Part shown: positions 1 to 64,000 of the stretch, one piece after another
How the letters are laid out: each line of letters starts with the position of its first letter
How positions within the stretch are numbered: the stretch's first letter is position 1
Source of the DNA: Agelas oroides
Taxonomy: Eukaryota > Porifera > Demospongiae > Agelasida > Agelasidae
Length of the DNA: 64,000 nucleotides
Direction: 5' to 3'
Assembly (NCBI GenBank): GCA_949130485.1
Contig: OX422185.1
Span: forward strand, 6,037,928-6,101,927
Program-made: the position numbers and the translations under genes
Notes under the pieces: model-generated
The model's input: only the letters and a program-made list of their open reading frames with translations
What the model was told of the DNA's origin: nothing
The model's database searches: none

Positions 1-546
1 ACATAAATGTTTTAACTTAGAGAATTTCCCTATCTATGGTACATCATGTACATAGTACATTTAATTGTTGGTAAAATTACTAAAACTTAACAGTTTATGT
101 TTGCTTAACATTGTTTGTATACATCGTAAACCTAGCAATCTAGTTTTTCGATTACGTAGGTGCTCTGTTTAGGATACCTCTCCAGTGAAGAACTAGCTAG
201 AAATACTCTTTCTCTGTTCCAAAGGCGTGCGTACCTACTGGTCATCGTATGTTTACATCGTTTCTTCCAGTGAAGACACCTCTAAGACCTGAAAATATTT
301 GTGTGTTTGCAGGGCTTCTTCTGATTGGTTTCCACACGTGTGTACGGTTATACGCAAATGGCAGCAATCACAAGCACTATCATCCTCCCCCTTTCATCTG
401 CCTTGGTAGACAGTGACTACGTTCATGTGATAAAACCTCCTCTTCCATTTTTACATACGTATTTGATCAAAAACTGGGTGATGGGAAGGCCCAGGAATGA
501 AGCTAGGTGTGTATGAAGTTTGACTGTAACTGTAACCGTCTAACCC

Positions 547-578
<32 letters not shown>
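1..578. other. Region upstream of first SH2 exon
   Basis: No exon could be assigned here. An AG follows a T/G-rich stretch at 310-312, but the next reading frames do not resemble the DAPP1 N-terminus. The region ends in a perfect (AC)n tract (about 550-577). The first exon(s) of the gene probably lie here unrecognised or outside the window. Confidence 0.4.
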
Positions 579-581
<3 letters not shown>

Positions 582-704
582 GTACCACCCTGGCCTCTCA
601 CGACACATAGCAGAGAGTTTACTGATGTCCAGAGATGTCTGTCATGGAACGTACCTCCTGAGAGATAGTTTAACAAACACAGACTCATTAACACTCTCCG
701 TAAG
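579..704 (+). CDS. DAPP1: DAPP1-like exon: N-terminal half of SH2 domain
   Basis: The exon follows an AG at 577-578 and ends before GTACGT at 705. It encodes WYHPGLSRH... through GTYLLRDS... to LTLSVR. The Arg in LLRDS is the invariant SH2 betaB Arg that holds phosphotyrosine. The first base completes a codon begun upstream, and the last two bases (AG) pair with A at 1333 to give Arg. An (AC)n tract takes the place of a normal polypyrimidine tract before the acceptor. Confidence 0.88.
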
Positions 705-3700
705 GTACGTCAAAGACAGTGCAGTAGGAAGTCACTGAAATGTTCCGATAAGTATAACAGTACTATTTGTGTACAGCAAACTATCTATGAATATCATTAT
801 TTGGGCGACTACTATATTGATCAGTTCATGATCTCCTGAAATAAGCTCACTTCCCTCTTTTAAATAAAGTTATTGCTTTTCCCCTGTGCCCACCTAACCT
901 CCAAAGCTCTCTCCTTGGTTGACCTTTGAACCCTTAGGGCATGCCTGCTCAAATCATTTTCATAACACAAGTAACCTTGTCCATCTAAAATCCATCTGCA
1001 CCAAATTTGGATGTGGTGGTTTTCTTGGTTTACATCTTAACTGAGTGTGCATATGGTTGTGTTCTGGGCAGCTCTCATATGGTTTCTATACCAGCCATCT
1101 GAGGTAGGCAATCAGCAGCGAAGCTGCAAAACAACTGCAGTATGGCTGGCTTTTGCTAGTGTTCACTGAGCTAATGACACATGAATATGCTTCATGTTAA
1201 GTACCTGCTAAGCATATTCATTGCTGATACTGTCCAGATGAAGGTATAGAAACCATATGGGAGTTGCACACTCTTACTGTAATGAACTTTTGACCTTGAC
1301 TGGTACTCCTTCCTCCTTCATCTTTCTGACAGATGTAGGAATTCAGTGAAGCACTATCGTGTCATCTGGGATGGGCGTCAGTTTTGTTTTGGTCTTGGCA
1401 AGTTTCCTGACGTTGATACCCTCGCGGAACACTTTGACAACCAGCCCATCATCAGTGGAGACTCAGGTACACAACACACTCAGATACACTCACTAGAAAC
1501 TTGGGGTTACACAAAATCAACTATGCCAGATAGAAATCAAGTATTATTCCGCCAAAATAAATTAAAAAAACGGAGGAGGCCTGGGAATGAGGCTAGTAAA
1601 AAGGGCTTTTGCTACAGTGTTCAGCTAATGTACACTCCACCTAAAATGGCTTCATGGTACTTGCTAAGCATATTCACTGCCAATTGCCTCCGTCATACTG
1701 TCCAGATGGTAGGTATAGAAACCATATGGGAGTTGCACTGTGTTGCTGTGTTTTCTAGGATGGGACTCATATATGCACGGAGTTTTGGAGGGAAGGCGGG
1801 GAGCCCTGGGAGATCTATTCAACCCCAAAATCTCGGCAACATTGAATTAAGTGTTGTGTTTAACTGCAACAGACTAAGTACCATAAGCTCCCAAAAATAC
1901 ACACCCTTCTAGCAAACGCCCTCCCCTTAGCCTTGTCCCCAGGCCCTGCCCGAAAAATCAGGAAAGGGGCCTGGTAGCGTTTCCGTGTATTTTCTGTCGA
2001 CCATTACCTCTCAAAATTTTGAAGAGCCAATCAGATTGCAGAATGAAACCATGCAGAACGTGATCCCGTCACATGCGCATGAGGTCAAAAGTGCCAACTA
2101 TGCAAATTATGGTAGAGTAGCTCGTGATGGCGTCGTCTGTCTCCTACATACGTGCGGCAATGGTGTCGCGTTTATGGGAAATCGGTAGACAAACGAAATC
2201 GGAAAGCGCTGTTTACCCATACGGGTTATCGAGACAAACTCCCCGATCGTTTGTTGGCACTGGCTTGGGTCCCGATCAACTGAGACGATCTGTTGGAATT
2301 TGTGTATGGACAGTGTGCATCCGAACTGGATAGATAAACACGGAAGATAGCATACTACAGCATTGCTTATTCAACTCGCTCTTGCTTTATCTTGCATGCA
2401 TTTGCATGATAGTCAGCTGACATCAACGGTTGCAGTAAGGCGTGTCCTACCGCGTAGCACGCGTTTGATGATGTTTACATTAGCGACAGAAAATACACGG
2501 AAGTGCTACCAGGCCCCTTTTCCGATTTGCCTGGGAACGTGGCTACCTCCCCTCTGTTTAACTTCCAATTTCTTACACAGTTATTTTTCCCTCATGTAAA
2601 CGCCCCGTAGCAAGCGTCTTCTGGGCATACTTTTAGTGCGCTTTTGGTTTAGCTCCATCATCGACTATGTTAACTTTAGCCTTGTTTGCTGGCCACCAAG
2701 GTTTTCATTGCTCGCAATACGTGCTTACGCAGGGTCATCCCCTGTCACCACTGGCGATGCAAGTTAATTGCTTCGATGCCTCTCGACTTAGTATCAACAC
2801 AAGTGCAGCCGCTGATTTCCCATAGTACATGTTCAGTGAAGCTTCCGTTCTTTCTGAAAGCTGCAGCAGTTGTCGTGATTGTTGACCTCGGCGTAACATC
2901 GCGAGGAGCCGGGTGGGGTGGGGGGCGTATACACGAGACTAATTGAATATTCGAGTAAATGCCCCCTCCCCACTTTTGCTTCAAAGTAGTGTGCAAAAAG
3001 GGGGGGCATATTTTCCGGAGCTTACGATAGTTCTAACTTTCTTCAGGATCGTTTGTCCAAAATGACTTCAAAAAAATGTACTTGGGTCATGCCCCCAGGC
3101 CTTCCTAGCGATCAATGCTCCACAAGTCGACAGTTTTCATCATAAATCATTTATGGAATCCAAATAGATAACCTTATGCATCTATGTTGTGCATATGAGT
3201 TCCGCCATTACTGTAAGTTCAGTGATATAGCGCTTCAAATGTGTGAATGCATGCATTCAAAATATGTGAGCTAATTGGGGCGAACCTGAGCGAGCCCCAC
3301 ACTAGCGGGACTGCATTGTGTGTATGTTGGTTTGTTTGTTTGTATGCAGCCATATACCGTAAATTTTTAATGCACATAAATATTTCCCGAAAATTGAACC
3401 TCCTCGTGAATAGGTGAAGGGCAATGCTGGGCTACTGCCAGAGTGTAGGGTTGGCAACCGTAGCAGAGATGCCTCAAGTTCAAGCATGTACGGTACTTGT
3501 TTGTCATGGCAGCTACGGACCGAGCATCAACGGCAGGCTGCTTGCAGACCATACACATTATACACGCCAGTTTGAGACCGTTTCAGGTAAGGCCCATGCA
3601 TAAACAGCACTCATCAATGCTAACAATTCAGCTCATGATTTCAGCGTGAAGCTTAGTCTATTCATGTGTAGCCATAGTAGCTGCTTGCTCAGGCTCGCCC

Positions 3701-6700
3701 CCACAATGTTCTAGTAATATTCAGTTACAAGTTGCCACTTGGTTCATATTTTCGTCGGGGCGAGGGGAGAGCCTGGGAACGAGGCTACCAAGCATGTGTG
3801 TAGCCGTAATAGACCGGAGAAATGGCTGCAATTTGTCAGCATGTATGATCATCTATATCTGGTGAGAACTGCACTGCTTGGCTACATGAACTTTTGCTTA
3901 CCATGCTCATGGAACAGCAGACAGTGGTATTCCAGTAGCTGCTTGCTCAGGCTCACCCCCACAATGTTCTAAATTTTCTAGTAATATTCAGTTACAAGTT
4001 GCCACCTGGTTGAAACTGGAACTTTGTCCTGGTTTCTATAGTAACAACACTTGTAGTAGCTTCAGTTCCATATACTACTGAAAGTTGTAGATTACGTTTC
4101 TGCCTTGTTTACAGTGCTTGACATTCTACAGTATTCATGAGCTATTATTCATGAGCTGCTAAATAGTCTGATGACAGCAGTTCAGAGGGGGGGATGGCAT
4201 GACATCATGTTGTAGCAACAACTGTTACACTGTGATAGCCTCGTCCCCAGGCCACTCCCAGATTTTATCTCGCAGCCGTGGAGAAAAGTGATTTTTCTCC
4301 ACGGCTGCGAGATAAAATCTGGGAGTGGCCTGGGGACGAGGCTAACACTGTGATGTATACATTCCAAGGGCACATGGTAGTGGTTCCTGGCTCTTCCCAC
4401 ATGCAAGCGAAAAGTGACTGAAAGCTGGGCGGGGCCTGGGAACGAGGTTAAGCTAGTGGCTCTGTGGACTAAGTCACAATGGACAATCATGTGGAGTTTT
4501 CATCTCAGCTAAAGCCATCTGGCTAGTCAGAATTGGTTATTATGACTTATAAACCTCACAGGCTAAACTTGCAAGTCACCAGTTTGATGAGCTGTGACTG
4601 CTAGACATCTTCAGCCGTCGAAAATCTCATGCACTGATCACATTGGCATGGACCAGTCAAAACGTTTCCATCCACCAAGTTTTGTCTTAGTCCAACCAAG
4701 CTTTAATTGTGCATTCAATTACTGAACGTATTGCTTACAGTGTCTGTGGGTGTGGAGAAGAGCGAGGGAGCTAGTGGAGAGTATGGGCAGGGACAGAGGA
4801 ACAAAGCTATAGTTCTCCATGCAGAAGCACAGAATTCACCGATAAAATAATAATGGTTTGTTCACAAACATCCATCAGAATATATAGTCTCATGCCCAGA
4901 CTCAGCCCTCTCACTTGTCTCGTTCCCAGACCACATTTTTTGCTCTCACCAGAGAAATGGGGTCTGGTCAACTGCCTATTCCATTTTCATTCATGTGTGC
5001 CAGACTTTTGGTACATTGTTCTTTTCTAATTGAACGGTTGACATCGTTGAAGATTACATTCCACCAACTGGCAACACGGATGCTGGCGACACGGACATTG
5101 AACAGGCAATTCTAGCTCCTGCATGTAGACTAGGCTGTTGTATTTTTTGAAAGCAAGAGTTGACTGTTCCATGTATGCAAGAATGGTTTTGAATTCACAA
5201 TCTAGTTTGTGTGACGTCACAGCGATTTCAAAGTATTGGAACCAAAACGGCAGTTTACCAGACTATTTTCCCTGCCCAGCTAAAAGTAGTCTGGACATAA
5301 CACGTACTAATTAACCTCTCACAAGGTGAGTGGGGTCGGGGCACAAGACTACATCTGGATCAAAGTGGGTGTAAAGTGAGAACACAAGAGTTTCTACAGT
5401 AATGCCACTTCAATGAATAGTGTCTACCCCACATTACATACTGACATAAGAGAACAATGTAAATATCTGTGATCACGTACTGCTCATGAATACCAATCTC
5501 TTTCCTTCTTCCTACCCTCTCCCTCCTGTCCCTCTCCCCTCTCCCTGTCCCCTCTCCCTCTCCCTCTCCCCTCTCCCTCTCCCCTCTCCCTGTCCCCTCA
5601 CCCTACTTCACTCCCTCTCCCTCTCCCTACTTCACTCCCTCTCCCTCTCCCTCTCCCTCTCTCCTCTTCCTTCCCTCTCCCAATTTCACCCCCTCTCCTT
5701 CCCCCGTTTTTTCTCCACCACATCCGCAGGCATACTAGTACAGCTGTGTAATCAGTATCCTCGTAGTGTCTCAGAGCCAGCCATCTATGACAACACTCGG
5801 GTGCACCACGACAGTACTCCAAGCATGCGGAAAACAGGGAACTCACTACCTGATCTATCAGTACGTCATGTTGTTACATCATGAAATATACACTGTAGCT
5901 TACCAAGAGCACATAAGAATGGGCGGCTTGAGTAAGAGCATGCATGTAACTCCAATAGAAGCCCACAGTCCAGTCAAAATATATTTGAACTGTACTAAAA
6001 ATAGAACACCCGGTCACATGCTTAGCAACAATGGCTTACGTCTAAGCAGCATGTGCAGTACGTGTTACTATTTTTAGTACTGCATGGTGGTAAATTCTGA
6101 CCGGTTTCAGATTTTACAGAGTTACACGCTCTTACTCTTAGCGACCTGTTCTTATATGCTCTTGAGCTTACTCATGCACCTTATATCATTTACCGTAGGG
6201 TGGTTTGAGCAGCTAGTTAAAAATTTGCATTTTGAAGGCACCTATTATGGTAACCGTAATCTTGTGTCTTTTTTGCATATTACTTTCAGCCTGAAGTATA
6301 TAGAGGGTGGGCATTTACTAGAATATAATATTCAATTTGTCTTGACCAAACACCGCCTGGTTCAATGTGATGTTACACACAAGGTTGACAATATATTATC
6401 GTGGCTTTCTGGAAGAACAGCAGTATCACTGCATGGTCATGTACTACAGAAAACTAGCGGCACATGTGTAGCCAAGAAGCATCAAAATAACAGTATCATT
6501 ATCCCTCTTGTTTTGTGCAAACTGCTGTATTCATTAGTCAACAAATGGCCTTCGTTACTTCATTCATAGTTTCTCCCCTTCTTCAGTTTGACAGACATAC
6601 TACTGTACTAAAGCATAAATAGGTGGATGGACTTCAAAAGCGAAGGATATAGGCTTATTTCAAGAGTGGGCATATTACCTTATACTGTTACATGTGGCAT

Positions 6701-9501
6701 GTAATTAAGCATTAAAGAACATTTTGAATGTTTTATACTTTCAGATCAACTCAAAAGAAGGCTACCTAACCAAGCTGGGCTACCACAGAAAGGTAACCCT
6801 TCACCTTAAATACTCCACAAATGACATGACTTTAACTCTCTTCAGTTCAAGCTAGAAATGTAGTTCATGAGGAGCAGGGTGGGGGGTGGGGCCCGGGGGA
6901 AATGATATCACCACTTAGTGGCTAGTCGTATTCTAGGGGCATGTCTGAAGTTTCAGTGTTCTGAAGTTGCATTTGGTAACGTACATGACCCAATGTAACT
7001 ACATGGTAGATCCAGGATGCAAAAGCCAATCTACTGCCCATTCCCAGCTGTTCGCCACCTTCCTGCAGTGTTTGAGACCTGGAAGGTCTTGTCACACACA
7101 GTGATGTTAGGTAGTACGTGTCAGGTAGACAGAAGGCAGACACAGAGGGGGTGGGTGCCCAATGAAGGATCACAAGGCCTTCCCTTGTGATGTTTAAGGG
7201 TTGAAAGTCAGCTTTTAATACAGCTTGGTGATTGACACCAAATTGGATTTTTACTGTAGGCCACTCCCACCTCCCCTCCCCTAGCCTCGTTCCCAGGCTC
7301 TCTCCTCAAAAACGGGGGGGAGGAGAGGAGAGCCTGATGACGAGGCTACCCCTCCCCCTCCCCCTCCCCATGTGGTCTGCCTTCTGTACACCTAATGCTA
7401 CTGATGTTACTGTACGTAACATGATCTCCAAGGCCTTCTCCCTCCGTATTTGATGCTGGACACAATCAAGTACTAGCAGAGGAGAGCTGACATTGCATGC
7501 TCCCATGCATAAGAGATCAAATTTTGGAGCTAGTCAAAGAAACGTTGCTGGCAGTTCCATTTTGACATACAGAAGCTGATCCCAGCCTGATCCTTGAACA
7601 AAACTTCACAGGACAGTACAAAACACCAGGTTTAGTGTGCTTAATTGGCTCAGGAATTTAATTAAGAGCAAATTAAATTACATTTCTGAGCCAATAAGCC
7701 AGTTTCACATAAGCTAAACTATGTAAGGAACGTGGGATGAGTACATGACGTCACATCCGGCAGCTTTCCAGGCGCCATTTTGTGGCCCTTAAGTATGGCC
7801 ATATATAGGATTTTCCTGTTTCTTTGATCGTGTGTAACTTCTGCGTTCTACCAGGTAACCATTTATAGCATATACTGTAAGAAAATAGAGTCTTCGTACT
7901 AGTCAACGGTGTAAAAACCAAAGCGATCGGACAAAAGATGAGCGAGCTATCCTGTTGCAACCCCAGACGGTACAGGACAAGAAAACTAGCAACTTCTACT
8001 GCTCTCTTCGTTTCACAAGCTAGGTAAGGCCGAGAAGGGCTTAAAAACCAGTTGTTGTGGATGTGCGTGCATGGCTAGGAGAGGAAAGTGGCGCGAGTAG
8101 TCACAAACACCCGCACTGAGGTTTGCTATCATTTTAGCATTGGTCAAGTTAGCTTTTAAGCAATGTGACTCACCATGCCACTTTCAACTCGAGCCCCACG
8201 CACAAAACGTTTAGCCAACTCTTTTTCTGGACCTTGCTCAGCTTACCTAGCTTGAGAAAACGAAGAAGTTGCTAGTTTTCTTGTCAAATACCGTCCATAT
8301 TCTTTACCACGTAGCTCCCTCATCTTTTGTCCAATTGCCTTGGTTTTTACACCGTTCAATACCACGAAGACTCAGTTCTCTTACAATATGCACTACAATG
8401 GATTACATGGTAGAATGCGGAAGTTAGATGCGATCAAAAAACCCGGGAAATCCCATATATGGCCATACTTAAGGGCACAAAATGGCGCCGGGATTGGACT
8501 CCGGATGTATTATTGCATACCTTAGTCCTTACATGAAGTCATGAAACTGGCTTATTGAGCTCACTGTTATCTACTGTCCTATGAACTTTGAGTTTTGCTC
8601 AGGGATCAGCTGTCATAACGGAACTACCTTTTTTATGACCAAAGGAATGAAAATTAAGCAGTGCATTTTGGTGAAGGGCCTCCCCCCTCCCCTAACCCTT
8701 ACCCATAATAATCCTACCCAATCCCTCCTCTCTTTTGATCTCATTGACTTGCGCTACTTCAAGAACTGGAAAAGACGATGGTTTGTTCTCTATCGAAATG
8801 AACTGAAGTATTTCAATACCAGAGGAGACTCTCAGCCACTGAGAATAATCAAACTAGAAGATGCAACATCTGCGGAGAGAGATGAGACAGCTGGGAAACC
8901 ATTCTGTTTTAGGTATGTGAGGATTTGTGTGGTATATTGTAATGTGTTTGTGCCATTGTATGATTGTGCCATGGTCATTGCTTGATGCTTCCTTACATCC
9001 TGCCTGTTCCACCCCCCCTCCCTTCTTCCCTCTCCCTTCTTCCCTCCTTTCCTCTCCCTTCTTCCCTCCTTTCCTCCCCCTTCTTCCCTCCTTTCCTCTC
9101 CCTTCTTCCCTCCTTTCCTCCCCCTTCTTCCCTCCTTTCCTCTCCCTTCTTCCCTCCTTTCCTCTCCCTTCTTCCCTCCTTTTTTCTCCCTTCTTCCCTC
9201 CTTTTCTCTCCCTTCTTCCCTCCTTTCCTCCCCCTTCCATCATTCCTCCCCCTTCCATCTCCTTTCTCTCTTCCTCCTTTCTGCCTGCTCACCCTCTCTC
9301 TCTCCCCTTTCCCTCCTTGATTTTTGTTCCTTCTTCCTCCTCTCTGTCTCCTTCCCGTTCTCCCTTCTCTGTTCCCCTCTTTTTCCCTCTTCCTTAACCC
9401 AACTTTCCCTCAGACTCATGACCTGCTATCGCACATTCTTCATGTTTGCCAGTAGTGAATCAGAGGCAGATGAATGGGTAGACATCCTAAACTGGAAATT
9501 G
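579..9501 (+). CDS. DAPP1: DAPP1-like SH2/PH adaptor gene (spliced, 5' partial)
   Basis: Seen: six GT-AG exons (579-704, 1333-1466, 5730-5860, 6745-6792, 8764-8912, 9414-9501) join in one open frame, and every split codon is completed correctly across its intron. The product has an SH2 domain (WYHPGLSRHIAESLL, then YLLRDS with the phosphotyrosine-binding Arg at 661-663), a linker with Tyr in AIYDNTR, and a C-terminal PH domain (KEGYLTKLG, NWKRRWFVLYRNELKYF, EADEWVDILNWKL). Known: DAPP1/Bam32 has this order, binds PI(3,4)P2 and PI(3,4,5)P3 through the PH domain and is phosphorylated on a linker tyrosine. Inference: a plasma-membrane adaptor downstream of PI3K and tyrosine kinases. The N-terminal exon preceding the SH2 Trp was not found. 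The 3' end is unsettled (see 11188-11205). Introns of 628, 4263, 884, 1971 and 501 bp hold mobile elements. The family assignment is strong; orthology rests on remembered similarity and needs an alignment. Confidence 0.88.
1043..1273. mobile_element. Foldback/MITE-like element in intron
   Basis: The inverted ends are GAGTGTGC / GCACACTC. Inside them is a longer matched pair, CATATGGTTTCTATACC (about 1076) against GGTATAGAAACCATATG (about 1243). A diverged partial copy of the right half lies at 1615-1738 in the next intron. No clear target-site duplication. Confidence 0.6.
1333..1466 (+). CDS. DAPP1: DAPP1-like exon: C-terminal half of SH2 domain
   Basis: The acceptor is TTTCTGACAG and the donor is at 1467 (CAG|GTACAC). 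The exon encodes CRNSVKHYRVIWDGRQFCFG followed by LGKFPDVDTLAEHFDNQPII. This is the betaD-betaF and alphaB part of an SH2 domain; the SVKH and HF.NQPLI blocks match vertebrate DAPP1. It ends with one base of a Gly codon that is completed at 5730. Confidence 0.88.
1615..1738. repeat. Partial copy of the 1043-1273 element
   Basis: It shares GCTAAGCATATTCA, ATACTGTCCAGATG and GGTATAGAAACCATATGGGA with 1200-1265, in the same orientation. The left arm is missing, so this is a 5'-truncated copy or one end of a larger element. Confidence 0.6.
1928..2545. mobile_element. 618-bp TIR element with TAGCC termini and 8-bp TSD
   Basis: The left end (TAGCCTTGTCCCCAGGC, then GGGGCCTGGTAGCG and TTCCGTGTATTTTCTGTCG) is mirrored at the right end (CGACAGAAAATACACGGAA ... 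GGCCCC ... GCCTGGGAACGTGGCTA). Both sides are flanked by CCTCCCCT (1920-1927 and 2546-2553). There is no convincing transposase frame, so it is a non-autonomous element of the same family as 4236-4344 and 7282-7348. Confidence 0.8.
3676..4014. repeat. Direct repeat pair (3676-3741 and 3934-4014)
   Basis: Two copies of a segment starting AGTAGCTGCTTGCTCAGGCT and ending near AGTTACAAGTTGCCAC lie about 258 bp apart. The second copy carries an extra run of about 11 bases after TGTTCTA. This may be a local tandem duplication. Confidence 0.65.
4236..4344. mobile_element. 109-bp perfect foldback element with 9-bp TSD
   Basis: The left arm (TAGCCTCGTCCCCAGGCCAC... to about 4287) and right arm (to GTGGCCTGGGGACGAGGCTA at 4344) are perfect inverted copies around a 5-base loop (GTGAT). 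The element is flanked by ACACTGTGA at 4227-4235 and 4345-4353. The identical arms and intact TSD indicate a recent insertion or active arm homogenisation. Confidence 0.9.
4354..5499. other. Intron sequence, no gene seen
   Basis: Part of the 4.26-kb intron. A single TAGCC-family-like end (GGCCTGGGAACGAGG) is visible near 4434, and a CTCGTTCCCAGACC / GGTCTGG pair is seen at about 4920-4967. No exon-like frame was found. Confidence 0.5.
5500..5700. repeat. (CTCCCT)n pyrimidine-rich simple repeat
   Basis: Imperfect CCCTCTCC/CTCCCT repeats fill the stretch just upstream of the 5730 acceptor and run into its polypyrimidine tract. The translated Pro/Leu/Ser-rich frame here is a repeat artefact. 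Confidence 0.85.
5730..5860 (+). CDS. DAPP1: DAPP1-like exon: SH2 end and tyrosine linker
   Basis: The acceptor is CATCCGCAG, preceded by a long pyrimidine tract; the donor is GTACGT at 5861. The exon encodes ILVQLCNQYPRSVSEPAIYD, then NTRVHHDSTPSMRKTGNSLP and DLS. The Tyr at 5786-5788 aligns with the tyrosine of vertebrate DAPP1 (Tyr139 in human, from memory) that is phosphorylated on receptor engagement. The exon ends on a complete codon (phase 0). Confidence 0.86.
5992..6080. mobile_element. Small foldback sequence (89 bp)
   Basis: GTACTAAAAATAG...ACAC is mirrored by GTGTTACTATTTTTAGTAC, with an inner CACATGCTTAG / CTAAGCAGCATGTG pair. It lies in the intron between the linker exon and the PH exon. 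No target-site duplication seen. Confidence 0.5.
6745..6792 (+). CDS. DAPP1: DAPP1-like micro-exon: start of PH domain
   Basis: This 48-nt exon lies between ...TACTTTCAG and GTAACC. It encodes INSKEGYLTKLGYHRK, the beta1-beta2 start of the PH domain with the KEGYLTK signature and the Lys that opens the 3-phosphoinositide-binding motif. It is phase 0 at both ends, matching the exons on either side. Confidence 0.85.
7282..7348. mobile_element. 67-bp TAGCC-family foldback with 9-bp TSD
   Basis: TAGCCTCGTTCCCAGGCTCT is mirrored by AGAGCCTGATGACGAGGCTA. The flanks are CCCCTCCCC at 7273-7281 and 7349-7357. The TSD lies in low-complexity sequence, so it is weaker evidence than at 4236-4344. Confidence 0.7.
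7640..7694. repeat. Short inverted repeat
   Basis: TTGGCTCAG...AATTTAATT is mirrored by AATTAAATT...CTGAGCCAA. It abuts the large foldback that begins at 7693. Confidence 0.5.
7693..8556. mobile_element. 864-bp foldback element with arms of about 340 bp
   Basis: Arms 7693-8035 and 8230-8556 are inverted copies at roughly 80-85% identity by eye. Shared blocks include AATAAGCCAGTTTCA, CGCCATTTTGTG, CTTAAGTATGGCCATATAT, ACGGTGTAAAAACCAA, GACAAAAGATGAG and GACAAGAAAACTAGCAACTT. It sits in the 6793-8763 intron, 200 bp before the PH core exon. The TSD is unclear (GAGCC / GAGCT). Confidence 0.75.
8764..8912 (+). CDS. DAPP1: DAPP1-like exon: core of PH domain
   Basis: The exon begins after TACTTCAAG and ends before GTATGTGAG. 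It encodes NWKRRWFVLYRNELKYFNTR and continues to RIIKLEDATSAERDE...CFR. The K.RRWFVL..NELKYF block is the hallmark of 3-phosphoinositide-binding PH domains. It ends on two bases (AG) that are completed at 9414. Confidence 0.88.
9008..9400. repeat. Polypyrimidine minisatellite in last sure intron
   Basis: A repeating unit of about 22 bp (CCCTTCTTCCCTCCTTTCCTCT) runs for about 230 bp and grades into general C/T-rich DNA up to the acceptor at 9413. Nearly the whole 501-bp intron is pyrimidine on the sense strand. Confidence 0.85.
9414..9501 (+). CDS. DAPP1: DAPP1-like exon: C-terminal helix of PH domain
   Basis: The acceptor is CTTTCCCTCAG after about 400 nt of pyrimidine-rich intron; the donor is GTAAGAG at 9502. 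The exon encodes LMTCYRTFFMFASSESEADE followed by WVDILNWKL, the PH beta6-beta7 strands and C-terminal helix with its invariant Trp (EADEW). Reading past the donor would add VRE and stop at 9511, overlapping an AATAAA at 9509-9514. A short unspliced terminus is therefore possible. Confidence 0.87.
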
Positions 9502-9589
9502 GTAAGAGAATAAACAGCCATACCAGATTCCTCATTTTGACCTTGATAGTCTCCATCCTAAATGGAAAGAAAGGTGTCTGAGAAACTAA

Positions 9590-9760
9590 TACAGTGGAAC
9601 CTCTCTAATATGGACACCCTTGTATCGAAATAATTGTCCTGATTAGTGAGGTGTCCTTATTTCAGGGGAAGAACAGTGTGTATTTATACAAAGCTGGGAC
9701 TTGGTCAAGTGTCCTGATTAACCACATGTCCATATTTCAGGGGGTGTGTATATTATTGTA
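9590..9760 (+). mobile_element. Pogo/Tigger-like transposon end (fragment)
   Basis: TA followed by CAGTGGAACCTCTCTAATAT, then GGACACC, resembles the termini of pogo-type Tc1/mariner elements, which duplicate TA. Two GTGTCC..ATTTCAGGGG-like motifs follow. No matching right end was found, so this looks truncated. Confidence 0.5.
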
Positions 9761-10100
9761 CTTCCATGGAAGTTGGATTGGCACGTATACAGTTGGCCTT
9801 TACATAGCCTCGCTCAATACCTGCTTAATTCAGTGGTATACATAGCATAGGAGTACTGGGACAAATGCCCCACCTGAGAACTTGACTTACATGTACTTAC
9901 ATTCACTTACTGACATACTGCTGGCCTGCTCTGTTACTTGCAAGCAGACCCACCAATCCCAACGTGGATCACTTTTAGTATATGTGCCCCATGCACAGCA
10001 CTGAAAGCGATCCGGGCTAGGGTTGGTTGGAGCTTGCGAGACTAACCATTGACTCCCAAGTACTGGCTAGGCAGTGGCTTTCAAATCCCTAATAATGCAT

Positions 10101-10465
10101 ATCACATGACCAGTCAGCTATGCATGCATGTGTTGTGCATGTGCTCAATATAAGCCCTAGCCGATGAAGCTAATGGAGATGGTTTCCAAATCCAATAGCT
10201 CAGCAAGCGACAGTGATACTGAGCCTCTTCTCAAGAAGACGACGACGACAACAACAAAAATTCACCATTGAAAGCGAGTATAGCCTCACTTTGCTCTGAA
10301 TCACACAACCAGTCAGCTATGCGTGCATGCGTTGTGCATGCAGTTGGTATAGGCATAGATAATAGACCTATGCATGGTAAAGGCCTCAGCTGATGGAGAT
10401 AGTTTCCAGTTCCACAGCTCAGCAAGCAATGATGATTATGATGATGAGCCTCTTCTCAAGAAGCT
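10101..10465 (+). repeat. Diverged tandem duplication (about 200-220 bp unit)
   Basis: ATCACA..ACCAGTCAGCTATGC and GATGGAGAT.GTTTCCA..TCC...GCTCAGCAAGC...GAGCCTCTTCTCAAGAAG occur twice (10101-10240 and 10300-10465). The first copy has a 32-codon frame (10173-10268, followed by TGA) containing SASDSDTEPLLKK. The second copy is out of frame, so coding is doubtful. Confidence 0.6.
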
Positions 10466-11089
10466 CTGTCTTATTCTCTGTATGCCTCAGATTACACCAG
10501 AATGCACCTCAGAACACCTAAAACTAACAAAATTTCCTAGATGTCCCTAGAGCGAAGGGCTGCAGGGCAGCCCCTAAGAAGATAAAATAAAAGTTGTGTA
10601 CAATCCTGTAATTTGTGCCATTTTTGTCTTATCCAGGCTGGTTGTTCTTCTGAGGGGTAAAGAGCTGTCTTGTGTTGTGTAATGTGCAATATTGTACAGT
10701 GCAATCATTCAATGAACATGTTCATCTCATTATTCAATCAACTGTACTGCTTATCAGCAACCATCATTCATTCAATACCACAGAGTGCTACCCATTATTG
10801 AATTGCTGAAACCAGCTTTGCACACACCATGGAGATGTTCAGATTCACATCATTTTAATACAGCATGACATTGTAAGAGTAACAGCGGACCAAACAGAGC
10901 ATTTAATGCATGCGAGTGCATTGGGTTACATGTGCAGTACACGTTCAAATAATTTCGTGATTGATCAGAGTATCTTCTTTCATTCACTCAAAGTGGCTAC
11001 ATGTGGGTGTGTGGCCAAAGATCGAGACAAGTACACCATATGCAACATACAGCAACCAAAGGAAAACAGAGGAAAGTGAAATGGCTTAG

Positions 11090-11137
11090 CAGTCCCAGGA
11101 ATCAAACCTGGCTTGTACCACTGAACTACAACAACCA
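11090..11137 (-). repeat. tRNA-related (SINE-like) fragment
   Basis: Read on the minus strand it contains TAGTTCAGTGGTA (A-box-like) and GGTTTGATTCC (B-box-like, one mismatch from the usual GGTTCGANTCC). Only about 10 bases separate them, so the anticodon arm is gone. This is a decayed tRNA-derived repeat, not a tRNA gene. Confidence 0.5.
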
Positions 11138-11187
11138 GATAACCACCTCACAATCCTAACATCTAAGACCCCCTTTTTTTTTTCCAG

Positions 11188-11205
11188 TATGAGGCAAGAA
11201 TCTGA
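11188..11205 (+). CDS. Candidate terminal coding exon of the DAPP1-like gene
   Basis: A strong acceptor (CCCTTTTTTTTTTTCCAG, ending at 11187) is followed in phase 0 by Tyr-Glu-Ala-Arg-Ile-stop, which would close the frame left open at 9501. Vertebrate DAPP1 has a longer C-terminal tail, and no AATAAA follows closely. This is a splice-signal inference only. Confidence 0.3.
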   Translation, partial: YEARI

Positions 11206-13490
11206 CAGAGAAAAGCACTCAGCATGGTTTCTCTCCTAATTGAGAGAATTTTTCTGGTCAACCCCCAATGCCTTTTAAATTAATTCTAATGGCATAATAT
11301 ATACTGAGTGGCTGCTGGGTGTGCAACTAAGACATAATATACCATGCACCTGTGTAATACATTATAGAAGATCTTGGGTGCTGGTGGTTGTCCAGTTACC
11401 ATAGCTTAGTGGCACAGCACTGGCTGCTTAATCTTCAGTTGGGTACAAAGGTCATTCTTAGCTCGAGGTGATGGAACAACCCCCCAAACCTGGGGCACAA
11501 ACCTCTGTACCATCCCGCTACATACCCTTTACAAATACCCCATATCTCCCTGTCATGCACGGTGTGTGACAGGAAGACATGGGTATTGTGGAAGTCACAA
11601 AGAATTTTCCAAAGGCATTTAACACAATGAAAGAGGATTGTGTATGCCATTTGAGTGGATTGGGACAATCTTTACTAAGTGCCAACCCCTCAGAGAAGAT
11701 TCTGACGGCAAATCCCCCTCCTTTCTCCAACATCTGCGCCAGGTATGCAATGTGGGGTATACCATTGATAGGCACATAGCTAGGTGCAGTGTGAAAGCCA
11801 CATATGTCATTCATTATATCATCATTAAATTTGTACTAAATAGGACAGGACTTCCTCCGTCATACGTCATGCCCCTGCCATGCCCATTGTCCACTTAGAC
11901 ATTTTTCAGTTGTGAGCTGGAACAGGAACAACAGGAAGAAGGCCATACAATATAGTCTGTTATAGCCAGCATGACTTTCCAGCAAACGGAAAACTCTCAG
12001 AGAAAATGGAGTGAACTCAACCTCCACAACAAACTACCGTTTGCAGTACAGTTGAGACCTGACAGTGATGCCGGGAAGCAGAAAGACCCAGAGTTTGTCC
12101 AGAAATGTAGCATTGATCAAGGTGATTTTTGCCCAAATTTTGCCCCATGTGCCTCTCAATTGCCTCACTTGCCTAAATCCCTTGTCTCATAAAATTTTGG
12201 GAATCCCCTGCTTCTTCTCCTGTGCGACTTTCCCACAAGTGTTCCGTACCCAAATCTCAGCCTGTCTATATAGAACCTGTCCTAAGTGTAAGTTGCACCG
12301 GAAGTCACATGGCCAATTAGGGCGGCACCACACGGGATTGGGTGAAAAGACAGCCTCCCGAAATAAAACTGGCAGCGTGCTAGCGCCAAGCTAGCTACAT
12401 GTGTACAGCTCATGTAGAGGGGCGCTGTTGTCATAAGATTTTGGGGACCCCGGGTCCCCATTTTCCCAGTAAATTTAGGGACCCCATTGGGAAGATGGGC
12501 ATCCCCTGCTTCCTCTACCGCACGACTTTACCGCGGGTGTTCCCGTACCCAAATCTCAGCCTGTCTATATAGATAGGGGTCCCGACAAAAAATCCAAGAA
12601 CGAACAAACTTAACTCAAGTATGCTGAAATCCAAGAACCAAGTGACCTTGCTTGTCAACTACAGTTACAATAGTTTCTATGACTTTTGTTCTTCTGAAAA
12701 GAAATAAAGTGAACAGAGAGTTATGTGCCAAAATAATTATGGCCATTATGGGATTTTTGATTTTATATGGGGGATTATATATGAACATACCTTTAACAGA
12801 TATCCATGCGAGTGGTCCAGCTATTGTAATACTCTACCAATGGCAATTGCACTGGTGCTTGCTAAATTTACTTGTCAAAAGTCACTTCAAACTATCAATT
12901 ATTCTTCTATGGGAGAAATGTATTGCAACATAAAATAACAGCTAATATAGTCTCTTGACAGCTATAAACTTGAGTGGTCCAGGCATTTTTGCACAAGATA
13001 CATCAAGTGAAATGCATCAGTACCACTAGTTTCGTAGCGAAGCTTCAAAAGTCACTTGAACCGAACTGCGCCCAATTTTTACTTAACCCTTTCAAGTCCA
13101 AGACGAATTGACTGACAATAGCTATGCGGCGCCAACTTTTATAGTCCGGTTTTTATATATCTCAGATAGATACTTAGTTCTAGTATAACAGATTTGAAAT
13201 CGGAGCACCTTCGATTTTTTCGTTGGGAGCCCTAATATAGAACCTGTCCTACCAAAGTGGAAAAAAGCTCATCAATTAAAACTCTTAGCTCTTGTAGGCT
13301 GTAGTTATATAGCTATAGTACTTTTGTCAGTACTCCTCTCTCACTAAGACTCTTCTACCAAACTACAGAGAGGGATACTTAGGTCAGTCTTGTGGGCTGT
13401 AGGTATATTCAACTGATATTTATTACATAGCTAGTGCTTTGTAAGATTAGTACTTCTCTCTCACTATTATAGACTGTTCTGCCGAACTAC
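11206..13490. other. Non-coding, with diverged direct repeats
   Basis: 12200-12272 and 12500-12572 are direct copies (ATCCCCTGCTTC..CT, CGACTTT, CCGTACCCAAATCTCAGCC). Copies of CTCTCTCACTA..GACT.TTCT.CC appear at about 13340 and 13465. No exon with splice signals and a recognisable product was found; the frames here are AT-rich and unfamiliar. Confidence 0.45.
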
Positions 13491-13504
13491 GGTAGAGGGA
13501 TGCC

Positions 13505-13670
13505 CCATTTTCATTTTTCACAAAGGGATCCCCATATTCACAGGAAAATGGGGACTCAGGGTCCCCATTCTCCCGGTAATATGATGACCCTGGGTCCCCA
13601 TTTTCTCGAGAATGTGAGGACTGGGGCCCCACATTCTCAGGAATATGGGGATCCTTTTGTGAAAATGGTA
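13505..13670. repeat. GGGTCCCCATT palindromic minisatellite
   Basis: Units of about 30-33 bp (GGGGACTCAGGGTCCCCATT, TGACCCTGGGTCCCCATTTT and similar) are enclosed by inverted ends: TTCACAAAGGGATCCCCATA and TATGGGGATCCTTTTGTGAA. Related GGGTCCCCATTTTCCCAG sequence lies at about 12445. Confidence 0.6.
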
Positions 13671-14181
13671 ATCAGCATCTGAGTGCAGATTACAGAAATA
13701 TTGCATTCCCGCAGTATAGGAACTTGTTATTACCATATACATACAAGACTTAAAAAAACATTAAAAATGTAAAAAGATGTAGGGATGGCAGTATGCAAAC
13801 AAGGTTGGGATAATGCATGAAAGCAAAGGTCAACATATTGGCAAAGCCCCATCCCTACACCTTTTTCACACTGCAGTTAGACAGCGTGCTTGAGTTGAGA
13901 GCACCTATCCATGCAGTTATGCTGTGCATGAGTACTTGAGTTTACACACTGTCTATGACTAGTCTGCAGCCCACTCCAGCTCAGTGTCTAGGTTGTATCA
14001 GAAAGGGTGCCACTGTCACTACAACAGTGGCGGATTTAGGGGGGGGTAAGGGGGGTGCAAATGCACCCCCCTTTGGCAGCTAGTAATGTATTTTTGCGTA
14101 CATAACTGCACGATTCCATCAAATGATTATGCAGCAGTGGCATGCAGCAACAACAACCAGGCACAGTTACACACTCACGTA

Positions 14182-14592
14182 TCAGTTCCTTACTGATCTC
14201 CAGATAGTGATGTCAGAGTTTCCAAAAGTATGTAAATATTCTTCTACACAGGCCATTTCTCCACAATGTCTTAATGTATTCACATCAAATTTGATATAGA
14301 GGTTCTTTAGAGGCTTGGGTATATTTCCTTGCACAGCTTTGTTAAAAATATCTGCCTCGATCAAAACTACACACAATTTTTTGTCACATCTCGCTACTTT
14401 TCTGCAAATTGTTGAAGTATTAAGACATTTTGTGATGCTGCTCACAGTTACTTCAATATTCAACAAAGCACAACCAGTTCTGTATACTAGAGTAGTTGTC
14501 CAATGGGATGGTACAGGTTTTGATTGGAACCTTGCTCCAACTTCCCCGGAAATGCAACTATTTATGGCCACAAAATGCCGTTTTTTAAGCAT
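14182..14592 (-). CDS. Unrecognised 136-codon frame within a transposon
   Basis: The frame starts with ATG and carries a Cys-rich stretch (CRKVARCDKKLCVVLIEADI) and a mixed-composition C-terminus ending in TIWRSVRN. It is not low-complexity, unlike the satellite frames. No known domain was recognised, and no splice partner or promoter is evident. It lies in the left part of the 14025-16079 element and may be a remnant of its coding content or a chance frame. Confidence 0.2.
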   Translation of the reverse strand: MLKKRHFVAINSCISGEVGARFQSKPVPSHWTTTLVYRTGCALLNIEVTVSSITKCLNTSTICRKVARCDKKLCVVLIEADIFNKAVQGNIPKPLKNLYIKFDVNTLRHCGEMACVEEYLHTFGNSDITIWRSVRN

Positions 14593-15201
14593 TTATCAAG
14601 CCTAGTGCAAGGATTATACTAGATATCTAAAAGCCACAACCTTCATTGGACTGAATAGGTACAGACTATCCTTCACAGCGAGTTTCGTTCTGATCGGGCT
14701 TACAGCGGCTTCCGGAGAGGTAGTGACCGGAATATTGCGCTAAAATGACGTAGAAAAAATTTGGCAAACCGGTTACATTTCGAAGACCGTACCGCTTGCT
14801 GTATTCACCCAATCTCATTGATATGGGTACCGTTGGAATCGCCATTTTATGCTCTTTTCGAAAATAAAGGTTGTTGTTGTGATAAATGAATTTTGATCTT
14901 CACCCCGACATCGCTACTCCAGACGTTTGACTAGGCCTAGAGTTGCTTCGAGATATTCAGTTCGGCCCGAGGGGTCCGCCACGGCGCGCCTCGGCGTACG
15001 AGATTTCGAAATCCACTGGATTTCACGTGGATTTCGGATTTCAGAGTGGATTTCTGGATTTTCAGTTTGGATTTCTGGATTTCAGCCGACAGGTTTCTTC
15101 TTGTATGTTCTTGGATATTTTAGTTATAGTTCCCAGCTTAGCAAAAATTTTTAGTTAGTTGTAATTTTTTAAAACGGCCATACTAAAATGTATTTAGTTA
15201 A

Positions 15202-15870
15202 GGGTGGTCGGAACTAATTGGGGGCGCGCGCGCGGCCGGTTGCTAGGGGATTGTATCTCGGCAATAAAAAGGCTTATAAACGCACGGCCTGCTGCAACTT
15301 AGCGTCCGTGTGGACTACTAAACACACGTACAAGTTTATGAATCTACCTTGTCCACAAGCTGAACAGTGGAGCGGCTAAATTCAGACATATTTGTTGATA
15401 AAACTTCCGAACGGAGTAACTTACTGACTTGGAACATCGTCTACAGAGCTGTTATTACGAGAGGAATCCAATAACAGAACGCTTTTCATTGTAAGACAAA
15501 CGGAAACACGCGCTTCGCCGTTTTCACGGGCTAGCGGCGTATAATGCCTGGCTTTTCAGCGCGTATTTCACGAAAACGTTCTGTTATGGTCAAGTCCACT
15601 CCCCCAGGTTGTCGCAAAACAAACTAAAGTTCAATTCCAGTGAACGCAGGCCGAGTTTTACAGAGTTATGTAAACCGCACCAAGCTGCTCTTTGAGAAAG
15701 AACCGCCTCTTGTGTACAGTAATCCAGCCTCCTTGCTGCAATGTGAACGCAGGCACACCTGGGGCTTCCAGTAAGTGGATTGGGGTCATCAAAATAATTG
15801 CCCAGGTTGTTTTATGACAACAGCTTTTTGCATACTTTTGCATCCGCACGGTTGTTAGTTCCGACCACCC
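15202..15870. mobile_element. TTAA-flanked TIR element, third nesting level
   Basis: GGGTGGTCGGAACTAA (15202-15217) is mirrored by TTAGTTCCGACCACCC (15855-15870). TTAA flanks each end (15198-15201 and 15871-15874). TTAA duplication is characteristic of piggyBac and Kolobok superfamilies. The 669-bp body has no transposase frame, so it is non-autonomous. The left part is unusually GC-rich (GGGGGCGCGCGCGCGGCCGG). Confidence 0.8.
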
Positions 15871-16726
15871 TTAAAGGGTATAGTTAACTAAGACAACACT
15901 GTCCGACAGTGTACGAGATTTCTTTTGTGACAGACCCCTCGGTTCGGCCTAGCGCCTTCCAGCTATATTTTATTGCGTTCGCGTGACCGAAAGTGGGCGT
16001 GGCAACCCGAAAAATTTTCCGGCGCGCTTCGCGCGCCAGTGACTGAACCCCCCTTTCTAAATTTCTAGATCCGCCACTGTACAAGTAATGTAGTATGTGG
16101 GCAGTAAAACTACTTGGTAGCTATCTGATAGCTACGTACGAGGAAAAACATACCTATACAGACACAAATGCTGGATCATAAGGAGCTAGGAAGTGGCCTG
16201 GGAACGAGGCTACAGCCATGAACTGCCAGTAAAGGTTGGAGTAAACTTGTGGTACGTTTTAGGAAGACCCCCATGCACTGTCTAACTGCAGTGTGAAAAA
16301 GATGTAGGGATGGGGCTTTGCCAATATGTTGACCTTTGCTTTCATGCATTATCCCAACCTTGTTTGCATACTTTTTGGCATGCCATCCCTACATCTTTTT
16401 ACGTTTTTTAAGTCTTGTTTCTGTACTTTTTTGATGTTAATCTCAGTTACAGTTAGACCTAAGCCTAAGAAGAAAGTTTCAATTGTAACCACAACACCAG
16501 AACTTGAAACGGCGTTGACAGTAATACTAATAGTTACTTTGGTTCCCAGACCCTTCCTGTATGGGCGGGGCAAGAAAGGCGAGGGAAGGAAGGGTCTGGT
16601 GAATAACTCGACCCCAACGCGGATCCACGGCTGCATTCCTGCCGTCAGCGTTGATGAGGGAAAACGCGGATGTCAAGTAGGTGTGAGTCGTGAATAAATT
16701 TTGTGTGAATGTGTAGTGTGGACGGG

Positions 16727-17482
16727 GCATATGGAAAAGCAGGAAATGGAAATGAAATGGAAACTGGAAACTGGAAACGGAAACTGGAAACTGGAAACAG
16801 AAATGGAAACAGAATGAAAATGCAACCTTTTAGCTGTTTGTAGTCCTAGCAAGATTCAGGTACTGTTGGCTTTTGTTCCTAGGCATCCCAGAGCTTTCCC
16901 CACCTCCAGTTTTTGTTCGCTTGCTTTGCTAGTCTAGCCTCATTCCCAGGCCTTTGCTGCCCTGAGTATTTCTGTATCGGCAAATATTAGGGGTTGCAGT
17001 GGTTGGGACCAAGGCTATTATACCCAGGTGCTAAAAAAGATAGGTCCTGGGTATGAAGCCATCATTTGCTTTGCATACTGCAAGCAATCAATCTGGAAGT
17101 GGGGGAACAAGGCTGTGAGAGTAGGACCAGTACCAAGTAGGTTACTCTCATGGTCAGATTGCAACTATTCTTGTGCCCAGACCCTCTCACACGTGAACCA
17201 GACTAGATTGCAACATTTCTTGCCACATGAGCGCTAGTCAATCACACTAAATAAGTAATCACAAAGCACAGTACAAAGCACATGACTCATAAAGCCAGTC
17301 ATATAATCATTGCTAACTAGAATACAAGAGTAATGACAAAGCACGCCACTTGGAGTCTGTGAAGAAAACACTGCACCAGTGATTGGTGCGTCATTTGTCC
17401 CCATTTCTGTTTCCAATTTCCATTCCCAGTTTCCGTTTCCAGTTTCCATTTCATTTCCATTTCCAGCTTTTCCATATGCCCG
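16727..17482. mobile_element. Third-level nested element, about 10-bp TSD
   Basis: GCATATGGAAAAGC..GAAATGGAAATG is mirrored by CATTTCCATTTCCAGCTTTT followed by CCATATGC (near 17480). TGTGGACGGG is repeated at 16717-16726 and 17483-17492. The subterminal DNA is a (GGAAACTGGAAAC)-type simple repeat. Confidence 0.75.
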
Positions 17483-17818
17483 TGTGGACGGGTAGGTACA
17501 AAACCTGGACTCTGGACTCTGGACTGGACCATGGACTGGACTATGGACTGGATTATGGACTCGATTTTGGACTCGATTTTGGACTCGATAGTGTTCTAGT
17601 TCTGCTATTTAAGCATGTTTAATAAAGTCTATGAATGCTGGATTGCCCAATAAGCAGAGGATTGGCATAACAGTAGGAACAGATATTTGTGCAGCTTTCA
17701 GCAAGACTGGCTGGTTGGTTTAAGCCATGGCTCTGCTCGTACAGCCTCCCAGCTCAGCTGGTTGGCAAGGAGTTGCATTATAATGCCTAATGTAAGCTTT
17801 AGTGGGAAAGGAAAGAGA

Positions 17819-17888
17819 TCCAGCTGGGAGTCGAACCTGGGACCTTGTGAATACTCTAGTCAGATGCTCTTACCACTGAGCTACTGGA
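17819..17888 (-). repeat. tRNA-derived sequence (SINE-like or tRNA pseudogene)
   Basis: The minus strand reads TCCAGTAGCTCAGTGGTAAG (with A box) ... GGTTCGACTCC (B box) ... CAGCTGGA, about 70 nt in all. The acceptor ends pair (TCCAG/CTGGA), but the anticodon stem and T stem do not fold properly. It lies inside a nested transposon. Internal Pol III promoter boxes look intact. Confidence 0.6.
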
Positions 17889-18518
17889 CTCATGGCAGAG
17901 GAGTAGAAGCAAGCCTTGCAACAGCCAGACTGGAAGCCTCGGTGACTTCAGCTGTTGGGTACACTGCCTATAATTTGCAAATGGTGATGGGAATGTGAGC
18001 TTAGGGTAGACTGGCTGTACAATCACATTGCCTGAGCAGATACACTCACTACCCAACACCTCAGCCTTCTTGCTCTATCTTAATGCATTGTCTAGACTTT
18101 AAATGCTGACATATATACTGAAAACATCCATAGGAATCTGTATAATCACAACCTTTGGCACAAGACTGCAAGTAATCAAAAAGTGGACTGTTAGAAGGCC
18201 TGGAAATGTGAGGTTCGTAGATTCTGCTTTCCAATCTAAAATTAAGTCCAAAATCGAGTCCATAATCCAGTCGATGGTCCAGTCCATGGTCCAGTCCAGA
18301 GTCCAGAGTCCAGGTTTTGTACCTACCCAGTGTGGACACATGGCTTCACGTTCAAGTGTGGTACGATAAACTTGTAAGTATTCGTGGCTTCGCAACTGAC
18401 AATTATTAAACATTAATGAAATTCCATGGATCCGTGTTGGGGTCGAGTTATTCACCAGACCCTTCCTTCCCTCGCCCCGCCCATACAGGAAGGGTCTGGG
18501 AACCAAACTAACTAATAG

Positions 18519-19176
18519 AAGAAGTTCCAGGCATGTAATAATAACATGAATAATGTGTAATATAGCCAGCTAGAACCTGGTGAAGGGCCAACCTCTCTCC
18601 CTACCAAACTTTGTGAAACCAATTTCATGATTCAGTTGTCAATCACATGACGACTGACCAGCTGCAGCACAGAAAACTATCATACTGACAACTTACCATG
18701 CTAGCTTTACAGTTCACTAAAGCTGTGTAGCTGCAAGTAGGTAGCGCCTTACCTACGTGGTGTTCATAAGCCTTGCCCAATGCCGCGGGGGGAAAAGACC
18801 GTGCCAGCCATGCGTACGGGATGGCATAAGTTCACACCGTTTGAAACGGTCACGTCATAATTGCATCATTTTGAATGTGTGTCACACCCTCTGTGTACTT
18901 AGACGAATGGCAGAGTTTTGATAAAACAAAACGACGCCAGCAAGACTCCAGATTGAAAGAGACTCTATCCGTCAGGTGATTGTTAACAACAAAGAAGTGA
19001 ACAAGAAATCAGTAATGAGAATCATTTGCCACCGTTCTGTTGTCTCCAGTAGAAGTCACTGCTAGAAAAGCAAGTTCTTGGCCAACTGAAAACATTGCTA
19101 GTTACCAGGCCTTGTAGGAAATCACTGATACATTTAGTCCAATAATTGATTTCACAGAAGAGAGGTGACTCAATGA
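18519..19176. other. No gene seen
   Basis: Unique-looking sequence between the nested elements and the 21-bp array. No exon, RNA gene or inverted repeat could be supported. Confidence 0.4.
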
Positions 19177-22100
19177 GGCTGTCCTTTATTGTACTAATGC
19201 TGTCCAGTCTTGTCCCAATGCTGTCCAGCATGCTCCCAATGCTGTTCAGTCCTGTCCCAATGCAGTCGAGTCTTGTCCCAATGCTGTCCAGTGTTGTCCC
19301 AATGCTGTCCAGCCTGCTCCCAATGCTCTCCTTTATTGTCTCAATGCTGTCCAGTCTTGTCCCAATGCTGTCCTTTATTGTCCTAATACTGTCAAGTCTT
19401 GTCCCAATGGTGTCCAGTCTTGTCCCAATGCTGTGCTTTATTGTCCCAATCCCGTTAAGTCTTGACCCAATGCTATCCAATCTTGCCCCAATGCTGTCCA
19501 GTCTTGTCCCAATGCTGTCCATTCCATTCCCAATTCAGTCGAGTCTTGTCCCATTGCTGTCCAGTCTTGTCCCAATACTGTCAAGTCTTGTCCCAGTCTT
19601 GTCCCAATGCTGTCCAATCTTGTCCCAATGCTGTCCTTTATTGTCCTAACGCTGTGCAGTCTTGTCCCAATGCTGTCAAGTCTTGTCACAATGCTGTCCA
19701 GTCTTGTCACAATGCTGTCCAGTCTTTTCGCAATGCTGTCTAGTCTTGACCCAATGCTGTCCAGTCTTGTCCGAATTCTCTCCAGTCGTGACCCAATTCT
19801 CTCCGGTCTTGTCCCAATGCTCTCCTTTATTGTCCCAATGCTGTCCAGCCTTGTCCCAATGCTGTCCAGTCTTGTCCGAATTCTCTCCAGTCGTGACCCA
19901 ATTCTCTCCGGTCTTGTCCCAATGCTGTCCTTTATTGTCCCAATGCTGTCCAGTCTTGTCACAATGCTGTCCAGTCTTTTCGCAATGCTGTCTAGTCTTG
20001 ACCCAATGCTGTGCTTTCTTGTCCCAATTCCATCCAGTCTTGTCGCCATACTGTTCAGTCTTGTCCCAATCCTCTCCAGTCTTGTCCCAATGCTGTCATT
20101 TATTGTCCCAATGCTGTCCAGTCTTGTCCCAATGGTGTCCAGTCTTGTCCCAATGCTGTGCTTTATTGTCCCAATCCCGTTAAGTCTTGACCCAATGCTA
20201 TCCAATCTTGCCCCAATGCTGTCCAGTCTTGTCCCAATGCTGTCCATTCCATTCCCAATTCAGTCGAGTCTTGTCCCATTGCTGTCCAGTCTTGTCCCAA
20301 TACTGTCAAGTCTTGTCCCAGTCTTGTCCCAATGCTGTCCAATCTTGTCCCAATGCTGTCCTTTATTGTCCTAACGCTGTGCAGTCTTGTCCCAATGCTG
20401 TCAAGTCTTGTCACAATGCTGTCCAGTCTTGTCACAATGCTGTCCAGTCTTTTCGCAATGCTGTCTAGTCTTGACCCAATGCTGTCCAGTCTTGTCCGAA
20501 TTCTCTCCAGTCGTGACCCAATTCTCTCCGGTCTTGTCCCAATGCTGTCCTTTATTGTCACAATGCTGTCCAGCCTTGTCACAATGCTGTCCAGTCTTTT
20601 CGCAATGCTGTCTAGTCTTGACCCAATGCTGTGCTTTCTTGTCCCAATTCCATCCAGTCTTGTCGCCATACTGTCCAGTCTTGTCCCAATCCTCTCCAGT
20701 CTTGTCCCAATGCTGTCATTTATTGTCCCAATGCTGTCCAGTCTTGCCCCATTCCTGTCCAGTCTTCTCCCAATGCTGTCCTTTATTGACCTAAAGCTGT
20801 CCAGTCTTCTCGCAATGCTATCCAGGCTTGTCACAATGCTGTCCAGTCTTGTCCCGATACTGTCCAGTCTTGTCCCAATGCTGTCCAGACTCGTCCCAAT
20901 CCTGTCCATTCTTTTTCCAGTGCTGTCCTTTATTGTCGTAATGCTGTCCAGTCTTGTCCCAATGATGTCCATCCATTCCCAATCTGTTGATTTTTGTCAC
21001 AATGCTGTACACTCTTCTCCCTATACTGTCCCGTTTCGCCCCAATGCTTTTCAATCTCGTCACAATGCTGTCCAATCTCGTCCCAATACTGTCCGATCTT
21101 CTCCCAATGCTGTCCAGTCTGTAACAATGCTGTCCAGTCTTGTCCCAATGCTGTCCAATCTCGTCCCAATGCTGTCCAATCTTGTCCCAATGCTGTCCGG
21201 TCTTGCCCCAATGCTGTCCATTCCATTCCCAACGCTGTTTAGTCTTGTCCCAGTGCTGTCCAGTCTTGTCCCAATGCTGTCCAGTCTTGTCCCAATACTG
21301 TCCAGTCTTGTCCCAGTCTTGCCCCATTGCTGTGCAATCTTGTCCCAATGCTGTCCTTTATTGTCCTAACACTGTGCAGTCTTGTCACAATGCTGTCAAG
21401 TCTTGTCACAATGCTGTCCAGTCTTGTCCAAATGCTCTCCAATCTTTTCCCAATCCAGTCCAGTCTCTCCCAATCCTTTCGAGTTTTGTCCCAATACTGT
21501 CCATTCTTGTCCCAATGATGTCCAGTCTTGTCCCAATGCTCTCCAGTCTTGTCCCAATGCTGTCTTTTATTGTCCCAATGCTGTCCAGTCTTGTCGCCAT
21601 GCTGTCCAGTCTTGTCCCAATCCTCTCCAGTCTTGTCCCAATGCTGTCATTTATTGTCCCAATGCTCTCCAGTCTTGTCCCAAAGCTGTCTTTTGTTGTC
21701 CCAATGCTGTCCAGTCTTGTCCCAATGCTGTCCAGTCTTGTCCCAATACTGTCCAGTCTTGTCCCAATACTGTCCAGTCTTGTCCCAGTCTTGTCCCAAT
21801 GCTGTCCAATCTTGTCCAAATGCTGTCCTTTATTGTCCTAACGCTGTGCAGTCTTGTCACAATGCTGTCAAGTCTTGTCACAATGCTGTCCAGTCTTTTC
21901 CCAATGCTGTCCAATCTTGTCCCAATGCTGTACTTTCTTGTCCTAATGCTGTCCAGTCTTGTCCCAACGTTGTCCACTATATTCCCAATGCTTTCCTTCA
22001 TTGTCCTAATGCAGTCCAGTTTAGTCCCAATGCTGTCCTTTATTGTCCTAATGCAGTCCAGTCTTTTCCCAATGTTGTCCACTATTTCCCCAATGCTGTC

Positions 22101-24459
22101 CTTCATTGTCCTAATGCAGTCCAGTCTTGTCCCAATGTTGTCCACTCTTGCCCCAAAGCTGTCCTTTATTGTCCTAATGCTGTCCAGTCTTGTACCAATG
22201 CTGTCCCTTATTGTCCTAATGCTGTCCAGTCTTGTCCCAATGCTGTCCAGCCTGCTCCCAATGCTGTCCTTTATTGTCCTAATGCTGTCCAGGCTTGCCC
22301 CAATGGTGTCCAGTCTTGTCCCAATACTGTCCAGTCTTGTCGCCATACTGTCCAGTCTTGTCCCAATCCTCTCCAGTCTTGTCCCAATGCTGTCATTTAT
22401 TGTCCCAATGCTGTCCAGTCTTGTCCCAATGGTGTCCAGTCTTGTCCCAATGCTGTGCTTTATTGTCCCAATCCCGTTAAGTCTTGACCCAATGCTATCC
22501 AATCTTGCCCCAATGCTGTCCAGTCTTGTCCCAATGCTGTCCATTCCATTCCCAATTCAGTCGAGTCTTGTCCCATTGCTGTCCAGTCTTGTCCCAATAC
22601 TGTCAAGTCTTGTCCCAGTCTTGTCCCAATGCTGTCCAATCTTGTCCCAATGCTGTCCTTTATTGTCCTAACGCTGTGCAGTCTTGTCCCAATGCTGTCA
22701 AGTCTTGTCACAATGCTGTCCAGTCTTGTCACAATGCTGTCCAGTCTTTTCGCAATGCTGTCTAGTCTTGACCCAATGCTGTCCAGTCTTGTCCGAATTC
22801 TCTCCAGTCGTGACCCAATTCTCTCCGGTCTTGTCCCAATGCTGTCCTTTATTGTCACAATGCTGTCCAGCCTTGTCACAATGCTGTCCAGTCTTTTCGC
22901 AATGCTGTCTAGTCTTGACCCAATGCTGTGCTTTCTTGTCCCAATTCCATCCAGTCTTGTCGCCATACTGTCCAGTCTTGTCCCAATCCTCTCCAGTCTT
23001 GTCCCAATGCTGTCATTTATTGTCCCAATGCTGTCCAGTCTTGTCCCAATACTGTCCAGTCTTGTCCCAATACTGTCCAGTCTTGTCCCTAGTCTTGCCC
23101 CATTCCTGTCCAGTCTTCTCCCAATGCTGTCCTTTATTGACCTAAAGCTGTCCAGTCTTCTCGCAATGCTATCCAGGCTTGTCACAATGCTGTCCAGTCT
23201 TGTCCCGATACTGTCCAGTCTTGTCCCAATGCTGTCCAGACTCGTCCCAATCCTGTCCATTCTTTTTCCAGTGCTGTCCTTTATTGTCGTAATGCTGTCC
23301 AGTCTTGTCACAATGCTGTCCAGTCTTTTCCCAGTGCTGTCCGGTCTTGTCCCAATGCTGTACTTTCTTGTCCCAATTCCATCCAGTCTTGTCGCCATGC
23401 TGTCCAGTCTTGTCCCAATCCTCTCCAGTCTTGTCCCAATGCTGTCATTTATTGTCCCAATGCTCTCCAGTCTTGTCCCAATGCTGTCTTTTATTGTCCC
23501 AATGCTGTCCAGTCTTGTCCTAATGCTGTCTAGTCTTGTCCAAATGCTGTCCATTCTTGTCCCAATACTGTCCAGTCTCCTCCCAATCCTGTCAAGTCTC
23601 GTCCCCATGCTGTCCATTCTTGTCCCAATGATGACCAGTCTCGTTCCAATGCTGTCCCGTCTTATCCGAATACTCTCCAGTCTTGTCCAAATCCTGTCCA
23701 GTATTGTCCTAATGCTGTCCTTTATTGTCCGAATCCTGTCCACACTTGTCCCAATGCTGTCCAGTCCATTCCCAATGCTGTCGAGTCTTGTCCCAATGCT
23801 GTCCAGTGCATTCCCAATCCTGTCCATTCTTATCCCAGTACTGTCTAGTCTTGTCCCAGTCTTGTCCAAATGCTGTCCAATCTTGTCCCAATGCTGTCCA
23901 ATCTTGTCCCAATGCTGTTCTTTATTGTCTTAACGCTGTGCAGTCTTGTCCCAATGCTGTCAAGTCTTGTCACAATGCTGTCCAGTCTTGTCCCAGTGCT
24001 GTCCAGTCTTGTCCCAATACTCTCCAGTCTTGTCCCTAGTCTTCCCCCAATGCTGTCCAGTCTTATCCCAATCCTGTCCAGTCTTATCCCATTCCTGTCC
24101 AGTCTTCTCCCAATGCTGTCCTTTATTGACCTAAAGCTGTCCAGTCTTCTCCCAATGCTATCCAGGCTTGTAACAATGCTGTCCAGTATTGTCCCGATAC
24201 TGTCCAATCTCGTCCCAATGCTGTCCAGACTCGTCCCAATGATGTCCATCCATTCCCAATGCTTTCGAGTTTTGTCCCAATGCTGTACACTCTTCTCCCT
24301 ATACTGTCCCGTTTCTCCCCAATGCTTTTCAATCTCGTCACAATGCTGTCCACTCTCGTCCCAATACTGTACAATCTTTTCTCACTGCTGTCCAGTCTTG
24401 TTGCAATGCTCTCCAGTCTTGTCCCAATGCTCTCCAATCTTTACCCAATCCTGTCCAAT
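19177..24459. repeat. 21-bp minisatellite array (about 250 units)
   Basis: The unit TGTCCAGTCTTGTCCCAATGC and variants (TGTCCTTTATTGTCCTAATG and others) run without a break. The unit is seven codons and lacks stops in all six frames, so long frames appear on both strands (DSIGTRL on minus; MLSSLVP, QCCPVLS and PNAVQSC on plus). Higher-order copies exist: about 0.3 kb from 19441, 20166 and 22463, and about 0.25 kb from about 20737, 23091 and 24047. It ends abruptly against the 192-bp satellite. Confidence 0.95.
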
Positions 24460-27400
24460 CAACGCACAAAGCGGTACGAGCTTGCAAATTGTTCCACCTG
24501 CACAATCGCCGCATAGTATCGGCAATGGAAATTCGCGTAAATTCCCTGCAAACCCTACCACGGAACAATAGTGCAAACTACATATGAGCAAGAAGCTGTG
24601 GGAATGGGGAGGCCAAAAACGCAAACCCTCCGTTTTTGCAATCAACGCACAAAGCGGTACGACCTTGCAAATTGTTTCTCCTGCACCATCGCTGCATAGT
24701 ATCCGCAATGGAAATTCGCGTATATTGCCTGCAAACCCTACCACGGAACAATAGTTGCACTAATGCAAACTACATATGAGCAAGAAGTTGTGGGAATGGG
24801 GTGGCCAAAAACGCAAACCCTCCGTTTGTGCAATCAACGCACAAAGCGGTACGACCTTGCAAATTGTTCCTCCTGCACCATCGCTGCATAGTATCCGCAA
24901 TGGAAATTCGCGTACATTGCCTGCAAACCCTACCACGGAACAATAGTTGCAATAATGCAAACTACATATGAGCAAGAAGCTGTGGGAATGGGGAGGCCAA
25001 AAACGCAAACCCTCCGTTTTTGCAATCAACGCACAAAGCGGTACGACCTTGCAAATTGTTCCTCCTGCACCATCGCTGCATAGTATCCGCAATGGAAATT
25101 CGCGTATATCCCCTGCAAACCCTACCACGGAACAATAGTTGCACTAATGCAAACTACATATGAGCAAGAAGCTGTGGGAATGGGGAAGCCAAAAACGCAA
25201 ACCCTCCGTTTGTGCAATCAACGCACAAAGCGGTACGAGCTTGCAAATTGTTCCTCTTGCACCATCGCCGCATAGTATGGGCAATGGTAATTCGCGTAAA
25301 TTTCCTGCAAACACCTGCCCAGAACAATAGTTGCACTAATGCAAACTAGATATGAGCAAGAAGCTGTGCGAATGGGGAGGCCAAAAACGCAAACCCTCCG
25401 TTTGTGGAATCAACGCACAAAGCGGTACGAGCTTGCAAATTGTTCCTCCTGCACTATCGCTGCATAGTATCACCAATTGAAATTCGCGTAAATTTCCTGC
25501 AAATCCTACCATGGAACAATAGTTGCACTAATGCAAACTACATATGAACAACAAGCTGTGGGAATGGAGAGGCCAAAAACGCAAACCCTCCGTTTGTGCA
25601 ATCAACGCACAAAGCGGTACGAGCTTGCAAATTGTTCCTCCTTCATCTTCGCCGCATAGTACCTGCAATGGAAATTCGCGTAAATTCCCTGTAAAACCTA
25701 GCCCAGAATAATAATTGCACTAATGCAAACTGCATATGGGGAAGAAGCTGTGGGAATAGAGAGGCCAAAAACGCAAACCCTCCGTTTGTGGAATCAACGC
25801 ACAAAGCGGTACGAGCTTGCAAATTGTTCCTCCTGCACCATCGCCGCATGCTGTCGGCAAAGGAAATTCGCGTAAATTCCCTGCAAAACCTAGCCCGGAA
25901 CAATAGTTGCACTAATGCAAACTACATAAAAGCAAGAAGCTGTGGGAATGGGGAGGGCAAAAATGCAAACCCTCCGTTTGTGCAATGAAAGCACAAAGCG
26001 GTGCGAGCTTGCAAATTGTTCCTCCTGCACCATCACCGCTGAGTATCGGCAATGGAAATTCGCGTAAATTCTCTGCAAACCCTACCACGGAACGATAGTT
26101 GCACTAATGCAAACTACATATGAGCAAGAATCTGTGGGAATGGGGAGGCCAAAAATGTAAACCCTCCGTTTGTGCAATAAACGCACAAAGCGGTACGAGC
26201 TTGAAAATTGTTCCTCCTGCACCATCGCCGTATAAGATCGTCAATGCAAATTCGGGAAAATTCCCGGCAAAACCTAGCCCGCAATAATAATTGCACTAAT
26301 GCAAACTACATATGAGCAAGAAGTTGTGGGAATTGGGAGGCCAAAAACAAAAACCCTACGTTTGTGCAATCAACGCACAAAGCGGTACGAGCTTGCAAAT
26401 TGTTCCTCCTGCACTATCGCTGCATAGTATCGCCAATTGAAATTCGCGTAAATTTCCTGCAAATCCTACCATGGAAAAATAGTTGTACTAATGCAAACTA
26501 CATATGAGCAAGAACCTGTGGGAATGGATAGGCCAAAAACGCAATCCATCCGTTTGTGCAATCAACGCACAAAGCGGTACCAGCTTGCAAATTGTTCCTC
26601 CTGCACCATCGCCGTATAATGTCGTCAATGGAACTTCGGGAAAACTCCCGGGAAACCCTATCCCGGAACAATAGTTGCACTAATGCAAACTACATATGAG
26701 CAAGAAGCTGTGGGAATGGGGAGGCAAAAAATGTAAACCCTCCGCTTGTGCAATCAACGCACAAAGCGGTACGAGCTTGCAAATTGTTCCTCCTGCACCA
26801 TCGCCGTATAATGTCGTCAATGGAAATTCGGGAAAACTCCCGGCAAACCCTATCCCGGAACAATAGTTGCACTAATGCAAACTACATATGAGCAAGAAGC
26901 TGTGGGAATGGGGAGGTCAAAAGCGCAATCCCTCCGTTTGTGCAATCAACGCATAATGCGGTACGAACTTGCAAAATATTCCTCCTGCATCATCGCCGCA
27001 TAGTACCTGAAATGGAAATTCGCGTAAATTTCCTGCAAATCCTACCACGGTACAATGATTGCACTAATGCAAACTAGATATGAACATTAAGCTGTGGGAA
27101 TGGGGAGGCCAACAACGCAAACCCTCTGTTTGTGTAATCAACGCACAAAGCGGAACGAGCTTGCAAATTGTTCCACCTGCACAATCGCCGCATAGTATCG
27201 GCAATGGAAATTCGCGCATATTCCCTGCAAACCCTACCACGGAATAATAGTTGCACTAATGCAAACTACATATGAGTTAGAAGCTGTGAGACTGGGGAGG
27301 CCAAAAGCGCAAATCCTCCGTTTGTGTAATCAACGCACAAAGCGGTACGAGCTTGCAATTTGTTCCTCCTGTACCATCGCCCCTTAGTATCCGCAATGGA

Positions 27401-29065
27401 AATTCGCGTATATTACCTGCAAAACCTAGCCCGAAACAATAATTGCAGTAATGGAAACCTCATATGAGCAAGAAGCTGTGGGAATGGGGAGGCCAACAAC
27501 GCAAACCCTCTGTTTGTGCAATCAACGCACAAAGCGGTACGAGCTTGCAATTTGTTCCTCCTGTACATCGCCCCTTAGTATCCGCAATGGAAATTCGCGT
27601 ATATTACCTGCAAAACCTAGCCCGCAACAATAATTGCAGTAATGGAAACCTCATATGAGCAAGAAGCTGTGGGAATGGGGAGGCCAAAAACGCAAACCCT
27701 CCGTTTGTGCAATCAACGCACAAAGCGGTACGACCTTGCGAATTGTTCCTCCTGCACCATCGCCGCATAGAACCTTCAATGGAAATTCGTGTAAATTCCC
27801 TGCAAAATATAGCCAGGAATAATAATTGCACTGATGCAAACTACATATGAGCAAGAAGCTGTGGGAATTGAGAGGTCAAAAACGCAAACCCTTCGTTTGT
27901 GCAATGAACGCATAAAGCGGTACGAGCTTGCAAATTGTTCCTCCTGCACAATCGTCGCATAGTATCGGCAATGTAAATTCGCGTAAATTCGCTGCAAATC
28001 CTACCACGGAACAATAGTTGCACTAATGCAAACTACATATGAACAAGAATCTGTGGGAATGGGGAGTCGAAAAACGTAATCCATCCGTTTGTGTAATCAA
28101 CGCACAAAGCGGTACGAGCTTGCAAATTGTTCCTCCTGCACCATCGCCGTATAATGTCGTGAAAGGGAATTCGCGAAAATTCTCGGCAAACCCTAGCCAT
28201 GAACAATAGTTGCACTAATGCAAACTACATATCAGCAAGAAGCTGTGGGAATGGGGAGGCCAAAAATGTAAACCCTCCGTTTGTGCAATCAACGCACAAG
28301 GTGGTACGAGCTTACAAATTGTTCCTCATGCACTATCGCTGCATAGTATCGCCAATGGAAATTCGCATAAATTTCCTGCAAATCCTACCATGGAACAATA
28401 GTTACACTAATGCAAACTACATTTGAGCAAGAAGCTGTGGGAATGGGGAGGCCAAAAACGCAATCCATCCGTTTGTGCAATCAACGCACAAAGCGGTACG
28501 AGCTTGCAAATTGTTCCTCCTTCATCTTCGCCGCATAGTACCTGCAATGGAAATTCGCGTAAATTCCCTGCAAACCCTAGCCCGGAGAAATAATTGCACT
28601 AATGCAAACTACATATGAGCAAGAAGTTGTGGGAATGGGGAGGCCAAAAACGGAAACCCTCCGTTTGTGCAATCAACGCACTAAGCGGTACGAACTTGCA
28701 AAATATTCCTTCTGCACCATCGCCGCATAGTATCGGCAATGGAAATTCGCGTATATTACCTGCAAAACCTAGCCCGCAACAATAGTTGCAGTAATGGAAG
28801 CTACATATGAGCAAGAATCTGTGGGAATGGGTAGGCCAAAAACGCCAACCCTCCGTTTGTGCAATCAACGCACACAGCGGTACGAGCATGCGAATTTTTC
28901 CTCCTGCACCATCGCCGCATAGAACCTGCAATGGAAATTTGCGTAAATTCCCTGCAAAAACCAGCCAGGAATAGCGATTGCACTAATGCAAACTACATAT
29001 GAGCAAGAAGCTGTGGGAATGGGGAGGCCAAAAACGTAAAACCTCTGTTTGTGCAATCAACGCAC
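24460..29065 (+). repeat. 192-bp satellite, subfamily A, forward (about 24 units)
   Basis: The unit includes CAATCAACGCACAAAGCGGT, GCTTGCAAATTGTTCCTCCT, GCAATGGAAATTCGCGTA, CCTACCACGGAACAATAGTT and GAGCAAGAAGCTGTGGGAAT. Landmarks recur every 192 bp. Frames of about 60 codons recur once per unit on both strands but stop at the same place each time. No gene. Confidence 0.95.
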
Positions 29066-32000
29066 GTACTGCGCTGCACGGGACGGTGATATTGGCAGTC
29101 CCGTACAGCTTTGTGAGCCTTTTGCACCGAGAAAGGGTTTGCATTTGGAAACTCTTCATGCCCATAGCTTCTTGATAATATGCACCTTGCATTAGTGAAA
29201 CCTTTGTACCGAGCTAGGAAGAGTCGAGAATGTAGGCGAATTTCCATTGACGGCACTATACTGCGCTGCATGGGACGGTGATATTTGCAGACCCGTACAG
29301 CATTGTGTGCCATTTGCACCGAGAAAGGGTTTGCATTTTTAAACTCTTCATGCCCACAGCTTCTTAATAATATGCACCATGCATTAGTGCAACCTTTGTA
29401 CCGAGCTAGGAAGAGCGGCGAATGTACGCTAATTTCCATTGACGGCACTATACTGCGCTGCAGGGAACGGTGATATTGGCAGGCCCATACAGCTTTGTGC
29501 ACCTTTTGCACCGAGAAATGGTTTCAATTTTTAAACTCTTCATGCCCATAGCTTCTTGATAATATGCACCTTACATTAGTGCAACCTTTGCACCGAGCTA
29601 GGAAGAGTCGAGAATGTACGCGAATTTTCATTGACGACACTATACTGCGCTGCAAGGGACGGTGATATTAGCAGGCCCCTACAGCTTTGTGCGCCGTTTG
29701 CACCGAGAAAGGGTTTGCATTTTTAAACTCTTCATGCCCACGGCTTCTTGATAATATGCACCATGCATTAGAGCAACCTTTGTACCGAGCTAGGAAGAGT
29801 GGCGAATGTACGCGAATTTCCATTGACGGCACTATACAGCGCTGCAGGGGACGGTGATATTGGCAGTTCCGTACAGCTTTGTGCGCCTTTTGCACCGAGA
29901 AATGGTTTGCATTTTTAACCTCTTCATGCTCATAGCTTCTTGATAATTTGCACCTTGCATTAGTGCAACCTTTGTACCGAGCTAGGAAGAGTGGTGAATG
30001 TACGCGAATTTCCATTGACGGCACTATACAGCGCTGCAGGGGACGGTGATATTGGCAGTTCCGTACAGCTTTGTGCGCCTTTTGCACCGAGAAATGGTTT
30101 GCATTTTTAACCTCTTCATGCTCATAGCTTCTTGATAATTTGCACCTTGCATTAGTGCAACCTTTGTACCGAGCTAGGAAGAGTGGTGAATGTACGCCAA
30201 TTTCCATTGACGGCATTACACTGCGCTGCTGCGGACGGTGATATTTGCAGGCCCGTACAGATTTGTGCGCCTTTTGCACCGAGAAATGGTTTGCATTTTT
30301 AAACTCTTCATGCCTATAGCTTCTTGATAATATGCACCTTGCATTAGTGCAACCTTTGTACCGAGCTAGGAAGAGTGGCGAATGTACGCGAATTTCCATT
30401 GACGGCACTACACTGCGCTGCAGCGGACGGTGATATTTGCAGGCCCGTACAGATTTGTGCGCCTTTTGCACCGAGAAATGGTTTGCATTTTTAAACTCTT
30501 CATGCCCATAGCTTCTTGATAATATGCACCTTGCATTAGTGCAACCTTTGCACCGAGCTAGGAAGAGTCGAGAATGTACGCGAATTTTCATTGACGACAC
30601 TATACTGCGCTGCAAGGGACGGTGATATTAGCAGGCCCCTACAGATTTGTGCGCCTTTTGCACCGAGAAAGGGTTTGCATTTTTAAACTCTTCATGCCCA
30701 CGGCTTCTTGATAATATGCACCATGCATTAGTGCAACCTTTGTACCGAGCTAGGAAGAGTGGCGAATGTACGCGAATTTCCATTGACGGCACTATACTGC
30801 GCTGCAGGGGACGGTGATATTGGCAGTTCCGTACAGCTTTGTGCGCCTTTTGCACCGAGAAATGGTTTGCATTTTTAACCTCTTCATGCTCATGGCTTCT
30901 TGATAATATGCACCTTGCATTAGTGCAACCTTTGTACCGAGCTAGGAAGAGTGGCGAATGTACGCGAATTTCCATTGACTGCACTACACTGCGCTGCAGG
31001 GGACGGTGATATTGGCAGACCCGTACAGCTTTGTGCGCCTTTTGCACCGTGAAAGGGTTTACTTTTTTAAACTCTTCATGCTCATAGCTTCTTGATAATA
31101 TGCACCTTGCATTAGTGCAGCCTTTGTACCGAGCTAGGAAGAGTCGCGAATGTACGCGAATTTCCGTTGACGGCACTATATTGTGCTGCAGGGTACGGTG
31201 ATATTGGCAGGCCCGTACAGCTTTGTGCACCTTTTGCACCGAGAAATGATTTTCATTTTTAAACTCTTCATGCCCATAGCTTCTTGATAATATGCACCTT
31301 GCACTAGTGCAACCTTTGTACCGAGCTAGGAAGAGTCGAGATTATAGGCGAATTTCCATTGACGGCACTATACTGCGCTGCAGGGGACGGTGATATTGGC
31401 AGACCCGTACAGCTTTGTGAGCCTTTTGCACCGAGAAAGGGTTTACATTTTTAAACTCTTCATGCCCATAGCTTCTTGATAATATGCACCTTGCATTAGT
31501 GCAACCTTTGTACCGAGCTAAGAAGAGTCGAGAATGTACGCGAATTTCCATTGACGGCACAATACTGCGCTGCAAGGGACGGTGATATTTGCAGGCCCGT
31601 ACAGCTTTGTGCGCCTTTTGCACCGAGAAAGGGCTTGCATTTTTAAACTCTTCATGCCCACAGCTTCTTGATAATATGCGCCAAGCATTAGTGCAACCTT
31701 TGTACCGAGCTAGGAAGAGTGGCGAAAGTACGCGAATTTCCATTGACAGCACTATACTGCGCTTCAGGGGACGGTGATATTGGCAGGCCCGTACAGCTTT
31801 GTGTGCCTTTTGCACCGAGAAACGGTTTACTTGTTTAAACTCTTCATGCCCGTAGCTTCTTGGTAATATGCACCTTGCTTTATTGCAACCTTTGTATCGA
31901 GCTAGGAAGAGTCGAGAATGTACGCAAATTTCCATTGACGGCACTATACTGCGCTGCAGGGGACGGTGATATTGGCAGGCCCGTACAGGTTTGTGCGCCT

Positions 32001-34445
32001 TTTGCACCGAGAAAGGGTTTACATTTTTAAACTCTTGATGCACATAGCTGCTTGAGAATATGCACTTTGCATTAGTGAAACCTTTGTACCGAGCTAGGAA
32101 GAGTCGAGAATGTAGGCGAATTTCCATTGACGGCACTCTCCTGCGCTGCATGGGATGGTGATATTGGCAGGTCCGTACAGCTTTGTGCGCCTTTTGCACC
32201 GAGAAAGGGTTTGCATTTTTAAACTCTTCATGCTCATAGCTTCTTGATGATATGCACCTTGCATTAGTGCAACCTTTGCACCGAGTTAGGAAGAGTCGCG
32301 AATGTACGCGAATTTAGATTGACGGCACTATACTGCGCTGCAGGGGACGGTGATATTGGCAGTCCCGTACAGAATTGTGTGCCTTTTGCACTGTGAAAGG
32401 GTTCACTTGTATAAACTCTTCATGCCCATAGCTTCTTGATAATATGCACCCTGAATTAGTGCAACCTTTGTACCAGCTAGGAAGAGTCGCGAGTGTACGC
32501 GAATTTCCATTGACGGCACTATACTGCGCTGCAGAGGACGGTGATATTGGCAGTCCCGTACGGTTTTGTGTGCCTTTTGCAACGTGAAAGGGTTTACTTG
32601 TTTAAACTCTTCATGCCCATAGCTTCCTGATAATATGCACCTTGCATTAGTGCAACCTTTGTACCGAGCTAGGAAGAGTCGAGAATGTACGCGAATTTCC
32701 ATTGACGACACTATACTGCGCTGCAAGGGACGGTGATATTGGCAGCCCCCTACAGCTTTGTGCGCCGTTTGCACCGAGAAAGGGTTTGCATTTTTAAACT
32801 CTTCATGTTTCATAGCTTCTTGATAATATGCACCTTACATTAGTGCAACCTTTGTACCGAGCTAGGAAGAGTAGCGAATGTACGCGAATTTCCATTGACG
32901 GCACGATACTGTGCTGCAGGGGACGGTGATATTGGCAGTCCCGTACAGCTTTGTGTGCCTTTTGCACCGAGAAAGGGTTTGCATTTGTAAACTCTTCATG
33001 CCCATAGCTTCTTGATGACATGCACTTTGCATTAGTGAAACCTTTGTACCGAGCTAGGAAGAGTCGAGAATGAACGCGAATTTCCTTTGACGGCACTATA
33101 CTGCGCTGCAGGGGACGGTGATATTGGCAGTCCCGTACAGCTTTGAGATCCTTTTGCACCGAGAAAGGGTTTGCATTTTGAAACTCTTCATGCCCATAGC
33201 TTCTTGATGATATGCACCTTGCATTAGTGAAACCTTTGTACCGAGCTAGGAAGAGTCGAGAATGTACGCGAATTTCCATTGACGGCACGATACTGTGCTG
33301 CAGGGGACGGTGATATTGGCAGTCCCGTACAGCTTTGTGTGCCTTTTGCACCGAGAAAGGGTTTGTATTTTTAAACTCTTCATGCCCATAGCTTCTTGAT
33401 AATATGCACCTTACATTAGTGCAACCTTTTTACCGAGCTAGGAAGAGTCGAGAATGTACGCGAATTTCCATTGACGGCACGATACTGTGCTGCAGGGGAC
33501 GGTGATATTGGCAGTCCCGTACAGCTTTGTGTGCCTTTTGCACCGAGAAAGGGTTTGCATTTTTAAACTCTTCATGTTAATAGCTTCTTGATAATATGCA
33601 CCTTACATTAGTGCAACCTTTGTACCGGGCTAGGAAGAGTCGAGAATGAACGCGAATTTCCTTTGACGGCACTATACTGCGCTGCAGGGGACGGTGATAT
33701 TGGCACGCCCGTACAGCTTTGAGATCCTTTTGCACCGAGAAAGGGTTTGTATTTTTAAACTCTTCATGCCCATAGCTCCTTGATAATATGCACCATGCAT
33801 TAGTGCAACCTTTGTACCGAGCTAGGAAGAGTCGCGAACGTACGCGAATTTCCGTTGACGGCACTGTACTGCGATGCAGGAGACGGTGATATTAGCAGGC
33901 CCGTGCAGCTTTGTGCACCTCTTGCAACGAGAAAGGGTTTCCTTTTTTAAACTGTTGATGCCCATAGCTTCTTGATAATGTGCACCTTGCATTAGTGCAA
34001 CCTTTGTACCGAGCTATGAAGAGTCGCGAATGTACGCGAATTTCCATTGACGGCACTATAATGCGCAGCAGGGGACGGTGATATTGGCAGTCCGTACAGC
34101 TTTGTGTGCCTTTTGCACCGTGAAAGGGTTTACTTTTTTAAACTCTTCATACCCATAGCTTCTTGATAATATGCACCTTGCATTAGTGAAACCTTTGTAC
34201 CGAGAGAGGAAAAGTCGAGAATGTGCGCGAATTTCCATTGACGGCAATACCCTGCGCTGCAGGGGACGTTGATATTGGCAGGCCCGTACAGCTTTGTGCG
34301 CCTTTTGCACCGAGAAAGCGTTGGCATTTTTAAAACTCTTCATGCTCATAGCTTCTTGATAATATACACCTTGCATTAGTGCAACCTTTGTACCGAGCTA
34401 GGAAGAGACGAGAATGTACGCGAATTTCCATTTACGGCACTATAC
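29066..34445 (-). repeat. 192-bp satellite, subfamily B, reverse (about 28 units)
   Basis: Blocks such as CCGAGCTAGGAAGAG recur at exactly 192-bp steps (29401, 29593, 29785). Reverse-complemented, the unit aligns along its length with subfamily A: CACAAAGC.GTACG, GTCAATGGAAATTCGCGTA, GTTGCACTAATGCAA and AAGAAGCT.TGGG..TG. B is therefore a diverged sister of A. On the minus strand one frame is open across several units (up to 315 codons), which is a repeat artefact. Confidence 0.93.
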
Positions 34446-35655
34446 TATGCAGCGATTTTGCAGGTGGAACAATTTGCAAGCTCGTACCGCTTTGTGCGTT
34501 GATTGCACAAACGGAGGGTTTGCGTTTTTGGCCTCCACATTCCCACAGCTTAATACTCATACGTAGTTTGCATTACTGCAATTATTGTTCCGTGGTAGGA
34601 TTTGCAGGGAATTTACGCGAATTTCCATTGCCGATACTATGCAGCGATGGTGCAGGAGGAACAATTTGCAAGCTCGTACCTCTTTGTGCGTTGATTGCAC
34701 AAACGGAGGGTTTCCGTTTTTGACCTCCCCATTTCCACAGCTTCTTGCTCATATGTAGTTTGCAATAGTGCAACTATTGTTCCGTGGTAGTTTTTGCAGG
34801 GAGTATAAGTGAATTTCCATTGCGGATACTATGCGGCGATGGTGCAGGAGGAACAATTTGCAAGCTCGTACCGCTTTGTGCGTTCATTGCACAAATGGAG
34901 GGTTTGCGGTTTTGACCTCCCTAACCCCACAGCTTCATGCTCATATGTAGTTCGCATTAGTGCAATTATTCTTCCTGGCTAGGGCTAGGGTTTGCAGGGA
35001 ATTTAAGCGAATTTCCATTGCAGATTCTATTCGGCAATGATGCGGGAGGAACAATTTGCAAGCTCGTACCGCTTTGTGCGTTGATTGCACAAACGGATGG
35101 ATTGCGTTTTTGGCCTCCCCATTCCCACAGCTTCTTGCTCATATATAGTTTGCATTAGTGCAGTTATAGTTCCTGGCAGGGGTTTGCAGGGAATTTACGC
35201 GAATTTCCATTGCCTATACTATGCTGCGATGGAGCAGGAGGAACAATTTGCAAGCTCGTACCGCTTTGTACGTTGATTGCACAAACGGAGGGTTTGCGTT
35301 TTTGGCCTCCCCATTCCAACAGCTTCTTGCTCATATGTAGTTTGCATTAGTGCAACTATTGGTCTTGGCTAGGGTTTGCTGGGGATTTACGCAAATTTCC
35401 TTTCCCGTTACTACGCGGCGATGGTGCAGGAGGAACAATTTGCAAGCTCGCACCGCTTTGTTAGTTGATTGCACAATCGGAGGGTTTGCGTTTTTGGCCG
35501 CCCCATTCCCACAGCTTCTTGCTCATATGTAGTTTGCATTAGTGCAATTATTGCTTCGGGCTAGGGTTTGAAGGGAATTTAAGCGAATTTCCAACGCCGA
35601 TCCAATGCGGCGATGGTGCAGGAGGAATATTTTGCAAGTTCGTACCGCTTTGTGC
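34446..35655 (-). repeat. 192-bp satellite, subfamily A, reverse (about 6 units)
   Basis: The reverse complement of the A unit (GGAACAATTTGCAAGCTCGT, TTTGCGTTTTTGGCCTCCCC). It joins subfamily B in register near GGCACTATAC|TATGCAGCG. Confidence 0.93.
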
Positions 35656-36235
35656 ATAGTGCCGTCAATGGAAATTCGCGTACATTCTCGACTCTTCCTA
35701 GCTTTGTACAAAGGTTTCACTAATGCAAGGTGCATATTATAAAGAAGCTATGGGCATGAAGAGTTTCAAAATGCAAACCCTTTCTCGGTGCAAAAGGCTC
35801 ACAAAGCTGTACGGGACTGCCAATATCACCGTCCACTGCAGCGCAGTATGGTGCCGTCAATGGAAATTCGCGTACATTCGCCACTCTTCCTAGCTCGGTA
35901 CAAAGGTTTCACTAATGCATGGTGCATATTATCATGAAGCTGTGGGCATGAAGAGTTTCCAAATGCAAACCCTTTCTCGGTGCAAAAGGCGCGCAAAGCT
36001 GTAGGGGCCTGCCAATATCACCGTCCATTGCAGCGCAGTATAGTGCCGTCAATGTAAATTCGGGTACATTCTCGACTCTTCCTACCTCGGTACAAAGGTT
36101 TCACTAATGCAAGGTGCATATTATGAAGAAGCTATGGGCATGAAGAGTTTAAAAATGCAAACCTTTTCTCGGTGAAAAAGGCGCACAAAGCTGTACGAGC
36201 CTGCCAATATCACCGTCCCTTGCAGCGCAGTATAT
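35656..36235 (+). repeat. 192-bp satellite, subfamily B, forward (about 3 units)
   Basis: Forward B units (GTGCCGTCAATGGAAATTCG, AAGAGTTT.AAAATGCAAAC). They join subfamily A in register at about 36233 (CGCAGTATA|TCGCTAATTGAAATTCG). Confidence 0.93.
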
Positions 36236-39200
36236 CGCTAATTGAAATTCGCGTATACTCCCTGCAAACCCTACCACGGAACAATAGTTGCACTAATGGA
36301 AACTACATATGAGCAAGAAGCTGTGGGAATGGGGAGGCCTAAAACGCAATCCATTCGTTTGTGCAATCAACGCACAAAGCGGTACGAGCTTGCAAATTGT
36401 TCCTTCTGCACCATCGCCGAATAGCATCGGAAATGGAAATTCACTTATATTCCCTTCAAACCCTACCACGGAACAATAGTTGCACTAATGCAAACTACAT
36501 ATGAGCAAGAAGCTGTGGGAATGGGGAGGCCTAAAACGCAATCCATTCGTTTGTGCAATCAACGCACAAAGCGGTACAAGCTTGCAAATTGTTCCTCCTG
36601 CACCATCGCAGGATAGTATACGCAATGGAAATTCGCGTATATTCCCTGCAATCCCTACCACGGAACAATAGTTGCACTAATGCAAACTACATATGAACAT
36701 TAAGCTGTGGGAATGGGGAGGCCAAAAACGCAAACCCTCCGTTTGTGCAATCAACGCACAAAGCGGTACGAGCTTGCAAATTGTTCCTCCTGCACCATCG
36801 CAGGATAGTATACGCAATGGAAATTCGCGTATATTCCCTGCAATCCCTACCACGGAACAATAGTTGCACTAATGCAAATTACATATGAACATTAAGCTGT
36901 GGGAATGGGGAGGCCAACAACGCAAACCCCACGTTTGTGCAATCAACGCACAAAACGGTACGAGCTTGCAAATTGTTCCACCTGCACAATCGCCGCATAG
37001 TATCGGCAATGGAAATTCGCGTATACTCCCTGCTAACCCTACTACGGAACAATAGTTGCACTATTGCAAACTACATATGAGCAAGAAGCTGTGGAAATGG
37101 GGAGGTTTCAAACGTAAACCCTCCGTTTGTGCAATCAACGCACAAAGCGGTACGAGTTTGCAAATTGTTCCTCCTCCACCATCGCCGCATAGTATCGGCA
37201 ATGGAAATTCGCGTGTACTCCCTGCAAACCCTACCACGGAACAATAGTTGCACTAATGGAAACTACATATGAGCAAGAAGCTGTGGGAATGGGGAGGCCT
37301 AAAGCGCAATCGATCCGTTTGTGCAATCAACGCACAAAGCGGTACGAGCTTGCAAATTGTTCCTTCTGCACCGTCGCCGCATAGTACCGGGAATGGAAAT
37401 TCGAGAAAATTTCCTTCAAAACCTAGCCCGCAACATTAGTTGCACAAATGCAAACTACATATGAGCAAGAAGCTGTGGGAATGGGAAAGCCAAAAACGCA
37501 AACCATCCGTTTGTGCAATCAACGCACAAAGCGGTACGAGCTTGCAAATTGTTCCTTCTGCACCGTCGCCGCATAGTACCGGGAATGGAAATTCGAGAGA
37601 ATTTCCTTCAAAACCTAGCCCGCAACATTAGTTGCACAAATGTAAACTACATATGAGCAAGAAGCTGTGGGAATGGGAAAGCCAAAAACGCAAACCATCC
37701 GTTTGTGCAATCAACGCACAAAGCGGTACGGGCTTGCAAATTGTTCCTCCTGCACCATCGCAGGATAGTATATGCAATGGAAATTCGCGTATATTCCCTG
37801 CAATCCCTACCACGGAACAATAGTTGCACTAATGCAAACTACATATGAACATTAAGCTGTGGGAATGGGGAGGCCAACAACGCAAACACTCCGTTTGTGC
37901 AATCAACGCACAAAGCGGTACAAGCTTGCAAGTTCGCGTATATTCCCTGCAAACGCTACCACGGAACAATAGTTGCACTAATGCAAACTACATATGAGCA
38001 AGAAGCAGTGGGAATGGGGAGGTCACAAACGCAAACCCTCCGTTTGTGCAATCAACGCACAAAGCGGTACGAGCTTGCAAATTGTTCCTCCTCCACCATC
38101 GCCGCATAGTATCGGCAATGGAAATTCGCGTGTATTCCTTGCAAACCCTACCACGGAACAATAGTTGCACTAATGGAAACTACATATGAGCAAGAAGCTG
38201 TGGGAATGGGGAAGCCAAAACGCAAACCCTCCGTTTTTGCAATCAACGCAAAAAGCGGTACGAGCATGCAAATTGTTCCTCCTGCACCATCGCCGCTTAG
38301 TACCGGGAATGAAAATTCGCGCAAATTACCTGCAAAACCAAGCCCGCAACAATAGTTGCACTAATGCAAACTACATATGACCAAGAAGCTGTGGGAATTG
38401 GGATGTCAAAAACGCAAACCCTCCGTTTGTGCAATCAACGCACAAAGCGGTACGAGCTTGCAAATTGTTCCTTCTGCACCATCGCAGAATAGTATCCACA
38501 ATGGGAATTCGCGTATATCCCCTGCAAAACCTACTACAGAACAATAGTTGCACTAATGCAAACTACATATGAGTAAGAAGCTGTGGGAATGGGGAAGCCA
38601 AAAATGCAATCCATCCGTTTGTGCAATCAACGCACAAAGCGGTACGAGCTTGTAAATTGTTCCTCCTGCACAATCGCAGCATAGTATCGGCAATGGAAAT
38701 TAGCGTATATTCCCTGTTAACCCTACTACGAAACAATAGTTGCACTAATGCAAACTACATATGAGCAAGGAGCTGTGGTAATGGGGAAGCCAAAAACGCA
38801 AACCCTCCGTTTGTGCAATCAACGCACAAAGCGGTACGAGCTTGCAAATTGTTCCTCTTGGACCATCGCAGCATAGTATACGCAATGGAAATTCGCGTAT
38901 ATTCCCTGCAAACCCTACCACGGAACAATAGTTGCACTAATGCAAACTACATATGAACATTAAGCTGTGGGAATTGGGAGGTCAAAAACGCAAACCCTCC
39001 GTTTGTGTAATCAACGCACAAAGCGGTACGAGCTTGCAAATTGTTCCTCCTGCACCATCGCAGCATAGTATACGCAATGGAAATTCGCGTGTATTCCCTG
39101 CAAACCCTACCACGGAAGAATAGTTGCACTAATGCAAACTACATATGAACATTAAGCTGTGGGAATGGGGAGGCCAAAAACGCAAACCCTCCGTTTGTGC

Positions 39201-42200
39201 AATCAACGCACAAAGCGGTACGAGCTTGCAAATTGTTCCACCTGCACAATCGCCGCATAGTATCCGCAATGGAAATTCGCGTGTATTCCCTGCAAACCCT
39301 ACCACGGAAGAATAGTTCCACTAATGCAAACTACATATGAGCAAGAAGATGTGGGAATGGGGAGGTCAAAAACGCAAACTCTCCGTTTGTGCAATCAACG
39401 CACAAAGCGGTACGAGCTTGCAAATTGTTCCTCCTCTACCATCGCAGCATAGTATCGGCATTTGAAATTCGCGTATATTCCCTGCAAACCCTACCACGGA
39501 ACAATAGTTGCACTAATGCAAACTACATATGAACATTAAGCTGTGGGAATGGGGAGGCCAAAAACGCAAACCCTCCGTTTGTGCAATCAACGCACAAAGC
39601 GGTACAAGCTTGCAAATTCGCGAATATTCCCTGCAAACCCTACCATGGAACAATAGTTGCACTAATGCAAACTACATATGAACAAGAAGCTGTGGGAATG
39701 GGGAGGTCACAAACGCAAACCCTCCGTTTGTGTAATCAACGCACAAAGCAGTACGAACTTGCAAATTGTTCCTCCTGCACCATCGCAGCATAATGTACGC
39801 AATGGAAATTCGCGTATATTCCCTGCAAACCCTACCACGACCAATAGTTGCTCTAACGCAAACTACATATGAGCAAAAAGCTGTGGGAATGGGGAAGCCA
39901 AAAACGCAAACCCTCCGTTTGTGCAATCAACGCACAAAGCGGTACGAGCTTGCAAATTGTTCCTCCTGCACCATCGCCGCATAGTACCGTGATAGGAAAT
40001 TCGCGAAAATTACCTGCAAAACCTATCCCGAAGCAATAGTTACACTAATGCAAACTACATATGAGCAAGAAGCTGTGGGAATGGGGAAGCTAAAATCGCA
40101 AACCCTCCGTTAGTGCAATAAACGCATAAAGCGGTACAAGCTTGCAAATTCGCGTATATTCCCTGCAAACCCTACCACGGAACAATAGTTGCACTAATGC
40201 AAACTACATATCAGCAAGAAGCTGTGGGAATGGGGATGCCTAAAACGCAATCCATCCGTTTGTGCAATCAACGCACAAAGCGGTACGAGCTTGCAAATTG
40301 CTCCACCTGCACCATCGCCGCATAGTACCAGGAATGGAAATTCTCGAAAATTACCTGCAAAACCTACTACGGAACAATAGTGCAAACTACATATGAGAAT
40401 GAAGCTGTGGTAATGGGGAAGCCAAAAACGCAAACCCTCCGTTTGTGCAATCAACGTGCAAAGCGGTACGAGCTTGCAAATTGTTCCTCCTGCACCATCG
40501 CAGCATTGTATCCGCAATGGAAATTCGCGTATATTCCCTGCAAAACCTACCACGGAACAATAGTTGCACTTATGCAAACTACATATGAACATTAAGCTGT
40601 GGGAATGGGTAGGCCAAAAACGCAAACCCTCCGTTTGTGCAATCAACGCACAAAGCGGTACGAGCTTGCAAATTGTTCCTTCTCCACCATCGCCGCATAG
40701 TATCAGCAATGGAAATTCTCGTGTACTCCCTGCAAACCCTACCACGGAACAATAGTTGCACTAATGGAAACTACATATGAGCAAGAAGCTGTGGGAATAG
40801 GGAAGTCAAGAACGCAAACCCTCCGTTTGTGCAATCAACCCACAAAGCGGTACGAGCTTGCAAATTGTTCCTCCTGCACCATCGCAGCATAGTATCGGCA
40901 ATGGCAATTCACTTATATTCACTGCAAACCCTACCACGGAACAGTAGTTGCACTAATGCAAACTACATATGAGCAAGAAGCTGTGGGAATGGGGAAGCTA
41001 AAAACGCAAACCCTCCGTTTGTGCAATGAACGCACAAAGTGGTACAAGCCTGCAAATTCGCGTATATTCCCTGCAAACCCTACCACGGAACAATAGTTGC
41101 ACTAATGCAAACTACATATGAGCAATAAGCTGTGGGAATGGGGAGGCCTAAAACGCAATCCATCCGTTTGTGCAATCAACGCACAAAGCGGTAGGAGCTT
41201 GCAAATTGTTCCTCCTGCACCATCGGCGCATAGTACCGGGAATGGAAATTCGAGAAAATTACCTGCAAAACTTATCCCGCAACAATAGTTGCACTAATGT
41301 AAACTACATATGAGCAAGAAGCTGTTGGAATGGAGAGGTCAAAAACGCAAACCCTCCGTTTGTGCATTCAACGCACAAAGAGGTACGAGCTTGCAAACTG
41401 TTCCTCCTCCAATATCGCCGCATAGTATCGGCAATGGAAATTCGCGTGTACTACCTGCAAACCCTACTACGGAACAATAGCTGCACTAATGGAAACTACA
41501 TATGAGCAAGAAGCTGTGGAATGGGGAAGCCAAAAACGCAAACCCTCCGTTTGTGCAATCAACGCACAAAGCGGTACGAGCTTGCAAATTGTTCCTCCTG
41601 CACCATCGCAGCATTGTATCCGCAATGGAAATTCGCGTATATTCCCTGCAAACCCTACCACGGAACAATAGTTGCACTAATGCAAACTACATATGAGCAA
41701 GAAGCTGTGGGAATGGGGAAGCTAAAAACGCAAACCCTCCGTTTGTGCAATGAACGCACAAAGTGGTACAAGCCTGCAAATTCGCGTATATTCCCTGCAA
41801 ACCCTACCACGGAACAATAGTTGCACTAATGCAAACTACATATGAGCAATAAGCTGTGGGAATGGGGAGGCCTAAAACGCAATCCATCCGTTTGTGCAAT
41901 CAACGCACAAAGCGGTAGGAGCTTGCAAATTGTTCCTCCTGCACCATCGCCGCATAGTACCGGGAATGGAAATTCGCGAAAACTACCTGCAAAACTTATC
42001 CCGCAACAATAGTTGCACTAATGTAAACTACATATGAGCAAGAAGCTGTTGGAATGGAGAGGTCAAAAACGCAAACCCTCCGTTTGTGCATTCAACGCGC
42101 AAAGAGGTACGAGCTTGCAAACTGTTCCTCCTCGAATATCGCCGCATAGTATCGGCAATGGAAATTCGCGTGTACTACCTGCAAACCCTACCACGGAACA

Positions 42201-45171
42201 ATAGTTGCACTAATGGAAACTACATATGAGCAAGAAGCTGTGGGAATGGGGAAGCCAAAAACGCAAACCCTCCGTTTGTGCAATCAACGCACAAAGCGGT
42301 ACGAGCTTGCAAATTGTTCCTCCTGCACCATCGCAGCATTGTATCCGCAATGGAAATTCGCGTATATTCCCTGCAAACCCTACTACGGAACAATAGTTGC
42401 ACTAATGCAAACTACATATGAACATTAAGCTGTGGGAATGGGGAGGACAACAACGCAATACCCCCGTTTGTGCAAACAACGTACAAAGAGGTACGAGCTT
42501 GTAAATTATTCCTCATGCACCATCGCAGCATTGTATCCGCAATGGAAATTCGCGTATATTCCCTGCAAACCCTACTACGGAACAATAGTTGCACTAATGC
42601 AAACTACATATGAACATTAAGCTGTGGGAATGGGGAGGACAACAACGCAATACCCCCGTTTGTGCAAACAACGTACAAAGCGGTACGAGCTTGTAAATTA
42701 TTCCTCATGCACCATCGCAGCATTGTATCCGAAATGGAAATTCGCGTATATTCCCTGCAAAACCTACCACGGAACAATAGTTGCACTAATGCAAACTACA
42801 TATGAACATTAAGCTGTGGGAATGGGGCGGCCAACAACGCAAACCCTCCGTTTGTGCAATCAACGCACAAAGCGATACGAGCTTGCAAATTGTTCCTCCT
42901 CCACCATCGCGGCATAGTATCGGCAAAGGAAATTCGCGTGTACTCCCTGCAAACCCTACCACGGAACAATAGTTGCACTAATGCAAACTACATATGAGCA
43001 AGAAGCTGTGGGAATGGGGAAGCCAAAAACGCAAACCCTCCGTTTGTGCAAACAACGCACAAAGCGGTACGAGCTTGCAAATTGTTCCTCCTGCACAATC
43101 GCAGTATAGTATCCGCAATGGAAACTCGCGTATATTCCCTGCAAACCCTACCACGGAACAATAGTTGCACTAATGCAAACTACATTTAAGCTATGGGTAT
43201 GGGGAGGCCAACAACGCAAACCCTCCGTTTGTGCAATCAACACACAAAGCGGTACGAGCTTGCAAATTGTTCCACCTGCACAATCGCAGCATTGTATCGG
43301 CAATGGAAATTCGCGTAAATTACCTGCAAAACCTAGCCCGTCAAAATAGTTGCACTAATGCAAACTACATATGAGCAAGAACCTGTGGGAATGGGGAGGT
43401 CAAAAACGCAAACACTCCGTTTGTGCAGTCAACGCACAAAGCGGTACGAGCTTGTAAATTGTTCCTCCTGCACCATCGCAGCATTGTATCTGCAATGGAA
43501 GTTCGCGTATATTCCCTGCAAACCCTACTACGGAAGAATAGTTGCATTAATGCAAACTACATATGGACATTAAGCTGTGGGAATGGGGAGGCCAACAACG
43601 GAAATCCTCCGTTTGTGCAATCAACGCACAAAGCGGTACGAGCTTGTAAATTGTTCCACCAGCACAATCGCCGCTTAGTATCGGCAATGGAAATTCGCGT
43701 AAATACCTGCAAAACCTAGCCCGCAACAATAGTTGCACTAATGCAAACTACATATGAGAAAGAATCTGTGGGAATGGGGAGGTCAAAAACGTAAACCCTC
43801 CGTTTGTACAATCAACGCACAAAGCGGTACGAGCTTGCAAATTGTTCCTCCTCCACCATCGCCGCATAGTATCGGCATTGGAAATTCGCGTGTACTCCCT
43901 GCAAACCCTACCACATAACAATAGTTGCTCTAATGGAAACTACATATGAGCAAGAAGCTGTGGGAATGGGGAGGTCAAAAACGCAAACCCTCCGTTTGTG
44001 CACTCAACGTACAAAGCGGTAAGGGCTTGCAAATTGTTCCACCTGCACAATCGCCGCATAGTATCCGCAATGGAAATTCGCGTTTATTCCCTGCTAACCC
44101 TACTACGGAACAATAGTTGCTCTAATGCAAACTACATATGAGCAAGAAGCTGTGGGAATGGGGAAGCTAAAAACGCAAACCCTCCGTTTGTGCAATGAAC
44201 GCACAAAGTGGTACAAGCCTGCAAATTCGCGTATATTCCCTGCAAACCCTACCACGGAACAATAGTTGCACTAATGCAAACTACATATGAGCAATAAGCT
44301 GTGGGAATGGGGAGGCCTAAAACGCAATCCATCCGTTTGTGCAATCAACGCACAAAGCGGTAGGAGCTTGCAAATTGTTCCTCCTGCACCATCGCCGCAT
44401 AGTACCGGGAATGGAAATTCGCGAAAACTACCTGCAAAACTTATCCCGCAACAATAGTTGCACTAATGTAAACTACATATGAGCAAGAAGCTGTTGGAAT
44501 GGAGAGGTCAAAAACGCAAACCCTCCGTTTGTGCATTCAACGCGCAAAGAGGTACGAGCTTGCAAACTGTTCCTCCTCGAATATCGCCGCATAGTATCGG
44601 CAATGGAAATTCGCGTGTACTACCTGCAAACCCTACCACGGAACAATAGTTGCACTAATGGAAACTACATATGAGCAAGAAGCTGTAGGAATGGGGAAGC
44701 CAAAAACGCAATCCCTCCGTTTGTGCAATCAACCCACAAAGCGGTACGAGCTTGCAAATTGATCCTCCTGCACCATCGCAGCATAGTATCGGCAATTGCA
44801 CTTCACTAATATTCACTGCAAACCCTACCACGGAACAATAGTTGCACTAATGCAAACCACATATGAGCAAGAAGCTGTGGGAATGGGGAAGCCAAAAACG
44901 CAAACACTCCGTTTGTGCATTCAACGCACAAAGCGGTACAAGCTTGCAAATTGTTACTCCTGCTACATCGCAGCATAGTATCCGCAATGGAAATTCGCGT
45001 ATATTGCCTGCAAATCCTACCACGGAACAATAGTTGCACTAATGCAAAGTACATATGAGCAAGAATCTGTGGGAATGGAGAAGCCAAAAACGCAAACCCT
45101 CCGTTTGTGCAATCAACGAACAAAGCGTTACGAACATGCAAATTGTTCCTCCTGCACCATCGCAGCATATA
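36236..45171 (+). repeat. 192-bp satellite, subfamily A, forward (about 46 units)
   Basis: The longest A block. Six units (near 37921, 39605, 40140, 41050, 41775 and 44215) are about 149 bp long: GCTTGCAAATT joins CGCGTATATTCC directly, losing about 43 bp between two AAATT words. A composite of one short plus three full units (about 725 bp) is repeated from about 41041, 41765 and 44210. Confidence 0.95.
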
Positions 45172-45721
45172 CACAGCAAAAACAACGGTATGAAGTTCAT
45201 ACCAAAAGAGTATGACCTTCATCCCAACGAATTTCATACCTATGGTATGAATTGAGCGAGTATGACTTTCATACTTTCAGCGGTGCGTAATTCATACCGC
45301 GGATTGGAGAAGACGTTCGTCATACCGAAGTTGCGTGTGAACTTCATACCACGCTGCACGCGATGTTATTAGGTCAAAGGTCAAAAGCGTCGGTGGATGG
45401 GAAATCTATTTGTGCGTTTAAGAAATGTTATATTCTGCATGCATGATTGATGCTGCAACTTAGCCATGGAGCAGTGATCCCCGTGTCTCAAGACAGATTT
45501 CTCATGCAGGTAAGTCGATAGCTGATGAGACATTCTGTTGAAAATTTGGATTTATCTGTGTACCTACTTAGGGGTGGATGGGAATTGTGGTAAACATGCA
45601 TGGTTAATTTGCTATACACTAGCAAATGCAATGAATGTTCCCATGCTTCCATCCTCCCACAAGGGTTGTCATTTTTATGGGTACCATAGTCACAGTAGCA
45701 ACTCAAGTCAGACTAGAAACT

Positions 45722-48700
45722 GTATATAAACTACAATTTCCCGTTCCAGTTCAGCACACAGTGTGCCAGAGTTACAAACCAATTTGATATTATGAATGTA
45801 CAGGTAGAGTGGAGTTGATTGATACCTAGTTTGTCCTATTTGAAGTAGTTTTGGTCACGTTGATTTGAAAAAGCTAAGGTGATTGACCATCGAATTGATA
45901 TTCGGTAGGGTGTAAACTGCAATTTCCCGTTCCAGTCCAGCACACAGTGTGCCAGACTTACAAATCAATTTGATATTATCAATGTACAGGTAGAGTGGAG
46001 TTGATTGATACCTAGTTTGTCCTATTTGAAGTAGTTTTGGTCTCATAGGTTTGAAAAAGCTAAGGCGATTGAGCATCGAGTTGATATTCGGTAGGGTGTA
46101 AACTACAATTTCCCGTTCCAGTCCAGCACACAGTGTGCCAGAGTTACAAACCAATTTGATATTATGAATGTACAGGTAGAGTGGAGTTGATTGATACCTA
46201 GTTTGTCCTGTTTGAAGTAGTTTTGGTCTCGTAGGTTTGAAAAAGCTAAGGCGATTGACCATCGAGTTGATATTCGGTTGGGTGTCAACTACAATTTCCC
46301 GTTCCAGTCCAGCACACAGTGTGCCAGAGTTACAAACCAATTTGATATTATGAATGTACAGGTACAGTGGAGTTGATTGATACCTAGTTTGTCCTATTTG
46401 AAGTAGTTTTGGTCTCGTAGGTTTGAAAAAGCTAAAGCGATTGACCATCGAGTTGATATTCGGTTGGGTGTAAACTACAATTTCCCGTTCCAGTCCAGCA
46501 CACAGTGTGCCAGAGTTACAAACCAATTTGATATTATGAATGTACAGATAGAGTGGAGTTGATTGATACCTAGTTTGTCCTATTTGAAGTAGTTTTGGTC
46601 TCATAGGTTTGAAAAAGCCAAGGCGATTGAGCATCGAGTTGATATTCGGTAGGGTGTAAACTACAATTTCCCGTTCCAGTCCAGCACACAGTACAAACCA
46701 ATTTGATATTATGAATGTACAGGTAGAGTGGAGTTGATTGATACCTAGTTTGTCCTGTTTGAAGTAGTTTTGGTCTCATAGGTTTGAAAAAGCTAAGGCG
46801 ATTGAGCATCGAGTTGATATTCGGTTGGGTGTAAACTGCAATTTCCCGTTCCAGTCCAGCACACAGTGTGCCAGACTTACAAACCAATTTGATATTATGA
46901 ATGTACAGGTAGAGTGGAGTTGATTGATACCTAGTTTGTCCTATTTGAAGTAGTTTTGGTCTCATAGGTTTGAAAAAGCTAAGGCGATTGAGCATCGAGT
47001 TGATATTCGGTAGGGTGTAAACTACAATTTCCCGTTCCAGTCCAGCACACAGTGTGCCAGACTTACAAACCAATTTGATATTATGAATGTACAGGTAGAG
47101 TGGAGTTGATTGATACCTAGTTTGTCCTATTTGAAGTAGTTTTGGTCTCATAGGTTTGAAAAAGCTAAGGCGATTGAGCATCGAGTTGATATTCGGTAGG
47201 GTGTAAACTACAATTTCCCGTTCCAGTTCAGCACACAGTGTGCCAGACCTGCAAACCAATTTGATATTATGAATGTACAGGTAGAGTGGAGTTGATTGAT
47301 ACCTAGTTTGTCCTATTTGAAGTAGTTTTGGTCTCATAGGTTTGAAAAAGCTAAGGCGATTGAGCATCGAGTTGATATTCGGTAGGGTGTAAACTACAAT
47401 TTCCCGTTCCAGTCCAGCACACCCCGTGTTTGCCAGAGTTACAAACCAATTTGATATTATGAATGTACAGGTAGAGTGGAGTTGATTGATACCCAGTTTG
47501 TCCTATTTGAAGTAGTTTTGGTCTCGTAGGTATGAAAAAGCTAAGGGGATTGACCATCAAGTTGATATTCGGTTGGGTGTAAACTACAATTTCCCGTTCC
47601 AGTTCAGCACACAGTGTGCCAGACCTACAAACCAATTTGATATTATGAATGTACAGGTAGAGTGGAGTTGATTGATACCTAGTTTGTCCTATTTGAAGTA
47701 GTTTTGGTCTCATAGGTTTGAAAAAGCTAAGGCGATTCAGCATCGAGTTGATATTCGGTAGGGTGTAAACTACAATTTCCCATTCCAGTTCAGCACACAG
47801 TGTTCCAGAGTTACAAACCAATTTGATATTATGAATGTACAGGTAGAGTGGAGTTGATTGATACCTAGTTTGTCCTATTTGAAGTAGTTTTGGTCTCATA
47901 GGTTTGAAAAAGCTAAGGCGATTGACCATCGAGTTGATATTCGGTTGGGTGTAAACTACAATTTCCCGTTCCAGTCCAGCACACAGTGTGCCAGAGTTAC
48001 AAACCAATTTGATATTATGAATGTACAGATAGAGTGGAGTTGATTGATACCTAGTTTGTCCTATTTGAAGTAGTTTTGGTCTCATAGGTTTGAAAAAGCC
48101 AAGGCGATTGAGCATCGAGTTGATATTCGGTAGGGTGTAAACTACAATTTCCCGTTCCAGTCCAGCACACAGTACAAACCAATTTGATATTATGAATGTA
48201 CAGGTAGAGTGGAGTTGATTGATACCTAGTTTGTCCTATTTGAAGTAGTTTTGGTCTCATAGGTTTGAAAAAGCTAAGGCGATTGACCATCGAGTTGATA
48301 TTCGGTTGGGTGTAAACTACAATTTCCCGTTCCAGTCCAGCACACAGTGTGCCAGAGTTACAAACCAATTTGATATTATGAATGTACAGATAGAGTGGAG
48401 TTGATTGATACCTAGTTTGTCCTGTTTGAAGTAGTTTTGGTCTCATAGGTTTGAAAAAGCTAAGGCGATTGAGCATCGAGTTGATATTCGGTTGGGTGTA
48501 AACTGCAATTTCCCGTTCCAGTCCAGCACACAGTGTGCCAGACTTACAAACCAATTTGATATTATGAATGTACAGGTAGAGTGGAGTTGATTGATACCTA
48601 GTTTGTCCTATTTGAAGTAGTTTTGGTCTCATAGGTTTGAAAAAGCTAAGGCGATTGAGCATCGAGTTGATATTCGGTAGGGTGTAAACTACAATTTCCC

Positions 48701-50390
48701 GTTCCAGTCCAGCACACAGTGTGCCAGACTTACAAACCAATTTGATATTATGAATGTACAGGTAGAGTGGAGTTGATTGATACCTAGTTTGTCCTATTTG
48801 AAGTAGTTTTGGTCTCATAGGTTTGAAAAAGCTAAGGCGATTGAGCATCGAGTTGATATTCGGTAGGGTGTAAACTACAATTTCCCGTTCCAGTTCAGCA
48901 CACAGTGTGCCAGACCTGCAAACCAATTTGATATTATGAATGTACAGGTAGAGTGGAGTTGATTGATACCTAGTTTGTCCTATTTGAAGTAGTTTTGGTC
49001 TCATAGGTTTGAAAAAGCTAAGGCGATTGAGCATCGAGTTGATATTCGGTAGGGTGTAAACTACAATTTCCCGTTCCAGTCCAGCACACCCCGTGTTTGC
49101 CAGAGTTACAAACCAATTTGATATTATGAATGTACAGGTAGAGTGGAGTTGATTGATACCCAGTTTGTCCTATTTGAAGTAGTTTTGGTCTCGTAGGTAT
49201 GAAAAAGCTAAGGGGATTGACCATCAAGTTGATATTCGGTTGGGTGTAAACTACAATTTCCCGTTCCAGTTCAGCACACAGTGTGCCAGACCTACAAACC
49301 AATTTGATATTATGAATGTACAGGTAGAGTGGAGTTGATTGATACCTAGTTTGTCCTATTTGAAGTAGTTTTGGTCTCATAGGTTTGAAAAAGCTAAGGC
49401 GATTCAGCATCGAGTTGATATTCGGTTGGGTGTAAACTACAATTTCCCGTTCCAGTTCAGCACACAGTGTGCCAGACCTACAAACCAATTTGATATTATG
49501 AATGTACAGGTAGAGTGGAGTTGATTGATACCTAGTTTGTCCTATTTGAAGTAGTTTTGGTCTCATAGGTTTGAAAAAGCTAAGGCGATTCAGCATCGAG
49601 TTGATATTCGGTAGGGTGTAAACTACAATTTGCCATTCCAGTTCAGCACACAGTGTTCCAGAGTTACAAACCAATTTGATATTATGAATGTACAGGTAGA
49701 GTGGAGTTGATTGATACCTAGTTTGTCCTATTTGAAGTAGTTTTGGTCTCATAAGTTTGAAAAAGCTAAGGCGATTGAGCATCGAGTTGATATTCGGTAG
49801 GGTGTAAACTACAATTTCCCGTTCCAGTCCAGCACACAGTGTGCCAGACTTACAAACCAATTTGATATTATGAATGTACAGGTAGAGTGGAGTTGATTGA
49901 TACCTAGTTTGTCCTATTTGAAGTAGTTTTGGTCTCATAGGTTTGAAAAAGCTAAGGCGATTGAGCATCGAGTTGATATTCGGTAGGGTGTAAACTACAA
50001 TTTCCCGTTCCAGTTCAGCACACAGTGTGCCAGACCTACAAACCAATTTGATATTATGAATGTACAGGTAGAGTGGAGTTGATTGATACCTAGTTTGTCC
50101 TATTTGAAGTAGTTTTGGTCTCATAGGTTTGAAAAAGCTAAGGCGATTCAGCATCGAGTTGATATTCGGTAGGGTGTAAACTACAATTTCCCATTCCAGT
50201 TCAGCACACAGTGTTCCAGAGTTACAAACCAATTTGATATTATGAATGTACAGGTAGAGTGGAGTTGATTGATACCTAGTTTGTCCTATTTGAAGTAGTT
50301 TTGGTCTCGTAGGTTTGAAAAAGCTAAGGCGATTGACTATTGAAATGATATTCGGTTGGGTGTAAACTGCATTTTTCCGTTCCATTCCTA
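45722..50390. repeat. 186-bp tandem array inside element copy 1 (about 25 units)
   Basis: The unit contains AAGCTAAGGCGATTGA, GAGTTGATATTCGGT, TAAACTACAATTTCCCGTTCC, CAGCACACAGTGTGCCAGA and GTAGAGTGGAGTTGATTGAT. 186 bp is 62 codons, so minus-strand frames of 250-455 codons cross many units. Rare variants (CAGCACACAGTACAAACC at 46681 and 48162; ACCCCGTGTT at 47421 and 49088) show a higher-order duplication of about 1.5-1.7 kb. Confidence 0.95.
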
Positions 50391-52140
50391 TTTTTTCCTA
50401 CCGTGTCTGATTTTTAATCTATTTATTCATCTTTACTGTTTCTCCTTACAGGACCAAATGGGCAAAGGTAGACAACCTGGGTGTTGTCTGTGGAAGACTG
50501 AAGTTACTGCCGTTAAGGAGATATTGGACTGAGTCTATTTAGTTGTTGACAGCAGTGCTTTTGTTTTTTGTATGTTCAGTTCCTGTCATCATTTGATCAT
50601 TCTGTCATGCATTGGTAAACTCTGGGCCGAACCATAAGTTCTGGGTTACTACCACTGTCAGTGCATGAGACGTTCCCCAACAAGTCAGCTCCACCTATAC
50701 CTATTCGTGCGTGGTGCGCGTGCGCAATTGTTTGAACTTTGACCTTGAGCGCGCTCGCGCTCGAAGTGTGATACTTTTCAAAATGAAGCGCGAGTGAAGG
50801 AAGGAGGTGTGCCACGGAACTCGGTCTGAACAGGACAACGGTGAGCAGTGTTTCTCGCAAAATTTATCTTGCTAGTACGTAGAAAGCTGGGAAATATGTC
50901 AGAATAGTATACAGTCACTTGTAGCCCTGTGACATTCTCATATGCTGTATATGAAGCTCTTGGAAACGCTCTTCATGGTGTGGATTTTGCTTTCTGTTTT
51001 AGTACATGTGGTGCTGGACTTCTGATGTCATCTCCCCTCCTTGTATACATAGATGGAGGTGAGCCTGGGATATTGTTACAAATTGTGACATGAATTCATC
51101 CTGTCATTCTTCCTCATTATGGCACTCAGACTGTGTATCACGGAACAAGAGCAAAGCAGGTACAGTACACTTTAACACACATACATACAAACATAAGTAC
51201 ACCTCCTATCTTTCCGTCTGACAGTGTACCCGCAACTTTTCTGTCGGGTCTATATCAAAGAGCAAGAGCCAGTGAAGAATTAAAGGTACAGTTCCCTTTT
51301 GTCTCGTACTGCACCCTCATTTTTCTGTCGCATAGTGTAACCTCGTTCTTCTTTCTGTCCCATACTCCAATTCCACATTCTTTCTGTTTCATAGTACACT
51401 TCCTCCCTCTTTGATATTGTTCTCTCCCCCCGCACGTACACACAAAGGTAGACAGAAGCCAGCCTGATGTATTGCCACAGTGAATATTTGCTCCTTACAT
51501 TCTTCCTCACCACTTTTACATCCAGGGTCTATCACGGAACAAAAGCCAAGTAAAGAATTAGAGGTACAGTTCTTTCTCTCTCATAGTGCACCCTTGTCCT
51601 TTCTGTCCCATAACTGTACCCACATTCTTTGCATGATATTCTTACCCCTCGTATATACACACTGGGTAGATAGAGGCCAGCCTGGGTACAATCTACAATG
51701 ATAACCTCTTCCTTTCCTATTACTCCCACGTTCAGAGTCAAACACGGAAAGTGAGCCAAACAAAGAATTAGAGGTAGATGTTCCTTCCTCATTTTCTCTC
51801 TTCCCTCCTCTGCACACACACACTCACACAGACACAGAACAATAACAAAGTGAAGAAGTACAGGTACGGCATGCACTTCCAGAGCCCATACATGCACTTT
51901 CCCTTTTATTTCTGCCCAATGATATACTAGTATTTATGCTGTCTTGTTTCCCCACAGATGCAGATATCTATGCTGCAGAAAGTACAAAAGTAACAAGTGA
52001 CTTTATACTTGAACTAAGTAGATGCTATATACTAAGGTTTACTTGCTTTTGCTGTCAGTGCATTTCCTTGTGTGCATTATAATCTGTTTTGCCGCAATAC
52101 TGTCATTCAACAGCAAGGACAAGCTGAATGTACAATGCAT
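50391..52140. other. Exon-like duplicated segments in tail of element copy 1
   Basis: A splice-like acceptor TTTCTCCTTACAG at about 50453 precedes a short frame (DQMGKGRQPGCCLWK...). Further on, three diverged direct copies of a module of about 220-400 bp begin near 51051, 51449 and 51667. Each runs through AGCCTGG/AGCCTGAT, a C/T-rich stretch and an AG, to a 30-39-nt CTATCACGGAACAA..GAATTAGAG-like segment followed by GTACAG or GTAGATG. The last frame ends LSRCYILRFTCFCCQCISLC... then stop. Nothing was recognised. These may be captured gene fragments. Confidence 0.4.
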
Positions 52141-52215
52141 AGATTATACTGCTATAAGCAGGATGACAATCATACCAATTCATGGATGAAAATCATACTA
52201 TCTACTCGTGTGATG

Positions 52216-52400
52216 ATCATACCCTTTTTGGTATGAAATTCATACCGTTTTGGTATGATATTCATACCACTTTGGTATGATATTCATACCGTTTTAGGTA
52301 TGAAATCCATACCATTTTTGGTATGAAATTCATACCGTTTTTGGTATGCTCAGTGTAAAAAGCGAAATCATACCTATTTTGGTATGAACTTCATACCATT
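52216..52400. repeat. Subterminal palindrome array of copy 1
   Basis: About seven units of GGTATGAAATTCATACC with a T-rich 4-7-base spacer. The matching array of copy 2 is at about 60720-60905. Such arrays near the ends of CACTA elements are typical transposase-binding regions. Confidence 0.75.
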
Positions 52401-52414
52401 GTTTTTGCTGTGTA

Positions 52415-52783
52415 GTATCCGCAAAGGAAATTCGTGTATATCCCCTGCAAACCCTACCACGGAACAATAGTTGCACTAATGCAAACTACATATGAATATT
52501 AAGCTGTGGGAATGGGGAGGCCAACAACGCAAACCCTCCGTTTGTGCAATCAACGCACAAAGCGGTACGAGCTTGTAAATTGTTCCTCCTGCAATATCGC
52601 ACCATAGTATCGGTAATTGAAATTCGCGTGTACTCCCTTCAAACCTTACCATGGAACAATAGTTGCACTAATGCAAACTACATATGAGCAAGAAGCTGTG
52701 GGAATAGGGAGGTCACAAACGCAAAACCCTCCGTTTGTGCAATCAACGCACAAAGGGGTACGAGCTTGCAAATTGTTTCTCCT
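52415..52783 (+). repeat. 192-bp satellite A between the two large elements
   Basis: About two A units in forward orientation. This shows that the two large elements are independent neighbouring insertions into one array and not a single element. Confidence 0.9.
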
Positions 52784-53384
52784 CACAGCAAAAACAACGG
52801 TATGAAGTTCATACCAAAAGAGTATGACCTTCATCCCAACGAATTTCATACCTATGGTATGAATTGAGCGAGTATGACTTTCATACTTTCAGCGGTGCGT
52901 AGTTCATACCGCGGATGGGAGAAGACGTTCGTCATACCGAAGCTGCGTGTGAACTTCATACCCCGCTGCACGCGGTGTTATTAGGTCAAAGGTCAAAAGC
53001 GTCGGTGGATGAGAAATCTATTTATGCGTGTAGGAAATTTTATATTCTGCGTGCAGTGCATGCAGTCGATGCAACATAGCCATGCAGCAGTGATCCCCGT
53101 GTCTCAAGACAGATTTCTTATGCAAGTAAGTCGATAGCTGATGAGAAATTTTGTTGAAAATTTGGATTTATCTGTGTAGATCTACCTACTTAGGGGTGGA
53201 TAGGAATTGTGCTTAAACATGCATGGTTAATTTGCTACACACTAGCAAATGCAATAAATGTTCCCATGCTTCCATCCTCCCACGAGGGTTGTCATTTTTA
53301 TGGGTACCATAGTCACAGTAGCAACTGAAGTCAGACTAGAAACCATATGTAAACTAGATTTTCCCGTTCCAATCCAGCACAGGT

Positions 53385-53684
53385 CAAGGGGTAGTCACTT
53401 ATATGTCGCCTGTAGAAGCGTTTGCGACCACAATCAAATATTTTGATTGGCAACAAGTGTGCTTGATCGCTTGATCGTCCCCTTCTGAGGCTCTTGATCA
53501 CTTGATTTTCAAGGGTCAAAGGTCAAATTGCAGCCACGCATTCTTGATTGTTGATTTTTAGCAGTTCAGAGGTCACCTTGATCCCTTGATCGGCCTCCCA
53601 AAAGGGCTTTGATCGCTTGATTCAGTTTTGATCCCGGTCGCAAACGCTTCTACAGGGGACATGTAAGTGACTATATACCCCTTG
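53385..53684. mobile_element. 300-bp foldback insertion inside element copy 2, 5-bp TSD
   Basis: CAAGGGGTAGTCACTTATAT..GTAGAAGCGTTTGCGACC is mirrored by GGTCGCAAACGCTTCTAC..ATGTAAGTGACTATATAC and CCCCTTG. CAGGT flanks it (53380-53384 and 53685-53689). The core has many TTGATCNCTTGAT motifs. It interrupts the first 186-bp unit and is absent from copy 1, so it arrived after the two copies separated. Confidence 0.8.
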
Positions 53685-53689
53685 CAGGT

Positions 53690-56600
53690 GTACATGTACC
53701 AGAGTTACAAACCAATTATGAAGATACCTAGTTTGTCCTATTTGAAGTAGTTTTGGTCTCGTACATGTAGGTTTGAAAAAGCTAAGGTGATTGAGCATCG
53801 AGTTGATATTCGGTTGGGTGTAAACTACAATTTCCCGTTCCAGTCTAGCACACAGTGTGCCAGAGTTAGAAACCAATTTGATATTATGAATGTACAGGTA
53901 GAGTGGAGTTGATTGATACCTAGTTTGTCCTATTTGAAGTAGTTTTGGTCTCGTAGGTTTGAAAAAGCTAAGGCGATTTACCATCGAATTGATGTTCGGT
54001 TGAGTGTAAACTACAATTTCCCGTTCCAGTCCAGCACACAGTGTGCCAGACTTACAAACCAATTTGATATTATGAATGTACAGGTAGAGTGGAGTTGATT
54101 GATACCTAGTTTGTCCTATTTGAAGTAGTTTTGGTCTCGTAGGTTTGAAAAAGCTAAGGCGATTGAGCATCGAGTTGATGTTCGGTTGGGTGTAAACTAC
54201 GATTTCCCGTTCCAGTCCAGCACACAGTGTGCCAGACTTACAAACCAATTTGATATTATGAATGTACAGGTAGAGTGGAGTTGATTGATACCTAGTTTGT
54301 CCTATTTGAAGTAGTTTTGGTCTTGTAGGTTTGAAAAAGCTAAGGCGATTGAGCATCGAGTTGATATTCGGTTGGGTGTAAACTACAATTTCCCGTTCCA
54401 GTCCTGCACACAGTGTGCCAGACTTACAAACCAATTTGATATTATGAATGTACAGGTAGAGTGGAGTTGATTGATACCTAGTTTGTCCTATTTGAAGTAG
54501 TTTTGGTCTCGTAGGTTTGAAAAAGCTAAGGCGATTGAGCATCGAGTTGATATTCGGTTTGGTGTAAACTACAATTTCCCGTTCCAGTCCAGCACACAGT
54601 GTGCCAGACTTACAAACCAATTTGATATTATGAATGTACAGGTAGAGTGGAGTTGATTGATACCTAGTTTGTCCTATTTGAAGTAGTTTTGGTCTCGTAG
54701 GTTTGAAAAAGCTAAGGCGATTGAGCATCGAGTTGATGTTCGGTTGGGTGTAAACTACAATTTCCCGTTCCAGTCCAGCACACAGTGTGCCAGACTTACA
54801 AACCAATTTGATATTATGAATGTACAGGTAGAGTGGAGTTGATTGATACCTAGTTTGTCCTATTTGAAGTAGTTTTGGTCTTGTAGGTTTGAAAAAGCTA
54901 AGGCGATTGAGCATCGAGTTGATATTCGGTTGGGTGTAAACTACAATTTCCCGTTCCAGTCCTGCACACAGTGTGCCAGACTTACAAACCAATTTGATAT
55001 TATGAATGTACAGGTAGAGTGGAGTTGATTGATACCTAGTTTGTCCTATTTGAAGTAGTTTTGGTCTCGTACGTTTGAAAAAGCTAAGGCGATTGAGCAT
55101 CGAGTTGATATTCGGTTTGGTGTAAACTACAATTTCCCGTTCCAGTCCAGCACACAGTGTGCCAGACTTACAAACCAATTTGATATTATGAATGTACAGG
55201 TAGAGTGGAGTTGATTGATACCTAGTTTGTCCTATTTGAAGTAGTTTTGGTCTTGTAGGTTTGAAAAAGCTAAGGCGATTGAGCATCGAGTTGATATTCG
55301 GTTGGGTGTAAACTACAATTTCCCGTTCCAGTCCTGCACACAGTGTGCCAGACTTACAAACCAATTTGATATTATGAATGTACAGGTAGAGTGGAGTTGA
55401 TTGATACCTAGTTTGTCCTATTTGAAGTAGTTTTGGTCTCGTACGTTTGAAAAAGCTAAGGCGATTGAGCATCGAGTTGATATTCGGTTTGGTGTAAACT
55501 ACAATTTCCCGTTCCAGTCCAGCACACAGTGTGCCAGACTTACAAACCAATTTGATATTATGAATGTACAGGTAGAGTGGAGTTGATTGATACCTAGTTT
55601 GTCCTATTTGAAGTAGTTTTGGTCTCGTAGGTTTGAAAAAGCTAAGGCGATTGAGCATCGAGTTGATATTCGGTTGGGTGTAAACTACAATTTCCCGTTC
55701 CAGTCCAGCACACAGTGTGCCAGACTTACAAACCAATTTGATATTATGAATGTACAGGTAGAGTGGAGTTGATTGATACCTAGTTTGTCCTATTTGAAGT
55801 AGTTTTGGTCTCGTAGGTTTGAAAAAGCTAAGGCGATTGAGCATCGAGTTGATATTCGGTTGGGTGTAAACTACAATTTCCCGTTCCAGTCCTGCACACA
55901 GTGTGCCAGACTTACAAACCAATTTGATATTATGAATGTACAGGTAGAGTGGAGTTGATTGATACCTAGTTTGTCCTATTTGAAGTAGTTTTGGTCTCGT
56001 AGGTTTGAAAAAGCTAAGGCGATTGAGCATCGAGTTGATATTCGGTTTGGTGTAAACTACAGTTTCCCGTTCCAGTCCAGCACACAGTGTGCCAGACTTA
56101 CAAACCAATTTGATATTATGAATGTACAGGTAGAGTGGAGTTGATTGATACCTAGTTTGTCCTATTTGAAGTAGTTTTGGTCTCGTAGGTTTGAAAAAGC
56201 TAAGGCGATTGAGCATCGAGTTGATATTCGGTTGGGTGTAAACTACAATTTCCCGTTCCAGTCCAGCACACAGTGTGCCAGACTTACAAACCAATTTGAT
56301 ATTATGAATGTACAGGTAGAGTGGAGTTGATTGATACCTAGTTTGTCCTATTTGAAGTTGTTTTGGTCTCGTAGGTTTGAAAAAGCTAAGGCGATTGAGC
56401 ATCGAGTTGATATTCGGTTGGGTGTAAACTACAATTTCCCGTTCCAGTCCTGCACACAGTGTGCCAGACTTACAAACCAATTTGATATTATGAATGTACA
56501 GGTAGAGTGGAGTTGATTGATGCCTAGTTTGTCCTATTTGAAGTAGTTTTGGTCTCGTAGGTTTGAAAAAGCTAAGGCGATTGAGCATCGAGTTGATATT

Positions 56601-58865
56601 CGGTTTGGTGTAAACTACAGTTTCCCGTTCCAGTCCAGCACACAGTGTGCCAGAGTTACAAACCAATTTGATATTATGAATGTACAGGTAGAGTGGAGTT
56701 GATTGATACCTAGTTTGTCCTATTTGAAGTAGTTTTGGTCTCGTAGGTTTGAAAAAGCTAAGGCGATTGAGCATCGAGTTGATATTCGGTTGGGTGTAAA
56801 CTACAATTTCCCGTTCCAGTCCTGCACACAGTGTGCCAGACTTACAAACCAATTTGATATTATGAATGTACAGGTAGAGTGGAGTTGATTGATACCTAGT
56901 TTGTCCTATTTGAAGTAGTTTTGGTCTCGTAGGTTTGAAAAAGCTAAGGCGATTGAGCATCGAGTTGATATTCGGTTGGGTGTAAACTACAATTTCCCGT
57001 TCCAGTCCAGCACACAGTGTGTCAGAGTTAGAAACCAATTTGATATTATGAATGTACAGGTAGAGTGGAGTTGATTGATACCTAGTTTGTCCTATTTGAA
57101 GTAGTTTTGGTCTCGTAGGTTTGAAAAACTAAGGCGATTGAGCATCGAGTTGATATTCGGTTTGGTGTAAACTACAATTTCCCGTTCCAGTCCTGCACAC
57201 AGTGTGCCAGACTTACAAACCAATTTGATATTATGAATGTACAGGTAGAGTGGAGTTGATTGATACCTAGTTTGTCCTATTTGAAGTAGTTTTGGTCTCT
57301 AGGTTTGAAAAACTAAGGCGATTGAGCATCGAGTTGATATTCGGTTTGGTGTAAACTACAATTTCCCGTTCCAGTCCAGCACACAGTGTGCCAGACTTAC
57401 AAACCAATTTGATATTATGAATGTACAGGTAGAGTGGAGTTGATTGATGCCTAGTTTGTCCTGTTTGAAGTAGTTTTGGTCGTGTAGGTTTGAAAAAGCT
57501 AAGGCGATTGACCATCGAGTTGATGTTCAGTTGGGTGTAAACTACAATTTCCTGTTCCATTCCAGCACAGAGTGTACCAGACTTACAAACCAATTTGATA
57601 TTATGAATGTACAGGTAGAGTGGAGTTGATTGATACCTAGTTTGTCCTATTTGAAGTAGTTTTGGTCTCGTAGGTTTGAAAAACTAAGGCGATTGAGCAT
57701 CGAGTTGATATTCGGTTTGGTGTAAACTACAATTTCCCGTTCCAGTCCAGCACACAGTGTGCCAGACTTACAAACCAATTTGATATTATGAATGTACAGG
57801 TAGAGTGGAGTTGATTGATGCCTAGTTTGTCCTGTTTGAAGTAGTTTTGGTCTTGTAGGTTTGAAAAAGCTAAGGCGATTGACCATCGAGTTAATATTCA
57901 GTTGGGTGTAAACTACAATTTCCTGTTCCATTCCAGCACAGAGTGTACCAGACTTACAAACCAATTTGATATTATGAATGTACAGGTAGAGTGGAGTTGA
58001 TTGATACCTAGTTTGTCCTATATTTGAAGTAGTTTTGGTCTCATAGGTTTGAAAAAGCTAAGGCGATTGACCATCGAGTTGATATTCGGTTCGGTGTAAA
58101 CTACAATTTCCCGTTCCAGTCCAGCACACAGTGTGCCAGACTTACAAACCAATGTGACATTATGAATGTACAGGTAGAGTGGAGTTGATTGATACCTAGT
58201 TTGTCCTATTTGAAGTAGTTTTGGTCTCATAGGTTTGAAAAAGCTAAGGCGATTGAGCATCGAGTTGATATTCGGTTTGGTGTAAACTACAATTTCCCGT
58301 TCCAGTCCAGCACACAGTGTGCCAGACTTACAAACCAATTTGATATTATGAATGTACAGGTAGAGTGGAGTTGATTGATGCCTAGTTTGTCCTGTTTGAA
58401 GTAGTTTTGGTCTTGTAGGTTTGAAAAAGCTAAGGCGATTGACCATCGAGTTGATATTCAGTTGGGTGTAAACTACAATTTCCTGTTCCATTCCAGCACA
58501 GAGTGTACCAGACTTACAAACCAATTTGATATTATGAATGTACAGGTAGAGTGGAGTTGATTGATACCTAGTTTGTCCTATTTGAAGTAGTTTTGGTCTC
58601 ATAGGTTTGAAAAAGCTAAGGCGATTGACCATCGAGTTGATATTCGGTTCGGTGTAAACTACAATTTCCCGTTCCAGTCCAGCACACAGTGTGCCAGACT
58701 TACAAACCAATTTGACATTATGAATGTACAGGTAGAGTGGAGTTGATTGATACCTAGTTTGTCCTATTTGAAGTAGTTTTGGTCTAATAGGTTTGAAAAA
58801 GCTAAGGCGATTGAGCATCGAGTTGATATTCGGTTTGGTGTAAACTACAATTTCCTGTTCCATTC
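53690..58865. repeat. 186-bp tandem array inside element copy 2 (about 28 units)
   Basis: The same unit as in copy 1. On the minus strand one frame stays open for 1138 codons (57038-53622), with a 62-residue repeat containing SFFKPTRPKLLQIGQTRYQS and LCAGLEREIVVYTQPNINSM. Units alternate CAGTCCAGCACAC and CAGTCCTGCACAC in an irregular two- or three-unit pattern, pointing to recent higher-order amplification. Small indels near 57127 and 57300 break the frame. Confidence 0.95.
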
Positions 58866-60650
58866 CTATGGTTCCTACCGTGTCTGATTTTTAATCTATT
58901 TATTCATCTTTACTGTTTCTCCTTACAGGACCAAATGGGCAAAGGTAGACAACCTGGGTGTTGTCTGTGGAAGGCTGAAGTTGCTGCATGCTGTTATGGA
59001 GATATTGGACTGAGTCTATTTAGTTGTTGACAGCAGTGTTTTTGTTTTCTTGTATGTTCAGTTCCTGTCATCATTTGTCATGCATTGGTAAACTCTGGGC
59101 CGAACCATAAGTTCTGGGTTACTACCACTGTCAGCAGTCCCAAACAAGTCAGCTCCACCTATTCGTGCGTGGTGCGCGTGCGCAATTGTTTGAACTTTGA
59201 CCTTGAGCGCGCTCGCGCTCGAAGTGTGATACTTTTGAAAATGAAGCGCGAGTGAAGGAAGGAGGTGTGCCACGGAACTCAGTCTGAACAGGACAACGGT
59301 GAGCAGTGTTTCTCGCTAAATTTATCTTGCTAGTACGTAGAAAGCTGGGAAATATGTCAGAATAGTATACAGTCACTTGTAGCCCTGTGACATTCTCATA
59401 TGCTGTATATGAAGCTCTTAAAAACGCTCTTCATGGTGTGGATTTTGATTTCTGTTTTAGTACATGTGGTGCTGGACTTCTGATGTCATCTCCCTCGTAC
59501 ATATAGATGAGGTGAGCATGGGATATTGTTACAAATTATGACGTATGAATTCACCCTGTCATTCTTCCTCATTACGGCACTCAGACCGTGTATCACGGAA
59601 CAAGAGCAAAGCAGGTACAGTACACTTGAACACACATACATAAGTACACCTATCTTTCCGTCTGACAGTGTACCCGCAACTTTTCTGTCGAGTCTATATC
59701 GAAGAGCAAGAGCCAGTGAAGAATTAAAGGTACAGTTCCCTTTTGTCTCGTACTGCACCCTCATTTTTCTGTCGCATAGTGTAACCTCGTTCTTCTTTCT
59801 GTCCCATACTCCAATTCCACATTCTTTCTGTTTCATAGTACACTTCCTCCCTCTTTGATATTGTTCTCTCCCCACGCACGTACACACAAAGGTAGACAGA
59901 AGCCAGCCTGATGTATTGCCACAGTGAATATTTGCTCCTTACATTCTTCCTCACCACTTTTACATCCAGGGTCTATCACAGAACAAAAGCCAAGTAAAGA
60001 ATTAGAGGTACAGTTCTTTCTCTCTCATAGTGCACCCTTGTCCTTTCTGTCCCATAACTGTACCCACATTCTTTGCACGATATTCTTACCCCTCGTATAT
60101 ACACACTGGGTAGATAGAGGCCAGCCTGGGTACAATCTACAATGATAACCTCTTCCTTTCCTATTACTCCCACGTTCAGAGTCAAACACGGAAAGTGAGC
60201 CAAACAAAGAATTAGAGGTAGATGTTCCTTCCTCGTTTTCTCTCTTCCCTCCTCTGCACACACACACTCACACAGACACAGAACAATAGCAAAGTGAAGA
60301 AGTACAGGTACAGCATGCACATGTATACTTATACACACACGTAAACTTGTGTTTTGTTTCTCCACTATACCCTACTCTCTCCTTTCCCAGAGCCCATACA
60401 TGCACTTTCCCTTTTATTTCTGCCCAATGATATACTAGTATTTATGCTGTCTTGTTTCCCCACAGATGCAGATATCTATGCTTCAGAAAGTACAGAAGCA
60501 ACAAGTGACTTTATACTTGAACTAAGTAGATGCTATATACTAAGGTTTACTTGCTTTTGCTGTCAGTGCATTTCCTTGTGTGCATTATAATCTGTTTTGC
60601 CACAATACTGTCATTCAACAGCAAGGACAAGCTGAATGTACAATGCATAG
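58866..60650. other. Exon-like tail of element copy 2
   Basis: Closely similar to 50391-52140, including the TTTCTCCTTACAG acceptor-like site, the GCGCGCTCGCGCTC palindrome and the CTATCAC.GAACAA modules. Small differences change the short frames (for example the frame after 58929 diverges downstream of CCLWK), which argues against conserved coding. Confidence 0.4.
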
Positions 60651-60922
60651 ATTATACTGCTATAAGCAGCATGACAATCATATCAATTCATGGATGAAAA
60701 TCATACTATGTACTCGTGTGATGATCATACCCTTTTTGGTATGAAATTCATACCGCTTTGGTATGATATTCATACTGCTTTGGTATGATATTAATACCGT
60801 TTTTGGTATGAAATTCATACCATTTTTGGTATGAAATTCATACCGTTTTTGGTATGCTCAGTGTAAAAAGTGAAATCATACCTATTTTGGTATGAACTTC
60901 ATACCATTGTTTTTGCTGTGCT

Positions 60923-63900
60923 CCACCATCGCCGTATAGTATCGGCAATGGAAATTCGCGTGTACTCCCTGCAAACCCTACCATGGAACAATAGTTGCAC
61001 TAATGGAAACTACAAATTAGCAAGAAGCTGTGGGAATGGGGAGGCCTAAAACGCAATCAATCCGTTTGTGCAATCAACGCACAAAGCGGTATGAGCTTGC
61101 AAATTGTTTCTCCTGCACCATCGCCGCATAGTACAGGGAATGAAAATTCGCGAAAATTACCTGCAAAACCTAGCCCGCAACAATAGTTGCACTAATGCAA
61201 ACTACATATGAGCAAGAAGCTATGGGAATGGGGAGGTCAAAAACGCAAACCCTCCGTTTGTGCAATCAACGCACAAAGCGGTACGAGCTTGCAAATTGTT
61301 CCTCCTCCACCATCGCCGCATAGTATCGGTAATGGCAATTCGCGTGTATTCCCTGCAAACCCTACCACGGAACAATAGTTGCACTAATGGAAACTACATA
61401 TGAGCAAGAATCTGTGGGAATGGGGAGGCCTAAAACGCAATTCATCCGTTTGTGCAATCAACGCACAAAGCGGTACGAGCTTGTAAATTGTTCCTCCTGC
61501 ACAATCGCAGCATAGTATCGGCAATGGAAATTCGCGTATATTCCCTGTAAACCCTACTACGGAACAATAGTTGCACTAATGCAAACTACATATGAGCAAG
61601 AAGCTGTGGGAATGGGGAAGCCAAAAACGCAAACCCTCCGTTTGTTCAATCAACGCACAAAGCGGTACGAGCTTGCAAATTGTTCCTCCTGCACCATCGC
61701 AGCAAAGTATCGGCAATGGAAATTCGCGTATATTCCCTGCAAATCCTACCACGGAACAATAGTTGCACTAATGCAAACTACATATGAACATTAAGCTGTG
61801 GGAATGGGGAGGCCAACAACGCATACCCTCCGTTTGTGCAATCAACGCACAAAGCGGTACGAGCTTGCAAATTGTTCCAACTGCACAATCGCCGCATATT
61901 AACGGCAATGGAAATTCGCGTAAATTACCTGCAAAACCTAGCCCGCAACAATAGTTGCACTAATAGAAACTACATATGAGCAAGAACCTGTGGGAATGGG
62001 GAGGTCAAAAATGCAAACCCACCGTTTGTGCAATCAACGCACAAAGCGGTACGAGCTTGCAAATTGTTCCTCCTCCACCATCGCCGCATATTGTATCGGC
62101 AATTGCAATTCACTAATATTCCCTGCAAACCCTACCACGGAACAATAGTTGCACTAATGGAAACTACATATGAGCAAGAAGCTGTGGGAATGGGGAGGCC
62201 TAAAACGCAATCCATCCGTTTGTGCAATCAACGCACAAAGCGGTACGAGCTTGTAAATTGTTCCTCCTGCACAATCGCAGCATAGTATCGGCAATGGAAA
62301 TTCGCGTATATTCCCTACAAACCCTACCACGGAACAATAGTTGCACTAATGCAAACTACATATGAACATTAAGCTGTGGGAATGGGGATGCCAACAACGC
62401 ATACCCTCCGTTTGTGCAATCAACGCACAAAGCGGTACGAGCTTGCAAATTGTTCCTCCTCCACCATCGCCATATAGTATCGGCAATGGAAATTCGCGTG
62501 TACTCCCTGCAAACCCTACCACGGACCAATAGTTGCACTAATGCAAACTACATTTGAACTTTAAGCTGTGGGAATGGGGAGGCCAACAACGCAAACCCTA
62601 CGTTTGTGCACAAAGCGGTACGAGCTTGCAAATTGCTCCACCTGCACAATCGCCGCATAGTATTGGCAATGGAAATTCGCGTAAATTCCCTGCAAAACCT
62701 ACCACGGAACAATAGTTGCACTAATGTAAACTACATAGGAGCAAGAAGCTGTGGGAATGGGGAAGCCAAAAATGCAATCCATACGTTTGTGAAATCAACG
62801 CACAAAGAGGTACGAGCTTGCAAATTGTTCCTTCTGCACCATCGCCGCATAGTACCGGGAATGGAAATTCGCGAAAATTACCTGCAAAACCTAGCACGCA
62901 ACAATAGTTGCACTAATGTAAACTACATACGACCAAGAAGCTATGGGAATGGGGAGGCCAAAAACGCAATCCATCCGTTTGTGTAATCAACGCACAAAGC
63001 GGTACGAGCTTGCAAATTGTTCCTCCTCCACCATCGCCGCATAGTATAGGCAATGAAAATTCGCGTGTACTCCCTGCAAACCCTACCACGGAACAATAAT
63101 TGCACTAATGGAAACTACATACGAGCAAGAAGCTGTGGGAATGGGGAAGCCAAAAACGCAATCCCTTCGTTTGTGCAATCAACGCACAAAGCGGTACAAG
63201 CTTGCAAATTGTTCCTCCTGCACCATCGCAGCATAGTATCCGCAATGGAAATTCGCGTATATTCCCTGCAAACCCTTCCACGGAACAATAGTTGCACTAA
63301 TGAAAACTACAAAGGAGCAAGAAGCTGTGGGAATGATGAGGTCAAAAACGAAAACCCTCCGTTTGTGCAATCAACGCACAAAGCGGTACGAGCTTGCAAA
63401 TTGTTCCTCCTGCACAATCGCAGCATAGTATCCGCAATGGAAATTCGCGTATAATCCCTGCCAACCCTACCACGCAACAATAGTTGCACTAATGCAAACT
63501 ACAAAGGTGCAAGAAGCTGTGGGAATGGGGAAGCCAAAAACGCAAACCCTCCGTTTGTGCAATCAACGTACAAAGCGGTACGAGCTTGCAAATTGTTTCT
63601 CCTGCACCATCGCAGCATAGTATCCGCAATGGAAATTCGCGTATATTCCCTGCAAACCCTACCACGGAACAATAGTTGCACTAATGCAAACTACATATGA
63701 ACATTAAGCTGTGGGAATGGGGAGGTCAAAAACGCAAATCCTCCGTTTGTGCAATCAACGCATAAAGCGGTACGAGCTTGCAAATTTTTCCTCCTCCACC
63801 ATCGCAGCATAGTACCGGCAATTGAAATTCGCGTGTGCTCCCTGCAAAGCCTACCACGGAACAATAGTTGCACTAATGGAAACTACATATGAGCAAGAAG

Positions 63901-64000
63901 CTGTGGGAATGGGGAAGCCAAAAACGCAAACCCTCCGTTTGTGCAATCAACGCACAAAGCGGTACGAGCTTGCAAATTGTTCCTCCTGCACATTCGCAGC
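60923..64000 (+). repeat. 192-bp satellite, subfamily A, forward (about 16 units, runs off the window)
   Basis: The forward A array resumes after copy 2 and continues to the window end. Frames of about 60 codons recur at 192-bp spacing on the minus strand and are not genes. Confidence 0.94.

Follow-up and report, generated by a model that had tools for sequence, protein, structure and literature searches.

A mobile element family with CACAG..CTGTG ends and an internal 186-bp satellite array in the sponge Agelas oroides

The window analysed here is a 64,000-nucleotide stretch of the Agelas oroides genome (GCA_949130485.1, contig OX422185.1, positions 6,037,928 to 6,101,927 of the forward strand). 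It contains two elements, A and B, which lie 371 bp apart in the same orientation within one 192-bp satellite (Table 1). Both begin with CACAGCAAAAACAAC... and finish with ...ATTGTTTTTGCTGTG, and thus possess inverted CAC..GTG termini (CACAGCAAAAACAA..TTGTTTTTGCTGTG). Short subterminal repeats, GGTATGAA/TTCATACC, are clustered in both orientations at each end of the two elements; outside these clusters the 8-mers occur at four places of the window (17050, 34146, 47529 and 49196). An internal 186-bp array occupies 64% of A and 63% of B. A preliminary description of this DNA had reported two elements of 7.2 and 8.1 kb with CACAG..CTGTG ends, 2-bp target site duplications (TSDs; TA for A and CT for B), subterminal repeat arrays and an internal array of about 60% of the length, lying 371 bp apart in one satellite, and all of this was borne out. 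B also holds a nested insert in its first array unit; L031, a copy on another contig, is broken at the same place.

Table 1. Features of elements A and B, in positions of the window.
Feature	Position	Strand	Basis
Left TSD of A, TA	45170-45171	.	end comparison
Element A, complete non-autonomous copy, 7241 bp	45172-52412	+	inverted ends, TSD
A 5' terminus and subterminal GGTATGAA/TTCATACC cluster	45172-45359	+	
Splice-donor-like ATGCAG/GTAAGT, 5' of the array in A	45500-45515	+	ten-copy alignment; splicing judged from motifs
186-bp array of A, 25 units	45727-50359	+	nhmmer, TRF
Splice-acceptor-like pyrimidine tract, CAG and downstream block, 3' of the array in A	50430-50490	+	
A 3' subterminal repeat cluster and terminus	52217-52412	+	
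Right TSD of A, TA	52413-52414	.	end comparison
192-bp satellite between A and B, the insertion target	52415-52781	.	
Left TSD of B, CT	52782-52783	.	end comparison
Element B, complete non-autonomous copy, 8137 bp	52784-60920	+	inverted ends, TSD
Insert of about 300 bp nested in B's first array unit, ends inverted	53383-53685	.	bounds approximate, by eye
186-bp array of B, 28 unit matches	53678-58835	+	nhmmer
B 3' subterminal repeat cluster and terminus	60725-60920	+	
Right TSD of B, CT	60921-60922	.	end comparison

The family is mobile as a unit bounded by CACAG..CTGTG; its target duplications are of 2 bp, most often CA, TA or TG. A total of 120 matches to the 32-bp terminus were found in the 259-Mb genome with at most 3 mismatches, and the reversed-pattern control gave none. 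It had been set beforehand that termini never occurring as inverted pairs with 2-bp TSDs would speak against the family; an exact 2-bp duplication flanks 24 of the 28 paired copies (CA 10, TA 9, TG 3, CT 1, TT 1), and a matching one is missing in the other four end pairs. Empty sites with one copy of the TSD, also named in the preliminary description, were found for the copy L017 and for B. The L017 site is intact at C1:4630279 (100%, 170/170 bases) and is present again at 4587882 and 4544857 of C1 (99% each, 170/170 bases), while at the occupied locus the query splits into two matches at the element. The rejoined flanks of B are matched across by nine strings within the window. Those of A carry one extra TA relative to the satellite units, and the clean empty-site match in the satellite is therefore B's only. 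A query from the flanks of L028 matched a diverged repeat and was set aside as proof. A 1312-bp copy with TA duplications has no 186-bp unit match, so the array is dispensable for movement.

Array units were counted by profile search (nhmmer), and eight copies read whole were chosen for the array analysis, with the satellite-free copy L056 left out. In all eight the array lies between intact ends, always at the same position and facing the same way. Its distance from the 5' end is 548-573 bp in seven copies and 894 bp in B, which holds the insert; unit matches are on one strand throughout (243/243 in ten copies). A subfamily diverged by about 10-20% has the array at the same place. The size ranges from 8 to 62 units, and the largest array read belongs to a complete element flanked by TA duplications.

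Close copies have the array edges in common, while the interior differs far beyond the rest of the element and blocks of neighbouring units are duplicated. Outside the array, B is 99.8% identical to L031 and 96.6% to A; the arrays of B and L031 reach about 97% at best and are reshuffled in the interior. In main-subfamily arrays of at least 11 units, the nearest relative of a unit lies within its own array for 56-97% of units, versus 4-21% expected. On average, units of one array are scarcely more alike than units of different arrays, and whole-array homogenisation is thus weak. No repeated runs of at least 3 units at 99% were found in L017 and L028. Assembly error in the arrays may be a source of differences.

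Splice-like sites were found on both sides of the array, with putative junctions in A at 45509/45510 and 50451/50452. The donor-like GTAAGT is kept in all ten aligned copies; B and L031 have AA in place of the AG before it. Downstream of the acceptor-like AG, a run of 38 bases is identical in eight of the ten copies, which represent two subfamilies, and has a single change in L020 and in L028. Within each 186-bp unit, a core of about 60 bp is more conserved; it includes a donor-like CAG/GTAGAG. A long minus-strand frame, possible because 186 is 3 x 62, runs through the array and reaches 1168 aa in B. Its synonymous and non-synonymous variants (62/167 observed versus 61.2/164.5 expected) agree closely with expectation, as they do in all six frames. 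Four unrelated Pfam families were hit by the B frame (best E 2.9e-11), but no individual stretch passed by itself, which looks as if scores had been added up over the repeats. The array frame was rejected as a gene on both grounds.

The genome has 871 units of the 186-bp satellite, and the arrays sampled are almost wholly beside the termini. Among 42 such arrays, 39 have a listed terminus no more than 10 kb away, and these zones together cover 0.63% of the genome; arrays mostly outside the termini had been named beforehand as a refuting outcome. Of the three arrays farther than 10 kb from any listed terminus, one is a truncated copy bearing the element's own 5' sequence, and two, C3:7446877 and C3:10384507, are unread. 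None of the 42 was shown to be a free array. The idea of a mobile family that has CACAG..CTGTG ends and 2-bp TSDs and carries its own satellite is supported. The further suggestion that it seeds new satellite arrays found no backing, since no free array was shown and the terminus-less array that was read is a truncated element.

Three other histories of the elements can be weighed. A and B could represent one duplicated satellite stretch rather than two insertions, in keeping with their common orientation and the 371-bp gap. This is scarcely conceivable and was refuted: the TSDs differ and lie at different phases of the 192-bp unit, and B is nearer to L031 on another contig than to A. A free satellite might have existed earlier and been captured by the transposon. 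Such a capture has been proposed for one Chenopodium CACTA element with a 171-bp satellite, a close parallel (PMC8978399), and the two unread arrays on C3 would suit it. We consider it unlikely for the present family, with nearly all sampled arrays beside a listed terminus and the other one read being a truncated element; any capture would be old, as the diverged subfamily has its array at the same place. The reverse course, in which the family seeds free arrays as reported for Tetris in Drosophila virilis, could draw on an element that moves and holds up to 62 units. It could also draw on two C8 copies, which sit in a satellite with about 70-72% likeness to the 192-bp one; they share the 3' flank and an identical changed last base, and so look amplified together with this host satellite. 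Seeding is very improbable, however, as no free array was shown and the largest array sits within a complete element. Movement of the family is well shown; seeding of free satellite arrays elsewhere is not.

The statement that no transposase is visible held in a Pfam search of the nine non-array frames of A and B, where nothing passed the curated cut-off and two weak matches had E of 0.042 and 0.057. All 22 Transposase_21 matches in the genome are more than 15 kb from any of the 104 termini used, which are not all. The one Transposase_21 family of this genome with readable ends has CACTGG..CCCAGTG and 3-bp duplications. A total of 118 DUF6589 matches were compared with the termini by eye; one gene is located 5.5 kb from a 3' terminus (L036), which, with so many loci, is within chance by rough estimate. 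The one DUF6589 family with readable ends was rejected, having CAGTCGTTCCGCA ends and 4-bp duplications unlike the A/B family. L082 was also dismissed as an autonomous copy, being an older-subfamily element of 8956 bp with the same array and an insert of about 4.1 kb that splits it. A Plavaka model was uninformative, with nothing found here or in 14 controls.

By its termini, target duplications and subterminal repeats, the family agrees with the wider CACTA-Mirage-Chapaev-Transib (CMCT) kind, which is described as having mostly CA..TG ends and 2-5 bp duplications, the EnSpm families there having 3 bp (PMC12730594); in these two features the A/B family falls within the wide definition. No transposase was linked to the ends, that of the group being a DDE enzyme with C(2)C and H(3-4)H motifs. 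With strict CACTA/EnSpm the family shares the CAC..GTG inverted termini and the short subterminal repeats in both orientations. Strict CACTA/EnSpm duplications of 3 bp, as stated for plant CACTA (PMC8978399) and fungal EnSpm (PMC12730594), are not those of the family, which has 2 bp in 24/28 paired copies. It agrees with the TRC branch of animal CACTA in the 2-bp duplication (24/28) and differs in its CACAG ends, without the CCC core. The name CACTA-like given earlier stands for the anatomy, whereas no autonomous partner was found and the Transposase_21 family read differs (CACTGG, 3 bp). Helitrons and Helentrons were ruled out by the inverted ends and TSD, and a Tetris-like foldback element by the single internal array on one strand. 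There is a little under an even chance that the family belongs to another cut-and-paste lineage with CA..TG ends and 2-bp duplications, and not to EnSpm/CACTA proper. The breadth of CMCT ends and duplications means that these features do not single out CACTA (PMC12730594), and 3-bp duplications are made by the Transposase_21 family read in the same genome. On the other hand, an animal CACTA, SmTRC1, has been published with 2-bp duplications and tandem repeats (PMC1636069), and terminal inverted repeats with subterminal repeats are described as CACTA anatomy (PMC8978399).

A and B are very probably non-autonomous DNA transposons, likely of a cut-and-paste type, from a family that behaves like the wider CMCT kind and carries the satellite as a passenger. 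A transposase from another element would bind the ends and the palindromic subterminal motifs. The array may be tolerated because the internal stretch that holds it is dispensable and may be an intron between the splice-like sites; it might grow and shrink by unequal exchange, slippage or gap repair. On this reading the satellite spreads by transposition, and escape into free arrays was not seen among those sampled. Alternatively, the array could be a working part that the element maintains, with a role for example in splicing, in chromatin or in the binding of a transposase. The transposon would then keep and renew a satellite of its own, which it could pass on to chromosomes. Its constant place between the splice-like sites in two subfamilies and the conserved core of the unit suggest this reading, to which we give a distinctly low probability.

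Satellite-carrying CACTA and other transposons are already known, and the A/B family is a further member. The general idea that transposons carry or spawn satellites has been published for plants, flies and oysters (PMC9659126, PMC7320549, PMC8978399, PMC4079207). The CACTA element of Chenopodium quinoa (Jozin group) resembles A and B in its near-complete ends and its satellite array, which has 32.5 units of 171 bp (5550 of 16523 bp) and occurs in CACTA elements of four scaffolds (PMC8978399). Unlike A and B, it comes from a plant, codes for Transposase_21 and has the array near its 3' end; its authors read capture, report multiple arrays very often in or near CACTA elements, and define CACTA by 3-bp duplications (PMC8978399). 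SmTRC1 and other animal TRC elements, of the CACTA superfamily, share with A and B the animal host, 2-bp duplications (7/14 copies) and a tandem-repeat region; their spliced transcripts would be a further likeness, splicing in A and B being judged from motifs (PMC1636069). They differ from the CACAG elements by ends with a CCC core, a coded Transposase_21 and a tandem region 3' of the gene (PMC1636069). The foldback element Tetris is likewise a DNA transposon with tandem repeats, of about 220 bp and variable number, for which the element supplying the transposase was not found; its repeats lie within the inverted ends, and 39 contigs have TIR-220 repeats alone, which was not seen here (PMC4079207). 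Internal satellite-like repeats are also spread by CgHINE/Helentron of oysters and by satellite-carrying MITEs, the former being rolling-circle elements without target duplication and the latter short, about 400 bp (PMC9659126). The satellites of Atenspm/ENSAT1 (PMC9659126) and Jozin CficCl-61-40 (PMC7320549) are tied to En/Spm-CACTA as well; they were traced to the 5' UTR or tnp2, whereas the 186-bp unit has no traced source.

For the arrays sampled, the family is a clear case, seen in a chromosome-scale assembly, of a satellite housed almost entirely within a mobile element, and it could show whether arrays carried by transposons ever become free. The recent copies B and L031, with edges 0.2% apart and reshuffled array interiors, can serve as a clock that would allow satellite turnover to be measured against a known carrier age.

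The two transposon copies in the window, elements A and B, are built as the preliminary description had it, with inverted ends (CACAGCAAAAACAA..TTGTTTTTGCTGTG), TA or CT direct repeats, clusters of GGTATGAA/TTCATACC immediately inside each end and, further in, a 186-bp tandem array. By profile search the array has 25 units in A and 28 unit matches in B, filling 64% and 63% of the respective element. The two are 371 bp apart and both lie inside a 192-bp satellite. No match above the curated Pfam cut-off was found for the nine non-array frames of A and B.

Positions and flanking repeats of the two elements in the window
Element	Position	2-bp direct repeat	Ends
A	45172-52412	TA	inverted
B	52784-60920	CT	inverted

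At window positions 24452-45169 the 192-bp satellite, judged by its consensus units, seems to switch direction repeatedly (near 29066 and 34412), giving inverted domains; short units of 149 bp recur in this satellite. It is directly adjoined by about 5.3 kb of a 21/42/63-bp tandem repeat (19178-24457).

The family, meaning all copies that share these termini, is mobile. Within the genome searched (259 Mb, 141 contigs), the 32-bp terminus with up to three mismatches matches 61 times in forward and 59 times in reverse orientation, and the control has no match in either; 100 of the 120 places were listed. Ends were paired for 28 copies with lengths from 1312 to 14081 bp, and 24 of them bear an exact 2-bp target duplication (8/8, 8/12 plus the small copy L056, and 7/7 by batch), namely CA in ten, TA in nine, TG in three, and CT and TT in one each. 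No exact 2-bp duplication was found at the other four (C3:7918196, C3:16041002, C8:8774704 and C9:8573213). The flanks of locus L017, rejoined with one TG, form a precise empty site: three uninterrupted matches to them lie on the same contig (100, 99 and 99% over 170/170 bases), and at the occupied locus the element divides the match in two. The string CTCCTCCACCATC, spanning the rejoined B site, occurs at nine places in the window; the rejoined A string GCATATAGTAT has no occurrence there. The rejoined flanks of A hold one extra TA, and its left flank reads GCATATA (window 45160-45175).

The C8 copies ending at 8758848 and 8774704 need not be independent insertions, because the 3' flank and a changed last base are common to both. 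Both (C8:8751858-8758848 and C8:8770082-8774704) lie within a satellite that has about 70-72% similarity to the 192-bp one, and probably multiplied along with the satellite array that contains them. Two loci about 73 kb apart, L032 (C2:19312100-19322099) and L033 (C2:19385603-19395602), have in common the flank bases beside the terminus, with near-identical internal frames, and are likely a segmental duplication.

The 186-bp array is part of the element. In the eight fully read copies chosen for this analysis, it starts 548-573 bp from the element start, but at 894 bp in B, where an insert breaks up the first unit; 1979-2110 bp follow the array, and the unit counts are 8, 11, 24, 25, 27, 28, 34 and 62. 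All 243 unit matches in these copies and in L035 and L082, two copies of an older subfamily, are on one strand. In each of two array searches, 38 of the 102 or 103 candidates were scored, the arrays sampled being the best-matching ones among the matches listed; 35 of 36 arrays in the first and 4 of 6 further arrays in the second have a listed terminus no more than 10 kb away, and these 10-kb zones make up 0.63% of the genome. The exception of the first search, C1:22967, has element 5' sequence in front, ends abruptly inside a unit and is a truncated element copy. A 40-bp unit core with up to three mismatches has 871 genome matches (control, 0); among the 100 places listed, all on C1 or C2, 98 are in arrays adjoining a listed terminus and two in the truncated copy. 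Movement does not depend on the array, since L056 (1312 bp) bears TA duplications and has no match to the 186-bp unit.

The insert in the first unit of B is about 300 bp long with inverted ends (window 53383-53685); because the array of L031, a copy on C2, is broken at the same place, it may travel with the B/L031 lineage.

Divergence outside the array among the eight whole copies is 0.2-5.2%, so some copying is recent. The older subfamily is about 10-20% diverged from A and has its array in the same position, interrupted in both copies. In L035 the interruption holds opposite-strand frames encoding B-box, Ulp1-like protease and PHD domains (L035:2506-4363), possibly genes of another mobile element; in L082 the array is split by roughly 4.1 kb of inserted sequence, in which a retroelement-like frame was recognised by eye.

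On average, units resemble those of other arrays about as closely as those of their own (95.1% identity within A, 95.0% with B), and whole arrays are therefore not homogenised. In main-subfamily arrays of at least 11 units, 56-97% of units have their nearest relative in their own array, against an expected 4-21%; the figure is 0-45% for short or partly read arrays, 86% in the older L035 (7 units) and 100% in L032, a diverged array with 186-bp units of only about 80% similarity to the main ones. Among six arrays tested, repeated runs of at least three consecutive unit pairs at 99% occur within A, B, L023 and L031, and none within L017 or L028. B (on C3) and L031 are 99.8% identical outside the array, yet their arrays align at best at about 97%; order is kept by the first full unit and, towards the opposite end, by two units, and the middle is reshuffled. 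It thus appears that the array is inherited with the copy, after which duplication and loss of blocks change it faster than point mutation does; array misassembly is a possible alternative.

We assign the family to the wide CMCT group with rather better than even confidence, on the basis of its CAC..GTG ends, subterminal repeats and short duplications; passages of PMC12730594 give this group mostly CA..TG ends and 2-5 bp duplications. That it stands apart from EnSpm/CACTA proper has slightly less than an even chance. Fungal EnSpm (PMC12730594) and plant CACTA elements (PMC8978399) are given 3-bp duplications in the parts of these sources available, against 2 bp here. None of 22 Transposase_21 hits lies within 15 kb of a listed terminus (104 termini used), and no transposase was tied to the family's ends. 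The one Transposase_21 family with readable ends in this genome (L079, L080) has CACTGG..CCCAGTG termini and, by eye, 3-bp duplications (TTC and CAA). For these reasons we do not file A and B as strict EnSpm/CACTA. However, an animal CACTA element, SmTRC1, is described in the available part of PMC1636069 with 2-bp duplications and a tandem-repeat region, both as in the A/B family.

The general idea of a transposon with a satellite is covered by available passages on a CACTA element of C. quinoa that carries 32.5 units of a 171-bp satellite (PMC8978399), the foldback element Tetris with 220-bp repeats (PMC4079207), satellite-carrying Helentrons and MITEs (PMC9659126) and the satellite-linked Jozin (PMC7320549). 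Nothing in the literature listings searched named the A/B family, which does not prove it undescribed. The family is unusually satellite-rich, with up to 81% of one copy being satellite, and provides a useful natural clock.

The array sits in what looks like an intron-like setting, with putative splice sites on either side: GTAAGT from 45510, and a pyrimidine tract with CAG ending at 50451. GTAAGT is kept in 10/10 copies, and the putative exon end is AA, not AG, in B and L031. Of ten copies drawn from two subfamilies, eight agree at all 38 bases after the AG of the CAG and the remaining two show a single base change; by contrast, identity between the subfamilies is 46-48% over the 60 bases at the array edge. 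On its own this conservation is weak evidence, because further windows in the 3' part also reach 96-100% identity. Short exon-like blocks were seen by eye downstream of the acceptor-like site. No coding constraint was found in the array; within the 186-bp unit, variation over one stretch of about 60 bp is lower than elsewhere by a factor of about two to three.

A separate DNA transposon of about 6.7 kb was observed at L077 (C17:3658300-3667299) and L078 (C18:6752834-6761833), with inverted CAGTCGTTCCGCA ends and, by eye, 4-bp duplications (TGCT; TTGA). A literature search for the word DUF6589 found no paper, and a search of solved structures gave no match below E 0.7. Since DUF6589, a 'family of unknown function', is the sole Pfam match of the single open frame (1913 aa), it looks like a transposase family. 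L077 and L078 match base for base (100%) over 6729 bp, and a third locus scores the same for DUF6589.
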